Below, piece by piece: positions 1 to 45,154 of a stretch of DNA of 45,154 nt. The translations under genes and the position numbers were made by a program. The DNA is from an uncultured Erysipelotrichaceae bacterium (GTDB lineage Bacteria > Bacillota_I > Bacilli_A > RF39 > UBA660): positions 1-45,154 of the forward strand of contig CADBKG010000011.1 of assembly GCA_902795215.1 (NCBI GenBank), written 5' to 3'. The notes below the pieces were generated by a model. The model was not told the DNA's origin. It searched no databases and worked only from the letters and a program-made list of their open reading frames with translations. How positions within the stretch are numbered: position 1 is the first letter of the stretch; every line of letters starts with the position of its first letter.

Positions 1-15
1 AATAGGTCTTCCCAT
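1..15 (-). CDS. 5' end of a minus-strand gene, truncated by the window edge
   Basis: Read on the minus strand, an AAAGGAG ribosome binding site (about 24-30) is followed after a normal gap by ATG at 15-13 and codons for MGRPI. Only five residues are inside the window, so no function can be assigned. The gene is divergent from fmt. Confidence 0.5.
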
Positions 16-48
16 ATTATCATCTCCTTTATTAAATTTTAACACAGA

Positions 49-85
49 AAAAGTAGACTGGTCTTTTTTTTGACTGTCTACTTTT
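49..85. other. Long hairpin between divergent genes
   Basis: AAAAGTAGAC (49-58) pairs with GTCTACTTTT (76-85), and GGTC/GACT extends the stem inside around an eight-T loop. It sits in the 5' region of both the truncated minus gene and fmt. Neither flank has a long T tract, so I call it a hairpin and not a clear terminator. Confidence 0.5.
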
Positions 86-117
86 ATCATATCACTTCAG
101 TTTTGCATCTTTTTTTA

Positions 118-146
118 TTAACTTTTTGATAAAATAATGATATAAT
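118..146 (+). promoter_or_regulatory. Promoter of fmt
   Basis: TTAACT, a 17-nt spacer, then TATAAT at 141-146 with an upstream TGA (extended -10). It lies about 25 nt before the fmt start codon. Confidence 0.6.
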
Positions 147-172
147 TTTTTTAGTTAGAAAGAGTGATCATT

Positions 173-1117
173 ATGAATAATATAAGAGTTGTTTTTATGG
201 GAACACCCTTATTTGCAACAAACGTTTTAAAAGAGTTAATTAACAATACTAATGTTGTACTTGTAGTTAGTCAAAAAGATAGTTTAGTTGGTAGAAAAAA
301 AGAACTAACACCTTCACCAGTTAAAAAACTTGCAATAGAAAACGATATACCAGTATTTACTCCTGATAAAATAAGAGAAGACTTTGAAATAGTAAGAAAA
401 ATGAAACCAGATTTAATAGTGACATGCGCATATGGTCAGATTCTCCCTGAGGAGTTATTAAATATTCCAAGCATTGCATCAATAAATGTACATGCTTCAC
501 TTTTACCAAAATATCGAGGTGGTGCACCTATACAAAGATCTATTATGAATGGTGATAAAGAAACAGGAATTACTATTATGTACATGGATAAAGGTATGGA
601 CACAGGAGATATAATATCTAGTGAATCTATAAAAATAGAAAATGATGATAACTTAGAAACTCTATCAGATAAATTAAGTATTCTTGGTAGTAAATTACTA
701 ATCGAAACTTTACCAAGTATAATAGATGGTACAAACAAAAGAATAAAGCAAGATAATGATAGTGCAACAATTGCACCTATAATATCTAAAGAAGATGAAT
801 ATATAGATTTTAATGATACTACCATTAATGTATATAATAAAATACGAGCGCTTAATCCAAACCCTGGCGCATATTTTAAAATTAATAATGAAATAATGAA
901 AGTATATGAAGCTAGAATTGGTGAAAATAGAGCAATGCCATCTGATATATCAAATATTTATAAAGATGGAATTGGTATAGGAACAAAAGATGGAGAAATA
1001 ATAATAACAAAAATAAAACCAGCAGGGAAAAAGATAATGAATGCAAGAGATTATTTAAATGGAATAAAAAAAGAAGAATTATTAAGGAGTAAAATCAATG
1101 AAAGGTATATTGGATAA
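173..1117 (+). CDS. fmt: Methionyl-tRNA formyltransferase
   Basis: This enzyme formylates initiator Met-tRNA using 10-formyl-tetrahydrofolate, in the cytoplasm. The N-terminal transferase domain begins with the typical RVVFMGTPLFA segment. It carries the signature NVHASLLPKYRGGAPIQ (about residues 106-122), including the HxSLLPKxRG catalytic region, and GDxxTGIT/MDxGMDTG motifs after it. A C-terminal Fmt-C-like domain follows from about residue 200. The length of 314 residues fits the family. I chose ATG at 173 because GAAAGAG lies 8 nt upstream; an upstream GTG at 164 would overlap that site. The 3' end overlaps the next gene by 20 nt, so the two are probably co-transcribed. Confidence 0.95.
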   Translation: MNNIRVVFMGTPLFATNVLKELINNTNVVLVVSQKDSLVGRKKELTPSPVKKLAIENDIPVFTPDKIREDFEIVRKMKPDLIVTCAYGQILPEELLNIPSIASINVHASLLPKYRGGAPIQRSIMNGDKETGITIMYMDKGMDTGDIISSESIKIENDDNLETLSDKLSILGSKLLIETLPSIIDGTNKRIKQDNDSATIAPIISKEDEYIDFNDTTINVYNKIRALNPNPGAYFKINNEIMKVYEARIGENRAMPSDISNIYKDGIGIGTKDGEIIITKIKPAGKKIMNARDYLNGIKKEELLRSKINERYIG

Positions 1118-1715
1118 ATATTTAGAACTTAGAAAAACTAAAAAGGGAAGAGAAATTATTAAACTTATAATCTATCTAGCCTTTATATTTATATTTATAC
1201 TTCTTGTATTAATAACAGGTGCATATAAAAAAGAAAGAATTATCTATTCAAAAGAAAGCGAAAGTGTAGAATCAAAAATAGAAGTAACATATCAAGATAA
1301 ACAAAAAAAATTATATGAAGGTAAATATAATTTTGTTTATAACATAAGTGGAGCAATCACTATAAAGTACAATGGTACATATGATAATGGTACAATTAAT
1401 GGATTTAAAGAAGATTCTACAGGTATAATAAAATACAAAATATCTGATGGGAATGTTTATAGTATAAAAATGGATAATGAGGAGCCATATAATAATCTTT
1501 ATGATGGTTTAGATACTTCTTTATTTGATCTTAAAGCATTATTTGATAATCTAAATACTAAAAGTGCGACTATAAATGAAGAAGATAATAAAAGAAGTTA
1601 TGATTATAAAGATGTAAATGGTTATGATATTACAGTTGAGTTTGATGATAACTATATTAATAATATTATAATTAAAAATGATAGTTTAGAGTATAATTTT
1701 ACTTTTACTTATTAA
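1098..1715 (+). CDS. Membrane-anchored extracytoplasmic protein of unknown function
   Basis: A 205-residue protein I do not recognise. A basic N-terminus (KxxELRKTKKGREIIK) is followed by one strong hydrophobic segment (about residues 22-42). The rest is a polar, Asp/Asn/Tyr-rich domain with beta-like repeats such as IKYNGTYDNGTINGF. The pattern suggests an uncleaved signal anchor with an outside domain. AAGGAGT 8 nt before the ATG supports this start. The gene overlaps the end of fmt by 20 nt and abuts the convergent ZIP gene with no spacer. Confidence 0.75.
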   Translation: MKGILDKYLELRKTKKGREIIKLIIYLAFIFIFILLVLITGAYKKERIIYSKESESVESKIEVTYQDKQKKLYEGKYNFVYNISGAITIKYNGTYDNGTINGFKEDSTGIIKYKISDGNVYSIKMDNEEPYNNLYDGLDTSLFDLKALFDNLNTKSATINEEDNKRSYDYKDVNGYDITVEFDDNYINNIIIKNDSLEYNFTFTY

Positions 1716-2498
1716 TTACATAATATCTAATATCATCATTAGAATAAAACCAATTAATGTAAAGAGTGCCATTAGGCTCTTTTTTTCATTAGTTTGACTT
1801 TCTGGAATTATTTCTTCAACAACAACATATATCATTGCCCCTGCAGCGAAGGTTAGCATTATTGGCATAATAGTTTTTACTTTCATAACAAGAACGGCCC
1901 CTATAATGCCAGCAATTGGTTCAACCGCACCACTAATTTGCCCTAGAAAGAATGATTTTTTTCTAGAATAACCCTCTCTTCTCATTGGCAATGATAATGC
2001 ACTTCCTTCTGGAAAATTTTGAATAGCAATACCTAGAGATAACATTAAAGCAGTTTCAATACTTCCAGTACCGTATACTATGCTTCCAAATGCAAGACCG
2101 ACTACTAAACCTTCTGGTATGTTATGAATAGTAATAGAAAACAATAGCATAAAAATTCGTTTTTTACTATTTTTATTATCATATTTTGCGAGTATTTTTT
2201 CACTAAATTTATCAGTAAAAAATAGTAGTATTCCACCAAGTATAATACCTAGAGATAATACAAACCAAGTTAATTGACCAAGATCTTTAGAAAACTCTAT
2301 CGCTGGATTAATTAAACTAAAGAATACAGCCGATAACATAACACCGCCAGCCATACCTAGAATTGCATCCATAAAATTTTTATTAACCCTTTTAAAACAA
2401 AAAACAAGAGCACTACCAAGAATTGTAAAAAGATATGTAATTGAAGTTGCAATTAAAGTTTGGTATATTGGATTTAAGTTTTTAAATAAATCAAGCAT
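1716..2498 (-). CDS. ZIP-family divalent metal transporter (GufA/ZIP11-like)
   Basis: This is an integral membrane carrier, likely importing Zn or another divalent metal. The 260 residues hold about eight hydrophobic segments. The metal-site helices are visible: HNIPEGLVVGLAFG (about 124-137) and QNFPEGSALSLPMRREG (about 160-176). The Gln in the second motif, in place of His, is normal for the GufA-type branch. A short His-poor loop separates the N- and C-terminal halves. A TAGGTGAT ribosome binding site precedes the start on the minus strand. The stop codon directly abuts the convergent upstream gene. The metal cannot be told from sequence. Confidence 0.9.
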   Translation of the reverse strand: MLDLFKNLNPIYQTLIATSITYLFTILGSALVFCFKRVNKNFMDAILGMAGGVMLSAVFFSLINPAIEFSKDLGQLTWFVLSLGIILGGILLFFTDKFSEKILAKYDNKNSKKRIFMLLFSITIHNIPEGLVVGLAFGSIVYGTGSIETALMLSLGIAIQNFPEGSALSLPMRREGYSRKKSFFLGQISGAVEPIAGIIGAVLVMKVKTIMPIMLTFAAGAMIYVVVEEIIPESQTNEKKSLMALFTLIGFILMMILDIM

Positions 2499-2573
2499 AT
2501 AATCACCTATTAATAAAATATGATTATATATTTAAAAGATATAAACTATAGCCTAATAAGTAGGGAGGTAAAA

Positions 2574-2927
2574 ATGAATGATATAGAAAATAAATTAAAT
2601 TCCTTATCAAAATCAAAGTTTAGAAATAGTTTTCACTTAAATAATAAAATGAAGACTTATGTGAAAGAAAAAGGGATAGATAAGATAAAAAATGATGCTT
2701 ATGAATTAATAACAAAAAGACTTTCGGATGCTTTTCCTAAAAACGATGGTAAACAAACACCTATGAAACAAGTTCATCCTGTTTTTATTGCTCAGCATGC
2801 CACAGCAACTTGTTGTAGAGGCTGTTTAGAGAAATGGCATCAAATAAAAAAAGGTAAACAACTTTCTAGTAGTGAAATTGATTATATTGTGAATGTTATA
2901 ATCGCCTATATTAAAAGGGAATTATAA
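2574..2927 (+). CDS. DUF4186 family protein
   Basis: A 117-residue protein of a widespread but uncharacterised family. The recognisable core is KFRNSFHLNNKMKTY near the N-terminus, then NDGKQTPMKQVHPVFIAQHATATCCRGCLEKWH (about residues 59-92), with conserved His and Cys residues (CCRGC, WH) that look like a metal site. I start at ATG 2574 because GGGAGGT lies 4 nt upstream; the frame stays open to 2520 but without a ribosome binding site. It diverges from the ZIP transporter. Metal binding is inference from the residue pattern. Confidence 0.85.
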   Translation: MNDIENKLNSLSKSKFRNSFHLNNKMKTYVKEKGIDKIKNDAYELITKRLSDAFPKNDGKQTPMKQVHPVFIAQHATATCCRGCLEKWHQIKKGKQLSSSEIDYIVNVIIAYIKREL

Positions 2928-2951
2928 CATTTTTTTAATGTTAATTTTTTG

Positions 2952-2980
2952 TTTACAAATCTTTTAAAAAGTGTTAGAAT
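2952..2980 (+). promoter_or_regulatory. Promoter of the two-sigma-factor operon
   Basis: TTTACA (2952-2957), 17-nt spacer, TAGAAT (2975-2980). A G-rich ribosome binding site follows at about 2996-3003. Nearly the same architecture (TTTACA-17-TAGTAT) precedes the third sigma gene at 13371. Confidence 0.75.
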
Positions 2981-3011
2981 AAAAGCCAATTTAAAAGGGG
3001 GGGATATTGCT

Positions 3012-4859
3012 ATGCCAAATTTAAACGAAAAAATTGCGTCTTCCTTTGATATGCAAGAGAATCAGACAAGAGAATATACAGCAATATCTAAATATTTTGA
3101 AAAAGAAATAGATTATAATAATATTAAAAAACTTTTAAAAGAATTTGAAGATTTAGAAAAGTATCTGAAGATTAATAAGCTATCTCCAAGTGCTGAAGAT
3201 ATAAGAAATCTAATTAAGAATTCTCCTAATTTTAATAAGTCGATTAATATAATTTATGATAAATATAAAGCTGATATTGAAGATGGTAATACACAAATAT
3301 TTGGTAACACTCTATCTCTTATCATGGATATATATTGTGGAAAAGATGGTAATTTAGATAATCTTGATAATCTTGATATTAGTTATAGCGAAAAAGATAG
3401 TTTACTAGACTCTTATTTTAAAGAAATGGCTGGTTATAGATTATTAACAAAAGAAGAAGTAGTTGAGTTATTTAAGCGATTAGAGGCAGGAGATGAGACT
3501 GCTAGGGATATCTTAATTAAACATAATCTTAGATTAGTCGTAAGTTTTGCTAAGAAAAAGGTTGGACTAGGTCTTGATTTAGTAGATTTAATACAAGAAG
3601 GTACTATTGGACTTATGAGGGGAATTGAAAAATTTGATTATACTAAAGGATATAATCTTTCCACATACGCTTCTTATTGGATTAGACAAGCAATAGATAG
3701 AGCAATAATTGAAACTGGACAGACAATAAGGATACCTACAAACAAGTATGTTGATAGTATTACATTTAAAAAGATGAAACAACAATTTGAAGAAGAAATA
3801 GGAAGAACAATATCTGAAAAAGAGCTTGCTAAAATGCTTGGAGAAAAAGAAGATTATGTAAAAGAATTATTAAGTTTTCCTGAGGCAGGAGTTAGTCTTA
3901 ACCAAAAAGTTTCAGACGATTCTGATGACGAGTTGTTATATTTTATCAAATCAGAAATTAATGATATAGATGAAGAAACAAATAATGACTTTTTAGAAGA
4001 AGCAATAATTGAAACTTTAGAAACATTAGATAAAAAAGAGAGAAAAGTTATAATTTATAGATTTGGTTTATTTGGTGCACCATATCATACATTAGAAGAA
4101 ATTGCCCAAGAATTTGGTGTTACAAGAGAAAGAATTAGACAAATTGAAGCAAAAGCAATAAGAAAGTTACGTCATCCAATAAGAGCTAATAGTTTAAGAG
4201 ATTTTTGGAGAGACCCTTCATTAACGACTTTTACATATGAAAAAGCTATTAAAGAAAATGAAAAAAAGATTCCTAAAGAAAAAAAACCAACTATTGAAGA
4301 AATAGAAATGAATAAGATGTACAGTTTTTTAGAGTACTTTATTAATCTTGGATATAAAGAAAATCATATACTAAGTGTTATAAATAATCTAAGCGAAAAC
4401 GAATTAGATATACTTAAAAAAAGGTTTGGAGAGGACTTAAAAACGCCTAGAATTTATGGCCAAATGAGTGAAAATGTCTTTAATAACTATTATTATATTC
4501 TTCTACCAAAAATTAAAGAATACCTAGATAGAGAAAAACATAATTATATTGCTGCTATCGCTGGTGAAGAACTATCAAAATATGTAAACAAAGAAGAATA
4601 TCCAGAACTATATAACTCATTAACAGAATTTACTAAATCAGAATTGTATAAAAAATTAATTTATTACTTTAGTAATATGGAATTACTCGTATTTGCACTT
4701 AGTAATGGTTTAATAGATGGTAATATATACAATTATTATGTAATTTCACAAATTTTAAATGATTCAGTAGATCATATAATAAATATTAAAACATCTATAG
4801 ACAATAAAATAGAAGAAAATAAAAAAAATAATCCTAAAAATAAAGGAAGGAGGATATAA
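3012..4859 (+). CDS. RpoD-like sigma factor with extra N- and C-terminal modules (sigma A here)
   Basis: A primary-type sigma70 paralogue of 615 residues. After a ~130-residue N-terminal extension come region 1.2/2 ([61 protein letters not shown]), region 3, and region 4 with the [24 protein letters not shown]. About 200 more residues follow, including [20 protein letters not shown], which resembles the start of a second, degenerate region 4. Its C-terminal module matches the one in the sigma gene at 13427. I start at ATG 3012, 8 nt after a GGGGGG-type site; the longer frame from 2949 would begin inside the promoter. It is co-transcribed with the next gene. The housekeeping sigma factor is probably elsewhere. 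Confidence 0.9.
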
Positions 4860-4860
4860 A

Positions 4861-6645
4861 ATGACAGATTTAAATTTTAAAAAAACAAAAGTAGAAGAAT
4901 TATATGAAATATTAAAAAGCAAAGTTTTATTAACATATTCAAATTATTATAGTGTAATAGATAAAGATGAATATGAAAGAGTTGTTTTTGATGTTATAAG
5001 CAAATTACAAGAAGATAATAAACCCAAAAAAGAAGAAAGATTATTTACAACTTTAAACAAGTATTTATCAGATTCTTTAGAAAAGGTATTATCAAATGAT
5101 GAAACTGCTTATAATTATATAACTAATACTCTTGAAAATTATAAATTTAAGAATATTATGACATTTTTTAATAAAATGAGTTCGTTATTTCAAAAAAACG
5201 GGGTGATGCTAGATTTATCAACAATAGAAAAGTTGCTTGCTAACAACGAAAAAATAAATAAATACATTACTAAGTTTGTTGAAAATAATAAAACTTTAAT
5301 TACTTCAGATAGGCTTGATGATATTTATCCTGATATTATTTTAAATCAATTTGTATATACCTACTGTGATAAAAATAATATTACTATCAAAGCTGAAGAA
5401 GATGATAAAAAAGTTTATAAAGAGTTAGAAAAACTTGATGATACCGTTAGTGTATATCTTCAGGAAATAGGAAGTATTCCACTTCTTACAAGAGAGGAAG
5501 AAAGAAATCTTGCTCATAAAATACTAGCTGGTGATGAAAATGCCAAAAAAACATTTGCTGAACATAACTTAAAACTCGTTGTTGCTATTGCTAAAAAATA
5601 TATGAATAAAGGTTTAGATTTTGCAGATTTAATATCAGAAGGTAATATTGGATTAATGAAGGCGGTTGAAAAATTTGACGTTACAAAAGGATATAAATTT
5701 TCAACGTATGCAACATGGTGGATTAAGCAAAGTATAAAAAGAGCAGTCGCTGATAAATCAAAAACCATCAGATTGCCAGTATATATGTTTGACGGTATCC
5801 AAACTTATAAACTAGCAGAAATTAATTTCATGAATAAATATCAAAGAGAACCAACAATTGGAGAATTATCAATTGAAATGCATGAGCCTATAGAAAAAAT
5901 TAAATTATGGCAAAAATATGCTAGACAGGAGCCAGTTAGTCTTCAAGCAAAGGTTAGTCCAGATGATGATTCTGAGCTTGGACAATTTATTCCTTCTGAC
6001 GAGGAAGGCCCTGAGGAACAATCAATAAATGAATCAATGGCTAGAGATGTACGTAATATGCTTGAAAATTCTAATTTAAATGATAGAGAAAGATATGTAA
6101 TTGAGGAAAGATTTGGTTTAAACGACGGAATTCCAAAAACACTTCAAGTAATTGGTGATAATTGTGGTGTTACAAGAGAAAGAATAAGACAAGTAGAAGA
6201 AAAAGCATTAAGAAAATTAAGAAATCCTAATAATTCAAAATCGGTATCCGATTATATATATAATAGTGATAATACTCAAAAAAATATGTATATGCAAAAA
6301 TTTAATATCAAAAGTGAAGAAGATAAAAAAAATAATAATCATGTAGAACAATATGTTAAATTTACTAGGGATGAATACTTTAGATCTAATCTAACACTTA
6401 TTTTAAATAGTCCAAAAGGTGAAAAATTAACGGAAGAATTTTCTAAAAAAGAAATAGTAATTTTAATCTTATATTATGGATATGTTGACAATATTATCTG
6501 TACTATAGATGAAATTGCAAACATCTTACATATAGAAGTAGATGAAGTAGAAGAAATTCTTGATTCTACTAAAGATAGATATGAAGAGTTTGCAAATATA
6601 TTTAGAGGCAGTATAGAAACAACTTCAAAGCCTAAAACAGTGTAA
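4861..6645 (+). CDS. RpoD-like sigma factor with extra modules (sigma B here)
   Basis: A 594-residue sigma70 protein. A ~195-residue N-terminal extension precedes [19 protein letters not shown] (region 1.2). Regions 2 ([54 protein letters not shown]), 3 and 4 ([34 protein letters not shown]) follow, all close to consensus. The last ~130 residues contain [19 protein letters not shown] and [20 protein letters not shown], which look like a second degenerate region 4. This type-2 module recurs as a separate protein at 14863-15249. AAGGAGG in the end of sigma A serves as its ribosome binding site. The operon ends at the terminator 6644-6669. Confidence 0.9.
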
Positions 6646-6669
6646 AAGATGTGTATAACACATCTTTTT
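6644..6669 (+). terminator. Intrinsic terminator after the sigma A/B operon
   Basis: AAAAGATGTGT, loop ATA, ACACATCTTTT, ending in T5. The stem begins within the stop codon of sigma B. Confidence 0.85.
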
Positions 6670-6684
6670 ATTTTGTTTAATAAA

Positions 6685-6693
6685 TGATATAAT
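6685..6693 (+). promoter_or_regulatory. Extended -10 promoter of the SLH/protease operon
   Basis: TGATATAAT, a perfect extended -10, with only a T-rich -35 region that lies inside the upstream terminator. A ~75-nt untranslated leader follows. It contains GGAGG and a four-codon ORF (6709-6723, ATG ACG CAT TTT TAA) of doubtful meaning. Confidence 0.6.
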
Positions 6694-6770
6694 TATTATG
6701 GAGGATATATGACGCATTTTTAAGTATATTGAATGGTTTTTGATTTTAGTTAGGTAGGAGGAAAGAAATA

Positions 6771-7364
6771 ATGAAATATATACCAAATTCATACGATTAT
6801 AAAAAATTAGAAGAGTTAAATATCAGTAATGAGGAATTTTTAAGTCTTCAAGTAAAATATAGAGAAGGTTTTGAAAACTATTTAAAAGACATAATAGATT
6901 TTAATGAAATAAATAGTTATATTTTAATGAAAGGAGAACTTCCAAAAGTAGATGACGAAGATAGAAACTTCTATCATAAGTATTCTACGCTTGGTAGTAA
7001 TTACATCTTTTTAAGAAGTAATGTTCATATTGAGCGATTAACACCAGAAGAAATAAATATCTTAAAGTTAAATCCAACAAGTGAGTTTTATCAAAAAACA
7101 TATGACAGAGTATTATTTGAAACAGAAGAAGATATAAATATAATGATAGGTTCAGCAATACCAGAACATGTAGTAAAAGGAAGAAGCATAATAATAGAGT
7201 TCTCACATGATATGAAAAAAGAGACTTCAGAGCAGATGATGAAAGCAGATGAAATAAGTAAATATTTAAAAGATTTGTTTGAAAAATATGGAGAAGCAAG
7301 AAATATACCAATATCATTTTTAGAATATAAGGCAATACCAGATAGTTTTTTAGGAGGTGAATAG
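6771..7364 (+). CDS. Partner protein 1 of the SLH/papain-like module, unknown function
   Basis: A 197-residue soluble protein I do not recognise. It has no signal peptide or membrane segment. Visible features are an acidic helical N-terminal part (SYDYKKLEELN, KYREGFENYLKDIIDFNEINSYILMKGELP), a middle part with HIERLTPEEINILKLNP, a hydrophobic strand IMIGSAIP, GRSIIIEFSHDM, and the ending NIPISFLEYKAIPDSF. Homologues follow at 8984 and 11207; the first two copies differ at fewer than 20 of 197 positions by eye. GGAGG precedes the ATG. Each copy lies directly upstream of one SLH/papain-like gene. A dedicated chaperone, export partner or inhibitor is my inference only. Confidence 0.85.
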   Translation: MKYIPNSYDYKKLEELNISNEEFLSLQVKYREGFENYLKDIIDFNEINSYILMKGELPKVDDEDRNFYHKYSTLGSNYIFLRSNVHIERLTPEEINILKLNPTSEFYQKTYDRVLFETEEDINIMIGSAIPEHVVKGRSIIIEFSHDMKKETSEQMMKADEISKYLKDLFEKYGEARNIPISFLEYKAIPDSFLGGE

Positions 7365-7367
7365 AGT

Positions 7368-7472
7368 ATGCCAGCAAGTATAGAAAAGGTTAGTAGTGGG
7401 GGAAGTGCTACTACAAATAAAAATGCTACAACAAATAATACAAATACAAAGACAGAAGTAAAAACAGAAACT
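7368..7472 (+). repeat. 105-bp direct repeat, copy 1
   Basis: Codes for the first 35 residues of SLH copy 1. It matches 9581-9685 at all but one base (codon 2, CCA against CCG), while sequence further downstream has diverged more. This suggests recent duplication or gene conversion. Confidence 0.9.
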
Positions 7473-8984
7473 AAAAAAGGTTACATGGTAGGTGATGATA
7501 CTGGATTTAATCCTAATGGTGATATGACACGTGCCCAAATGGTTCAAATCCTATATGCGATGGAAGGTAAACCAAGTGGTGCAAAAGCAAACTTTAGTGA
7601 CGTAAAAAGTGGAGAATGGTATGCAGATGCGGTAGCTTGGGCTCAAAGTAATGGAATAGTCGCTGGACATACAGATGGAACGTTTAGACCTAATGATAAA
7701 ATCACAAACGAACAAATGGCCGCTATCATGAAAAAATACGCTGAATTTAAAGGACAAGACACATCTATTAAAGGAGATGAAGTATGGGCAATTGACAAAC
7801 TAGATAGAAGTAATTATTCAAGAGATGCTCTTGCTTGGGCAAATGAAAATCATATGTTCAAAGTTGATTCAATTTTAGATTTGAAACCAAAGGATACTGC
7901 AAAAAGAGAAGATATTGCATTAATGCTTAAACAATATGATCGTTTTTATAATTCAAGCTCGTATAAGGAAAACTTAGATAACTATCGTACACTTTCTAAA
8001 AAAATTAATACACCAAAGATGGAAGATATATTGAATTCTACAGCTACTAGATATTCAACATTTTCGGATTTGTTTAATAGCGATAAATATGGCGGAAATC
8101 AAGCGGATCCATATAATTATGTAAATGAATATAATACTTTAGATGAATTACTTTCTGATAACAGTATTAATGGTCAAAAAGCTCAAGCTATATATAATAT
8201 AACCAAAAAATATTTTGACGATGATATAACGCTCGGTGATTTAAAATTATTAACTTATACATATAATGCAAATGGTTGTGCATATATGGGCGTGGCAGAT
8301 GCCTTTGCACTTCAAGTATCAAATCTTTCTAATGGTGAAGAAGTATTTAAAAAAACAATGGGATATGATCTTTATGCAACCAATGGGACAACAAAATCAT
8401 GTAATATTGATACAGTAGCGTATGAAATATTTCTTCATCAAGCTACTACGTCGATTGATAATCCTACCCCAAGATCTGTAGCAAATTCGGACACTCTTAC
8501 TTTAGCTATGAAGCAAAATGGAGAATCAGCAAGAGAATTCTTTGAGAAAAAAGGTATTGATTTTAATTATAATTGGGGCTCTGTTATGGCAGAAAATACA
8601 GAAGATAGTTATCGACAGATGATGGCAGAGGTTTATGAAAAAAGGTCAGACTTAGGTGATGGAGTTTATATTCTTAATGGAACAAATTTTGATATGAGAA
8701 GATTTAATAAAAGTACTTATAATAATACTGATTTATTAAGTGATAAAGCTCTTACCAATTCTGTTTCGACAAATAATACTTACAGTAATGTTGATGGCCA
8801 TGCAATGATGGTGTCAGGAATATGTGAAGAAGGCTTTATAGTATCTTCTTGGGGCGAAAAATTCTTAATACCTTTTGATGAAACATTTAATAATTTGCAG
8901 AAAGATTCAGCATCTAATCAAAAGCCTAATATGGAACTAATTGGGTATACTTTTGGTTTTAATAATGTAGGAGGAAATAAATAA
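7368..8984 (+). CDS. SLH-domain protein with C-terminal papain-like peptidase domain, copy 1
   Basis: 538 residues. The first 36 are a low-complexity Ser/Thr/Asn linker and no Sec signal peptide is present. SLH-like repeats span about residues 37-190: GFNPNGDMTRAQMVQILYAM, then WYADAVAWAQSNGIVAGHTD plus GTFRPNDKITNEQMAAIM, then a weaker third. After a spacer comes a domain with NGCAYMGVADAFAL (Cys304), GHAMMVSG (His478) and SSWGEKF (493-499). This resembles the Cys, His and NSWG segments of clan CA peptidases, but with Ser at the usual Asn position. SLH domains normally bind secondary wall polymers outside the cell, so the missing signal peptide is odd. AGGAGGTGA at the end of the partner gene serves as its ribosome binding site. 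Confidence 0.85.
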   Translation: MPASIEKVSSGGSATTNKNATTNNTNTKTEVKTETKKGYMVGDDTGFNPNGDMTRAQMVQILYAMEGKPSGAKANFSDVKSGEWYADAVAWAQSNGIVAGHTDGTFRPNDKITNEQMAAIMKKYAEFKGQDTSIKGDEVWAIDKLDRSNYSRDALAWANENHMFKVDSILDLKPKDTAKREDIALMLKQYDRFYNSSSYKENLDNYRTLSKKINTPKMEDILNSTATRYSTFSDLFNSDKYGGNQADPYNYVNEYNTLDELLSDNSINGQKAQAIYNITKKYFDDDITLGDLKLLTYTYNANGCAYMGVADAFALQVSNLSNGEEVFKKTMGYDLYATNGTTKSCNIDTVAYEIFLHQATTSIDNPTPRSVANSDTLTLAMKQNGESAREFFEKKGIDFNYNWGSVMAENTEDSYRQMMAEVYEKRSDLGDGVYILNGTNFDMRRFNKSTYNNTDLLSDKALTNSVSTNNTYSNVDGHAMMVSGICEEGFIVSSWGEKFLIPFDETFNNLQKDSASNQKPNMELIGYTFGFNNVGGNK

Positions 8985-9577
8985 TGAAATATGTGCCAGA
9001 TTCTTATGATTATAAAAAGTTAGAAGAAATAGGATTAACTAATGAAGAGTTTTTAAATCTTCAAATAAAATATAGAGAAGGATTTGAAAGCTATTTAAAA
9101 GATATAATAGATTTTAATGAAATAAATAGTTATATATTAATGAAAGGGGAACTACCAAAGGTAGATGACGAAGATAGAAACTTCTATCATAAGTATTCTA
9201 CGCTAGGTAGTAATTATATCTTTTTAAGAAGCAATATTCATATAGAAAGATTAACACCAGAAGAAATAAATATCTTAAAGTTAAATCCAACAAGTGAGTT
9301 CTATCAAAATACATATGATAGGGTGTTGTTTGAAACAGAAGAAGATGTAAATATAATGATAGGATCAGCAATACCAGCTAATGCAGTAAAAGGAAGAAGC
9401 ATAATAATAGAGTTCTCACATGATATGAAAAAAGAGACTTCAGAGCAGATGATGAAAGCAGATGAAATAAGCAAATATTTAAAAGATTTATTTGAAAAAT
9501 ATGGAGAAGCAAGAAATATACCAATATCATTTTTAGAATATAAAGCTATACCAGATTACTTTTTAAAGGAGGAATAA
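8984..9577 (+). CDS. Partner protein 2 of the SLH/papain-like module
   Basis: A 197-residue close paralogue of the protein at 6771. Most differences lie in the first 36 residues (for example EEIGLTNEEFLNLQI), with scattered ones later and EHV replaced by ANA near residue 132. It starts with a TAATG overlap on the stop of SLH copy 1, with AGGAGG just upstream, so translation is probably coupled. Function unknown. The near identity to partner 1 across its middle and C-terminal parts indicates recent duplication of the whole two-gene module. Confidence 0.85.
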   Translation: MKYVPDSYDYKKLEEIGLTNEEFLNLQIKYREGFESYLKDIIDFNEINSYILMKGELPKVDDEDRNFYHKYSTLGSNYIFLRSNIHIERLTPEEINILKLNPTSEFYQNTYDRVLFETEEDVNIMIGSAIPANAVKGRSIIIEFSHDMKKETSEQMMKADEISKYLKDLFEKYGEARNIPISFLEYKAIPDYFLKEE

Positions 9578-9580
9578 GAT

Positions 9581-9685
9581 ATGCCGGCAAGTATAGAAAA
9601 GGTTAGTAGTGGGGGAAGTGCTACTACAAATAAAAATGCTACAACAAATAATACAAATACAAAGACAGAAGTAAAAACAGAAACT
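9581..9685 (+). repeat. 105-bp direct repeat, copy 2
   Basis: Second copy of 7368-7472, with one mismatch. It ends exactly where the 19-nt insertion of this copy begins. Confidence 0.9.
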
Positions 9686-9702
9686 ATCCCAATATTATGT
9701 CC

Positions 9703-9710
9703 AAAAAAAA
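9703..9710 (+). other. A8 homopolymer at the frame break
   Basis: Eight consecutive A between CC and GG. The upstream frame reads CCA AAA AAA AGG and the downstream frame needs AAA AAA GGA. A change to seven A restores the full gene, which makes this a plausible slippage or phase-variation tract. Confidence 0.65.
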
Positions 9711-9716
9711 GGATAT

Positions 9717-11207
9717 ATGGTAGGTGATGGTACTGGTTTTAATCCAGATGGAGATATGACACGTGCCCAAATGGTGCAAATTCTATATGCAATGGAAGGA
9801 AAGCCAAGTGGTGCAAAAGCAAACTTTAGTGATGTAAAGAGCGGAGAATGGTATTCTGACGCAGTAGCATGGGCCCAAAGTAATGGAATAGTCGCTGGAC
9901 ATACAGATGGAACATTTAGACCAAATGATAAAATAACCAATGAACAAATGGCTGCTATAATGAAAAAGTATGCTGAATTTAAAGGAAAAGATACTAGCAT
10001 TACAAACGATGAAGTATGGGCAATTGATAAACTAGATAGAAGCGAATATTCGAGAGATGCTCTTACATGGGCAAATCAACAACATATGTTTAATGTACAG
10101 TCAATTTTAGATTTAAAGCCAAAAGATACTGCTTCTAGACAAGTAATGGCAGATATGCTAAGAAGATATGATCAAGTATATAATACAGAGGTATATATGC
10201 CTGTAAATAAACAATATCAAGAAGTAGAAAAAAAATATAATACTGAAAGATTGGAAACAAGGATTAATTCAGTAAGCACAATTTATTCTTCCTTTGATGA
10301 TATCTTTAATGATAAACAATATGGTGGTGCACAAAATGATCCGGCTAGAATACTTAATTATAAATCATATGATGATATGATGGCTGACACAAGTGTAAAA
10401 GGGCAAAAAGCAAAAATTTTGTACGATTTAACGAAGCAATATTTTCCTGATGCATCATTTGAACAAACTCAAGATCTTGCAGAAGCATATAATCAATGCG
10501 GATGTGCATATATGGCAGATGCGGATGCATGTGCGCTTCAAATATCAAGTCTTTCAAATGGTGAAGAAGTCTTCAAAAAAACATTTGGATATGATTTATA
10601 TTCAAAGGATGATAATGGAAAATCAATCAATGTAGAATGCATTGCATATGAGCATTTCTTGTATGCGAATAAAGTACATAGAAATAAGTCTATGGATAAC
10701 ATTTTATCTAACAGTGGAGGAAAAAATGCTATTAGCACTGGTTCAACAGAAAGTAAATATTTTTATGAAAGTAAAAACATTGGATTCTATCATGAAAGCT
10801 CAGTTAGTATGGAAACAAATTCAGAGGAAGCATATCAAAAGTCATTTAATTATCTATATAAATATTCCAAAGATCACCCAAATGCAGTTTATGTACTAGA
10901 AGGTCAGGATTTTGATATGCTTAGGTTTAACACTTCCGAATATAATAACAACAATTTGCATGATGCGGCCTTAGATCATGCAACACTTTCTGGTGCAAAG
11001 TATTCTGATGTATCTTCCCATGCAATGTTTTTAACAGGCACTACAAAGGAAGGATACATAGTTTCATCTTGGGGGGATAAATATTTTGTGCCATTTGATG
11101 ATACTTTTAATAATACAGGTACGGATTTTGAAGGTAGAATAGTAAAACCAAACTTAGAAGTAATGGCAATAGACTTTGATTTTAGTAAAATAGGAGGTAT
11201 TAAATAA
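9717..11207 (+). CDS. SLH-domain protein with papain-like domain, copy 2 (main frame)
   Basis: 496 residues from the first ATG of this frame; no in-frame start exists further upstream before a stop at 9672. SLH repeats occupy about residues 1-155 (GFNPDGDMTRAQMVQILYAM, WYSDAVAWAQSNGIVAGHTD). The C-terminal domain has the same key segments as copy 1: CGCAYMADADACALQ, SHAMFLTG and SSWGDKYFVPFDD. The natural N-terminus lies in another frame (9581-9727), and ATG 9717 has only a weak AAAAGG site. Expression therefore needs slippage, frameshifting or re-initiation; otherwise this copy is disabled. The C-terminal part is more diverged from copy 1 than the SLH part, so the modules may differ in target. 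Confidence 0.8.
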   Translation: MVGDGTGFNPDGDMTRAQMVQILYAMEGKPSGAKANFSDVKSGEWYSDAVAWAQSNGIVAGHTDGTFRPNDKITNEQMAAIMKKYAEFKGKDTSITNDEVWAIDKLDRSEYSRDALTWANQQHMFNVQSILDLKPKDTASRQVMADMLRRYDQVYNTEVYMPVNKQYQEVEKKYNTERLETRINSVSTIYSSFDDIFNDKQYGGAQNDPARILNYKSYDDMMADTSVKGQKAKILYDLTKQYFPDASFEQTQDLAEAYNQCGCAYMADADACALQISSLSNGEEVFKKTFGYDLYSKDDNGKSINVECIAYEHFLYANKVHRNKSMDNILSNSGGKNAISTGSTESKYFYESKNIGFYHESSVSMETNSEEAYQKSFNYLYKYSKDHPNAVYVLEGQDFDMLRFNTSEYNNNNLHDAALDHATLSGAKYSDVSSHAMFLTGTTKEGYIVSSWGDKYFVPFDDTFNNTGTDFEGRIVKPNLEVMAIDFDFSKIGGIK

Positions 11208-11788
11208 TGTTTTATCCTGATACTCATGACTATAATAAACTAATTGATCTAGGTCTTACAAAAGATGAATTTTTAGATCTTCAAATTAAATATAAGCATG
11301 GATTTGAAGAATACTTAAAAACAATTATAGATTTTAATGAAATAAATAGTTATATTTTAATGAGTGGTAATCTTCATAAAATAGAAGATGATGATAGAAA
11401 CTTTTATAAAAAATATTCTAGTTTAGGTAGTGATTTCTTTTATTTAAGAAATAATATTCATATAGAAAGACTAGATGTGTATGAACTTGGAACATTAAAA
11501 GGCAATCCTGACAAAGAATTTTACGAAAAAACATATGAAAAAGTGCTATTTGAAACTGAAAAAGACACAAATATTTTTATAGGAACAGCCGTTCCTACTA
11601 ATGAAGTAAAAGGAAGGAGTTTAATATTTGAATTTGCACATGATATGAGAAAAGAATCCTCAGTTGAAAGATATGCAGCAAGTAATATATCAAAATATAT
11701 AAAGGATCTTTTAAATAAGTACTCAGAATCAAGAAATATACCTATATCATTTTTAGAGTATAAAGCTATTCCTGATTACTTTTTATAG
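11207..11788 (+). CDS. Partner protein 3 of the SLH/papain-like module
   Basis: 193 residues and the most diverged of the three partner proteins. It keeps the landmarks DYNKLIDLG, KYKHGFEEYLKTIIDFNEINSYIL, HIERLDVYE, VLFETEKDTNIFIGTAVP, KGRSLIFEFAHDM and RNIPISFLEYKAIPDYFL. It overlaps the stop of SLH copy 2 by TAATG with GGAGG upstream. Strict one-to-one alternation with the SLH genes through three copies argues that each partner belongs to its downstream neighbour. Function unknown. Confidence 0.85.
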   Translation: MFYPDTHDYNKLIDLGLTKDEFLDLQIKYKHGFEEYLKTIIDFNEINSYILMSGNLHKIEDDDRNFYKKYSSLGSDFFYLRNNIHIERLDVYELGTLKGNPDKEFYEKTYEKVLFETEKDTNIFIGTAVPTNEVKGRSLIFEFAHDMRKESSVERYAASNISKYIKDLLNKYSESRNIPISFLEYKAIPDYFL

Positions 11789-11796
11789 GAGATATT

Positions 11797-13350
11797 ATGG
11801 CAACAAGTATTAAAAAAGTTACCGCTGGAAGTTCAGGAAATAGTTCTTATAATACTTCTAATATATCTAATAACAATAATAATGTTGTATATGAAAGCAT
11901 GAATTTATCAAGTGATCATTACTCATTAGATAGAGATTATAATCAATTTTATGTTAATCAAAAAGGATATATGATTGGTGATGAAACTGGATTTAATGGT
12001 TCTGGTAATGTTACAAGAGCACAATTAGTTCAAGTGTTATACGCAATGGAAGGAAAGCCAAGTGGTGCAAATGCTAATTTTAAAGATGTTAATTCAAATG
12101 ATTGGTATGCAGATGCAGTAGCGTGGGCCCAAAGTAAAGGAATAGTCGCAGGGCATACAGATGGAACATTTAGGCCAAATGATGTTATAACAAGAGAGCA
12201 AATGGCTGCTGTTATGAGTCAATATGCTAGATATAAAGGCGCTAATACTAGTGCTTCTAGTTATACAGTTGAATCAATTAATAAAACAAAAGCTAATGAC
12301 TATGCAAAAAATTCTCTTGCATGGGCATATGAAAAAGGAATGTTTGATGTATCTTCCATAGAAAACTTAAATCCTGGTGGAGGTGCTTCAAGAAATGATT
12401 TAGCCCAAATGCTTACTGCTTATGATGCTAATTATAATAATAGTAGTTTCAATCAATATTATGAATATTATAAAAATCCTGAAAGTTTTGCTATAAATTC
12501 TATAAATACATCTCTTTCTGAAAAAAGGGGTTATACTGATGTTTTTAATGATACAAATTATGGTGGAGATCAAAGACAAGTATCTAAAATAATGAAAAAA
12601 TATAATAGCGAAGCTGAACTTTTAAGTGATTCAAGTGTAGATGGACAGCAGGCAAGAATAATAAATGATTTGATTAAAAGATATTATCCTAATTCAACAT
12701 ATGACCAAAGAAAATTACTTGCAGAATCTTATACCCAAAATGGATGTGCATATATGGCACTTGCAGATGGACTTGCGCTTCAAACTTCTGGATTATCAAA
12801 CGGAGAGGAAGTATTCAAAAAAGCCTTTGGTTATGATTTATATTCTGCTGATGGTAATAACAAAGTATGTAATACAGAAGCAATTGCTATGGATTTCTTC
12901 TTATATGAAAATTGTAGAAACAAAAGTATAGATAGTGTATTATCGTTAGAAACGACTGCAACTAATACGGCATCTGGTGATGTTAGAAGTTACTTAAATA
13001 GTAAGGGTATTACTACTGACTATTCATCTGCAGATTTTGGTGGAATCAGTTTGACTTCTAAAACGGAATCATTAAAAAAGCTTGCAGAATTTGAAATGAA
13101 ACATCAAGATGCTATATATATGATGGAAGGCGGAGGATATAACATGAATAGATATAACAACCAAGGAGATTTAACTAATAATACAACTAGAGCTTCCGCG
13201 CATGCAACATTTGTAACAGGGATGGATAACGATAGCTTAACTGTATCATCTTGGGGTGATAAATATGATGTTCCAATAGGGACTGATGGTTCAAGAATCT
13301 CAGTAGTAGCATATAACTTTGATTTTAGTAAAATAGGAGGTAAGAAATAG
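11797..13350 (+). CDS. SLH-domain protein with papain-like domain, copy 3
   Basis: 517 residues. The N-terminal ~50 residues are Ser/Asn/Tyr-rich, without a signal peptide and different in sequence from copies 1 and 2. SLH repeats follow (GFNGSGNVTRAQLVQVLYAM; WYADAVAWAQSKGIVAGHTD with GTFRPNDVITREQMAAVM; a third weaker repeat). The C-terminal domain retains NGCAYMALADGLALQ, AHATFVTG and SSWGDKYDVP, so the Cys, His and SSWG positions are conserved in all three copies. AGGAG precedes the ATG. The gene is last in its operon, closed by the terminator at 13345. Confidence 0.85.
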   Translation: MATSIKKVTAGSSGNSSYNTSNISNNNNNVVYESMNLSSDHYSLDRDYNQFYVNQKGYMIGDETGFNGSGNVTRAQLVQVLYAMEGKPSGANANFKDVNSNDWYADAVAWAQSKGIVAGHTDGTFRPNDVITREQMAAVMSQYARYKGANTSASSYTVESINKTKANDYAKNSLAWAYEKGMFDVSSIENLNPGGGASRNDLAQMLTAYDANYNNSSFNQYYEYYKNPESFAINSINTSLSEKRGYTDVFNDTNYGGDQRQVSKIMKKYNSEAELLSDSSVDGQQARIINDLIKRYYPNSTYDQRKLLAESYTQNGCAYMALADGLALQTSGLSNGEEVFKKAFGYDLYSADGNNKVCNTEAIAMDFFLYENCRNKSIDSVLSLETTATNTASGDVRSYLNSKGITTDYSSADFGGISLTSKTESLKKLAEFEMKHQDAIYMMEGGGYNMNRYNNQGDLTNNTTRASAHATFVTGMDNDSLTVSSWGDKYDVPIGTDGSRISVVAYNFDFSKIGGKK

Positions 13351-13369
13351 CTTTTAAAGGCTATTTTTT
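13345..13369 (+). terminator. Terminator of the SLH/protease operon
   Basis: AAATAGC, loop, GCTATTT followed by Ts. It overlaps the stop codon of SLH copy 3 and is followed at once by the promoter of the next unit. Confidence 0.75.
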
Positions 13370-13370
13370 A

Positions 13371-13399
13371 TTTACAAAAAAAAGCATATATGGTAGTAT
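13371..13399 (+). promoter_or_regulatory. Promoter of the third sigma operon
   Basis: TTTACA, 17-nt spacer, TAGTAT at 13394-13399. It has the same layout as the promoter at 2952, with a G-rich ribosome binding site downstream. Confidence 0.7.
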
Positions 13400-13426
13400 A
13401 ACATTACTTCAAAAGGGGGAGTAAAG

Positions 13427-14863
13427 GTGGGGACAAATAAAAAAAATATTAGTTTTGAAAAAGCAATTAAAGAATTTGAAAAACTGAATAATAACTATGA
13501 AAAAAACAAAGAACTAAATATTGAAGATATAAAAAAAATATTACAACATGATAAAAAACTATATTACCTAACGGATATAATTTTTAATGAAAAAAAAGAG
13601 GAAATAATAAATGGTGAAGATTTAGAAATATATAATAATTTATTTCTATATTCAACTATATATGCTTATGCAGATTTAAATAATATAGAGATTAAAGATT
13701 TGGATTTAGATGAAATTTTTGACAATATTGCTTTAGATGAAACTATTATATCAAATGATAACGTTTCCGCTTATATTAATGAAATAAGAGATTATAAACT
13801 ATTAACAAGAGAAGAAGAAGTTATGCTTTTTAAAAAATTAGAACGAGGAGATAATAAAGCTAGAAATATAATTATTAAATCAAATTTAAAATTAGTAATA
13901 TCTATTGCCAAAAAATATACCAGCAGCAGATTACCTTTTTTAGATTTGATACAAGAAGGTAATATTGGGCTTATGAAAGCAGTTGACAAGTTTGATTACC
14001 ATCGAGGAAATAAATTTTCTACCTTTGCTACATATTGGATAAGACAAACTATTACAAGGGCAATAGCTAATAAATCAAGAGAAATTAGATATCCTGTTAA
14101 TACGTTTTATATAATTAATAATATAGAACTATATATTAATGGATATTATAGTCAGTATTATGAATATCCAAGTCTAAAGCAGATAGCAAATAAATTTAAT
14201 ATAACTACAAAAAAAGCTAGTGAATATGTACTCAACATTTCCAGTACCATTAGTTATAATTTAAAAGTAGGTGAAGAACAGGATACAGAATTTGGAGACT
14301 TAATTGCGAGTAATATCAATGTAGAAGAAGAAGTTCTTTCAAAAAATATAAATAAGGATATTAATTTAGCATTAGATATCTTAAATGAAAGAGAAAGAGA
14401 CATAATAGAATTAAGATTTGGTTTAAACGGAAGAAAAAAATTAACTCTAGTAGAAACCGCAAAATTATATGGTATTACAAGGGAAAGAATTAGACAAATA
14501 GAATCTATGGCAATAAAGAAATTAAGAGGAGATAGTGCTATAAAATATTTAGAGGGTTATTACGATTTATATAAAGATGATAATGATAAAGAGAATATAT
14601 ATACTTACTTTTCGAATTTGGGTTTTACTTATAAAACCACAAGATTATTAATTAATACTTTAGATGAAAATACAAAAAAGATTTTATATAAAAAATTCAG
14701 ATTTTCAGATTATAGAAGAGAAGATATTAAACAAGAATTATCAAAAGAGGAAGAAAAAATGTTTACAAATGAAATTCTTCCAAGTATAATAGAGAAATTA
14801 GAAGAGATTCAAAATAATTATAAAAATGAATCAACAACAAAGAGAGAAAGGAAGAAAAAATAA
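13427..14863 (+). CDS. RpoD-like sigma factor with extra modules (sigma C here)
   Basis: 478 residues starting at GTG after AAAGGGGGA. A ~110-residue N-terminal extension, similar in pattern to that of sigma B, precedes VSAYINEIRDYKLLTREEE. Region 2 ([54 protein letters not shown]), region 3 and region 4 ([34 protein letters not shown]) are intact. The C-terminal ~100 residues (YFSNLGFTYKTTRLLINTLD, ENTKKILYKKFRFSDYRRED) align by eye with the C-terminal part of sigma A ([38 protein letters not shown]). It is followed by the type-2 module protein through a TAATG overlap. Confidence 0.9.
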   Translation: MGTNKKNISFEKAIKEFEKLNNNYEKNKELNIEDIKKILQHDKKLYYLTDIIFNEKKEEIINGEDLEIYNNLFLYSTIYAYADLNNIEIKDLDLDEIFDNIALDETIISNDNVSAYINEIRDYKLLTREEEVMLFKKLERGDNKARNIIIKSNLKLVISIAKKYTSSRLPFLDLIQEGNIGLMKAVDKFDYHRGNKFSTFATYWIRQTITRAIANKSREIRYPVNTFYIINNIELYINGYYSQYYEYPSLKQIANKFNITTKKASEYVLNISSTISYNLKVGEEQDTEFGDLIASNINVEEEVLSKNINKDINLALDILNERERDIIELRFGLNGRKKLTLVETAKLYGITRERIRQIESMAIKKLRGDSAIKYLEGYYDLYKDDNDKENIYTYFSNLGFTYKTTRLLINTLDENTKKILYKKFRFSDYRREDIKQELSKEEEKMFTNEILPSIIEKLEEIQNNYKNESTTKRERKKK

Positions 14864-15249
14864 TGAACGAAAATGGTCAAAGAAATATGGAAAGTGATGT
14901 AAAAATCTATTCAAGACAAAAAGAAAACGTAAAAATTTATCCAAATGAAAGTGAAAGGATTCATTTGCAATTGGAAAGTATTAAACCTGAACTAGTTACA
15001 TATTTAAAGTCATATCCATTTACCTTATTAGCAGAAGAATTTGGAACTGATGCAATTATAATTGGTCTTAGATTTGGATTTGTTGGTAACAACGAGTATT
15101 CATCTGAAGAAATTGCTATTGTTCTAGGAATAGAAGAAGAAAAAGTAAGCAATATAATTAATTCATATTTATCTTATATGAAAGATAATCTATTAAAAGA
15201 ATTTTCTAAAATTGAAAATCCAAAAAGAATTAAAAAAGAAAAAAATTAA
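14863..15249 (+). CDS. Stand-alone protein resembling the C-terminal module of sigma B
   Basis: 128 residues. There is no sigma region 2. Residues ~47-110 (LLAEEFGTDAIIIGLRFGFV, then YSSEEIAIVLGIEEEKVSNI) match in spacing the end of sigma B ([20 protein letters not shown], then [20 protein letters not shown]). Both look like a degenerate sigma region 4 helix-turn-helix. It starts by a TAATG overlap with sigma C. It could be a remnant of a second sigma gene, a DNA- or RNA-polymerase-binding accessory subunit, or an antagonist. These roles are inference; the resemblance is what I can see. Confidence 0.75.
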   Translation: MNENGQRNMESDVKIYSRQKENVKIYPNESERIHLQLESIKPELVTYLKSYPFTLLAEEFGTDAIIIGLRFGFVGNNEYSSEEIAIVLGIEEEKVSNIINSYLSYMKDNLLKEFSKIENPKRIKKEKN

Positions 15250-15309
15250 AAATGTCACCTTTTTGGAGGGACAGGATCAATACCTGTTTTTCCTCCAGGG
15301 TGACATTTT
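15249..15309. terminator. Large bidirectional hairpin between convergent genes
   Basis: AAAATGTCACC (15249-15259) pairs with GGTGACATTTT (15299-15309). Inside it GGAGG pairs with CCTCC and ACAGG with CCTGT. On the minus strand a T-rich run follows, so it probably ends the murDC-yidD transcript. Most of the structure lies in the 3' codons of yidD (HPGG…DPVPP). Confidence 0.75.
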
Positions 15310-15470
15310 AATATGCGTTTAATTGATAGAAACACGCCTTTAAATGATCCATGAACTTCTATCGCTTCTATAGCATAATTAGAACATGTTGGAATAAATC
15401 TACAATTATTATGCATGTGCGTTGGTGTTTTTTGATAAAGTTTAATAAGTTTAATTAGTAATTTTTTCAT
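15255..15470 (-). CDS. yidD: Membrane protein insertion efficiency factor YidD
   Basis: 71 residues of the small YidD/UPF0161 family, which helps YidC/Oxa1-type insertion at the membrane. Diagnostic features are the amphipathic N-terminus ([14 protein letters not shown]), [19 protein letters not shown], the Lys/Arg-rich [14 protein letters not shown], and the terminal [15 protein letters not shown]. It overlaps the end of murD-murC by ATGA, so the two are co-translated. Finding it behind murein genes and not beside rnpA/yidC is unusual but not unique. Confidence 0.95.
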
Positions 15471-18163
15471 TTTGTTAATTTACTTGCAAGTTTAGTAATA
15501 TTGCCCGCTCCTTGAGTTATTATTATATCATCTTTTTTAACATTTTCTAAAAGATATTTTACTATTTCATCATAGTCTTTTATATAAAGGGCATCTTTTT
15601 TAAGTTTTTTGATTTCTTTTATTAAATCTTCTGGCCCAATATCATAAGTGTTTTGTTCTCTAGCTGCATATATATCTACTATTATTATGTTATCGTAATT
15701 GATAAGCACTTTTGCAAATTCTTTTAAGTGAGCTTTTAATCTTGAAAAAGTATGTGCTTCAAATATTATAAATGACTTATTATATTTTTTGTTTTTAATT
15801 CCATTATATGTAGCTTCTAGTTCTGTTGGGTGATGACCATAATCATCATATACACTAGCACCATTAAACTTACCTTTATATTCAAGCCTTCTAGATACAC
15901 CAAGAGGTTTTAGAAGAGCTTTTTTAATTATTTTAGAATCGATACCATATTCTTTTGCAAGAGCATATACACATAAACTATTATATACATTATGAATACC
16001 AGCGCTTTTTAAAGATAGTATATCTATCTTCTTATTGTTATGATATACATCAAAACAAGGGAAACCATCACTTGAATATGATACATCCTTAAAGTAATAA
16101 TCTGCTTTTTTATCACTTCCGATAGTTATAACTTTAGCTTTTGTATAATCTTTTAAACCATAGACTCTTTCATCATCCATGTTTAACACTAAATAACCAT
16201 CACTAGGTAGATTTGAAACATACTTTTGAAAACTTTTTTCAATATTATTTATATTTTTAAAATAATCTAAATGATCATCATCTATATTTAAAACTATTGC
16301 ACTTTTTTGCTTAAATTTTAAATAACTATCATGATATTCACAAGCTTCTATTATTAAATGCTCTGATTTACCAATGCGGTAATTACCATCAATCAGATTT
16401 AAGTTAGTACCAACTTGAATTGTAGGATCAAGCCCAGCTTCAATAAATACACTTGATAACATGCTGGTAGTAGTTGTTTTACCATGTGTTCCAGAGATAC
16501 CAATAGTATCACTAAAGTGTTTTGTTATTTCTCCTAAATAATCAGCGCGTTCCATGCATTTAATTCCAAGTTCTCTAGCTTTTATAAGTTCTTTGTTATC
16601 ATCTTTAATTGCGGCAGTATAAACAACTAAATCGATATCTTTAGTAATATTCTTTTTTAATTGTGAGTAATTTACTTTAATGCCATTTTTTTCAAGCTTT
16701 TCAGTAATACTTGATTTATTTAAATCAGAACCACTTACATTATATCCATAATTTTTAATTATTTCGGCAATACCACTCATAGATATTCCGCCTATACCAA
16801 TCATATAAACGTTTTTATAGTTTTCTATTGATTCATCTTTAAAAGAATTAACAACACTTTTAAATTCATCCCCACGTATTTCAAAGTTTTCATAACTATC
16901 CCAAGATGCACATGCTGGACTAAATAAAACTACATCTCCATAACTTGCTTTTTTGCTTGCACCAATAGTGGCTTCTTTTAAGTTTTTATAAACATCACAT
17001 TCTATTTTATTTTTAGTAGCGAACTTTTTAATTCTATCTTTTGTTTCTCCAAATGCTGATATATATTTTACATTTTTTAAATAGGGGATAAGATCATCAA
17101 ATGAGTGTCCTCTATCAAGTCCTCCAAGCATTAAAACAATTGGTTCTTTAAAAGAAACAAGAGCAGTTTTAGTAGATTCTACGTTAGTGGCTTTACTATC
17201 GTTATAATACTTAACACCATTTATTGTTTTAACATATTCTATTCTATGTTCAACACCACTAAAGCTTTTTAAAAATCTAACTATTGGTTCATTAGGTATA
17301 GCATATAATTTAACAGCGCATATCGCAGCCATTATATTTTCATAATTATGCATCCCTTTAATTTTAATATCATCAAGAGATATTACTTTTTTATTAGCAT
17401 AATATATATAATTATTTTTTATATAAGATCTTTGTTTACTATCTTTAGAAAAATATATTTTTGTGCTTTTTATATCACTTGTTAAATCAACTGATTCTTT
17501 ATTATCATAATTAATAATTGCATAATCTTTTTTAGTATGATTATTAAAGATTCTTTTTTTCATTGCTTTATAACGCTCATGAGAATCATGAAAATCAGTA
17601 TGCGCTTCAAATATATTGTTAAGTACACTTACTTCAGTTTTAAATTTATACATATCACATAATTGGTGGTCAGATATTTCAAGTACTAAATAATCTTTTT
17701 TCTTTAATTTTTTAACTAGGCCTGATAGAGGATAACCAATATTTCCACCTAGATAAACATTTTTACCTGCATTTTTTAAAAAGTTATATATTAAAGTTAC
17801 AGTAGTAGTTTTACCATTAGAACCAGTAACACCTATAATATGTACACCTTTTGGCATATAATAAAAAGCAGCTTCAACTTCATTTATAACAGGGATATTT
17901 AAGTTATTAGCTTTTACAACAGTTTTATGTGTATACTTAATACCTGGATTTTTAACAAGTATGTCAAAACTTTCATCTAAAAACTCTGTTGGATCATCGC
18001 TTTTTATAAACTTAACTCCAAGTCTTTTTAAATCATGAAGTTGTCCTTTGTCTTGATCTTTCATATCAGTTATTATAACTTTATTATTAGTAGCAAGTAG
18101 TTTTGCAGCTTCATAACCACTTCTTGCCATTCCTAGTATAAATATTTTTTTGCCCTTTATCAT
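15467..18163 (-). CDS. murD-murC: Fused MurD-MurC peptidoglycan precursor ligase
   Basis: 898 residues holding two complete Mur ligases. Residues 1-~445 are MurD (UDP-MurNAc-L-Ala:D-Glu ligase): [16 protein letters not shown], the ATP loop [11 protein letters not shown] (111-121), the LEISDHQL region, and [21 protein letters not shown]. Residues ~449-898 are MurC (UDP-MurNAc:L-Ala ligase): [20 protein letters not shown], the ATP loop [12 protein letters not shown], and FEAHTFSRL…GAGNI near the end. The two catalyse consecutive steps, MurC first, although MurD is N-terminal. The reading frame is unbroken through the joint. A GAGAGG site precedes the ATG and yidD follows by overlap. Both halves keep their motifs, so both are probably active. 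Confidence 0.93.
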
Positions 18164-18190
18164 TCTTATCGCCTCTCTAGCTTCTTTATA

Positions 18191-18199
18191 ATTATATCA
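18191..18199 (-). promoter_or_regulatory. Extended -10 of murD-murC
   Basis: On the minus strand TGATATAAT lies about 28 nt before the start codon. The -35 region is AT-rich without a clear consensus (TTATCA at a 19-nt spacing is the best). Confidence 0.5.
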
Positions 18200-18264
18200 T
18201 ATTATTATATATTATTGATAAAGAAAATTTAATATTTTTGAAAAACTTAACAAATAATATATTA

Positions 18265-18293
18265 TTTACAAATCTATAAAGTTGTGTTATATT
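18265..18293 (+). promoter_or_regulatory. Promoter of the leader peptide / deaminase unit
   Basis: TTTACA (18265-18270), 17-nt spacer, TATATT (18288-18293). Its -35 and spacer start (TTTACAAATCT) equal those of the sigma A promoter at 2952. A transcript would carry the leader ORF, the attenuator and then the deaminase gene. Confidence 0.7.
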
Positions 18294-18332
18294 ATCGTTG
18301 TAAATTACTGAAAGGAAAGGAGTGTGATTAAT

Positions 18333-18395
18333 ATGAAGTATTTACAAATTATAAATAATGCAGAATTAATCATGCCTCCTACATTTAATTTTTAG
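18333..18395 (+). CDS. 20-residue leader peptide
   Basis: An AAAGGAGTG site about 8 nt upstream of ATG supports translation of a 20-residue peptide that begins MKYLQIINNAEL and ends IMPPTFNF, stop TAG. Met-Pro-Pro is a typical slow or stall-prone sequence for ribosomes. Codons 8-13 contain the antiterminator strand of the attenuator described next. I read it as a regulatory leader, because its coding sequence is used for base pairing with the downstream terminator. It could in principle also be a peptide product. Confidence 0.7.
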   Translation: MKYLQIINNAELIMPPTFNF

Positions 18396-18443
18396 GAAGT
18401 TTCTTTATAACATATTTAATTCTGCATTATGCAGAATTTTTTT
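18355..18443 (+). promoter_or_regulatory. Ribosome-sensing transcription attenuator
   Basis: Strand A (18355-18369, inside the leader ORF) is a perfect 15-nt complement of strand B (18416-18430). Strand B can instead pair in its 3' part with strand C (18430-18438): AATTCTGCA, loop TTA, TGCAGAATT, then T7, a standard terminator. A ribosome sitting on A would force the terminator. A free A, as when a ribosome is held before codon 8 or at the stop, gives the stronger A:B pairing and read-through. The pairing is seen directly; the inducer is unknown. Confidence 0.75.
18418..18443 (+). terminator. Intrinsic terminator of the attenuator
   Basis: 9-bp perfect stem AATTCTGCA/TGCAGAATT with a 3-nt loop and a T7 run, 20 nt upstream of the deaminase start. 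Confidence 0.85.
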
Positions 18444-18463
18444 GTTAAGAAAGGAAGATAAAA

Positions 18464-19219
18464 ATGATAATGAAATTAAACATTAATGATAGGGCAGCCC
18501 TAGCTATTAAGAATAAAGAAAAAAGAGTTGAAATAAGGGCTAATAAAGAAAATGGTAAACATGATTATAGCAAATTAAAAGAAAAAGATATTATAGAATT
18601 TAATAGTAAGACATATGGAATATTATACGCAAAAGTAAAGGAAGTTAATTATTATAAATCACTAGATGAATTATTTACTTTAGAAGGAACAAGATATACA
18701 ACATCTAGTACTAATGATAAAAATGAAGCTATTAAAAACGTTAATAAAATAGATGGCTATAAAGAAGCAATAGAAAAACACGGAGTATACGCTATTCACA
18801 TTGAATACTTATATAGCAAAAATACCGTTTGGGAAGAATTATATGAAAAAGCTAAAAATGTAAGAAATCCTAGGGATATATCTGGCTTGATTACTGCAGG
18901 AAGTGTCGGTGCAGCAATATTAACAAGTAATCATAATATTTATATAGGGGTATGTATTGACACAGCATCAACCCTTGGTATGTGTGGTGAAAGAAATGCA
19001 ATTGCAAATATGATTACAAATGGTGAACATGAAATTGTAAAACTAGTTTGTGTAGATGGCAAAGGCAATGTTGGTTCTCCATGTGGCGCGTGTAGAGAAT
19101 ACTTAATGCAGCTGTCAAAAACGAGTAAAAACATAGAAATACTAAGTAATCTAGAAAATAAAGAAATTGTAAGATTAGAAGAATTGATACCTAATTGGTG
19201 GGGATATGATAGAGTATAA
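18464..19219 (+). CDS. ASCH-like domain fused to a cytidine deaminase-family domain
   Basis: 251 residues. Residues 1-~115 resemble an ASCH RNA-binding-like domain (LAIKNKEKRVEIRANKEN, KDIIEFNSKTYGILYAKVKE). Residues ~120-251 are a cytidine deaminase fold: the zinc ligands and proton shuttle in MCGERNAI (Cys174, Glu176) and SPCGACREYL (Cys207, Cys210), and the ending LIPNWWG. The domain belongs to the CDA superfamily that also contains blasticidin-S deaminase; the typical Ala of CAE is Gly here. Substrate is unknown: cytidine, a modified base, or a nucleoside antibiotic are all possible. It starts at ATG 18464 after AAGGAAG. Control by a translated leader attenuator fits a ribosome-related stress or drug signal, which is inference. 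Confidence 0.85.
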   Translation: MIMKLNINDRAALAIKNKEKRVEIRANKENGKHDYSKLKEKDIIEFNSKTYGILYAKVKEVNYYKSLDELFTLEGTRYTTSSTNDKNEAIKNVNKIDGYKEAIEKHGVYAIHIEYLYSKNTVWEELYEKAKNVRNPRDISGLITAGSVGAAILTSNHNIYIGVCIDTASTLGMCGERNAIANMITNGEHEIVKLVCVDGKGNVGSPCGACREYLMQLSKTSKNIEILSNLENKEIVRLEELIPNWWGYDRV

Positions 19220-19238
19220 AAAACAATAGGAGACTAAT

Positions 19239-19655
19239 ATGGAGTTTAAAAAGTTTTACATTGAAGATTCAAATGGAAAAAGCAACTGTGTAATAAGAAG
19301 TTTATGCAAAATATTAAACAAAGAATATAATGAAGTATTAAATGGTTTAATTGATGTTCAAAATAAAATAAATGCTGAGAACTTTAACGATATACTAGTA
19401 TTTGAAAAGTATATGGAAGAGTGTAGCGTTCATAAAATAGATTGCTTAGGAGAACCATTGATTAAAGAATTAAAATTAGATAAGGGCTCTTATACTGTTT
19501 TTTGCTATGATAAAAAGGAAAGATATCATATGATTGCTATAATTGATAATGTTATTTATGACAAAAATGATGATTGCTTAGATCTATATGTTATATCAAT
19601 TTATAAAAAAATTGAAAAATGTGAAAAAACAGTTGATTTTTATTTAAAAAAGTAG
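19239..19655 (+). CDS. Small papain-like cysteine peptidase-fold protein
   Basis: 138 residues without signal peptide. The N-terminal NCVIRSLCKILNKEYNEVL resembles the DC(V/T)IRAL start of small C39-like proteins known from phages and firmicutes, with Cys17 as candidate nucleophile. GSYTVFCYDKKERYHMIAI (His97) and NVIYDKNDD (Asp108) fit the rest of a Cys-His-Asp arrangement. AGGAG precedes the ATG, 20 nt after the deaminase gene, so it is likely co-transcribed. Activity is unproven, and an inactive relative is possible. The link to the deaminase or to the following cluster is unknown. Confidence 0.65.
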   Translation: MEFKKFYIEDSNGKSNCVIRSLCKILNKEYNEVLNGLIDVQNKINAENFNDILVFEKYMEECSVHKIDCLGEPLIKELKLDKGSYTVFCYDKKERYHMIAIIDNVIYDKNDDCLDLYVISIYKKIEKCEKTVDFYLKK

Positions 19656-19661
19656 TATTTT
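19633..19661 (+). promoter_or_regulatory. Possible promoter of the second leader unit
   Basis: TTGATT, 17-nt spacer, TATTTT at the end of the preceding gene, about 30 nt before the second leader ORF. It is a moderate match only. Confidence 0.35.
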
Positions 19662-19691
19662 AGTAAAAAGTTATTTTGAGAGGGGAAAAAT

Positions 19692-19814
19692 ATGGGTACT
19701 ATTATATTTATAAAAACTTTTTATAAAATACTCAATAGACTTAAATCATGCTGCAAAGATATGATTAACTTTTATGACCTTTCAATTAACATTTTAGGAA
19801 ATAATGCGCGTTAA
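19692..19814 (+). CDS. 40-residue leader peptide upstream of the cluster
   Basis: A GAGAGGGG ribosome binding site sits upstream of ATG 19692. The ORF begins MGTIIFIKTFYKIL, contains RLKSCCKDM in the middle, and ends INILGNNAR with stop TAA. The last two sense codons and the stop lie in the 5' arm of the terminator at 19806, so a ribosome held at the stop would block the hairpin. I see no RiPP-like double-glycine or repeated core motif. I read it as a regulatory leader for the biosynthetic cluster; a precursor peptide role is the main alternative. Confidence 0.6.
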   Translation: MGTIIFIKTFYKILNRLKSCCKDMINFYDLSINILGNNAR

Positions 19815-19844
19815 ATTCTGTAATAGAGTTTTGCGCGCTTTTTT
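19806..19844 (+). terminator. Intrinsic terminator overlapping the leader stop codon
   Basis: GCGCGTTAAATTCT pairs with AGAGTTTTGCGCGC (14 positions: five G/C pairs at the base, two wobbles, one mismatch), loop GTAAT, then T6. It is the most GC-rich hairpin in its region, directly before the cluster. Confidence 0.8.
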
Positions 19845-19866
19845 ATAAATAGGAGGATATTACTTA

Positions 19867-19917
19867 TTGAAAAAAGTTGATTATTGTTTAAGGGCTTTTG
19901 ATACTAGTACTTTTTAG
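19867..19917 (+). CDS. Possible 16-residue peptide ORF (TTG start) before the radical SAM gene
   Basis: A perfect AGGAGG (19851-19856) stands 10 nt before TTG 19867. The frame reads MKKVDYCLRAFDTSTF and stops at TAG. This could be a third leader peptide, a very short precursor for the radical SAM enzyme, or a decayed gene start. Codon content gives no help at this length. Confidence 0.4.
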   Translation: MKKVDYCLRAFDTSTF

Positions 19918-20052
19918 ATATTAATTAAGAAAAGAATAATCAAACATAATAATTATTATTCTATTAATTATAAAAAATAATTTGTAACATTAACTTACAA
20001 TAAATTTTTATTAATGATTAATATGAATTTTACTTACTGGAAGGAGATAAAA
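19918..20052 (+). promoter_or_regulatory. AT-only leader region of the radical SAM operon
   Basis: Contains an A/T hairpin (AGAATAAT with ATTATTCT, about 19933-19970). A weak promoter, TTACAA-18-TAATAT (19995-20024), follows. The 14-mer TTACAATAAATTTT (19995-20008) recurs upstream of the UDP-glucose dehydrogenase gene at 31286. Confidence 0.4.
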
Positions 20053-20982
20053 ATGTATAATAAAATAGTAAATGCAGGAATTAGAATAACAAGGCGTTGT
20101 AATATGAAATGTATGTATTGTAATATTCAAAATACGGTGCGTAATGATTTATCATTAGATGATTGGAAAAAAGCAATAGATATTATAAAAGATTTAGGTG
20201 CCAGAGAAATAGTTATATTAGGTGGAGAACCGACATTATATGATAACATATTAGAGTTGGTAAGTTATATTACACAACATGCAAATCTCACATGTAATTT
20301 AACTACTAATGCTTTTGATAATTTTGATTTAGTAAAACAATTATTGAATAATGGATTAAATTCAATTGGCGTAAGTATAGATAATTTGGATATTAAGAAT
20401 TCCATAAGTCCATTGAAGGCAAAAAACGGTTTGAAATTGATTGATTATTTGCTTTCTAACGAAATTAACCCAAATATAACTAATTATACTGTGTTAAATA
20501 AGAAGAATGTAAAATCAATTATAGATTTAATAACTTTTATGAACAAAAAAGGTGTATCAACATATATACTTCCATTCCATTGGGGAAATGAAGGCACATT
20601 TGATCATAGAAAGAATAATGAACAATTCGCATTTGTAACCGAAGAAGATATAAAAAATTATATTACAACAATAGATAAAATAATTGATATGAAGAAAAAA
20701 GGATTTAAGATTAAAAATTCTATAGAATTCTTAGAAAATTCAAAAAAACATATCAAAAATTTGGATTGGAAATGTGATGGATTGTCTGAATTAAGAATTG
20801 ATTCTGATGGAAGTCTTGTATGCTGTTGTGATATGCTTGGAAAAGTTAATAAAAGATTTAATATATTTGATTTGCCTAAAGAATTAGATGAATTCTATTT
20901 AATGAGAGAACAAGATGCCAAAAACTGTAAGGGTTGTTTATGGCCTAGTTCTTTTGAAGCAGAGTTAAAAAAAAGGAGATAG
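20053..20982 (+). CDS. Radical SAM enzyme with SPASM-like C-terminus
   Basis: 309 residues. The [4Fe-4S]-SAM motif is RRCNMKCMYC (Cys16, Cys20, Cys23), followed by the GGEPT SAM-binding segment (57-61) and an SIDN strand in a partial TIM barrel. The C-terminal ~65 residues carry SDGSLVCCCDMLGK and NCKGCLWP, a Cys-rich arrangement like SPASM or twitch domains that bind extra Fe-S clusters. Such enzymes modify peptides, sugars or nucleosides; the substrate is not evident. I start at ATG 20053, 8 nt after AAGGAG; the longer frame from 20014 lacks a site. First gene of a tightly packed ten-gene run. Confidence 0.85.
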   Translation: MYNKIVNAGIRITRRCNMKCMYCNIQNTVRNDLSLDDWKKAIDIIKDLGAREIVILGGEPTLYDNILELVSYITQHANLTCNLTTNAFDNFDLVKQLLNNGLNSIGVSIDNLDIKNSISPLKAKNGLKLIDYLLSNEINPNITNYTVLNKKNVKSIIDLITFMNKKGVSTYILPFHWGNEGTFDHRKNNEQFAFVTEEDIKNYITTIDKIIDMKKKGFKIKNSIEFLENSKKHIKNLDWKCDGLSELRIDSDGSLVCCCDMLGKVNKRFNIFDLPKELDEFYLMREQDAKNCKGCLWPSSFEAELKKRR

Positions 20983-20986
20983 TTAT

Positions 20987-21670
20987 ATGGAAGATATGCA
21001 CATACATTTAAAAGATGCAATATATGATCAATCTAAATTTGATATGTATGTTAAAAAATGTATAGATGTTGGCATAAAAAAAGCTGTATTTTTGGATCAT
21101 GGAAACAGAATTTCAACAAAACATATACCTGTACTTTCCTCCAAAGAAGCTATTGATCAGTTTAATAAAAAAATTATTAGATTTAGAGAAAGTAAAATGT
21201 CTAAAGAAATAGAAATATTAAAAGGAATTGAAATTGATTATTCAAATGATTTAGATTTTAGGAGCAAAACTTTTAAAATTCTAAAATATGGACAATTTGA
21301 ATGGATTGTTGGAGCAATTCATAGCATAAAATTTGATAATTATAGTCAGTATTTGGAAGCGATACTTGATATGTTAAATAATTACGAAATAAATGTAATT
21401 GCCCACATAAAAAAAACTGATGAATATGAGAAATATAAAGATTTATTTACAAAAATATTGAAGTTGTGTTCCAAAAAAAATATTGCAATTGAAATTAATA
21501 CGAGTGATAGATCTCGATGGAGCGATAAACAACTTTATTATATGTTAGAGTTAATGGAGAATAATAATGTTAATTTTGTATATTCTTCCGATGCACATAG
21601 ATATGAGGATATCGGATACATGATTAGAGAGACAAAAGGAAAAGTTGAAAAATGGAAAAAAAACAAATAA
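20987..21670 (+). CDS. PHP-domain metal-dependent phosphoesterase
   Basis: 227 residues with the metal-binding motifs of the PHP superfamily: DMHIHL (HxH, residues 5 and 7), DHGN, GIEIDY, GAIHS, IAHIKK and SSDAHR at the C-terminus. Histidinol-phosphatase-like and capsule-associated tyrosine phosphatases (CpsB type) share this fold. It probably removes phosphate from a pathway intermediate or from a protein. AAAGGAG lies in the end of the radical SAM gene, 4 nt separating them. The 3' end overlaps the next gene by 19 nt. Confidence 0.85.
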   Translation: MEDMHIHLKDAIYDQSKFDMYVKKCIDVGIKKAVFLDHGNRISTKHIPVLSSKEAIDQFNKKIIRFRESKMSKEIEILKGIEIDYSNDLDFRSKTFKILKYGQFEWIVGAIHSIKFDNYSQYLEAILDMLNNYEINVIAHIKKTDEYEKYKDLFTKILKLCSKKNIAIEINTSDRSRWSDKQLYYMLELMENNNVNFVYSSDAHRYEDIGYMIRETKGKVEKWKKNK

Positions 21671-22674
21671 CAATTTGGATACTACATGCAGGTATAGAAC
21701 ATCCCAGTCCTTACTTTTATAATTTTTGCAGGGAATTATCGGCTTATAATAATTTTGAATTCATTATTAATCCAGATTTGCCATCAAACAAAAAAGTTAA
21801 CAATGGAATTATTTATTTTAATCGTTTAAAAAGATTTTATAATAGTAATGATATTAATACTGCTAATAAATTTTTAGATAAAATTGATCATTTAAAACAG
21901 ATAGGATGGAAAATAGTTTGGACTATTCATAATTTTTTTCCAATTGATAGAAACCTGAGTGATGTTGATGAATTTATAACAAAGGAATTTATAAACAAAT
22001 GTGACTTGGTTTTTACATTATCTGAGTATATGGCAAAAAGTATAAATAAGCATTATAATGTCGTGGCAATAAATCATGGCGTTGGAGTTAACATGGTGAA
22101 TAGTGATGATATTAATCCAAGCATAAAAAAATTAAAAAAAAGTAAAAGATTCACCTTTACTTTTATTGGAAATATTTACAAATATAAAATGCTTGATTAT
22201 GTAATAGCATCTTTTAATAGGACAAAAGATAGTCGCTTGATAATTGCTGGCAAAGAGGCAAAAAACGCAAATGTAAATATTGATAAATTAATAAAAAATA
22301 ATAAAAATATAATATTTATCAATAGTTTTATTACAAAAAAGGATTGGGATAAATTGTCCAAACTAACAGATGTTTTTATAAGTGTTTATAATCTTGATTT
22401 ACCAGCATTTAAATACGGATTTTTTCCTTCAAATTTTATAAATATATCAAAAACAGGAATTAAATGTATTTCACCAAAAAGTAAAATATTTGAAGAATTA
22501 ATTAGTAGGGAACAGATAATAACGTATGATTTTGAAGATAAAAATGGATTATATAATGCTATGATAGAAGCAAAAACATTAAATTGCAATAGAGTAAACA
22601 TCAATCAAGAATACGATTACACATGGGACAAGGTAGTTAAGATATTTGTTGATAATTGTAATAAATTGTTTTAA
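21652..22674 (+). CDS. Glycosyltransferase, GT-B fold (GT4-like)
   Basis: 340 residues. The N-terminal half has ITIWILHAGIEHPSPYFYNF, IVWTIHNFFP and CDLVFTLSEYMAKSI, typical of the acceptor domain of GT-B enzymes. The C-terminal half has FTFTFIGNIYKYKMLDYVIASF, RLIIAGKEA, and a late SPKSKIFEEL segment at the donor site. No membrane segment is present, so it acts in the cytoplasm or at the inner membrane face. Donor and acceptor are unknown. It overlaps the PHP gene by 19 nt, indicating coupled translation. Confidence 0.8.
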   Translation: MEKKQITIWILHAGIEHPSPYFYNFCRELSAYNNFEFIINPDLPSNKKVNNGIIYFNRLKRFYNSNDINTANKFLDKIDHLKQIGWKIVWTIHNFFPIDRNLSDVDEFITKEFINKCDLVFTLSEYMAKSINKHYNVVAINHGVGVNMVNSDDINPSIKKLKKSKRFTFTFIGNIYKYKMLDYVIASFNRTKDSRLIIAGKEAKNANVNIDKLIKNNKNIIFINSFITKKDWDKLSKLTDVFISVYNLDLPAFKYGFFPSNFINISKTGIKCISPKSKIFEELISREQIITYDFEDKNGLYNAMIEAKTLNCNRVNINQEYDYTWDKVVKIFVDNCNKLF

Positions 22675-22690
22675 ATATGAGGATATAAAA

Positions 22691-23707
22691 ATGAAAAAGA
22701 TAGTTTTAAGTATAATTGTTAATTCATTTAATTGTGAAAAATATATAACGCAATGTCTAAAAAGTATAATAAACCAACTGTCTTCAAAAACGGAATTAAT
22801 TGTCATCGATGATGATTCTAGTGATATTACAAAAGAATTAATTGAGAAAGAACTTAATGGCCTAACAAACTGTTCATTTTATTCGATTAATCATTCAGGA
22901 ATATCAGAAGCTAGGAATATAGGTCTAAAAAAAGCAAAAGGTGATTTCATTATGTTTGTGGATGGAGATGATTATATACTCAATAATTCTATCAATAGAA
23001 TTATTGAATACTTAAAATTTAACAATTATGATTTAACTTTTTTTGATGTAATTAAATATTTTGAAGAAAAAAAATATTATGAAATAGAAGAATTATCTTT
23101 GCATAATAATCAGCGAATATTAGAAAAAGATTTAATTAAGAACAAAATATTTGCTAGACCATGGAGATTTATTTATAAAAAAGATATGATTGAAAAAAAT
23201 AAACTTTCTTTTGCTAAAAACTTAGTATATGAAGATGAAGAATGGATACCAAAAGTGTTTTATTATTCTAAAGATATTAATTATTTAAATGAATATATAT
23301 ATGTTTACAGAAAGAGAAAAGGTTCAATTACAGAAAGCAAAAACATTAATCATATAATGGATTTAACTTCTATAGTCAAGAGAACGTATGACTGGAGTTT
23401 AAATTGTACTAACAAAAAAAAATATATATTTTTTTCATTATCAAGGTGTATAAGAAATATATTTGGATCACTCGAACTTTTTAACGCTAAAGAAAAAACA
23501 ATAATATTTGATTGGTATAAGAATAATTATAAAATGATAATGGATATTCTGAGTTATAATAAAAAATTAAAGTATTCCATTTATATATTTGGACCTGTGA
23601 ATGGTGTAAGATTATATAAAAAGGTATTTAGAGAAAAGTACCATATTACTAAGAAAAAGTTTTTAAAAAATAATGACATAACAATAAAGAAAGGGGGGGA
23701 AAAATGA
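22691..23707 (+). CDS. Family 2 glycosyltransferase
   Basis: 338 residues with a GT-A domain: LSIIVNSFNCEKYITQCLKSI, ELIVIDDDSSD, SEARNIGLKKAKGDFIMFVDGDDYI (the DxD-type metal and nucleotide-sugar site) and VYEDEEWIPK as candidate catalytic-base region. It lacks C-terminal transmembrane helices. I start at ATG 22691, preceded by GAGGATAT; the frame is open to 22646 without a site. It ends in an ATGA overlap with the next gene. Likely adds a sugar to the cluster product. Confidence 0.88.
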   Translation: MKKIVLSIIVNSFNCEKYITQCLKSIINQLSSKTELIVIDDDSSDITKELIEKELNGLTNCSFYSINHSGISEARNIGLKKAKGDFIMFVDGDDYILNNSINRIIEYLKFNNYDLTFFDVIKYFEEKKYYEIEELSLHNNQRILEKDLIKNKIFARPWRFIYKKDMIEKNKLSFAKNLVYEDEEWIPKVFYYSKDINYLNEYIYVYRKRKGSITESKNINHIMDLTSIVKRTYDWSLNCTNKKKYIFFSLSRCIRNIFGSLELFNAKEKTIIFDWYKNNYKMIMDILSYNKKLKYSIYIFGPVNGVRLYKKVFREKYHITKKKFLKNNDITIKKGGEK

Positions 23708-24714
23708 AAGATATTATAATAATTGGTACTGGAAAGGCAGCAATGTTACACTTTAATTCATACAAAAAGATTAAAAACATTGGTAATATTTATTTTTCAG
23801 ATATAAGGAATTTTAGTGAATATATTTTAAATAAAAAGATTTATTTATCAATAAAAGAATGTATTGAAGATAACAACCTAAATATAAATGAATTAATAAT
23901 AGATATATGTACACCAAAAAGTGAATTTTTATCAATTATATATGAATGCAAAAAATTGGGAATAAAAGACATACTAGTTGAAAAGCCTTTCGTGATTACT
24001 AATAAAGAATTATTAAAACTTAAGAATATGAATATTGTAATGGTAGAAAACTATTTGTTTTCTAATCTAACTAGATTTATAAAAGAATACTTGGATAAAA
24101 ACAACAAAAAAATTGATTTAATTTATACAAATTTTTCAAAAAATCGAATTGCAGAAAGTTTGAAAGGACGAGGCTACAGTAAGGAAGTTACAAATAATTA
24201 TGAAATTGAAATTCCTCATCAAATATATTTGACACAGTATTTTTTAAACAATCCAAAAGAAATTCAAAATAGCGTTACATGTTCGAGAGATTTAAAAATT
24301 GGCGATATTTCTTTAGAAAATCATGGATATGGCCTAATAATATCAAAATATAAAGATGTAAATATAATATACGAAAGCAATTTAACATCAATTATTGTTC
24401 AAAAAAGGATTATTATTGTTACGGAAGATAATTATACAATTGAGGGAAATTATGCTATATATTCAAAAAAAATGGAATTAATAAAACCAGCGAATATAAA
24501 TATTTACCATAACGGTGTATTGATAAATAGTAAAATCATAAAAGAAGATGATAACTTTACTTACTTTTTAGATGCTTCTTATCAATATTTTAACAACAAT
24601 TTAGAAAATCCAAACTTGGTTGATATTAAATCGTTTTCTAATATTATGAATCTATATTGTAATAATTTATTAAAGAGAAAAAAATATGAACAAAAGACTG
24701 GTGATAATAAATGA
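23704..24714 (+). CDS. Gfo/Idh/MocA-family oxidoreductase
   Basis: 336 residues. The nucleotide-binding fold opens with IIIIGTGKAAMLHF, a variant of the GxGxxA/G motif. The family hallmark VEKPF (EKP, about residue 96) is present, with DICTPKSEF before it and EIPHQ later as candidate catalytic region. Such enzymes oxidise or reduce a sugar or cyclitol hydroxyl with NAD(P). ATGA overlaps on both sides place it firmly inside the operon. It may work together with the short MDR-type protein at 25688, since MDR and Gfo/Idh domains occur as two-domain enzymes elsewhere. Confidence 0.8.
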   Translation: MKDIIIIGTGKAAMLHFNSYKKIKNIGNIYFSDIRNFSEYILNKKIYLSIKECIEDNNLNINELIIDICTPKSEFLSIIYECKKLGIKDILVEKPFVITNKELLKLKNMNIVMVENYLFSNLTRFIKEYLDKNNKKIDLIYTNFSKNRIAESLKGRGYSKEVTNNYEIEIPHQIYLTQYFLNNPKEIQNSVTCSRDLKIGDISLENHGYGLIISKYKDVNIIYESNLTSIIVQKRIIIVTEDNYTIEGNYAIYSKKMELIKPANINIYHNGVLINSKIIKEDDNFTYFLDASYQYFNNNLENPNLVDIKSFSNIMNLYCNNLLKRKKYEQKTGDNK

Positions 24715-25685
24715 TTGAAAAATGTATTAATATAGGAGACTTATTATGTGTAAAAATACATGCTACAACAAACAATTTTCATGATTTATCAAAAAGATTT
24801 TTAAATATTCAATTTACTGATTATTATGAATTTGATATTTATTATAATGAAGATACAAAATTTAGTATTCCCCCGAAAGGTATTTTAGCAAAGCCATTTC
24901 GTAACTCATCATATTATGTTAATGAAATAAACGGTGAAATTATTGCATATTCTCCGGCTCAAAATTATTCTTGCGAAAATCTAATAATACGAAATAAAAA
25001 CAAAATCAATATCTTATGTAAATCTGATTGTGATAGCAAAGTATTGATACGGCTTGTTACAGAATTAATAATTAGAAAATTACTTGAAAAAAAATATTTT
25101 CCTATTCATGCATCTTGTGTCGTGAAAAATAAAGAAGCTATGCTCTTTTTCGGTCCAAAAAATAGCGGTAAATCTATTGCTTTACTTAAACATGTTTTTT
25201 TAGATAAATCATATCTAATGTCAAATGATATAACATTTGTAGGAAAAGAAAAAGGTCAATGGTTTGCCTTTGGATTACCATATGACATCACAGTTGATAC
25301 TAGTTTCTTTTATCAATTAATTGGTAATAAAAAAAATTTAATTTATCAAAAAAATATCCTAAAATATGGAAGTAATAAAATAAGATTTAATGTTTCAGAC
25401 TTTGTTAACGATTTTAATACTATGATGATATGGCATGCTCCTATATCTATGGTTAATTATGTAAATTTAAGTACGGAAAAAGACTATTCAGAAAACTTAA
25501 ATATATCTTCTATGAATAGTATAGTTTATTTAAAAGAATATGGAAAAGATAATACATTTAGATTTGATGATTATTTAAAGCTTAATGACTTACATCCAGA
25601 ATTTGATTATGAAACTTTTGCAAAAGAAATTCAATTTAATAAAATGGAGGGAAATATTTTAAAAAAATATTTAAGGAGACAATGA
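24711..25685 (+). CDS. HPr-kinase-like P-loop protein 1
   Basis: 324 residues. After a ~130-residue N-terminal domain without clear relatives comes PIHASCVVKNKEAMLFFGPKN-SGKS, with the Walker A loop GPKNSGKS at 148-155 and SNDITFV (171-177) in the place of the HprK (S/D)D segment. This is the C-terminal kinase fold of HPr kinase/phosphorylase; related proteins phosphorylate small molecules or peptide residues in several clusters. The HPr-specific N-terminal domain is not evident, so HPr is an unlikely substrate. ATGA overlap with the previous gene. Confidence 0.7.
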   Translation: MIEKCINIGDLLCVKIHATTNNFHDLSKRFLNIQFTDYYEFDIYYNEDTKFSIPPKGILAKPFRNSSYYVNEINGEIIAYSPAQNYSCENLIIRNKNKINILCKSDCDSKVLIRLVTELIIRKLLEKKYFPIHASCVVKNKEAMLFFGPKNSGKSIALLKHVFLDKSYLMSNDITFVGKEKGQWFAFGLPYDITVDTSFFYQLIGNKKNLIYQKNILKYGSNKIRFNVSDFVNDFNTMMIWHAPISMVNYVNLSTEKDYSENLNISSMNSIVYLKEYGKDNTFRFDDYLKLNDLHPEFDYETFAKEIQFNKMEGNILKKYLRRQ

Positions 25686-25687
25686 TA

Positions 25688-26482
25688 ATGAAAGAAGTTA
25701 ATATAGATTATAGTATAATAAGCAGAGGAACTGAAAAATATACTAACCAAGGATATATGGCAATTAGCGAAATAATAGACTCATATAGATATATAATGAA
25801 CATTAATCATAACGTAAAAAAAGGATCACTAAACAATAATTGCTTGAAAGCAAAAGCATGCTATAGTATTGAAAATATTGTCTTTTCAAGATTTCAATTA
25901 ATAACAGCATTAGCTTTTGAAAGATTCAAAAATATAATTAATGATAATATTTTAATACTTGGGATGGGGAATCTTGGAATTAGTTGTTTAATATATTTAT
26001 TGGATAATGAATTTAAAAGCATTACTATTTATGTTAGAGAAAAAAATAATAGAATATTAGAATTATTGAGATTAATAAAAAAAGAATATAGAGTAAATGT
26101 CACCATTATTACGGATATCAATCTAATATGCGAAAAAAAATTTAATACTTTTATTGATACTACAGGTGATTCTTTTGTTTTAAAAGATATTTTTAATTAT
26201 TCAATTTATAATAGCTTGATAATTATATTAAGCACCCCTAGAGATGAAAAATATTTAATTTCGCCTCTAACTATAAATCGTAAAAATTTAATTGTAGTTG
26301 GTGGTCATGAAATTAATGGAATAAGCAAAGTTAATAGGCAAAAAAGTTATGAACAATTATTATATAACAATAAAAACAAAGACTATTTAAAAAAGTTTGT
26401 TAATGTACATAGCTATTCAGAATTAAATTTAAGAAAAATAAAAAATAGTAAATCAAATTTTATAGATATGTTCAAATATTAA
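25688..26482 (+). CDS. Short MDR (zinc-alcohol-dehydrogenase-like) oxidoreductase
   Basis: 264 residues against about 340 for normal MDR enzymes. The start IDYSIISRGTEKY matches the SxGTE segment at the beginning of MDR domains in two-domain oxidoreductases. The Rossmann part is clear: ILILGMGNLGISCLIYLLD, DTTGDSF and IVVGGHE. The catalytic GroES-like domain is reduced, with no typical zinc Cys set. It may lack zinc or work with the Gfo/Idh protein. I choose ATG 25688, 9 nt from AAGGAG, over ATG 25682, which is only 3 nt from it. The cofactor is probably NAD(P). Confidence 0.65.
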   Translation: MKEVNIDYSIISRGTEKYTNQGYMAISEIIDSYRYIMNINHNVKKGSLNNNCLKAKACYSIENIVFSRFQLITALAFERFKNIINDNILILGMGNLGISCLIYLLDNEFKSITIYVREKNNRILELLRLIKKEYRVNVTIITDINLICEKKFNTFIDTTGDSFVLKDIFNYSIYNSLIIILSTPRDEKYLISPLTINRKNLIVVGGHEINGISKVNRQKSYEQLLYNNKNKDYLKKFVNVHSYSELNLRKIKNSKSNFIDMFKY

Positions 26483-26497
26483 AAAGGAGTGAGATTT

Positions 26498-27214
26498 ATG
26501 AAAACTCTAATTGTTTCAGATTATGATGGTACCTTGAAAAAAAGGGGTAATGAATCAGAATTAAAACAAAGTATCAAACAGATTAAAAAAATTATTGATG
26601 ATAATAATACATTCATGATATCTACAGGGAGATTGTATAAATCAATGAGTTTTGAAGTTAACGAATATGATATTCCATTTAACTATATTTCTTGTGCAAA
26701 CGGAAATATATTATTTGATAATAATTATAATGTTATTTTCAAAACGAATATTAATTCAACAATAATAAAAGATTTACAACAATATTATAATCATATTCTT
26801 TCAATTGAGCCTTTAGATGAATATGGTATTATAACTCATAATAATCCTACGGAATATTTAATTAAAATAATCAATGATATAAAAATAAGAAGGCAAATAG
26901 TAAACATGCTATGGAAATCCCCATATGTTGATTATTGCACAGATGGTGACAATAAATATACAATACATGTTTTTAATTTATCAAATAAAATAAGAACAAT
27001 TGAAATACTAAGAAAAAAATTAAAAATCCCAGAATCAGCAATATATACGATAGGTGATGGGATAAATGACTTAAATATAATTAAAAAGTATAATGGCGCC
27101 CTTGTTGGTGATGTTTTCAAGAATGATGAGAATTTAAATAATTTACCTAAATACGATTCGTTTTCTGCATGCGCAGAAGAAATACAGTTAAACTTGAAAA
27201 GGAGAACAAAATAA
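26498..27214 (+). CDS. HAD-superfamily phosphatase (Cof-like)
   Basis: 238 residues. Motif I is SDYDGTL (Asp8 and Asp10), motif II STGR, and motif IV GDGINDLNII, with a Cof/sucrose-phosphatase-type cap between. It should dephosphorylate a small sugar or nucleotide phosphate. ATG 26498 lies 8 nt after AAAGGAG, while GTG 26489 would overlap that site. The stop overlaps the next start (TAATG). With two P-loop kinases and an APH-like kinase nearby, the cluster seems to pass through phosphorylated intermediates. Confidence 0.8.
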   Translation: MKTLIVSDYDGTLKKRGNESELKQSIKQIKKIIDDNNTFMISTGRLYKSMSFEVNEYDIPFNYISCANGNILFDNNYNVIFKTNINSTIIKDLQQYYNHILSIEPLDEYGIITHNNPTEYLIKIINDIKIRRQIVNMLWKSPYVDYCTDGDNKYTIHVFNLSNKIRTIEILRKKLKIPESAIYTIGDGINDLNIIKKYNGALVGDVFKNDENLNNLPKYDSFSACAEEIQLNLKRRTK

Positions 27215-27987
27215 TGATAGACAATATTTACATTATTAATAAAAAAAAATTATATGTTTACTGTGAAATAAAAGAATATTGCCAACAATTAAATAATTGG
27301 TTATCAACTTATGATGTTGTATCAACTCAAAAATATAATAGCTATATTATGATTTTTAGTGATAAAGTAGTATGGAATACAGGAAATGGAGAAAAGAGTA
27401 TCAATAAAGTTATAAAACAAACTGACTTGTATCCATTATTTTACAACGTAATAGCAAATATAATATTGGATAATTCAGATATACTTTTACATTCTGCTGT
27501 TTTTTGTTATAATAACAAGGGTGTTTTAGTTGTAGGTGATTTTAATTCTGGAAAAACCGCGTTATGCTTGAAAGCTCTTAAAAAAAATATGAAAGTTATT
27601 TCTGCGGATCAAACTCATTTGAGTTATGATAACAATAAGATGATAGTCAAACAAGGATCATCTTATATGAAAATTAACAAAAATAATGCGTTTTTTTTAG
27701 AAAAGGAAAATATCAAAATAGAAATCAATTTAATTATTAATCTTGTGGGATTATGTGATAATGGAATATTAAGTTTTAGTTTGATTAATAATAAGGATCA
27801 TATAATTAAAAAAATGTTTAAGTTTTGTACATGGCATTCTGATATTCCGTTGTTTACGACAAATATGTCTTTAGAAATTGATAAAAGTAAAATAAAAAGA
27901 TGGTTAAATAACATTGATATACCATTTTATGATGTTAGAGGAGATACTGAAAAAATTATTTTAAAAATAATGGAGGAATTAAGATGA
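27214..27987 (+). CDS. HPr-kinase-like P-loop protein 2
   Basis: 257 residues. LLHSAVFCYNNKGVLVVGDFN-SGKTALCL has the Walker A loop GDFNSGKT, and SADQTHLSY sits where HprK proteins have their SDD segment. The C-terminal part (KFCTWHSDIPLF, DVRGDTEKI) echoes the first HprK-like protein (MIWHAPISM), so the two are related but strongly diverged. The start at ATG 27214 (TAATG overlap, AAAGGAG upstream) is preferred over an open frame reaching to 27169. Possible substrates are the cluster's small molecule, a peptide or a protein. Confidence 0.65.
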   Translation: MIDNIYIINKKKLYVYCEIKEYCQQLNNWLSTYDVVSTQKYNSYIMIFSDKVVWNTGNGEKSINKVIKQTDLYPLFYNVIANIILDNSDILLHSAVFCYNNKGVLVVGDFNSGKTALCLKALKKNMKVISADQTHLSYDNNKMIVKQGSSYMKINKNNAFFLEKENIKIEINLIINLVGLCDNGILSFSLINNKDHIIKKMFKFCTWHSDIPLFTTNMSLEIDKSKIKRWLNNIDIPFYDVRGDTEKIILKIMEELR

Positions 27988-29006
27988 TAGAAGAAACTGT
28001 TTTAACAAAAGAAAAAATAATAGAATTAGTAAAAAAACATTACAATATTGATATTTATAATATAAAAAAATTAGATCGTGGAAGCGCTAATCTATATTCT
28101 CTAAATAATGATAAATATATTTTAAAAGAATTCCAAACTAAATACAGCAAGGAAGAAATAGAAAAAGAAGTAACTATAATTAACCATCTAAGAAAAGATA
28201 ATGTTCCAGTTCCAGAATATGTTAGAACTATAACAAATGAATATAGTTTTATATATAAAAATAGAGTTATTATAATGCAAAACTATATTAAAGGTTATAC
28301 CATTGCTTCAAATACAGGAAGTAATAGTCAAATTTTAGAATCTGCCAAATATTTAGGGGAAATTGTTAAAAGCCTTGATTCATTAGAGTTACAGCTACCA
28401 TGCAATGATATTTCAAGCTGGTATTCTAAAGAAACAATTAACAATGGTATAAAGAAGCAAGAAGAATTGTTAGAAAAAATATCTCCTAAAGAGTATCCAC
28501 AAATATATAATGATTTAATAGAAAAAATCTCTATGTTAGAATGGGTTAAGAATAATATGGATTTTAGCAATATGGATAAACTGACTGTTATGAATACTCA
28601 TGGAGATTATAGTGTATTGCAGTTCATATATGAAAATGATAAGATTAAATCAATAATAGATTTTGCTTCAGCATGCAAAATGCCCGTTGTATGGGAAATT
28701 ATTAGATCATATAGTTATATAGACCCAAAGGCCAAAAAAGGAGTAATTAACATAAATAATTTAGTTAAATATGTCAAAGTATTTAATAATTATGTAACGT
28801 TAAATAAGTATGATTTAAAGTATATGTCATATTTATATTTAATTCAATTACTAACAAGTACTTTTGGATATAAGCAATATATTGCAGATAATTCAAAAAA
28901 AGAGTTATTAGATTTTGCTTTTTTTAGGACAAAAATGTGTAAATATCTTTATAAAAACGCAGAAAAAATTGCAAAAACATTATTAGAAGAAATACGTGAA
29001 AATTAA
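27984..29006 (+). CDS. Aminoglycoside-phosphotransferase-like (APH/choline-kinase-fold) kinase
   Basis: 340 residues. The N-lobe has DRGSANLYSLNNDKYILKEFQ (ATP-binding Lys). The catalytic loop is MNTHGDYSVLQF (HGDY in place of the usual HGD with Asn four later), and the metal motif is IIDFASA (xxD). VWEIIRSY follows as in sugar, homoserine and CotS-type kinases. It is the last gene of the ATGA-coupled run, only 25 nt before helD. It could phosphorylate a cluster intermediate or inactivate the final product as self-protection. The choice between them cannot be made from sequence. Confidence 0.75.
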   Translation: MIEETVLTKEKIIELVKKHYNIDIYNIKKLDRGSANLYSLNNDKYILKEFQTKYSKEEIEKEVTIINHLRKDNVPVPEYVRTITNEYSFIYKNRVIIMQNYIKGYTIASNTGSNSQILESAKYLGEIVKSLDSLELQLPCNDISSWYSKETINNGIKKQEELLEKISPKEYPQIYNDLIEKISMLEWVKNNMDFSNMDKLTVMNTHGDYSVLQFIYENDKIKSIIDFASACKMPVVWEIIRSYSYIDPKAKKGVININNLVKYVKVFNNYVTLNKYDLKYMSYLYLIQLLTSTFGYKQYIADNSKKELLDFAFFRTKMCKYLYKNAEKIAKTLLEEIREN

Positions 29007-29030
29007 TAATATGATTAGGGGGATAATATA

Positions 29031-31211
29031 ATGGAAAATATTACTAACGAAGAAAAAGAATATTTAGAGTATGTTAAGAAAAGCTTAGAAAATGAAAAAA
29101 ACTTTTGTAGAAAAGAAATGAAAGAAATTCCTAAAAGATATACAAATGTACTACAAGGCGATGCTTTTCTAGTTGAAGCATTAATGACTACTCAAGCTAC
29201 CAAACTTAGAAAATTAGAATTATCTGAAAAAAAGCCTTATTTTGGAAGAATTGATTTTCTTCCAGATGATAACAATAAATTGACAAAAATATATGTAGGA
29301 AAAACAACTATTCACGGTGAAAATAACGAAATTGTAACAACTGATTGGAGAACACCTATATGTAGTTTATATTATGATGGTGATTTAGGTAAGGTTAGTT
29401 ACGAAGCTCCTTCCGGATTAATTAGTGGTAATTTGAAACTCAAACGACAAATTGTTATTGAAAACGGTGAATTAATCTATGTACAAGATACAGAACTGGT
29501 TAGTAATGATGAATTATTACAACCATATTTAAGTGTTAATGCTGATAATAAAATGAAAACAATTATAGCATCAATACAAAAAGAACAAAATAAAATAATT
29601 AGAAAGCCAATCACAGAAAATATTATTGTTCAAGGAGTTGCTGGTTCTGGCAAAACTTCAGTTGCATTACACAGAATTGCGTATTTAGTATTTAATTATG
29701 AAAAGAAAATTAATTCAAGTCAATTTTTAGTTATAGGACCAAATAAATATTTTCTAGACTATATATCATCTATTTTACCAGAATTAGAGACTGAACCTGT
29801 AGAAGAACAAACATATTTAGATTTAATTAATTCCATAACACATGAAAAATTAGTACTAGATAATCAAAATACAATATTTAATCATACTAAAAATCAAGAG
29901 GAGTATAAAAGAATTCAATCCTATAAATCTTCACTAAGCTTTAAAAAAACACTGGATTGTTTTATGAAAGATTATTTGGAAAAAGGAATTGTATTAGATG
30001 GTTTTAAGATCGATGATGAAGAAGTTTATAGTCAAGAAGAAATAAAAAGAGTATTGTTCTCGGGGAATAATATTTATCCAAATTTTGAAAATGCATGTAG
30101 ATATTTTGTTTCAAACTTTAAAAACAATATTGATGAAATTTATACTAAGCTAAATCAAAAATACAGAACAATTTACACAAGTGATTTACCAAAAGAAGAT
30201 CCAATTAGAAAAGAAGCGGTATATAAAAGTACAGAATTAAATAATTTAATAAAAAAAGATGGATTAAAAATGCTTAAAAATTATTTTAAGAAAATCCAAT
30301 TAAGTACTCTAAATATTTATAAAATGTTTATTGCTAATATAGGAGAATATCCAAACGAATTAAGTGATAAAGAACTATTACTTCTCCAAAAAAACACATT
30401 ACAATCTATTAAGAAAAGAAAAGCTGCTTTTGAGGATTTGCCTTCATTACTACATATTAACAATTTGATTTATGGCCATAATCAAAAATATAATCATATT
30501 GTAATAGATGAAGCTCAAGATTATGGATTGTTTCATTTCGATGCATTAAAAGAATCTTTTCCTAATTGTACATTTTCAATATATGGCGATTTAGCTCAAT
30601 CTATATATTCATATAGAAGTATAAATAATTGGGAAAGTGTTGCATCACAAATATTTAATAACAACTGTTCGCTTCTAAATTTAAATAAAAGCTATAGAAC
30701 AACAATAGAGATTACAGATAATGCCAATAAGGTATTAGAACAAATGGATTTGAGCACTGCAAATCCCGTAATAAGACATGGTCAAGAAATAGCTTTTGAA
30801 GAATATGCAAAAACAGATGATTACAAGATTTCTAAAATAAATGAATGGTTGGATAAAGGATACAAAACAATTGCTATTATTTGCAAAACAGAAAAAGAAG
30901 CAAAAGAAACTTATAATAATTTAAGTAAGTATGATATGGATATCACATATATAGATGAAAATAATGTTAAATATAATGGTGGAATATTTATTACAACAAG
31001 TGCTCTATCAAAGGGATTAGAATTCGATGCAGTTTTGATTAATGATGCATCAAGTATAGTTTATGATGTAGATAACATGGATGATATGCATCTTTTATAC
31101 GTTGCAACAACAAGAGCTTTACATGAATTAGAAATCTTATATGACAAAGCATTGTGTTCTGTGTTTTCTGATTCAAAAAGTCTAAAAAATCATAAAAAGA
31201 ATGCAAAATAA
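29031..31211 (+). CDS. helD: HelD-like SF1 helicase (RNA polymerase recycling factor)
   Basis: 726 residues. The N-terminal coiled-coil (EYLEYVKKSLENEKNFCRKE) and the diagnostic GRIDF and DWRTPICSLYYDG segments identify the HelD family. These proteins insert into and release stalled RNA polymerase. The UvrD-like core has Walker A GVAGSGKTS (202-210), IVIDEAQDYGLFHF, LNLNKSYRTT, and VATTRALHELEIL near the end. It lies 25 nt after the kinase gene with AGGGGG before ATG, so it may be read through from the cluster. The terminator at 31203 closes the unit. Confidence 0.9.
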   Translation: MENITNEEKEYLEYVKKSLENEKNFCRKEMKEIPKRYTNVLQGDAFLVEALMTTQATKLRKLELSEKKPYFGRIDFLPDDNNKLTKIYVGKTTIHGENNEIVTTDWRTPICSLYYDGDLGKVSYEAPSGLISGNLKLKRQIVIENGELIYVQDTELVSNDELLQPYLSVNADNKMKTIIASIQKEQNKIIRKPITENIIVQGVAGSGKTSVALHRIAYLVFNYEKKINSSQFLVIGPNKYFLDYISSILPELETEPVEEQTYLDLINSITHEKLVLDNQNTIFNHTKNQEEYKRIQSYKSSLSFKKTLDCFMKDYLEKGIVLDGFKIDDEEVYSQEEIKRVLFSGNNIYPNFENACRYFVSNFKNNIDEIYTKLNQKYRTIYTSDLPKEDPIRKEAVYKSTELNNLIKKDGLKMLKNYFKKIQLSTLNIYKMFIANIGEYPNELSDKELLLLQKNTLQSIKKRKAAFEDLPSLLHINNLIYGHNQKYNHIVIDEAQDYGLFHFDALKESFPNCTFSIYGDLAQSIYSYRSINNWESVASQIFNNNCSLLNLNKSYRTTIEITDNANKVLEQMDLSTANPVIRHGQEIAFEEYAKTDDYKISKINEWLDKGYKTIAIICKTEKEAKETYNNLSKYDMDITYIDENNVKYNGGIFITTSALSKGLEFDAVLINDASSIVYDVDNMDDMHLLYVATTRALHELEILYDKALCSVFSDSKSLKNHKKNAK

Positions 31212-31235
31212 TCAATTGGCGTTATTTTGCTTTTT
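31203..31235 (+). terminator. Terminator after helD
   Basis: GCAAAATAA pairs with TTATTTTGC across a 10-nt loop, followed by T5. The stem overlaps the stop codon of helD. Confidence 0.8.
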
Positions 31236-31284
31236 GTTTATATCATGTTCATCTCATTAGAAGATTTGAATAATTAAAAATTTA

Positions 31285-31313
31285 TTTACAATAAATTTTA
31301 ACAAAAAAATAAT
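31285..31313 (+). promoter_or_regulatory. Possible promoter of the UDP-glucose dehydrogenase gene
   Basis: TTTACA, 17-nt spacer, AATAAT. It includes the 14-mer TTACAATAAATTTT that also precedes the radical SAM gene. Confidence 0.45.
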
Positions 31314-31381
31314 TATTGAGAATAATTGTTCCAAGAGTTTAAATTGATTAAATAATAGAACAAATAGAACGGAGTATTAAT

Positions 31382-32551
31382 ATGAAAATAGCTGTAGTAG
31401 GAATAGGGTATGTTGGACTTTCATTAGCGACTTTACTATCACAAAATAATGAGGTTATTGCTTTAGATATTATGGAAGAAAAAGTTAATATGATTAATAA
31501 TCGTATTCCCCCAATACGGGATGAATATATTGAAAAGTATTTTAATGAAAAAAAACTGAATTTAAAAGCTACTTTAGATTACAAAGAAGCTTTTAAAAAT
31601 GCTAGTTTTGTAATAATTTCAACACCAACCAATTTTGATGAAAAAACAAATTTTTTTGATACATCAAGTATTGAAGAAATAATTCAAAAAGTAATAAATA
31701 TGAAAGATGATAATATTACAATCGTTGTTAAATCAACAGTTCCTATCGGTTTTGTTGAGTATATAAGGGAAAAATATAACATACGAAATGTATTTTTTTC
31801 GCCTGAATTTTTAAGAGAAGGAAAAGCGTTATATGATAATTTATATCCATCAAGAATAATAGTTGGTGATAACTCAGAAAATGCAAAAATATTTGCTAAT
31901 TTATTAAAAGATGCAGCATTAGAGAAAAATGTTCCAATCTTGCTTATGAAAAGTAGTGAGGCGGAAGCAGTTAAATTATTTGCTAATACTTATTTAGCTC
32001 TAAGGGTTTCTTATTTTAATGAATTGGATACTTATGCTGAAATAACAGGCTTAAATGCTAAAGATATTATAAATGGAGTATGTTTAGATTCTAGAATTGG
32101 TAATTATTATAACAATCCATCTTTTGGATATGGTGGATATTGCTTACCTAAAGATGTAAAACAATTAAAAGAAAGTTATTGTGAAGTGCCTGAAAAACTT
32201 ATTACTGCCATTACTGAAAGTAATAATTTGCGTAAAGATTATATAGTTTCCCAAATAATTGCTAAAAAGCCAAAAATAGTTGGAGTTTTCAGAATAACAA
32301 TGAAATCAAATTCTGATAGTATCAAAAATTCTGCAAATCTAGATATTATAAAAAAATTAAAAGAACAGAATATAGAAATAATAATATATGAACCTTTGTT
32401 GAATGGATACTATTATTTTGATAATATGATAATAAATAATCTTAATGATTTTAAAAAATTGAGCGATATAATTATAGCTAATAGATATGATGAAAAATTG
32501 GAAGATGTACATGAAAAAATATATACAAGAGATATTTTTGCTAAAGATTGA
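31382..32551 (+). CDS. ugd: UDP-glucose 6-dehydrogenase
   Basis: 389 residues, close to the HasB/Ugd type that oxidises UDP-glucose to UDP-glucuronate with two NAD. The NAD fold begins MKIAVVGIGYVGLSLATLLS. STPTNFD, KSTVPIGF, SPEFLREGKAL (catalytic Glu segment) and FGYGGYCLPKDVKQL with catalytic Cys254 are all present. A CGGAG site precedes the ATG. It probably supplies UDP-glucuronate to a glycosyltransferase in the island. It has its own likely promoter and terminator. A UDP-ManNAc dehydrogenase is less likely given the motif set. Confidence 0.9.
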   Translation: MKIAVVGIGYVGLSLATLLSQNNEVIALDIMEEKVNMINNRIPPIRDEYIEKYFNEKKLNLKATLDYKEAFKNASFVIISTPTNFDEKTNFFDTSSIEEIIQKVINMKDDNITIVVKSTVPIGFVEYIREKYNIRNVFFSPEFLREGKALYDNLYPSRIIVGDNSENAKIFANLLKDAALEKNVPILLMKSSEAEAVKLFANTYLALRVSYFNELDTYAEITGLNAKDIINGVCLDSRIGNYYNNPSFGYGGYCLPKDVKQLKESYCEVPEKLITAITESNNLRKDYIVSQIIAKKPKIVGVFRITMKSNSDSIKNSANLDIIKKLKEQNIEIIIYEPLLNGYYYFDNMIINNLNDFKKLSDIIIANRYDEKLEDVHEKIYTRDIFAKD

Positions 32552-32595
32552 CAAAAATCTTATAAACAGTAATACTAAAAGAGGGTGATTTATTT

Positions 32596-32625
32596 TTGGT
32601 AGAGGAAAGAGGAGGTAGGCATTAA
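32596..32625 (+). other. Nine-codon ORF with good ribosome binding site, possibly a gene scar
   Basis: GAGGGTGA lies 7 nt before TTG 32596; the frame codes MVEERGGRH and stops. A second AGGAGG lies inside it. It sits between ugd and its terminator. It may be the start of a deleted gene or a leader. Confidence 0.25.
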
Positions 32626-32663
32626 ATCCGATTTTATAAAAGATAAATTATTAAATATATAAT

Positions 32664-32688
32664 AAGCACTATTAATAGTGCTTTTTTT
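32664..32688 (+). terminator. Terminator between ugd and ligA
   Basis: A perfect 20-bp palindrome (AAGCACTATT and its complement) followed by T7. It marks the right edge of the accessory island. Confidence 0.85.
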
Positions 32689-32718
32689 AATTAGAATCAC
32701 CATAGTTTTGTTAAAGTG

Positions 32719-32727
32719 TGATATAAT
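32719..32727 (+). promoter_or_regulatory. Extended -10 promoter of ligA
   Basis: TGATATAAT with no good -35. A small hairpin (AGCTT…AAGCT, 32735-32750) lies in the leader. Confidence 0.55.
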
Positions 32728-32775
32728 AAATATGAAGCTTGGTATTAAGCTAGATACAAAAAGAGGATGAATGAT

Positions 32776-34734
32776 ATGGAAGATAAACTAACAAGAATGA
32801 AAGAACTTATTGATAAATTAAATTATGCATCAAAAATGTATTATCAAAATAGTAGTCCAATTATGACAGATTATGAATATGATAAACTTTATGATGAATT
32901 AGTAGAACTAGAAAAAGAAACAAATACGGTCTTTGCAAATAGTCCTACTGTAAATGTAGAAACTGAAGTGTCACAAAGCTTAGAGAAATATGAACATCCG
33001 ACACCAATGTTATCTCTTTCAAAAACTAAACAAGTTGATGAATTAATAGATTTTATTGGTGATAAAGAAGGTGTTTTATCTTGGAAATTAGATGGATTAA
33101 CAATTGTTTTAACATATAACAATGGTAGACTTGTAAGAGGTGTTACAAGGGGAAACGGAATAATAGGTGAAGTAGTCACAGAAAATGTTAAACAATTTAA
33201 AAATGTACCATTTACAATTCCATATAAAGGAGAACTTGTAATTAGAGGAGAAGCCATAATAAAGTATTCTGATTTTGAAAAAATGAATGGTGGAGATAGT
33301 GATGATGAAGGGCAATATAAAAATCCAAGAAATCTATGCTCAGGATCAGTAAGGCAACTCGATAGCAAAGTTACCGCTGAAAGAAATGTTAATTGTATTA
33401 TATTTTCATTAATTAGTACAAGTGATGATATACTACCTAATTCTGTTTTAGAAAGATTTGAGTGGTTAAAGTCTCTTGGATTTGATGTAGTTGAAAGTGT
33501 AAAAGTTAATAAAGATAATTTAAGTGATGCAGTACTATCATTTAAAGAGAAAATTGCAACTTATGATATTCCATCAGATGGTCTTGTATTAACTTTTGAT
33601 GATGTAGAGTATGGTTTAAGTCTTGGTTCAACAGCGAAATTTCCAAGACATTCAATAGCATTTAAATGGAAAGATGAAACTGTTGATTCAACTCTAAGAA
33701 AGATCGAATGGAGTGCATCTAGAACAGGACTTATTAATCCAGTCGCAGTATTTGATCCGGTTGAACTAGAAGGAACAATTGTATCACGTGCATCAGTGCA
33801 TAATATTTCTATAATGAGAAGTTTAAAACTTGGAATAGGAGATACTGTTAAAGTATTTAAAGCCAATATGATTATTCCTCAAATAGCGTCAGATGTAGAA
33901 CAAAGCGATAATATTGAAATACCTACAACTTGTCCTGTATGTAATCATGAAACACAAATTATAGATAATAATGGTGTAAAATATCTTAGTTGTCCAAATG
34001 ATTTTTGTCATGCTAAGTTCATTAAAAAACTAGACTTATTTACAAGCAGAAATGCTATGAATATAGATGGTATATCAGAACAAATATTAACAAGACTATT
34101 TAAAGAAAACATGGTTAATGAATTTAGTGATTTATATCATTTAGATAGATATAAGGACGCAATAATTAATTTTGATGGATTTGGTCTTAAATCTTATAAT
34201 AATATGATTGCGAGTATTGAAAAATCTAGAAAAGTTAAACTTGCAAATTTTATATATGCCCTTGGAATAAGTGAAATAGGTTTTTCTAGAGCAAAACTAA
34301 TTTGCAAAAAGTTTAATAACGATATTGAAAAAGTAAGAAACTTAACATTTGATGATTTAAATAATATCGATGGACTAGGTGAAGTAATTGCTAATAAATG
34401 GGTTGAAACATTTAATAATCCTGATTTTATTAAATCATTTGAAAACGTATTAAAAGAAATAGAATTTACAGATGTTAAAACAAATAAAGAGAATAATAAA
34501 CTAGAAAACTTAACTTTTGTTATAACAGGTAGTGTAAATAATTTTAAAAATAGAGATGAAATGGTAGAATACATAGAGAATCTTGGTGGAAAAGTAGTAA
34601 AAGCTATTTCTAACAATGTAAATTACTTAATTAATAATGATATTACTTCTACTTCAACTAAAAACAAAAAAGCTAAAGATTTAGGAATAAGTATTATATC
34701 TGAAGAAGAATTATTAAAAATGGGTAACAAGTAA
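32776..34734 (+). CDS. ligA: NAD-dependent DNA ligase
   Basis: 652 residues. Seals nicks in duplex DNA during replication and repair. The Ia domain (YYQNSSPIMTDYEYDKLYDEL) binds NMN. The adenylation motif is SWKLDGLTI with Lys104. ATRGNG appears here as VTRGNGIIGE, and the PRNLCSGSVRQLD segment follows. The four-Cys zinc site is CPVC…CPNDFC. Helix-hairpin-helix repeats and a C-terminal BRCT domain (LTFVITGSVNNFKNRDEM) complete the family order. ATG 32776 stands 8 nt after AAGAGGA; the in-frame ATG 32767 is too close to that site. Confidence 0.96.
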   Translation: MEDKLTRMKELIDKLNYASKMYYQNSSPIMTDYEYDKLYDELVELEKETNTVFANSPTVNVETEVSQSLEKYEHPTPMLSLSKTKQVDELIDFIGDKEGVLSWKLDGLTIVLTYNNGRLVRGVTRGNGIIGEVVTENVKQFKNVPFTIPYKGELVIRGEAIIKYSDFEKMNGGDSDDEGQYKNPRNLCSGSVRQLDSKVTAERNVNCIIFSLISTSDDILPNSVLERFEWLKSLGFDVVESVKVNKDNLSDAVLSFKEKIATYDIPSDGLVLTFDDVEYGLSLGSTAKFPRHSIAFKWKDETVDSTLRKIEWSASRTGLINPVAVFDPVELEGTIVSRASVHNISIMRSLKLGIGDTVKVFKANMIIPQIASDVEQSDNIEIPTTCPVCNHETQIIDNNGVKYLSCPNDFCHAKFIKKLDLFTSRNAMNIDGISEQILTRLFKENMVNEFSDLYHLDRYKDAIINFDGFGLKSYNNMIASIEKSRKVKLANFIYALGISEIGFSRAKLICKKFNNDIEKVRNLTFDDLNNIDGLGEVIANKWVETFNNPDFIKSFENVLKEIEFTDVKTNKENNKLENLTFVITGSVNNFKNRDEMVEYIENLGGKVVKAISNNVNYLINNDITSTSTKNKKAKDLGISIISEEELLKMGNK

Positions 34735-34757
34735 GCACAATTTAATTGTGCTTTTTT
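34733..34757 (+). terminator. Terminator after ligA
   Basis: AAGCACAATT/AATTGTGCTT stem followed by Ts. It overlaps the ligA stop. Confidence 0.85.
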
Positions 34758-34803
34758 GTTCTAATTCTTTTTTATAAAAATAACATTAAATAGGTGGTAT
34801 TTT

Positions 34804-35940
34804 TTGAAAAAATTATTATTAATTATAAGTATATTTTTATTTAGTATAAATGTATATGCAGATGATTTAGAAATAAGTGCGCCAAGTGCAATATTAATGG
34901 AAGCTTCTACTGGTAAAGTTTTATTTGAAAAAAACGCAAATGAGCCTTTGTCACCTGCGTCAATGACAAAAATGATGACATTACTTATAACTATGGAAAA
35001 TGTTGATAATGGTGTAATCAAACTAAGTGATAAAGTAACAGTATCTAAAAATGCATCTGATATGGGAGGTAGTCAAGTTTATTTAGAAGAAGGCGCCCAG
35101 TATACACTAGAAGAAATAATAAAAGCAGTATGCATTGCTTCAGGGAATGATGCAGCAGTAGTTCTTGCGGAAACAATAGGTGGAAATGTAGAAAGTTTTG
35201 TTAATATGATGAACAAAAAAGCAAAAGAACTAGGACTTTCAGAAACTAATTTTGTTAACCCATATGGACTTGATGCAGATGGTCATCAAAGTTCTGCTAA
35301 AGATATGGCTAAAATAGCAAGAGAACTTTTAAAGCATGAAAACATTTTAAAATATACAAGTATATATGAGGATCACTTACAAAAAAAAGATGGAACAAGT
35401 TTATGGATGGTTAATACTAATAAGCTAGTTAGATTTTATAACGGAGTAGATGGATTAAAAACAGGTTTTACAGATAAAGCTGGATACTGCATGACCGCAA
35501 CTGGTATGTGGAATGATTTAAGGTTAATTGCGGTTGTAATGAAAGAAGAATCAAGCGATAACAGAAACAAAGATATAACGGCAATGCTAAACTATGGTAA
35601 ATCAAACTATAAAATTAAAAAAGTGCTAAGAAGCAATAAACCTATTGGCAAACTTAAAATATCTCTTGGAGAAAATAAAACAAGTGATGTTTATTTAAAA
35701 GAAGATGTAAGCTATTTATATAAATCTAATGATAAAATCCCAAAATACACTTATAAAGTTAAAACAAATAAAGTAACTGCCCCTCTAAAAAAGGGAAGCA
35801 TGATTGGAAAAGCTAAGATTTATGAAGATAATAAATACAAAGAAACTAGAACTATTATTATAAATAAAGATATTAAAAAATGTTCTTTTCTAACTTTATT
35901 TAAAAGAATACTTGGCATAAGTGTAAGCGGAACGTATTAA
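34804..35940 (+). CDS. D-alanyl-D-alanine carboxypeptidase (DacA/DacF type)
   Basis: 378 residues starting at TTG after TAGGTGG. A signal peptide (KKLLLIISIFLFSINVYA, cleavage after about residue 19) directs it outside. Active-site motifs of low-molecular-weight penicillin-binding proteins are in place: SMTK (Ser53-Lys56), SGN (113-115) and KTGFTDKAG (KTG). A beta-rich C-terminal domain follows from about residue 265. It trims the terminal D-Ala of peptidoglycan stem peptides. It forms its own unit between two terminators. Which Dac paralogue it is cannot be decided here. Confidence 0.93.
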   Translation: MKKLLLIISIFLFSINVYADDLEISAPSAILMEASTGKVLFEKNANEPLSPASMTKMMTLLITMENVDNGVIKLSDKVTVSKNASDMGGSQVYLEEGAQYTLEEIIKAVCIASGNDAAVVLAETIGGNVESFVNMMNKKAKELGLSETNFVNPYGLDADGHQSSAKDMAKIARELLKHENILKYTSIYEDHLQKKDGTSLWMVNTNKLVRFYNGVDGLKTGFTDKAGYCMTATGMWNDLRLIAVVMKEESSDNRNKDITAMLNYGKSNYKIKKVLRSNKPIGKLKISLGENKTSDVYLKEDVSYLYKSNDKIPKYTYKVKTNKVTAPLKKGSMIGKAKIYEDNKYKETRTIIINKDIKKCSFLTLFKRILGISVSGTY

Positions 35941-35948
35941 CTCTTTTA

Positions 35949-35974
35949 AACTAACACAATTGTGTTGGTTTTTA
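35949..35974 (+). terminator. Terminator after the carboxypeptidase gene
   Basis: AACTAACACAA/TTGTGTTGGTT stem (one wobble) followed by T5. Confidence 0.75.
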
Positions 35975-36042
35975 TATTTAAATAACATATCAAAAGAAAC
36001 TAAATAAATATCCGGCAAAATACTAGGCAACTTTCATATTTG

Positions 36043-36051
36043 TGATATAAT
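36043..36051 (+). promoter_or_regulatory. Extended -10 promoter of the restriction-modification gene
   Basis: TGATATAAT, about 40 nt before the start codon; no clear -35. Confidence 0.5.
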
Positions 36052-36090
36052 AGTTATAGAGCAATATACATAAACAAAGGAAGTGTTGAC

Positions 36091-38865
36091 ATGACTGATT
36101 TGGAACAAAAGAAAGCTGCAAAGGAATTTTCTATTAGATGGAAAGATAAAGGTTATGAAAAAGGAGAATCTCAAAAATATTGGATAGATTTATTATCCAA
36201 TGTTTTGGGTGTTCAAAATGCTACTGAATTTATAGAATTTGAAGACCAAGTTCATATAGATGAAAAAACAGGATTTATAGATGGATATATACCATCAACA
36301 AAAATTCTTATTGAACAAAAATCTGTTGAAAAAGACTTGAGAAAAGCTGTTGTGCAATCAGATGGTTCTTTACTAAGTCCATTTCAGCAAGCATTAAAAT
36401 ATAGGGCAAATCTACCCTATGAAAAACAACCTAGATGGATAATAACATGTAATTTTAAATCATTTTTAGTATATGATATGAATAATCCAAATGGTGAACC
36501 AGAGGAAATATTATTAAAAGACTTACCTAAAGAATATTATAGACTTTCATTTATAGTTGATTCTAAAAGTGAACACATAAAAAAAGAAGAAGAATTATCT
36601 TTTAAAGCCGGTGAAATAGTTGGAGTACTATATGATGCTTTTTCAAAAGAATATAAAGATATAAATAACGAGCAATCACAAAAAGATTTAAATGAATTAT
36701 GTGTTAGATTAGTATTTTGTTTATATGCCGAAGATGCTGGATTATTTGGTAGAAAAAATGTATTCCATGATTATCTAGCAAAATATGAAGATTTAAATCT
36801 TATGAGAGAAAATCTTATTAAATTATTTAAAATACTTGATACACCTCTTGAAAATAGAGATCCTTATTTAGAAGATGATTTAAACCAATTCCCTTATGTT
36901 AACGGTGGATTATTTTCAAATGAAAATATAGAAATACCAACATTTACTAAAGAAATTAGAGATACACTACTTGCTAAAGCCTCAGATGATTTTGATTGGT
37001 CTGAAATATCTCCAACGATATTCGGTGCAGTATTTGAATCCACATTAAACCCTGAAACAAGACGATCTGGAGGAATGCATTACACTTCTATTGAAAATAT
37101 TCATAAAGTAATAGATCCATTATTTTTAAATGATTTAAGAAAAGAACTTGATAATGCTTTAGCATATAAAAATGAAAAAACAAGAAATGAAGCATTAGAT
37201 AAATTCCAAGAACATATAGGAAGTTTAAACTTCTTAGATCCAGCCTGCGGCTCAGGTAATTTCTTAACAGAAACATTTCTTTCTCTTAGAAGAATGGAAA
37301 ATGAAGCAATATCTGCCAAGTTACAAAATAGAATGGCATTTGATTTAGGTGATGTAATAAAGGTTAGTATTAATCAATTCTATGGTATAGAAATAAATGA
37401 CTTCGCGGTTAAAGTCGCAACAACTGCACTTTGGATTGCAGAATCTCAAATGCTTCATGAAACAGAAAAAATTCTATCAAGAGAAATAAAATATCTTCCA
37501 TTAAAAACATATACAAATATTGTAGAAGCAAATGCTCTTAGAATAGATTGGAATGAAGTTATTCCAAATACAAAATGTAATTATATAATGGGAAATCCAC
37601 CTTTTGTTGGTTCTAAATATTCTGATGAAGTTCAAAAATCTGATATGGATTATGTATATAACAATAGCAATAAATTAAAATATAGAACTTTAGATTATGT
37701 AACATGTTGGTTTTATATTGCTAGTAAATATATCAAAGATACAAAAATAAGATGTGCACTTGTTTCAACTAATTCGATAACGCAAGGAGAACAAGTCGAG
37801 ATAATATGGAAACCAATACTTGAAAATGATATAAAGATTGATTTTGCGCATAGAACATTCCGTTGGGATAGTGAAGCAAGTTTAAAAGCACATGTTCATT
37901 GTGTAATAATTGGTTTTAGTTATATTAATGTGGAAACAAACAAAATAATATTTGATAATGGTAAAATCATTAAAGCTGACAATATAAATCCATATTTGGT
38001 TCCAGCACCTAATATTTATGTTGAAAGTAGAAACAAACCATTAGATAATAGAAAAAAAATGATAGCTCCAAACAAGCCATGTGACTATAATAATTTAAAA
38101 ATTGAACCAGACGAATATGAAGAATTTTTACAAAAATGCCCACAATCGAAAAAATGGATAAAGAAAATGGTTGGAGCACAAGAGTTTATAAACAATAAGA
38201 AAAGATACTGTTTATGGTTAGTAGGTTGTACTCCATCTGAATTAAGATCAATGCCATTAGTGTTGAATAGAGTTAATAAATGTAGAGAGGATAGAATCAG
38301 GGCTAATACTAATGAATCTCTTAGACTAGCTAACACACCAACACTTTTTAGAGAACAAATTAATCCTGATAAATATCTATTAATTCCGTGTGTGTCATCT
38401 GAGAGGAGAAGATATGTTCCAATGGACTTTTTAGATAAAGAAACAATACCAGTAATGGGAACGCTTATTATTCCAAATGCGGATTTACTTGATTTTGGTA
38501 TATTAACATCTAATGTTCATATGTCATGGATGCGTGCGGTTGCCGGAAGATTAAAATCTGATTATAGATACTCAAAGGATATAGTTTATAACAACTTCCC
38601 TTGGCCTAATCCGACAAAAGAGCAAAAAGAAAAAATTGAAAAAACAGCACAACTAATACTTGATGTAAGAGCAAAGTATCCTGATAGTTCCCTTGCAGAT
38701 TTATATGATGAACTAACAATGCCTTCAGATTTAAGAACTGCGCATCAAAAGAATGATATTGCTGTAATGGAAGCTTATGGCTTTAGTACTAAAATGACTG
38801 AATCTGACTGTGTAGCAGAACTTATGAAAATGTATCAAGAACTAATGGGGCAAAAAAATGAATAA
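36091..38865 (+). CDS. MmeI-like type IIL restriction-modification enzyme
   Basis: 924 residues combining nuclease, adenine methyltransferase and target recognition in one chain. The N-terminal endonuclease site reads IDGYIPSTKILIEQKS, a D-x10-E-x-K pattern (Asp64, Glu75, Lys77) like that of MmeI. A helical spacer follows. The gamma-class N6-adenine methyltransferase then has DPACGSGNFLTE (motif I, about residue 383) and GNPPFVG (motif IV). The remaining ~350 residues are the specificity domain. No separate S or R subunit is nearby, as expected for this class. GGAAGTG precedes ATG. It is followed by an 8-nt overlap with a membrane protein gene. Confidence 0.92.
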   Translation: MTDLEQKKAAKEFSIRWKDKGYEKGESQKYWIDLLSNVLGVQNATEFIEFEDQVHIDEKTGFIDGYIPSTKILIEQKSVEKDLRKAVVQSDGSLLSPFQQALKYRANLPYEKQPRWIITCNFKSFLVYDMNNPNGEPEEILLKDLPKEYYRLSFIVDSKSEHIKKEEELSFKAGEIVGVLYDAFSKEYKDINNEQSQKDLNELCVRLVFCLYAEDAGLFGRKNVFHDYLAKYEDLNLMRENLIKLFKILDTPLENRDPYLEDDLNQFPYVNGGLFSNENIEIPTFTKEIRDTLLAKASDDFDWSEISPTIFGAVFESTLNPETRRSGGMHYTSIENIHKVIDPLFLNDLRKELDNALAYKNEKTRNEALDKFQEHIGSLNFLDPACGSGNFLTETFLSLRRMENEAISAKLQNRMAFDLGDVIKVSINQFYGIEINDFAVKVATTALWIAESQMLHETEKILSREIKYLPLKTYTNIVEANALRIDWNEVIPNTKCNYIMGNPPFVGSKYSDEVQKSDMDYVYNNSNKLKYRTLDYVTCWFYIASKYIKDTKIRCALVSTNSITQGEQVEIIWKPILENDIKIDFAHRTFRWDSEASLKAHVHCVIIGFSYINVETNKIIFDNGKIIKADNINPYLVPAPNIYVESRNKPLDNRKKMIAPNKPCDYNNLKIEPDEYEEFLQKCPQSKKWIKKMVGAQEFINNKKRYCLWLVGCTPSELRSMPLVLNRVNKCREDRIRANTNESLRLANTPTLFREQINPDKYLLIPCVSSERRRYVPMDFLDKETIPVMGTLIIPNADLLDFGILTSNVHMSWMRAVAGRLKSDYRYSKDIVYNNFPWPNPTKEQKEKIEKTAQLILDVRAKYPDSSLADLYDELTMPSDLRTAHQKNDIAVMEAYGFSTKMTESDCVAELMKMYQELMGQKNE

Positions 38866-39364
38866 ATTCTATATTTTTACCAAAAAAACATTTCAAATAT
38901 TTTTATATTTATTCGAGATAATAGGAATAACATATCTATTAACGTATTTATCATCATTTTGTTGTAGTATTGATTCTACATATATTTTTATTCAAAGAAT
39001 GATAGATTATTATGTGGTTTATCAACTCTTAACTATAGTTATTTTGGGGAATTTAAACGATATTAAAAAAGATTCTTTGTTAACCTATAGAACAATTATT
39101 AAATTGTGTATTGAGTATTGTAAAACCAAGAATAGCGACGTCAAAGAATTAATACTTAATAAAGTAAACAAACAGTTAGACACAGGTATATTAAATGACA
39201 AGGAATTCAGGAATGCCTATATGAATATTCTAGATAATATTGACAATCTAAATTTAACTGTTTTAAACATAGAATTAATCAATGTGGAACATCGATTTGA
39301 TAGTTATTCTTTGGAATGGAAATATTCATTTTTATTAAGATTGTTAAAACAAAGTTGTAAATAA
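38858..39364 (+). CDS. Membrane protein of unknown function overlapping the RM gene
   Basis: 168 residues, not recognised. Two hydrophobic segments lie at about 10-35 (FQIFLYLFEIIGITYLLTYL) and 48-63. A helical cytoplasmic-type domain follows (TIIKLCIEYCKTKNSDVKEL). The start overlaps the type IIL gene by 8 nt, with GGGG upstream, so it is translated with it. It might be an accessory to the restriction system, but location is the only evidence. A small hairpin (AATAGC/GCTATT, 39383-39396) without a T tract follows. Confidence 0.7.
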   Translation: MNKFYIFTKKTFQIFLYLFEIIGITYLLTYLSSFCCSIDSTYIFIQRMIDYYVVYQLLTIVILGNLNDIKKDSLLTYRTIIKLCIEYCKTKNSDVKELILNKVNKQLDTGILNDKEFRNAYMNILDNIDNLNLTVLNIELINVEHRFDSYSLEWKYSFLLRLLKQSCK

Positions 39365-39406
39365 ATACATTTATAAGAAAAAAATAGCAAGCTATTATAC
39401 AAGTTT

Positions 39407-39436
39407 TTGCAAAATCAACTAAATGTCATGTATAAT
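39407..39436 (+). promoter_or_regulatory. Promoter upstream of the membrane gene at 39499
   Basis: TTGCAA, 18-nt spacer, TATAAT (39431-39436). The transcript would meet a terminator within about 45 nt. Confidence 0.6.
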
Positions 39437-39462
39437 ACTTTGAGTCAATTATAATTAGATAG

Positions 39463-39485
39463 ACTACTCATTTGAGTAGTTTTTT
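39463..39485 (+). terminator. Terminator-like hairpin just before the membrane gene
   Basis: ACTACTCA/TGAGTAGT stem followed by T5, ending 14 nt before ATG 39499 and directly downstream of a promoter, so it may act as an attenuator. Confidence 0.7.
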
Positions 39486-39498
39486 CATATTATTAATT

Positions 39499-39879
39499 AT
39501 GAGTGAAGATGTTGCAAATAGAATTAAAGAATTAAATACAGAAGATTTTATATGGATAATATATCTAGGTATTATATTTTTTAGTTATGTTGCAAATCAT
39601 GAAGAAAGAAAATACTTTTTAAATAATGATATTAAGGCTAAAGAAAATTATAGAACGATTATGATATTTATATTTGTAGTGCTTATACTGGTATATTTAT
39701 ATTTTTTAAAAGATTCACTTAATTCACTTAAAAACTTAAAACCAAACGCTAGCGACAAAGAAAGATATTTAAGTTATTTATCTTTTATAGCATCATTATT
39801 GATTGTTATATCAGGAATTATATTTTTATATATAGCAATTAGTGATGAAGATATAAATGTAGAACTTGCTTTTAATTAG
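39499..39879 (+). CDS. Small three-helix membrane protein, unknown
   Basis: 126 residues from ATG 39499. Three hydrophobic segments are clear: FIWIIYLGIIFFSYVA, TIMIFIFVVLILVYLYFL and LSFIASLLIVISGIIFLYIAI. A charged loop (NHEERKYFLNNDIKAKENYR) joins the first two. I do not recognise the family. The TTG at 39472 would lie inside the terminator stem, so I prefer the ATG, although its ribosome binding site is weak. The gene lies behind a promoter-terminator pair. Confidence 0.65.
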   Translation: MSEDVANRIKELNTEDFIWIIYLGIIFFSYVANHEERKYFLNNDIKAKENYRTIMIFIFVVLILVYLYFLKDSLNSLKNLKPNASDKERYLSYLSFIASLLIVISGIIFLYIAISDEDINVELAFN

Positions 39880-39921
39880 AATAAATACTCATATACTATG
39901 CATAATAAAAATGGTGATACT

Positions 39922-40074
39922 ATGAAAAAAAGGGAAAAGATAAGTAAGAATTATGATATTAATTATACTGATCCATACTCAGTAATATTAAATAATCTAA
40001 GTAACCCATATGGTTATAATTTAAAGTTGAATAAAAAAACTAATAATCAAAGATATAAGATTAATCATTTTTAA
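39922..40074 (+). CDS. Small basic protein, 50 residues
   Basis: Begins MKKREKISKNYDINY and is rich in Lys, Asn and Tyr (DPYSVILNNLSNPYGYNLKL), with no membrane segment. A GGTGAT site a few bases upstream and a strong terminator starting at its stop codon support a real short gene. Function unknown. Confidence 0.5.
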   Translation: MKKREKISKNYDINYTDPYSVILNNLSNPYGYNLKLNKKTNNQRYKINHF

Positions 40075-40100
40075 AAATTACAAAATTTTGTAATTTTTTT
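40073..40100 (+). terminator. Terminator after the 50-residue gene
   Basis: Perfect 26-nt palindrome (AAAAATTACAAAA and its complement) extended by Ts, overlapping the stop. Confidence 0.75.
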
Positions 40101-40108
40101 ATTATGTG

Positions 40109-40137
40109 TTGAAAACAAAATTTTAATATTTTATAAT
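40109..40137 (+). promoter_or_regulatory. Promoter of the HTH gene
   Basis: TTGAAA, 17-nt spacer, TATAAT (40132-40137). Confidence 0.75.
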
Positions 40138-40156
40138 TTTTATAGAGGTGGTAAGA

Positions 40157-40450
40157 ATGATAGATGATAAAAAAGTAAAAGAGCTTATGAATGAAAGAGG
40201 TATTAAAACTTATTTGGAACTTGCAAGTAAATGTGGGTTACCATATAGCACTTTAATATATATGTGTAGTGGTCATGATGTATATGCTAGTAATTTGTGT
40301 CAGCTTTCGAAATATTTTAAGGTACCAGTAGACACTTTAATTTTAAAACCTTATCATCTTGAAACCGTAAGTGAAAAGGGAATAAAAAGGTATAATTCAA
40401 CAAATATTTTAGATAGTGCGAGTGTAAAGGAGATTACATTAAATGTGTAA
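40157..40450 (+). CDS. XRE-family helix-turn-helix regulator
   Basis: 97 residues. The N-terminal DNA-binding domain shows the Cro/CI pattern: KVKELMNERGIKTYLELASKC, then GLPYSTLIYMCSGHDVYASN and LCQLSKYFKVPVDTLIL. A ~30-residue tail follows. GAGGTGG 5 nt before ATG 40157 sets the start. It has its own promoter and ends in a 13-bp hairpin. There is no obvious toxin or prophage partner next to it; its target is unknown. Confidence 0.8.
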   Translation: MIDDKKVKELMNERGIKTYLELASKCGLPYSTLIYMCSGHDVYASNLCQLSKYFKVPVDTLILKPYHLETVSEKGIKRYNSTNILDSASVKEITLNV

Positions 40451-40458
40451 TCTCCTTT
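40426..40458 (+). other. 13-bp perfect hairpin at the end of the HTH gene
   Basis: AAAGGAGATTACA pairs with TGTAATCTCCTTT around a 7-nt loop and contains the stop codon. No T tract follows, and the next promoter's -35 begins at its 3' edge. Confidence 0.75.
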
Positions 40459-40485
40459 GCATTTAATTGTGTAAAATGCTATAAT
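40457..40485 (+). promoter_or_regulatory. Promoter of the gene at 40512
   Basis: TTGCAT, 17-nt spacer, TATAAT (40480-40485). Confidence 0.75.
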
Positions 40486-40511
40486 AATCTTGCTGAAAGG
40501 GAAGTGTAGTA

Positions 40512-41054
40512 ATGGAAAAATTAGTTTTACTTATTGGTGGTGTACTAAAAACAATTACTTTTTCAGATATAATTACTGTAATTTTATCTATGTTATTAAT
40601 ACTATTAGTAGTTTATTTTATATATTTAATTAGGTTAGAAGAAAAACCAAAAGAAGTTAAAATCGTAAAAAAGGAAACAACTTTAGAAGAAGATATTTTA
40701 GATGCAGTTAAACCTAAAGAGGAAAAAACAAGTGATATACTTGCTAAGATAATAGATGATTTAAATGCAAATTATAAACCTCAAACAATTAATTTAACTA
40801 AGTATGAAGAAGAGCAAGAAAATACTGCAATAATCAGTTATGATGAACTAGTTAAAAGAGCGAATACAAGTACTAGTGTTAGTTATGATGAAGAATATGA
40901 AAATAATTTTGAAGATTTAATAGTTAAAAAAGTTACGGATGAAAGTAATACTAGAGAATATGTTAATTTACCAAAAGCAATATTAATGGATTATAAAAGT
41001 GAAGAGGACTTTTTAAAGGCCCTTAGAACACTTCAAGAAAATTTAGTTAGATAA
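40512..41054 (+). CDS. Single-pass membrane protein with acidic cytoplasmic domain
   Basis: 180 residues, not recognised. One transmembrane segment (about 18-41, DIITVILSMLLILLVVYFIYLI) is followed by a highly charged, probably largely disordered Lys/Glu-rich region with TLEEDILDAVKPKEEKTSDIL. The C-terminus is short and more ordered (LPKAILMDYKSEEDFLKALR). AAGGGAAG precedes the ATG. It is 27 nt from mtaB and likely co-transcribed with it. The layout resembles small membrane scaffold proteins, but no function can be assigned. Confidence 0.75.
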   Translation: MEKLVLLIGGVLKTITFSDIITVILSMLLILLVVYFIYLIRLEEKPKEVKIVKKETTLEEDILDAVKPKEEKTSDILAKIIDDLNANYKPQTINLTKYEEEQENTAIISYDELVKRANTSTSVSYDEEYENNFEDLIVKKVTDESNTREYVNLPKAILMDYKSEEDFLKALRTLQENLVR

Positions 41055-41081
41055 CTAAGTTTTTTTAAACTGGGAGGTTTT

Positions 41082-42377
41082 ATGAAATATACAATTTTAA
41101 CACTTGGATGTAAAGTTAATAGCTATGAAAGTGCATACTTTAAAGAACAATTAGATGAAAGAGGATATACTGAAACAACTTTAGAAGATAGTCCGGAGAT
41201 TATAATTATTAATACGTGTTCTGTTACAAATCAAAGCGACGCAAAAAGTAGACATGTAATTAGAAATGCCAGAAGAAAAAGCCCTGATGCTGTAATTGTT
41301 GCATGTGGTTGCAGTGTTCAAAATCATCAAACAAAACTACGTGATTTAGGCGCTGATATTTTAGTCGGAACATTTGGCAAAGCTAAAATAGTGGATATGA
41401 TAGAAGAATATATCAAAAGCAAAAATACTATTACAGAAAACTTTACTAAAGATGATAAAGATTTTGAAAATATGTTTGTTAAAAACGAAAATGATAAAAC
41501 AAGAGCGTTTGTTAAGATTCAAGATGGATGTAATAATTATTGTACATACTGCGTTATTCCTTATCTAAGAGGAAATATTAGAAGTAAAGATATAGAAGAT
41601 GCAACTAAAGAGATCAAGTCACTAGTTGATTCTGGACACAAAGAAATAGTTCTAACTGGAATTCATACAGGAAGTTATGGTAGAGATAAAGATTATGACT
41701 TAGTAGATTTAATTAGAAGAATAAGTAAATTTGATAATTTAAAAAGAATTAGAATATCTAGTATAGAAGCTACAGAATTAGATGATAAATTCTTAGAAGA
41801 ACTTAAAAACAATCCAAAAATCTGTAATCATCTGCATATACCACTACAATCAGGTAGTGATACAGTTTTAAAATATATGAATAGAAAATATGATACAAAG
41901 TATTTTTTAGAAAAACTTAATACTATTAGAAAGATAAGACCAGGTATTAGTATTACAACAGATTTAATACTTGGATTTCCTCATGAAGATGATAAATGTT
42001 TTAAAGAAACATATGAATTTTTAAAGGCGTGCAAGTTTACTAAAATACATACTTTTCCATTTTCGCTTAGAAATGGAACTGCTGCAGAACATATGAAAGA
42101 TTATTTTGTAAGTGATAAGGATAAAAAAGAAAGAGTTAGAAAAGTACTTGATTTATCACTTAAGTTAGAAAATATATATTATAAAAAGTTTATAGGTAAA
42201 ACAATGCCTATAATAGTTGAAACTACTAAAGATGGTATAACTAGAGGACATACCGATAACTATATACTTGTAGAAGTACCTGAAAAACTTGAAGAAGGAT
42301 CTATGGTAGATGTAGAAATAACACAAGTTGACAATCAAATTGTCAAGGGAACTACAAAAATTTCCACAAACAAATAA
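41082..42377 (+). CDS. mtaB: tRNA t6A37 methylthiotransferase MtaB
   Basis: 431 residues of the methylthiotransferase family, which converts t6A to ms2t6A at position 37 of ANN-decoding tRNAs. The N-terminal cluster domain has LGCKVNSYES (Cys10), NTCSVT (Cys46) and ACGCSVQ. The radical SAM motif is CNNYCTYC (Cys150, Cys154, Cys157). A TRAM domain (KTMPIIVETTKDGITRGHTD) closes the protein. The LGCKVNxxES start separates MtaB from MiaB. GGGAGG stands before ATG. Confidence 0.94.
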   Translation: MKYTILTLGCKVNSYESAYFKEQLDERGYTETTLEDSPEIIIINTCSVTNQSDAKSRHVIRNARRKSPDAVIVACGCSVQNHQTKLRDLGADILVGTFGKAKIVDMIEEYIKSKNTITENFTKDDKDFENMFVKNENDKTRAFVKIQDGCNNYCTYCVIPYLRGNIRSKDIEDATKEIKSLVDSGHKEIVLTGIHTGSYGRDKDYDLVDLIRRISKFDNLKRIRISSIEATELDDKFLEELKNNPKICNHLHIPLQSGSDTVLKYMNRKYDTKYFLEKLNTIRKIRPGISITTDLILGFPHEDDKCFKETYEFLKACKFTKIHTFPFSLRNGTAAEHMKDYFVSDKDKKERVRKVLDLSLKLENIYYKKFIGKTMPIIVETTKDGITRGHTDNYILVEVPEKLEEGSMVDVEITQVDNQIVKGTTKISTNK

Positions 42378-42408
42378 TTATGATATATACTTAATATAGG
42401 TGAGACAT

Positions 42409-42552
42409 ATGAAAAGATACAAAGGGACATATAAAACCAAGGATGGTAAACAAATTAATATAAATGCTAAAGTTAATGAAGTATCATTAAAAAGATTCGC
42501 ATATCAATATACATTGACAGCCACTATGCGTGGTAAAATGGCAATATCTTAA
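42409..42552 (+). CDS. Small protein, 47 residues
   Basis: Begins MKRYKGTYKTKDGKQIN and continues with a basic, beta-like pattern (VSLKRFAYQYTLTATMRGKM). ATAGGTGAGA precedes ATG and a terminator starts at its stop codon, which supports real expression behind mtaB. I do not recognise it. Confidence 0.55.
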   Translation: MKRYKGTYKTKDGKQININAKVNEVSLKRFAYQYTLTATMRGKMAIS

Positions 42553-42578
42553 AGGCTTTTAATTAAGCTTTTTTTTTG
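42551..42578 (+). terminator. Terminator after the mtaB unit
   Basis: AAAGGCTT, loop TTAATT, AAGCTTTT (one wobble) followed by a further T run. Confidence 0.75.
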
Positions 42579-42604
42579 GTATAATTTTTATGCGGAGGCT
42601 AAAT

Positions 42605-44794
42605 ATGGAGTACATCAAAGGAAAATTTAAGAAAATCATATTTGAATCATCTAGTGGAAATGGATACAAAGTTGGTCTTATTAGAGTAAAAGAAGCAAGC
42701 GATAATCTAAAAGAAGAACTAGTTAACAAAACCATTACATTCACTGGTTATTTTTATGATTTAAAAATAGATGAAAACTACATATTAAATGGTGAATACA
42801 TTGACTCTGGAAAATATGGATATCAATTTAAAACATCAAACTATGAACACGCAAAAGTTGAAGGGAAAGATGCTGTAGTTGAATTTTTAACGTCTAAACT
42901 AGTTAAAGGATGCGGTGAAAAAACTGCGCTAGAAATAGTAAATATACTTGGTGATAAAGCATTAGAAAAAATAAAAGAAGATAAAAATATATTATTACAA
43001 ATTCCAAAGATGACTGAAAAAAAGATGGATAGTATATATAATTCTATAATAAAGTATCAAGATAGTGATGAGACAATAGTTTATTTAACAAAACTCGGTT
43101 TTTCTATGAAAGATGCTATGACACTTCTTAATTCATATGGATTAAGCATTAAAGCAGTGCTTGAAGAAAATGTTTATACTTTAATAGATGAAATTGAATT
43201 TAAAACTTTAGATAAAGTGTATTTTAATATGCACGAAGAAACTGATAATAATAGAATTGAGGCTTGCATTGTTGAAGCACTTAAAGAATTATCTTTTGAT
43301 AGTGGTGATACATATTCTTATATTGATGAGATTAGAGAAAAATTAGTTGATTTTAATATAGTTCTTTCAGAAGAGGAACTTACGGAATTTATAAGTACAC
43401 TTTGCAAAAGAAGAGAACTTAGAAAAGAAGGAGATAAATATTTTATATACTCTGTGTTTAAAATGGAAGAAAATATTTCTAATCATCTTTATGAAATAGA
43501 AAATCAAAAAGTATATAGAATAAATGATCTAGATGAAAGAATTAAAAGATTTGAAGAGCATAATAATGTTGAATATAATAATGACCAAAAAAAAGCTATA
43601 AAGTCTGCATTAGAAGAAAACATTACAATAATAACTGGTGGCCCTGGAACGGGTAAAACAACTATTGTAAGAGCAATAGTAGGTATATATGTTGATATGC
43701 ATCCGCTTGGAGAAAGAGAAGCTTCAAGAGAAATAGCATTACTTGCTCCAACTGGTAGAGCTTCTAAAAGAATGAGTGACTTAACAAACTTTCCTGCAAG
43801 TACTATTCATAGATATTTGAAATGGGATAAAAATACAGGTAAATTCGAATATAATGAATATAACAAACATACTGAAAAACTAATTATCATAGATGAAACA
43901 AGTATGATTGATACAGAATTATTTAGTGCCCTTTTAGATGGAATTAGAGATGATGTAAGACTTGTAATCGTTGGAGATGATAACCAGCTTCCATCAGTTG
44001 GACCAGGGTTAATACTTACTGATTTAATAGGAACAGATCTTTTTAACCATATACCACTTAAGGAAATATATAGACAAAGCGCTGGTTCAAGCATTCCATA
44101 TTTATGTATGGATATAAAGAATCATGACCTTACAGAAGATTCAATATCAAGAAAAGATGATTTTTCATTCTTAGATGTAGATGTTCATAGTGTTAGAGAT
44201 ACCATTAAAGAAATATGCAAACTAAGTATTAAAAAAGGTATTGATGAATCAGGCATACAAATACTTGCACCTATGTATAAAGGTGAAAATGGTATAGATA
44301 ATCTTAATATAATACTTCAAGAGTTATTTAATCCTAAAACAGATGAAAAAAAAGAATATAGAATGGGAGAAGTAACTTTTAGAGAAAATGATAAAGTTCT
44401 CCAGCTTGTAAATGATCCAGACAATAATATTTATAATGGGGATATTGGATATATAAGAGAAATATATCAAAACGATAAAGAAAAAGTATTGATGGTAGAT
44501 TTTTATGGTAATGGAGTATTTTATAAAAGAGAAGACTTAATTAATTTAAAGCATGCATACGCTATTACTATTCATAAAAGTCAAGGATCAGAATTTGAAA
44601 ATGTTATTATGCCTATAACTATGAATTATGGAAGAATGCTTTATAATAAACTTTTATATACTGGTATTTCAAGAGCTAAAAAGAGTCTTACTATGCTTGG
44701 AAGTTCAAGAGCGTTTTATATGGGATCAAATAATGACTATAGTTTAAATAGAAAAACCAATCTTTTAGAAAAGTTAATGAATAGATTTTCTTAA
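42605..44794 (+). CDS. recD2: RecD2-type SF1B DNA helicase
   Basis: 729 residues. The N-terminal ~300 residues hold an OB-like part (IKGKFKKIIFESSSGNGYKV) and helix-hairpin-helix repeats (TSKLVKGCGEKTALEIVNIL). The motor has Walker A IITGGPGTGKTT, LAPTGRASKRM (motif Ia), IIDETSMID (Walker B), VGDDNQLPSVGPG (motif III) and the C-terminal AITIHKSQGSEFENVI and YTGISRAKKSL. This is the stand-alone RecD2 of Gram-positives, a 5'-3' helicase in repair without RecBC. GCGGAGG before ATG 42605 sets the start, while ATG 42590 lies upstream of that site. TATAAT at 42580 may serve as -10. Confidence 0.94.
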   Translation: MEYIKGKFKKIIFESSSGNGYKVGLIRVKEASDNLKEELVNKTITFTGYFYDLKIDENYILNGEYIDSGKYGYQFKTSNYEHAKVEGKDAVVEFLTSKLVKGCGEKTALEIVNILGDKALEKIKEDKNILLQIPKMTEKKMDSIYNSIIKYQDSDETIVYLTKLGFSMKDAMTLLNSYGLSIKAVLEENVYTLIDEIEFKTLDKVYFNMHEETDNNRIEACIVEALKELSFDSGDTYSYIDEIREKLVDFNIVLSEEELTEFISTLCKRRELRKEGDKYFIYSVFKMEENISNHLYEIENQKVYRINDLDERIKRFEEHNNVEYNNDQKKAIKSALEENITIITGGPGTGKTTIVRAIVGIYVDMHPLGEREASREIALLAPTGRASKRMSDLTNFPASTIHRYLKWDKNTGKFEYNEYNKHTEKLIIIDETSMIDTELFSALLDGIRDDVRLVIVGDDNQLPSVGPGLILTDLIGTDLFNHIPLKEIYRQSAGSSIPYLCMDIKNHDLTEDSISRKDDFSFLDVDVHSVRDTIKEICKLSIKKGIDESGIQILAPMYKGENGIDNLNIILQELFNPKTDEKKEYRMGEVTFRENDKVLQLVNDPDNNIYNGDIGYIREIYQNDKEKVLMVDFYGNGVFYKREDLINLKHAYAITIHKSQGSEFENVIMPITMNYGRMLYNKLLYTGISRAKKSLTMLGSSRAFYMGSNNDYSLNRKTNLLEKLMNRFS

Positions 44795-44825
44795 TTTGTT
44801 AATACTATAATTAGGGAGGTATTAT

Positions 44826-44960
44826 ATGAAAAAGATGTCGATGTCTATGATAGTACTAGGTAGTATGGCCGGAGGTGCTATGGCATATGCTGCAATAAAC
44901 AAAAAAAGCACTAAAGCTAAACAAAAAATAAATGCAATTAAAAAAGAGCTTATGAAATAA
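44826..44960 (+). CDS. Small membrane protein with glycine-rich helix, 44 residues
   Basis: Begins MKKMSMSMIVLGSMAGGAMAY, a short hydrophobic helix with Gly/Ala/Met spacing, followed by a basic tail (NKKSTKAKQKINAIKKELMK). GGGAGGT precedes ATG and a terminator overlaps its 3' end. Probably a single-pass membrane peptide; function unknown. Confidence 0.6.
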   Translation: MKKMSMSMIVLGSMAGGAMAYAAINKKSTKAKQKINAIKKELMK

Positions 44961-44972
44961 TAAGCTTTTTTT
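44947..44972 (+). terminator. Terminator after the 44-residue gene
   Basis: AGCTTAT/ATAAGCT stem, 6-nt loop, then a T6 run. Confidence 0.75.
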
Positions 44973-44991
44973 GTGCAAAAATTTACTTTTA

Positions 44992-45021
44992 TTTATGCAG
45001 AAAATTAATCTTTGATAAAAT
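44992..45021 (+). promoter_or_regulatory. Possible promoter of the last, truncated gene
   Basis: TTTATG, 18-nt spacer, TAAAAT with TGA upstream. About 110 nt of AT-rich leader follow before the ribosome binding site. Confidence 0.4.
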
Positions 45022-45128
45022 AGTAACTTTTTTTGATTTTTTTTAAGAAAAATGAAATCTATCTTGAATAATAATAATAGAGGGGTTGGAAAAAAGAAAC
45101 ACAAAAATTTGAAATTAGAAAGGAAGTG

Positions 45129-45154
45129 ATGAAAGTGTTATACAACCTAATGAA
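45129..45154 (+). CDS. 5' end of a gene cut by the window edge
   Basis: AAAGGAAG before ATG 45129 opens a frame MKVLYNLM that runs off the window. A GTG at 45135 in the same frame is an alternative start. Too short to identify. Confidence 0.45.

What the first reader, a model, noticed from the sequence alone, without database searches (positions are those of the whole stretch)
6771..13350. Three tandem partner / SLH-papain-like modules without signal peptides
Six co-oriented genes alternate strictly: a ~195-residue protein of unknown family, then a ~500-540-residue protein with SLH-like repeats and a C-terminal Cys/His/SSWG domain. Translation is coupled by TAATG overlaps between modules. The SLH repeats imply wall attachment, yet no Sec signal peptide is present. 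This suggests export by another route, with the small protein as chaperone or partner, or an intracellular use of SLH repeats. Repeated duplication with divergence in the protease half resembles a diversifying effector set.
Basis: partly seen in the sequence, partly recalled or inferred. Interest (0 to 1): 0.8.

Follow-up and report, generated by a model that had tools for sequence, protein, structure and literature searches.

The report
Leaderless SLH papain-fold effectors with partners
Three back-to-back gene pairs in a small-genome gut bacterium each encode a papain-fold enzyme carrying wall-binding (SLH) repeats and a small partner; relatives of the pair travel with a type VII secretion machine, so this is probably an effector plus its inhibitor or immunity protein fitted with an unusual targeting module.

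Summary
The six alternating genes are real. The second large gene (L2) is frame-displaced near its start. The large proteins have no Sec leader. Their C-terminal half is a papain-fold (clan CA) domain with invariant Cys and His, unnamed in Pfam or NCBIfam. The small protein (S) has no known family or fold match.

S belongs with the papain-fold domain, not with the SLH repeats. In 386 genomes of the same family, S occurs in 33, the domain in 38, both in 28 (p about 3e-29). In fetched loci 36 of 43 S genes lie within 1.5 kb of the domain; outside this window no SLH fusion was seen. Two other leaderless SLH proteins in this genome have no S.

S is tied to type VII secretion: 32 of 33 S genomes have EssC (background 202 of 386), and 16 of 37 loci carry type VII markers. 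This genome has a full-length EssC. SLH proteins are rare in the family, and no CsaB-type pyruvyltransferase was found here.

Best reading: T7SS-linked papain-fold effectors with a cytosolic inhibitor or immunity protein, whose usual N-terminus is replaced here by SLH repeats. Export route, enzyme activity and S function are inferred. New variant of a known kind.

The parts
6644..6668 (+). terminator-like hairpin before the array
   Evidence: 11-pair stem plus T run, z -3.7
6771..7364 (+). S1, 197-aa cytosolic partner, no known family
   Evidence: AF2 pLDDT 89.8
7368..8984 (+). L1, 538 aa: disordered N-terminus, SLH repeats, papain-fold domain; no Sec leader
7479..7949 (+). SLH region of L1 (two clear repeats and one degenerate)
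   Evidence: PF00395 3.8e-19
8022..8981 (+). papain-fold (clan CA) domain of L1; Cys304, His478, SSWG motif
   Evidence: AF2 pLDDT 84.3, pTM 0.88; VIA rows all papain-superfamily, best Z 9.3; Cys and His invariant in 28 of 28
8984..9577 (+). S2, 91% identical to S1; overlaps L1 stop by one base
9581..9727 (+). N-terminal fragment of L2 (48 codons), out of frame with the rest
9717..11207 (+). L2 main ORF, 496 aa: SLH plus papain-fold domain
11207..11788 (+). S3, 193 aa; overlaps L2 stop by one base
11797..13350 (+). L3, 517 aa: disordered N-terminus, SLH, papain-fold domain
13345..13366 (+). weak terminator-like hairpin after L3
   Evidence: z -2.0

Best explanation
Each module is a papain-fold cysteine-enzyme effector (L) with a small cytosolic protein (S) that belongs to the enzyme domain. 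S most likely holds the enzyme inactive in the producing cell or protects kin: an inhibitor or immunity protein, working like staphostatin with staphopain or an immunity protein with a T7SS toxin. The effector leaves without a Sec leader, most likely through the type VII secretion system encoded elsewhere in the genome. In this organism the usual N-terminal region has been replaced by an SLH repeat block that should act as a wall-binding targeting module. Three tandem copies arose by duplication, with recombination giving each a different enzyme domain. Shown here: S and the papain-fold domain are a unit across many genera; Cys and His are invariant; the fold is papain-like; co-occurrence with EssC; no Sec leader; SLH attachment seen only in this genome. 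Inferred: export by T7SS, catalytic activity, S as inhibitor or immunity protein, what SLH binds, and the target.
For: S in 33 and C domain in 38 of 386 family genomes, both in 28, p about 3e-29. 32 of 33 S genomes have EssC against 202 of 386 overall, p about 5e-9. 36 of 43 S genes within 1.5 kb of a C domain, 29 in order C-then-S, several overlapping; EssC, WXG100 or DUF4176 markers in 16 of 37 loci. S-C distance correlation r 0.79, none of 2000 permutations reached it. S genes with no C domain nearby, e.g. Coprococcus comes (L117), and tandem S (L128, L129) fit immunity genes. S has no leader or membrane helix. Papain fold. Own EssC 972.7 bits, cut-off 778.4, with a WXG100-like gene beside it. 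S absent next to the other two SLH proteins of the genome.
Against: No T7SS gene was recognised near the array, and L has no LXG or WXG100 domain by Pfam. S1 and S2 are 91% identical while their enzyme domains are 43-45% identical, which is odd for a highly specific immunity protein. The papain Asn position is Ser, Ala or Thr, so activity is not certain. The C domain is sometimes internal or repeated in very large proteins, as expected of a processing protease rather than a toxin tip. S has no informative fold match. p-values ignore phylogeny.
Confidence: 0.55

Rival explanations
1. S is an export chaperone or targeting factor for the effector, like EsaE or Lap proteins, rather than an inhibitor.
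For: Small cytosolic partner encoded beside the effector in T7SS loci; S1 and S2 stay nearly identical while enzyme domains diverge, as for a generic factor.
Against: Known Lap and Esx export factors bind the N-terminal transport domain (PMC9600955, PMC10653861), whereas S follows the C domain whatever the N-terminus is. Leaderless SLH proteins without the C domain have no S. S also occurs with no C domain nearby.
Confidence: 0.25
2. The C domain is a releasing or processing protease inside larger effectors, and the window proteins are SLH-anchored processing enzymes, not toxins.
For: C domain internal or repeated in some giant proteins; papain-like domains of polymorphic toxins can be releasing peptidases (PMC3482391).
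Against: In the window and several relatives (L086, L101, L126) the C domain is the only catalytic-looking domain and sits at the C-terminus; a dedicated partner gene is not expected for a pure processing domain.
Confidence: 0.12
3. The proteins stay in the cell or are released by lysis; the SLH repeats serve an internal role or are a recent useless acquisition.
For: No leader; no CsaB-family match; L2 is frame-displaced.
Against: Open frames, conserved catalytic residues and three kept copies; linkage of relatives to T7SS.
Confidence: 0.08

Closest known systems
T7SSb polymorphic effectors with papain-like domains (e.g. Tox-PL1; PMC3482391)
   Same: leaderless multidomain proteins linked to T7SS with a papain-like domain
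   Different: sequence family not recognised by Pfam or NCBIfam; N-terminal SLH instead of LXG or WXG; partner S of unknown family
EsaD-EsaG-EsaE pre-secretion complex of S. aureus (PMC10653861)
   Same: effector bound by a cytosolic immunity protein before T7 export
   Different: nuclease, not papain fold; EsaD has dedicated EsxBCD partners, for which no counterpart was recognised in the window
Staphopain and staphostatin (from own knowledge)
   Same: papain-fold protease with a small co-encoded cytosolic inhibitor; staphopain-staphostatin entries are among the VIA rows for the enzyme domain
   Different: staphopain is Sec-exported with a proregion; no S match to staphostatin was seen, but absence from the list proves nothing
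Wall-anchored SLH proteins (CsaB/SCWP system; PMC6030368)
   Same: SLH repeats over Pfam cut-off with TRAQ-type motifs
   Different: no Sec leader; no CsaB-family match in the genome

Membership tests
Clan CA papain-like peptidase | papain fold | tested here: met
   AF2 pLDDT 84.3; VIA best Z 9.3 (rmsd 4.2, 198 aligned), listed rows papain-superfamily; Foldseek alone gave no match under E 0.001
Clan CA papain-like peptidase | catalytic Cys then His | tested here: met
   invariant in 28 of 28
Clan CA papain-like peptidase | third catalytic residue Asn or Asp at the SWG motif | tested here: not met
   Ser 25, Ala 2, Thr 1; other placements of the third residue not tested
Clan CA papain-like peptidase | enzyme activity | not testable with these tools
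   needs assay
T7SSb LXG effector | N-terminal LXG or WXG100 domain | tested here: not met
   no such Pfam match in L1, L2, L3
T7SSb LXG effector | T7SS present in the same genome | tested here: met
   EssC 972.7 bits over the 778.4 cut-off
T7SSb LXG effector | encoded at a T7SS locus | tested here: inconclusive
   no T7SS gene recognised among the window genes examined, but relatives of the pair lie at such loci
T7SSb LXG effector | EssC-dependent export | not testable with these tools
   needs secretion assay
SLH wall-anchored protein | SLH repeats | tested here: met
   PF00395 E 3.8e-19, 3.1e-17 and 2.1e-20
SLH wall-anchored protein | Sec signal peptide | tested here: not met
   hydropathy against controls
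SLH wall-anchored protein | CsaB-type ketalpyruvyltransferase in the genome | tested here: not met
   no PF04230 match at E 1; genome 93% complete
Immunity or inhibitor protein | adjacent to and co-diverging with the effector domain | tested here: met
   36 of 43 adjacent; r 0.79
Immunity or inhibitor protein | neutralises the effector | not testable with these tools
   needs binding and protection assays

The most novel reading that the evidence does not exclude
SLH repeats are used as a prey- or surface-recognition module on type VII exported effectors: the producer lacks a CsaB-family enzyme to make the usual SLH ligand on its own wall, so the leaderless SLH enzymes (these three plus an NlpC/P60 and a C39-like one elsewhere in the genome) dock on the pyruvylated wall polymers of competing Bacillota.
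Probability: 0.13. Interest if true: 0.8.

Novelty: new variant of a known kind. Interest (0 to 1): 0.6.

Why it matters
It defines a pair (papain-fold domain plus partner S) that the searched family libraries do not name, found in about 26 genera of small-genome gut Bacilli and in some Clostridia, and ties it statistically to type VII secretion. Leaderless SLH proteins would extend the range of targeting modules seen on such effectors and make it testable whether SLH can guide a secreted enzyme to foreign walls.

Tried and rejected
S as a partner of SLH: rejected, since S is absent at the genome's other SLH genes and SLH is absent from the other C-domain N-termini scanned. Contamination: unlikely, because SLH is fused in frame to a C domain typical of the family, next to S. 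Phage origin of SLH: the hits are unannotated fecal scaffolds, and the one read in detail encodes leader-bearing SLH proteins that look bacterial; scans of viral contigs found no relatives. S in phages or plasmids: none. The Cys/His domain of the 633-aa C5 protein is not detectably the same family as the C domain. PADLOC: no match for S or L. In one search the row 'L2fs_N' was translated one base out of frame and is not used.

Full report
What is there. Six genes run in one direction from 6771 to 13350: S1, L1, S2, L2, S3, L3. They lie between a strong terminator-like hairpin and a weaker one. S proteins are 193-197 aa and match no Pfam, NCBIfam or PADLOC family. L proteins carry SLH repeats (PF00395, E down to 2e-20) behind a short low-complexity start, then a C-terminal half without any family. 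None has a Sec leader: hydropathy of the first 60 residues is far below the Sec-type controls. The second L gene is displaced in frame after its first 35 residues, which match L1 exactly.

The partner belongs to the papain-fold domain. S relatives occur in 33 of 386 genomes of the family, the C-terminal domain in 38 and both in 28, Fisher p about 3e-29. In 37 non-redundant loci, 36 of 43 S genes lie within 1.5 kb of the domain on the same strand, 29 with the enzyme first, and several overlap. Distances in the two families correlate, r 0.79 over 28 pairs, with no permutation reaching it. The large proteins of relatives have other N-termini: SLH was found only in the two window proteins among 26 scanned. 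Two other leaderless SLH proteins of this genome, one with NlpC/P60 and one with a C39-like Cys/His domain, have no S nearby, and S occurs nowhere else in the genome.

Type VII link. EssC over the curated cut-off is in this genome (972.7 bits) beside a WXG100-like gene and a small gene that may be YukD-like. 32 of 33 S genomes have EssC against 202 of 386 overall, p about 5e-9. EssC, WXG100 or DUF4176 markers lie at 16 of 37 S loci. These counts ignore phylogeny, and no T7SS gene was recognised near the array itself, so export of the window proteins by T7SS is an inference.

The enzyme domain. AlphaFold2 with 23 sequences gave pLDDT 84.3 and pTM 0.88. Foldseek alone gave no strong match, but the second look listed papain-superfamily chains throughout, best Z 9.3. 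Cys and His are invariant in 28 of 28. The papain Asn position is Ser in 25, Ala in 2 and Thr in 1, so activity should be assayed, not assumed.

S as inhibitor or chaperone. Order, overlap, S genes without a neighbouring C domain (one in Coprococcus comes beside an IS66-type element), tandem S copies and the lack of leader or membrane helix fit an immunity or inhibitor protein. Against a narrow specificity, S1 and S2 are 91% identical while their enzyme domains are 43-45% identical; dS of 0.35 for S, 0.66 for SLH and 1.10 for the enzyme domain point to recombination between the halves. Known T7 export factors bind the N-terminal transport domain (PMC9600955, PMC10653861), unlike what the distribution of S suggests.

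SLH here. SLH is rare in this family, 6 of 386 genomes. The others read in detail include leader-bearing SLH proteins and one high-GC contig that may be a contaminant. No PF04230 pyruvyltransferase was found in this genome, while pyruvylated SCWP is the described SLH ligand (PMC6030368). The genome is only 93% complete. The idea that SLH serves to dock on other cells is therefore open, not shown.

Novelty. The pair was not found in the family libraries searched. No paper in the held library holds both 'S-layer homology' and 'polymorphic toxin'; papers holding SLH together with type VII secretion and signal peptides were three reviews. I rate it a new variant of a known kind.

Noticed in passing
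window 2949-4859, 4861-6645, 13427-14863, 14863-15249: Three RpoD-like sigma factors and a small sigma region-4 protein flank the array in a 1.34 Mb genome; the best defence-library match is MzaA but below the NCBIfam cut-off.
   Followed up: partly
window 9581-9727: L2 frame displaced beside a run of A with an insert relative to L1; phase variation, slippage, decay or assembly error.
   Followed up: partly
L008:8517-10418 and 10437-11612: Two leaderless SLH proteins (6 SLH plus C39-like; 3 SLH plus NlpC/P60) between a sortase/LPXTG-like pair and rpoB.
   Followed up: partly
G070:C32: A 6816-aa open frame with five matches to the papain-fold domain.
   Followed up: no
L117:8965-9627: S with no C domain nearby in Coprococcus comes, a cultured species, beside an IS66-like element.
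   Followed up: no
window 15467-18163 (-): 898-aa protein with two Mur ligase modules, MurD-like then MurC-like.
   Followed up: no
window 36091-38865: MmeI-type restriction-modification enzyme.
   Followed up: no
window 1098-1715: Weak match to the endospore appendage family Enas.
   Followed up: no
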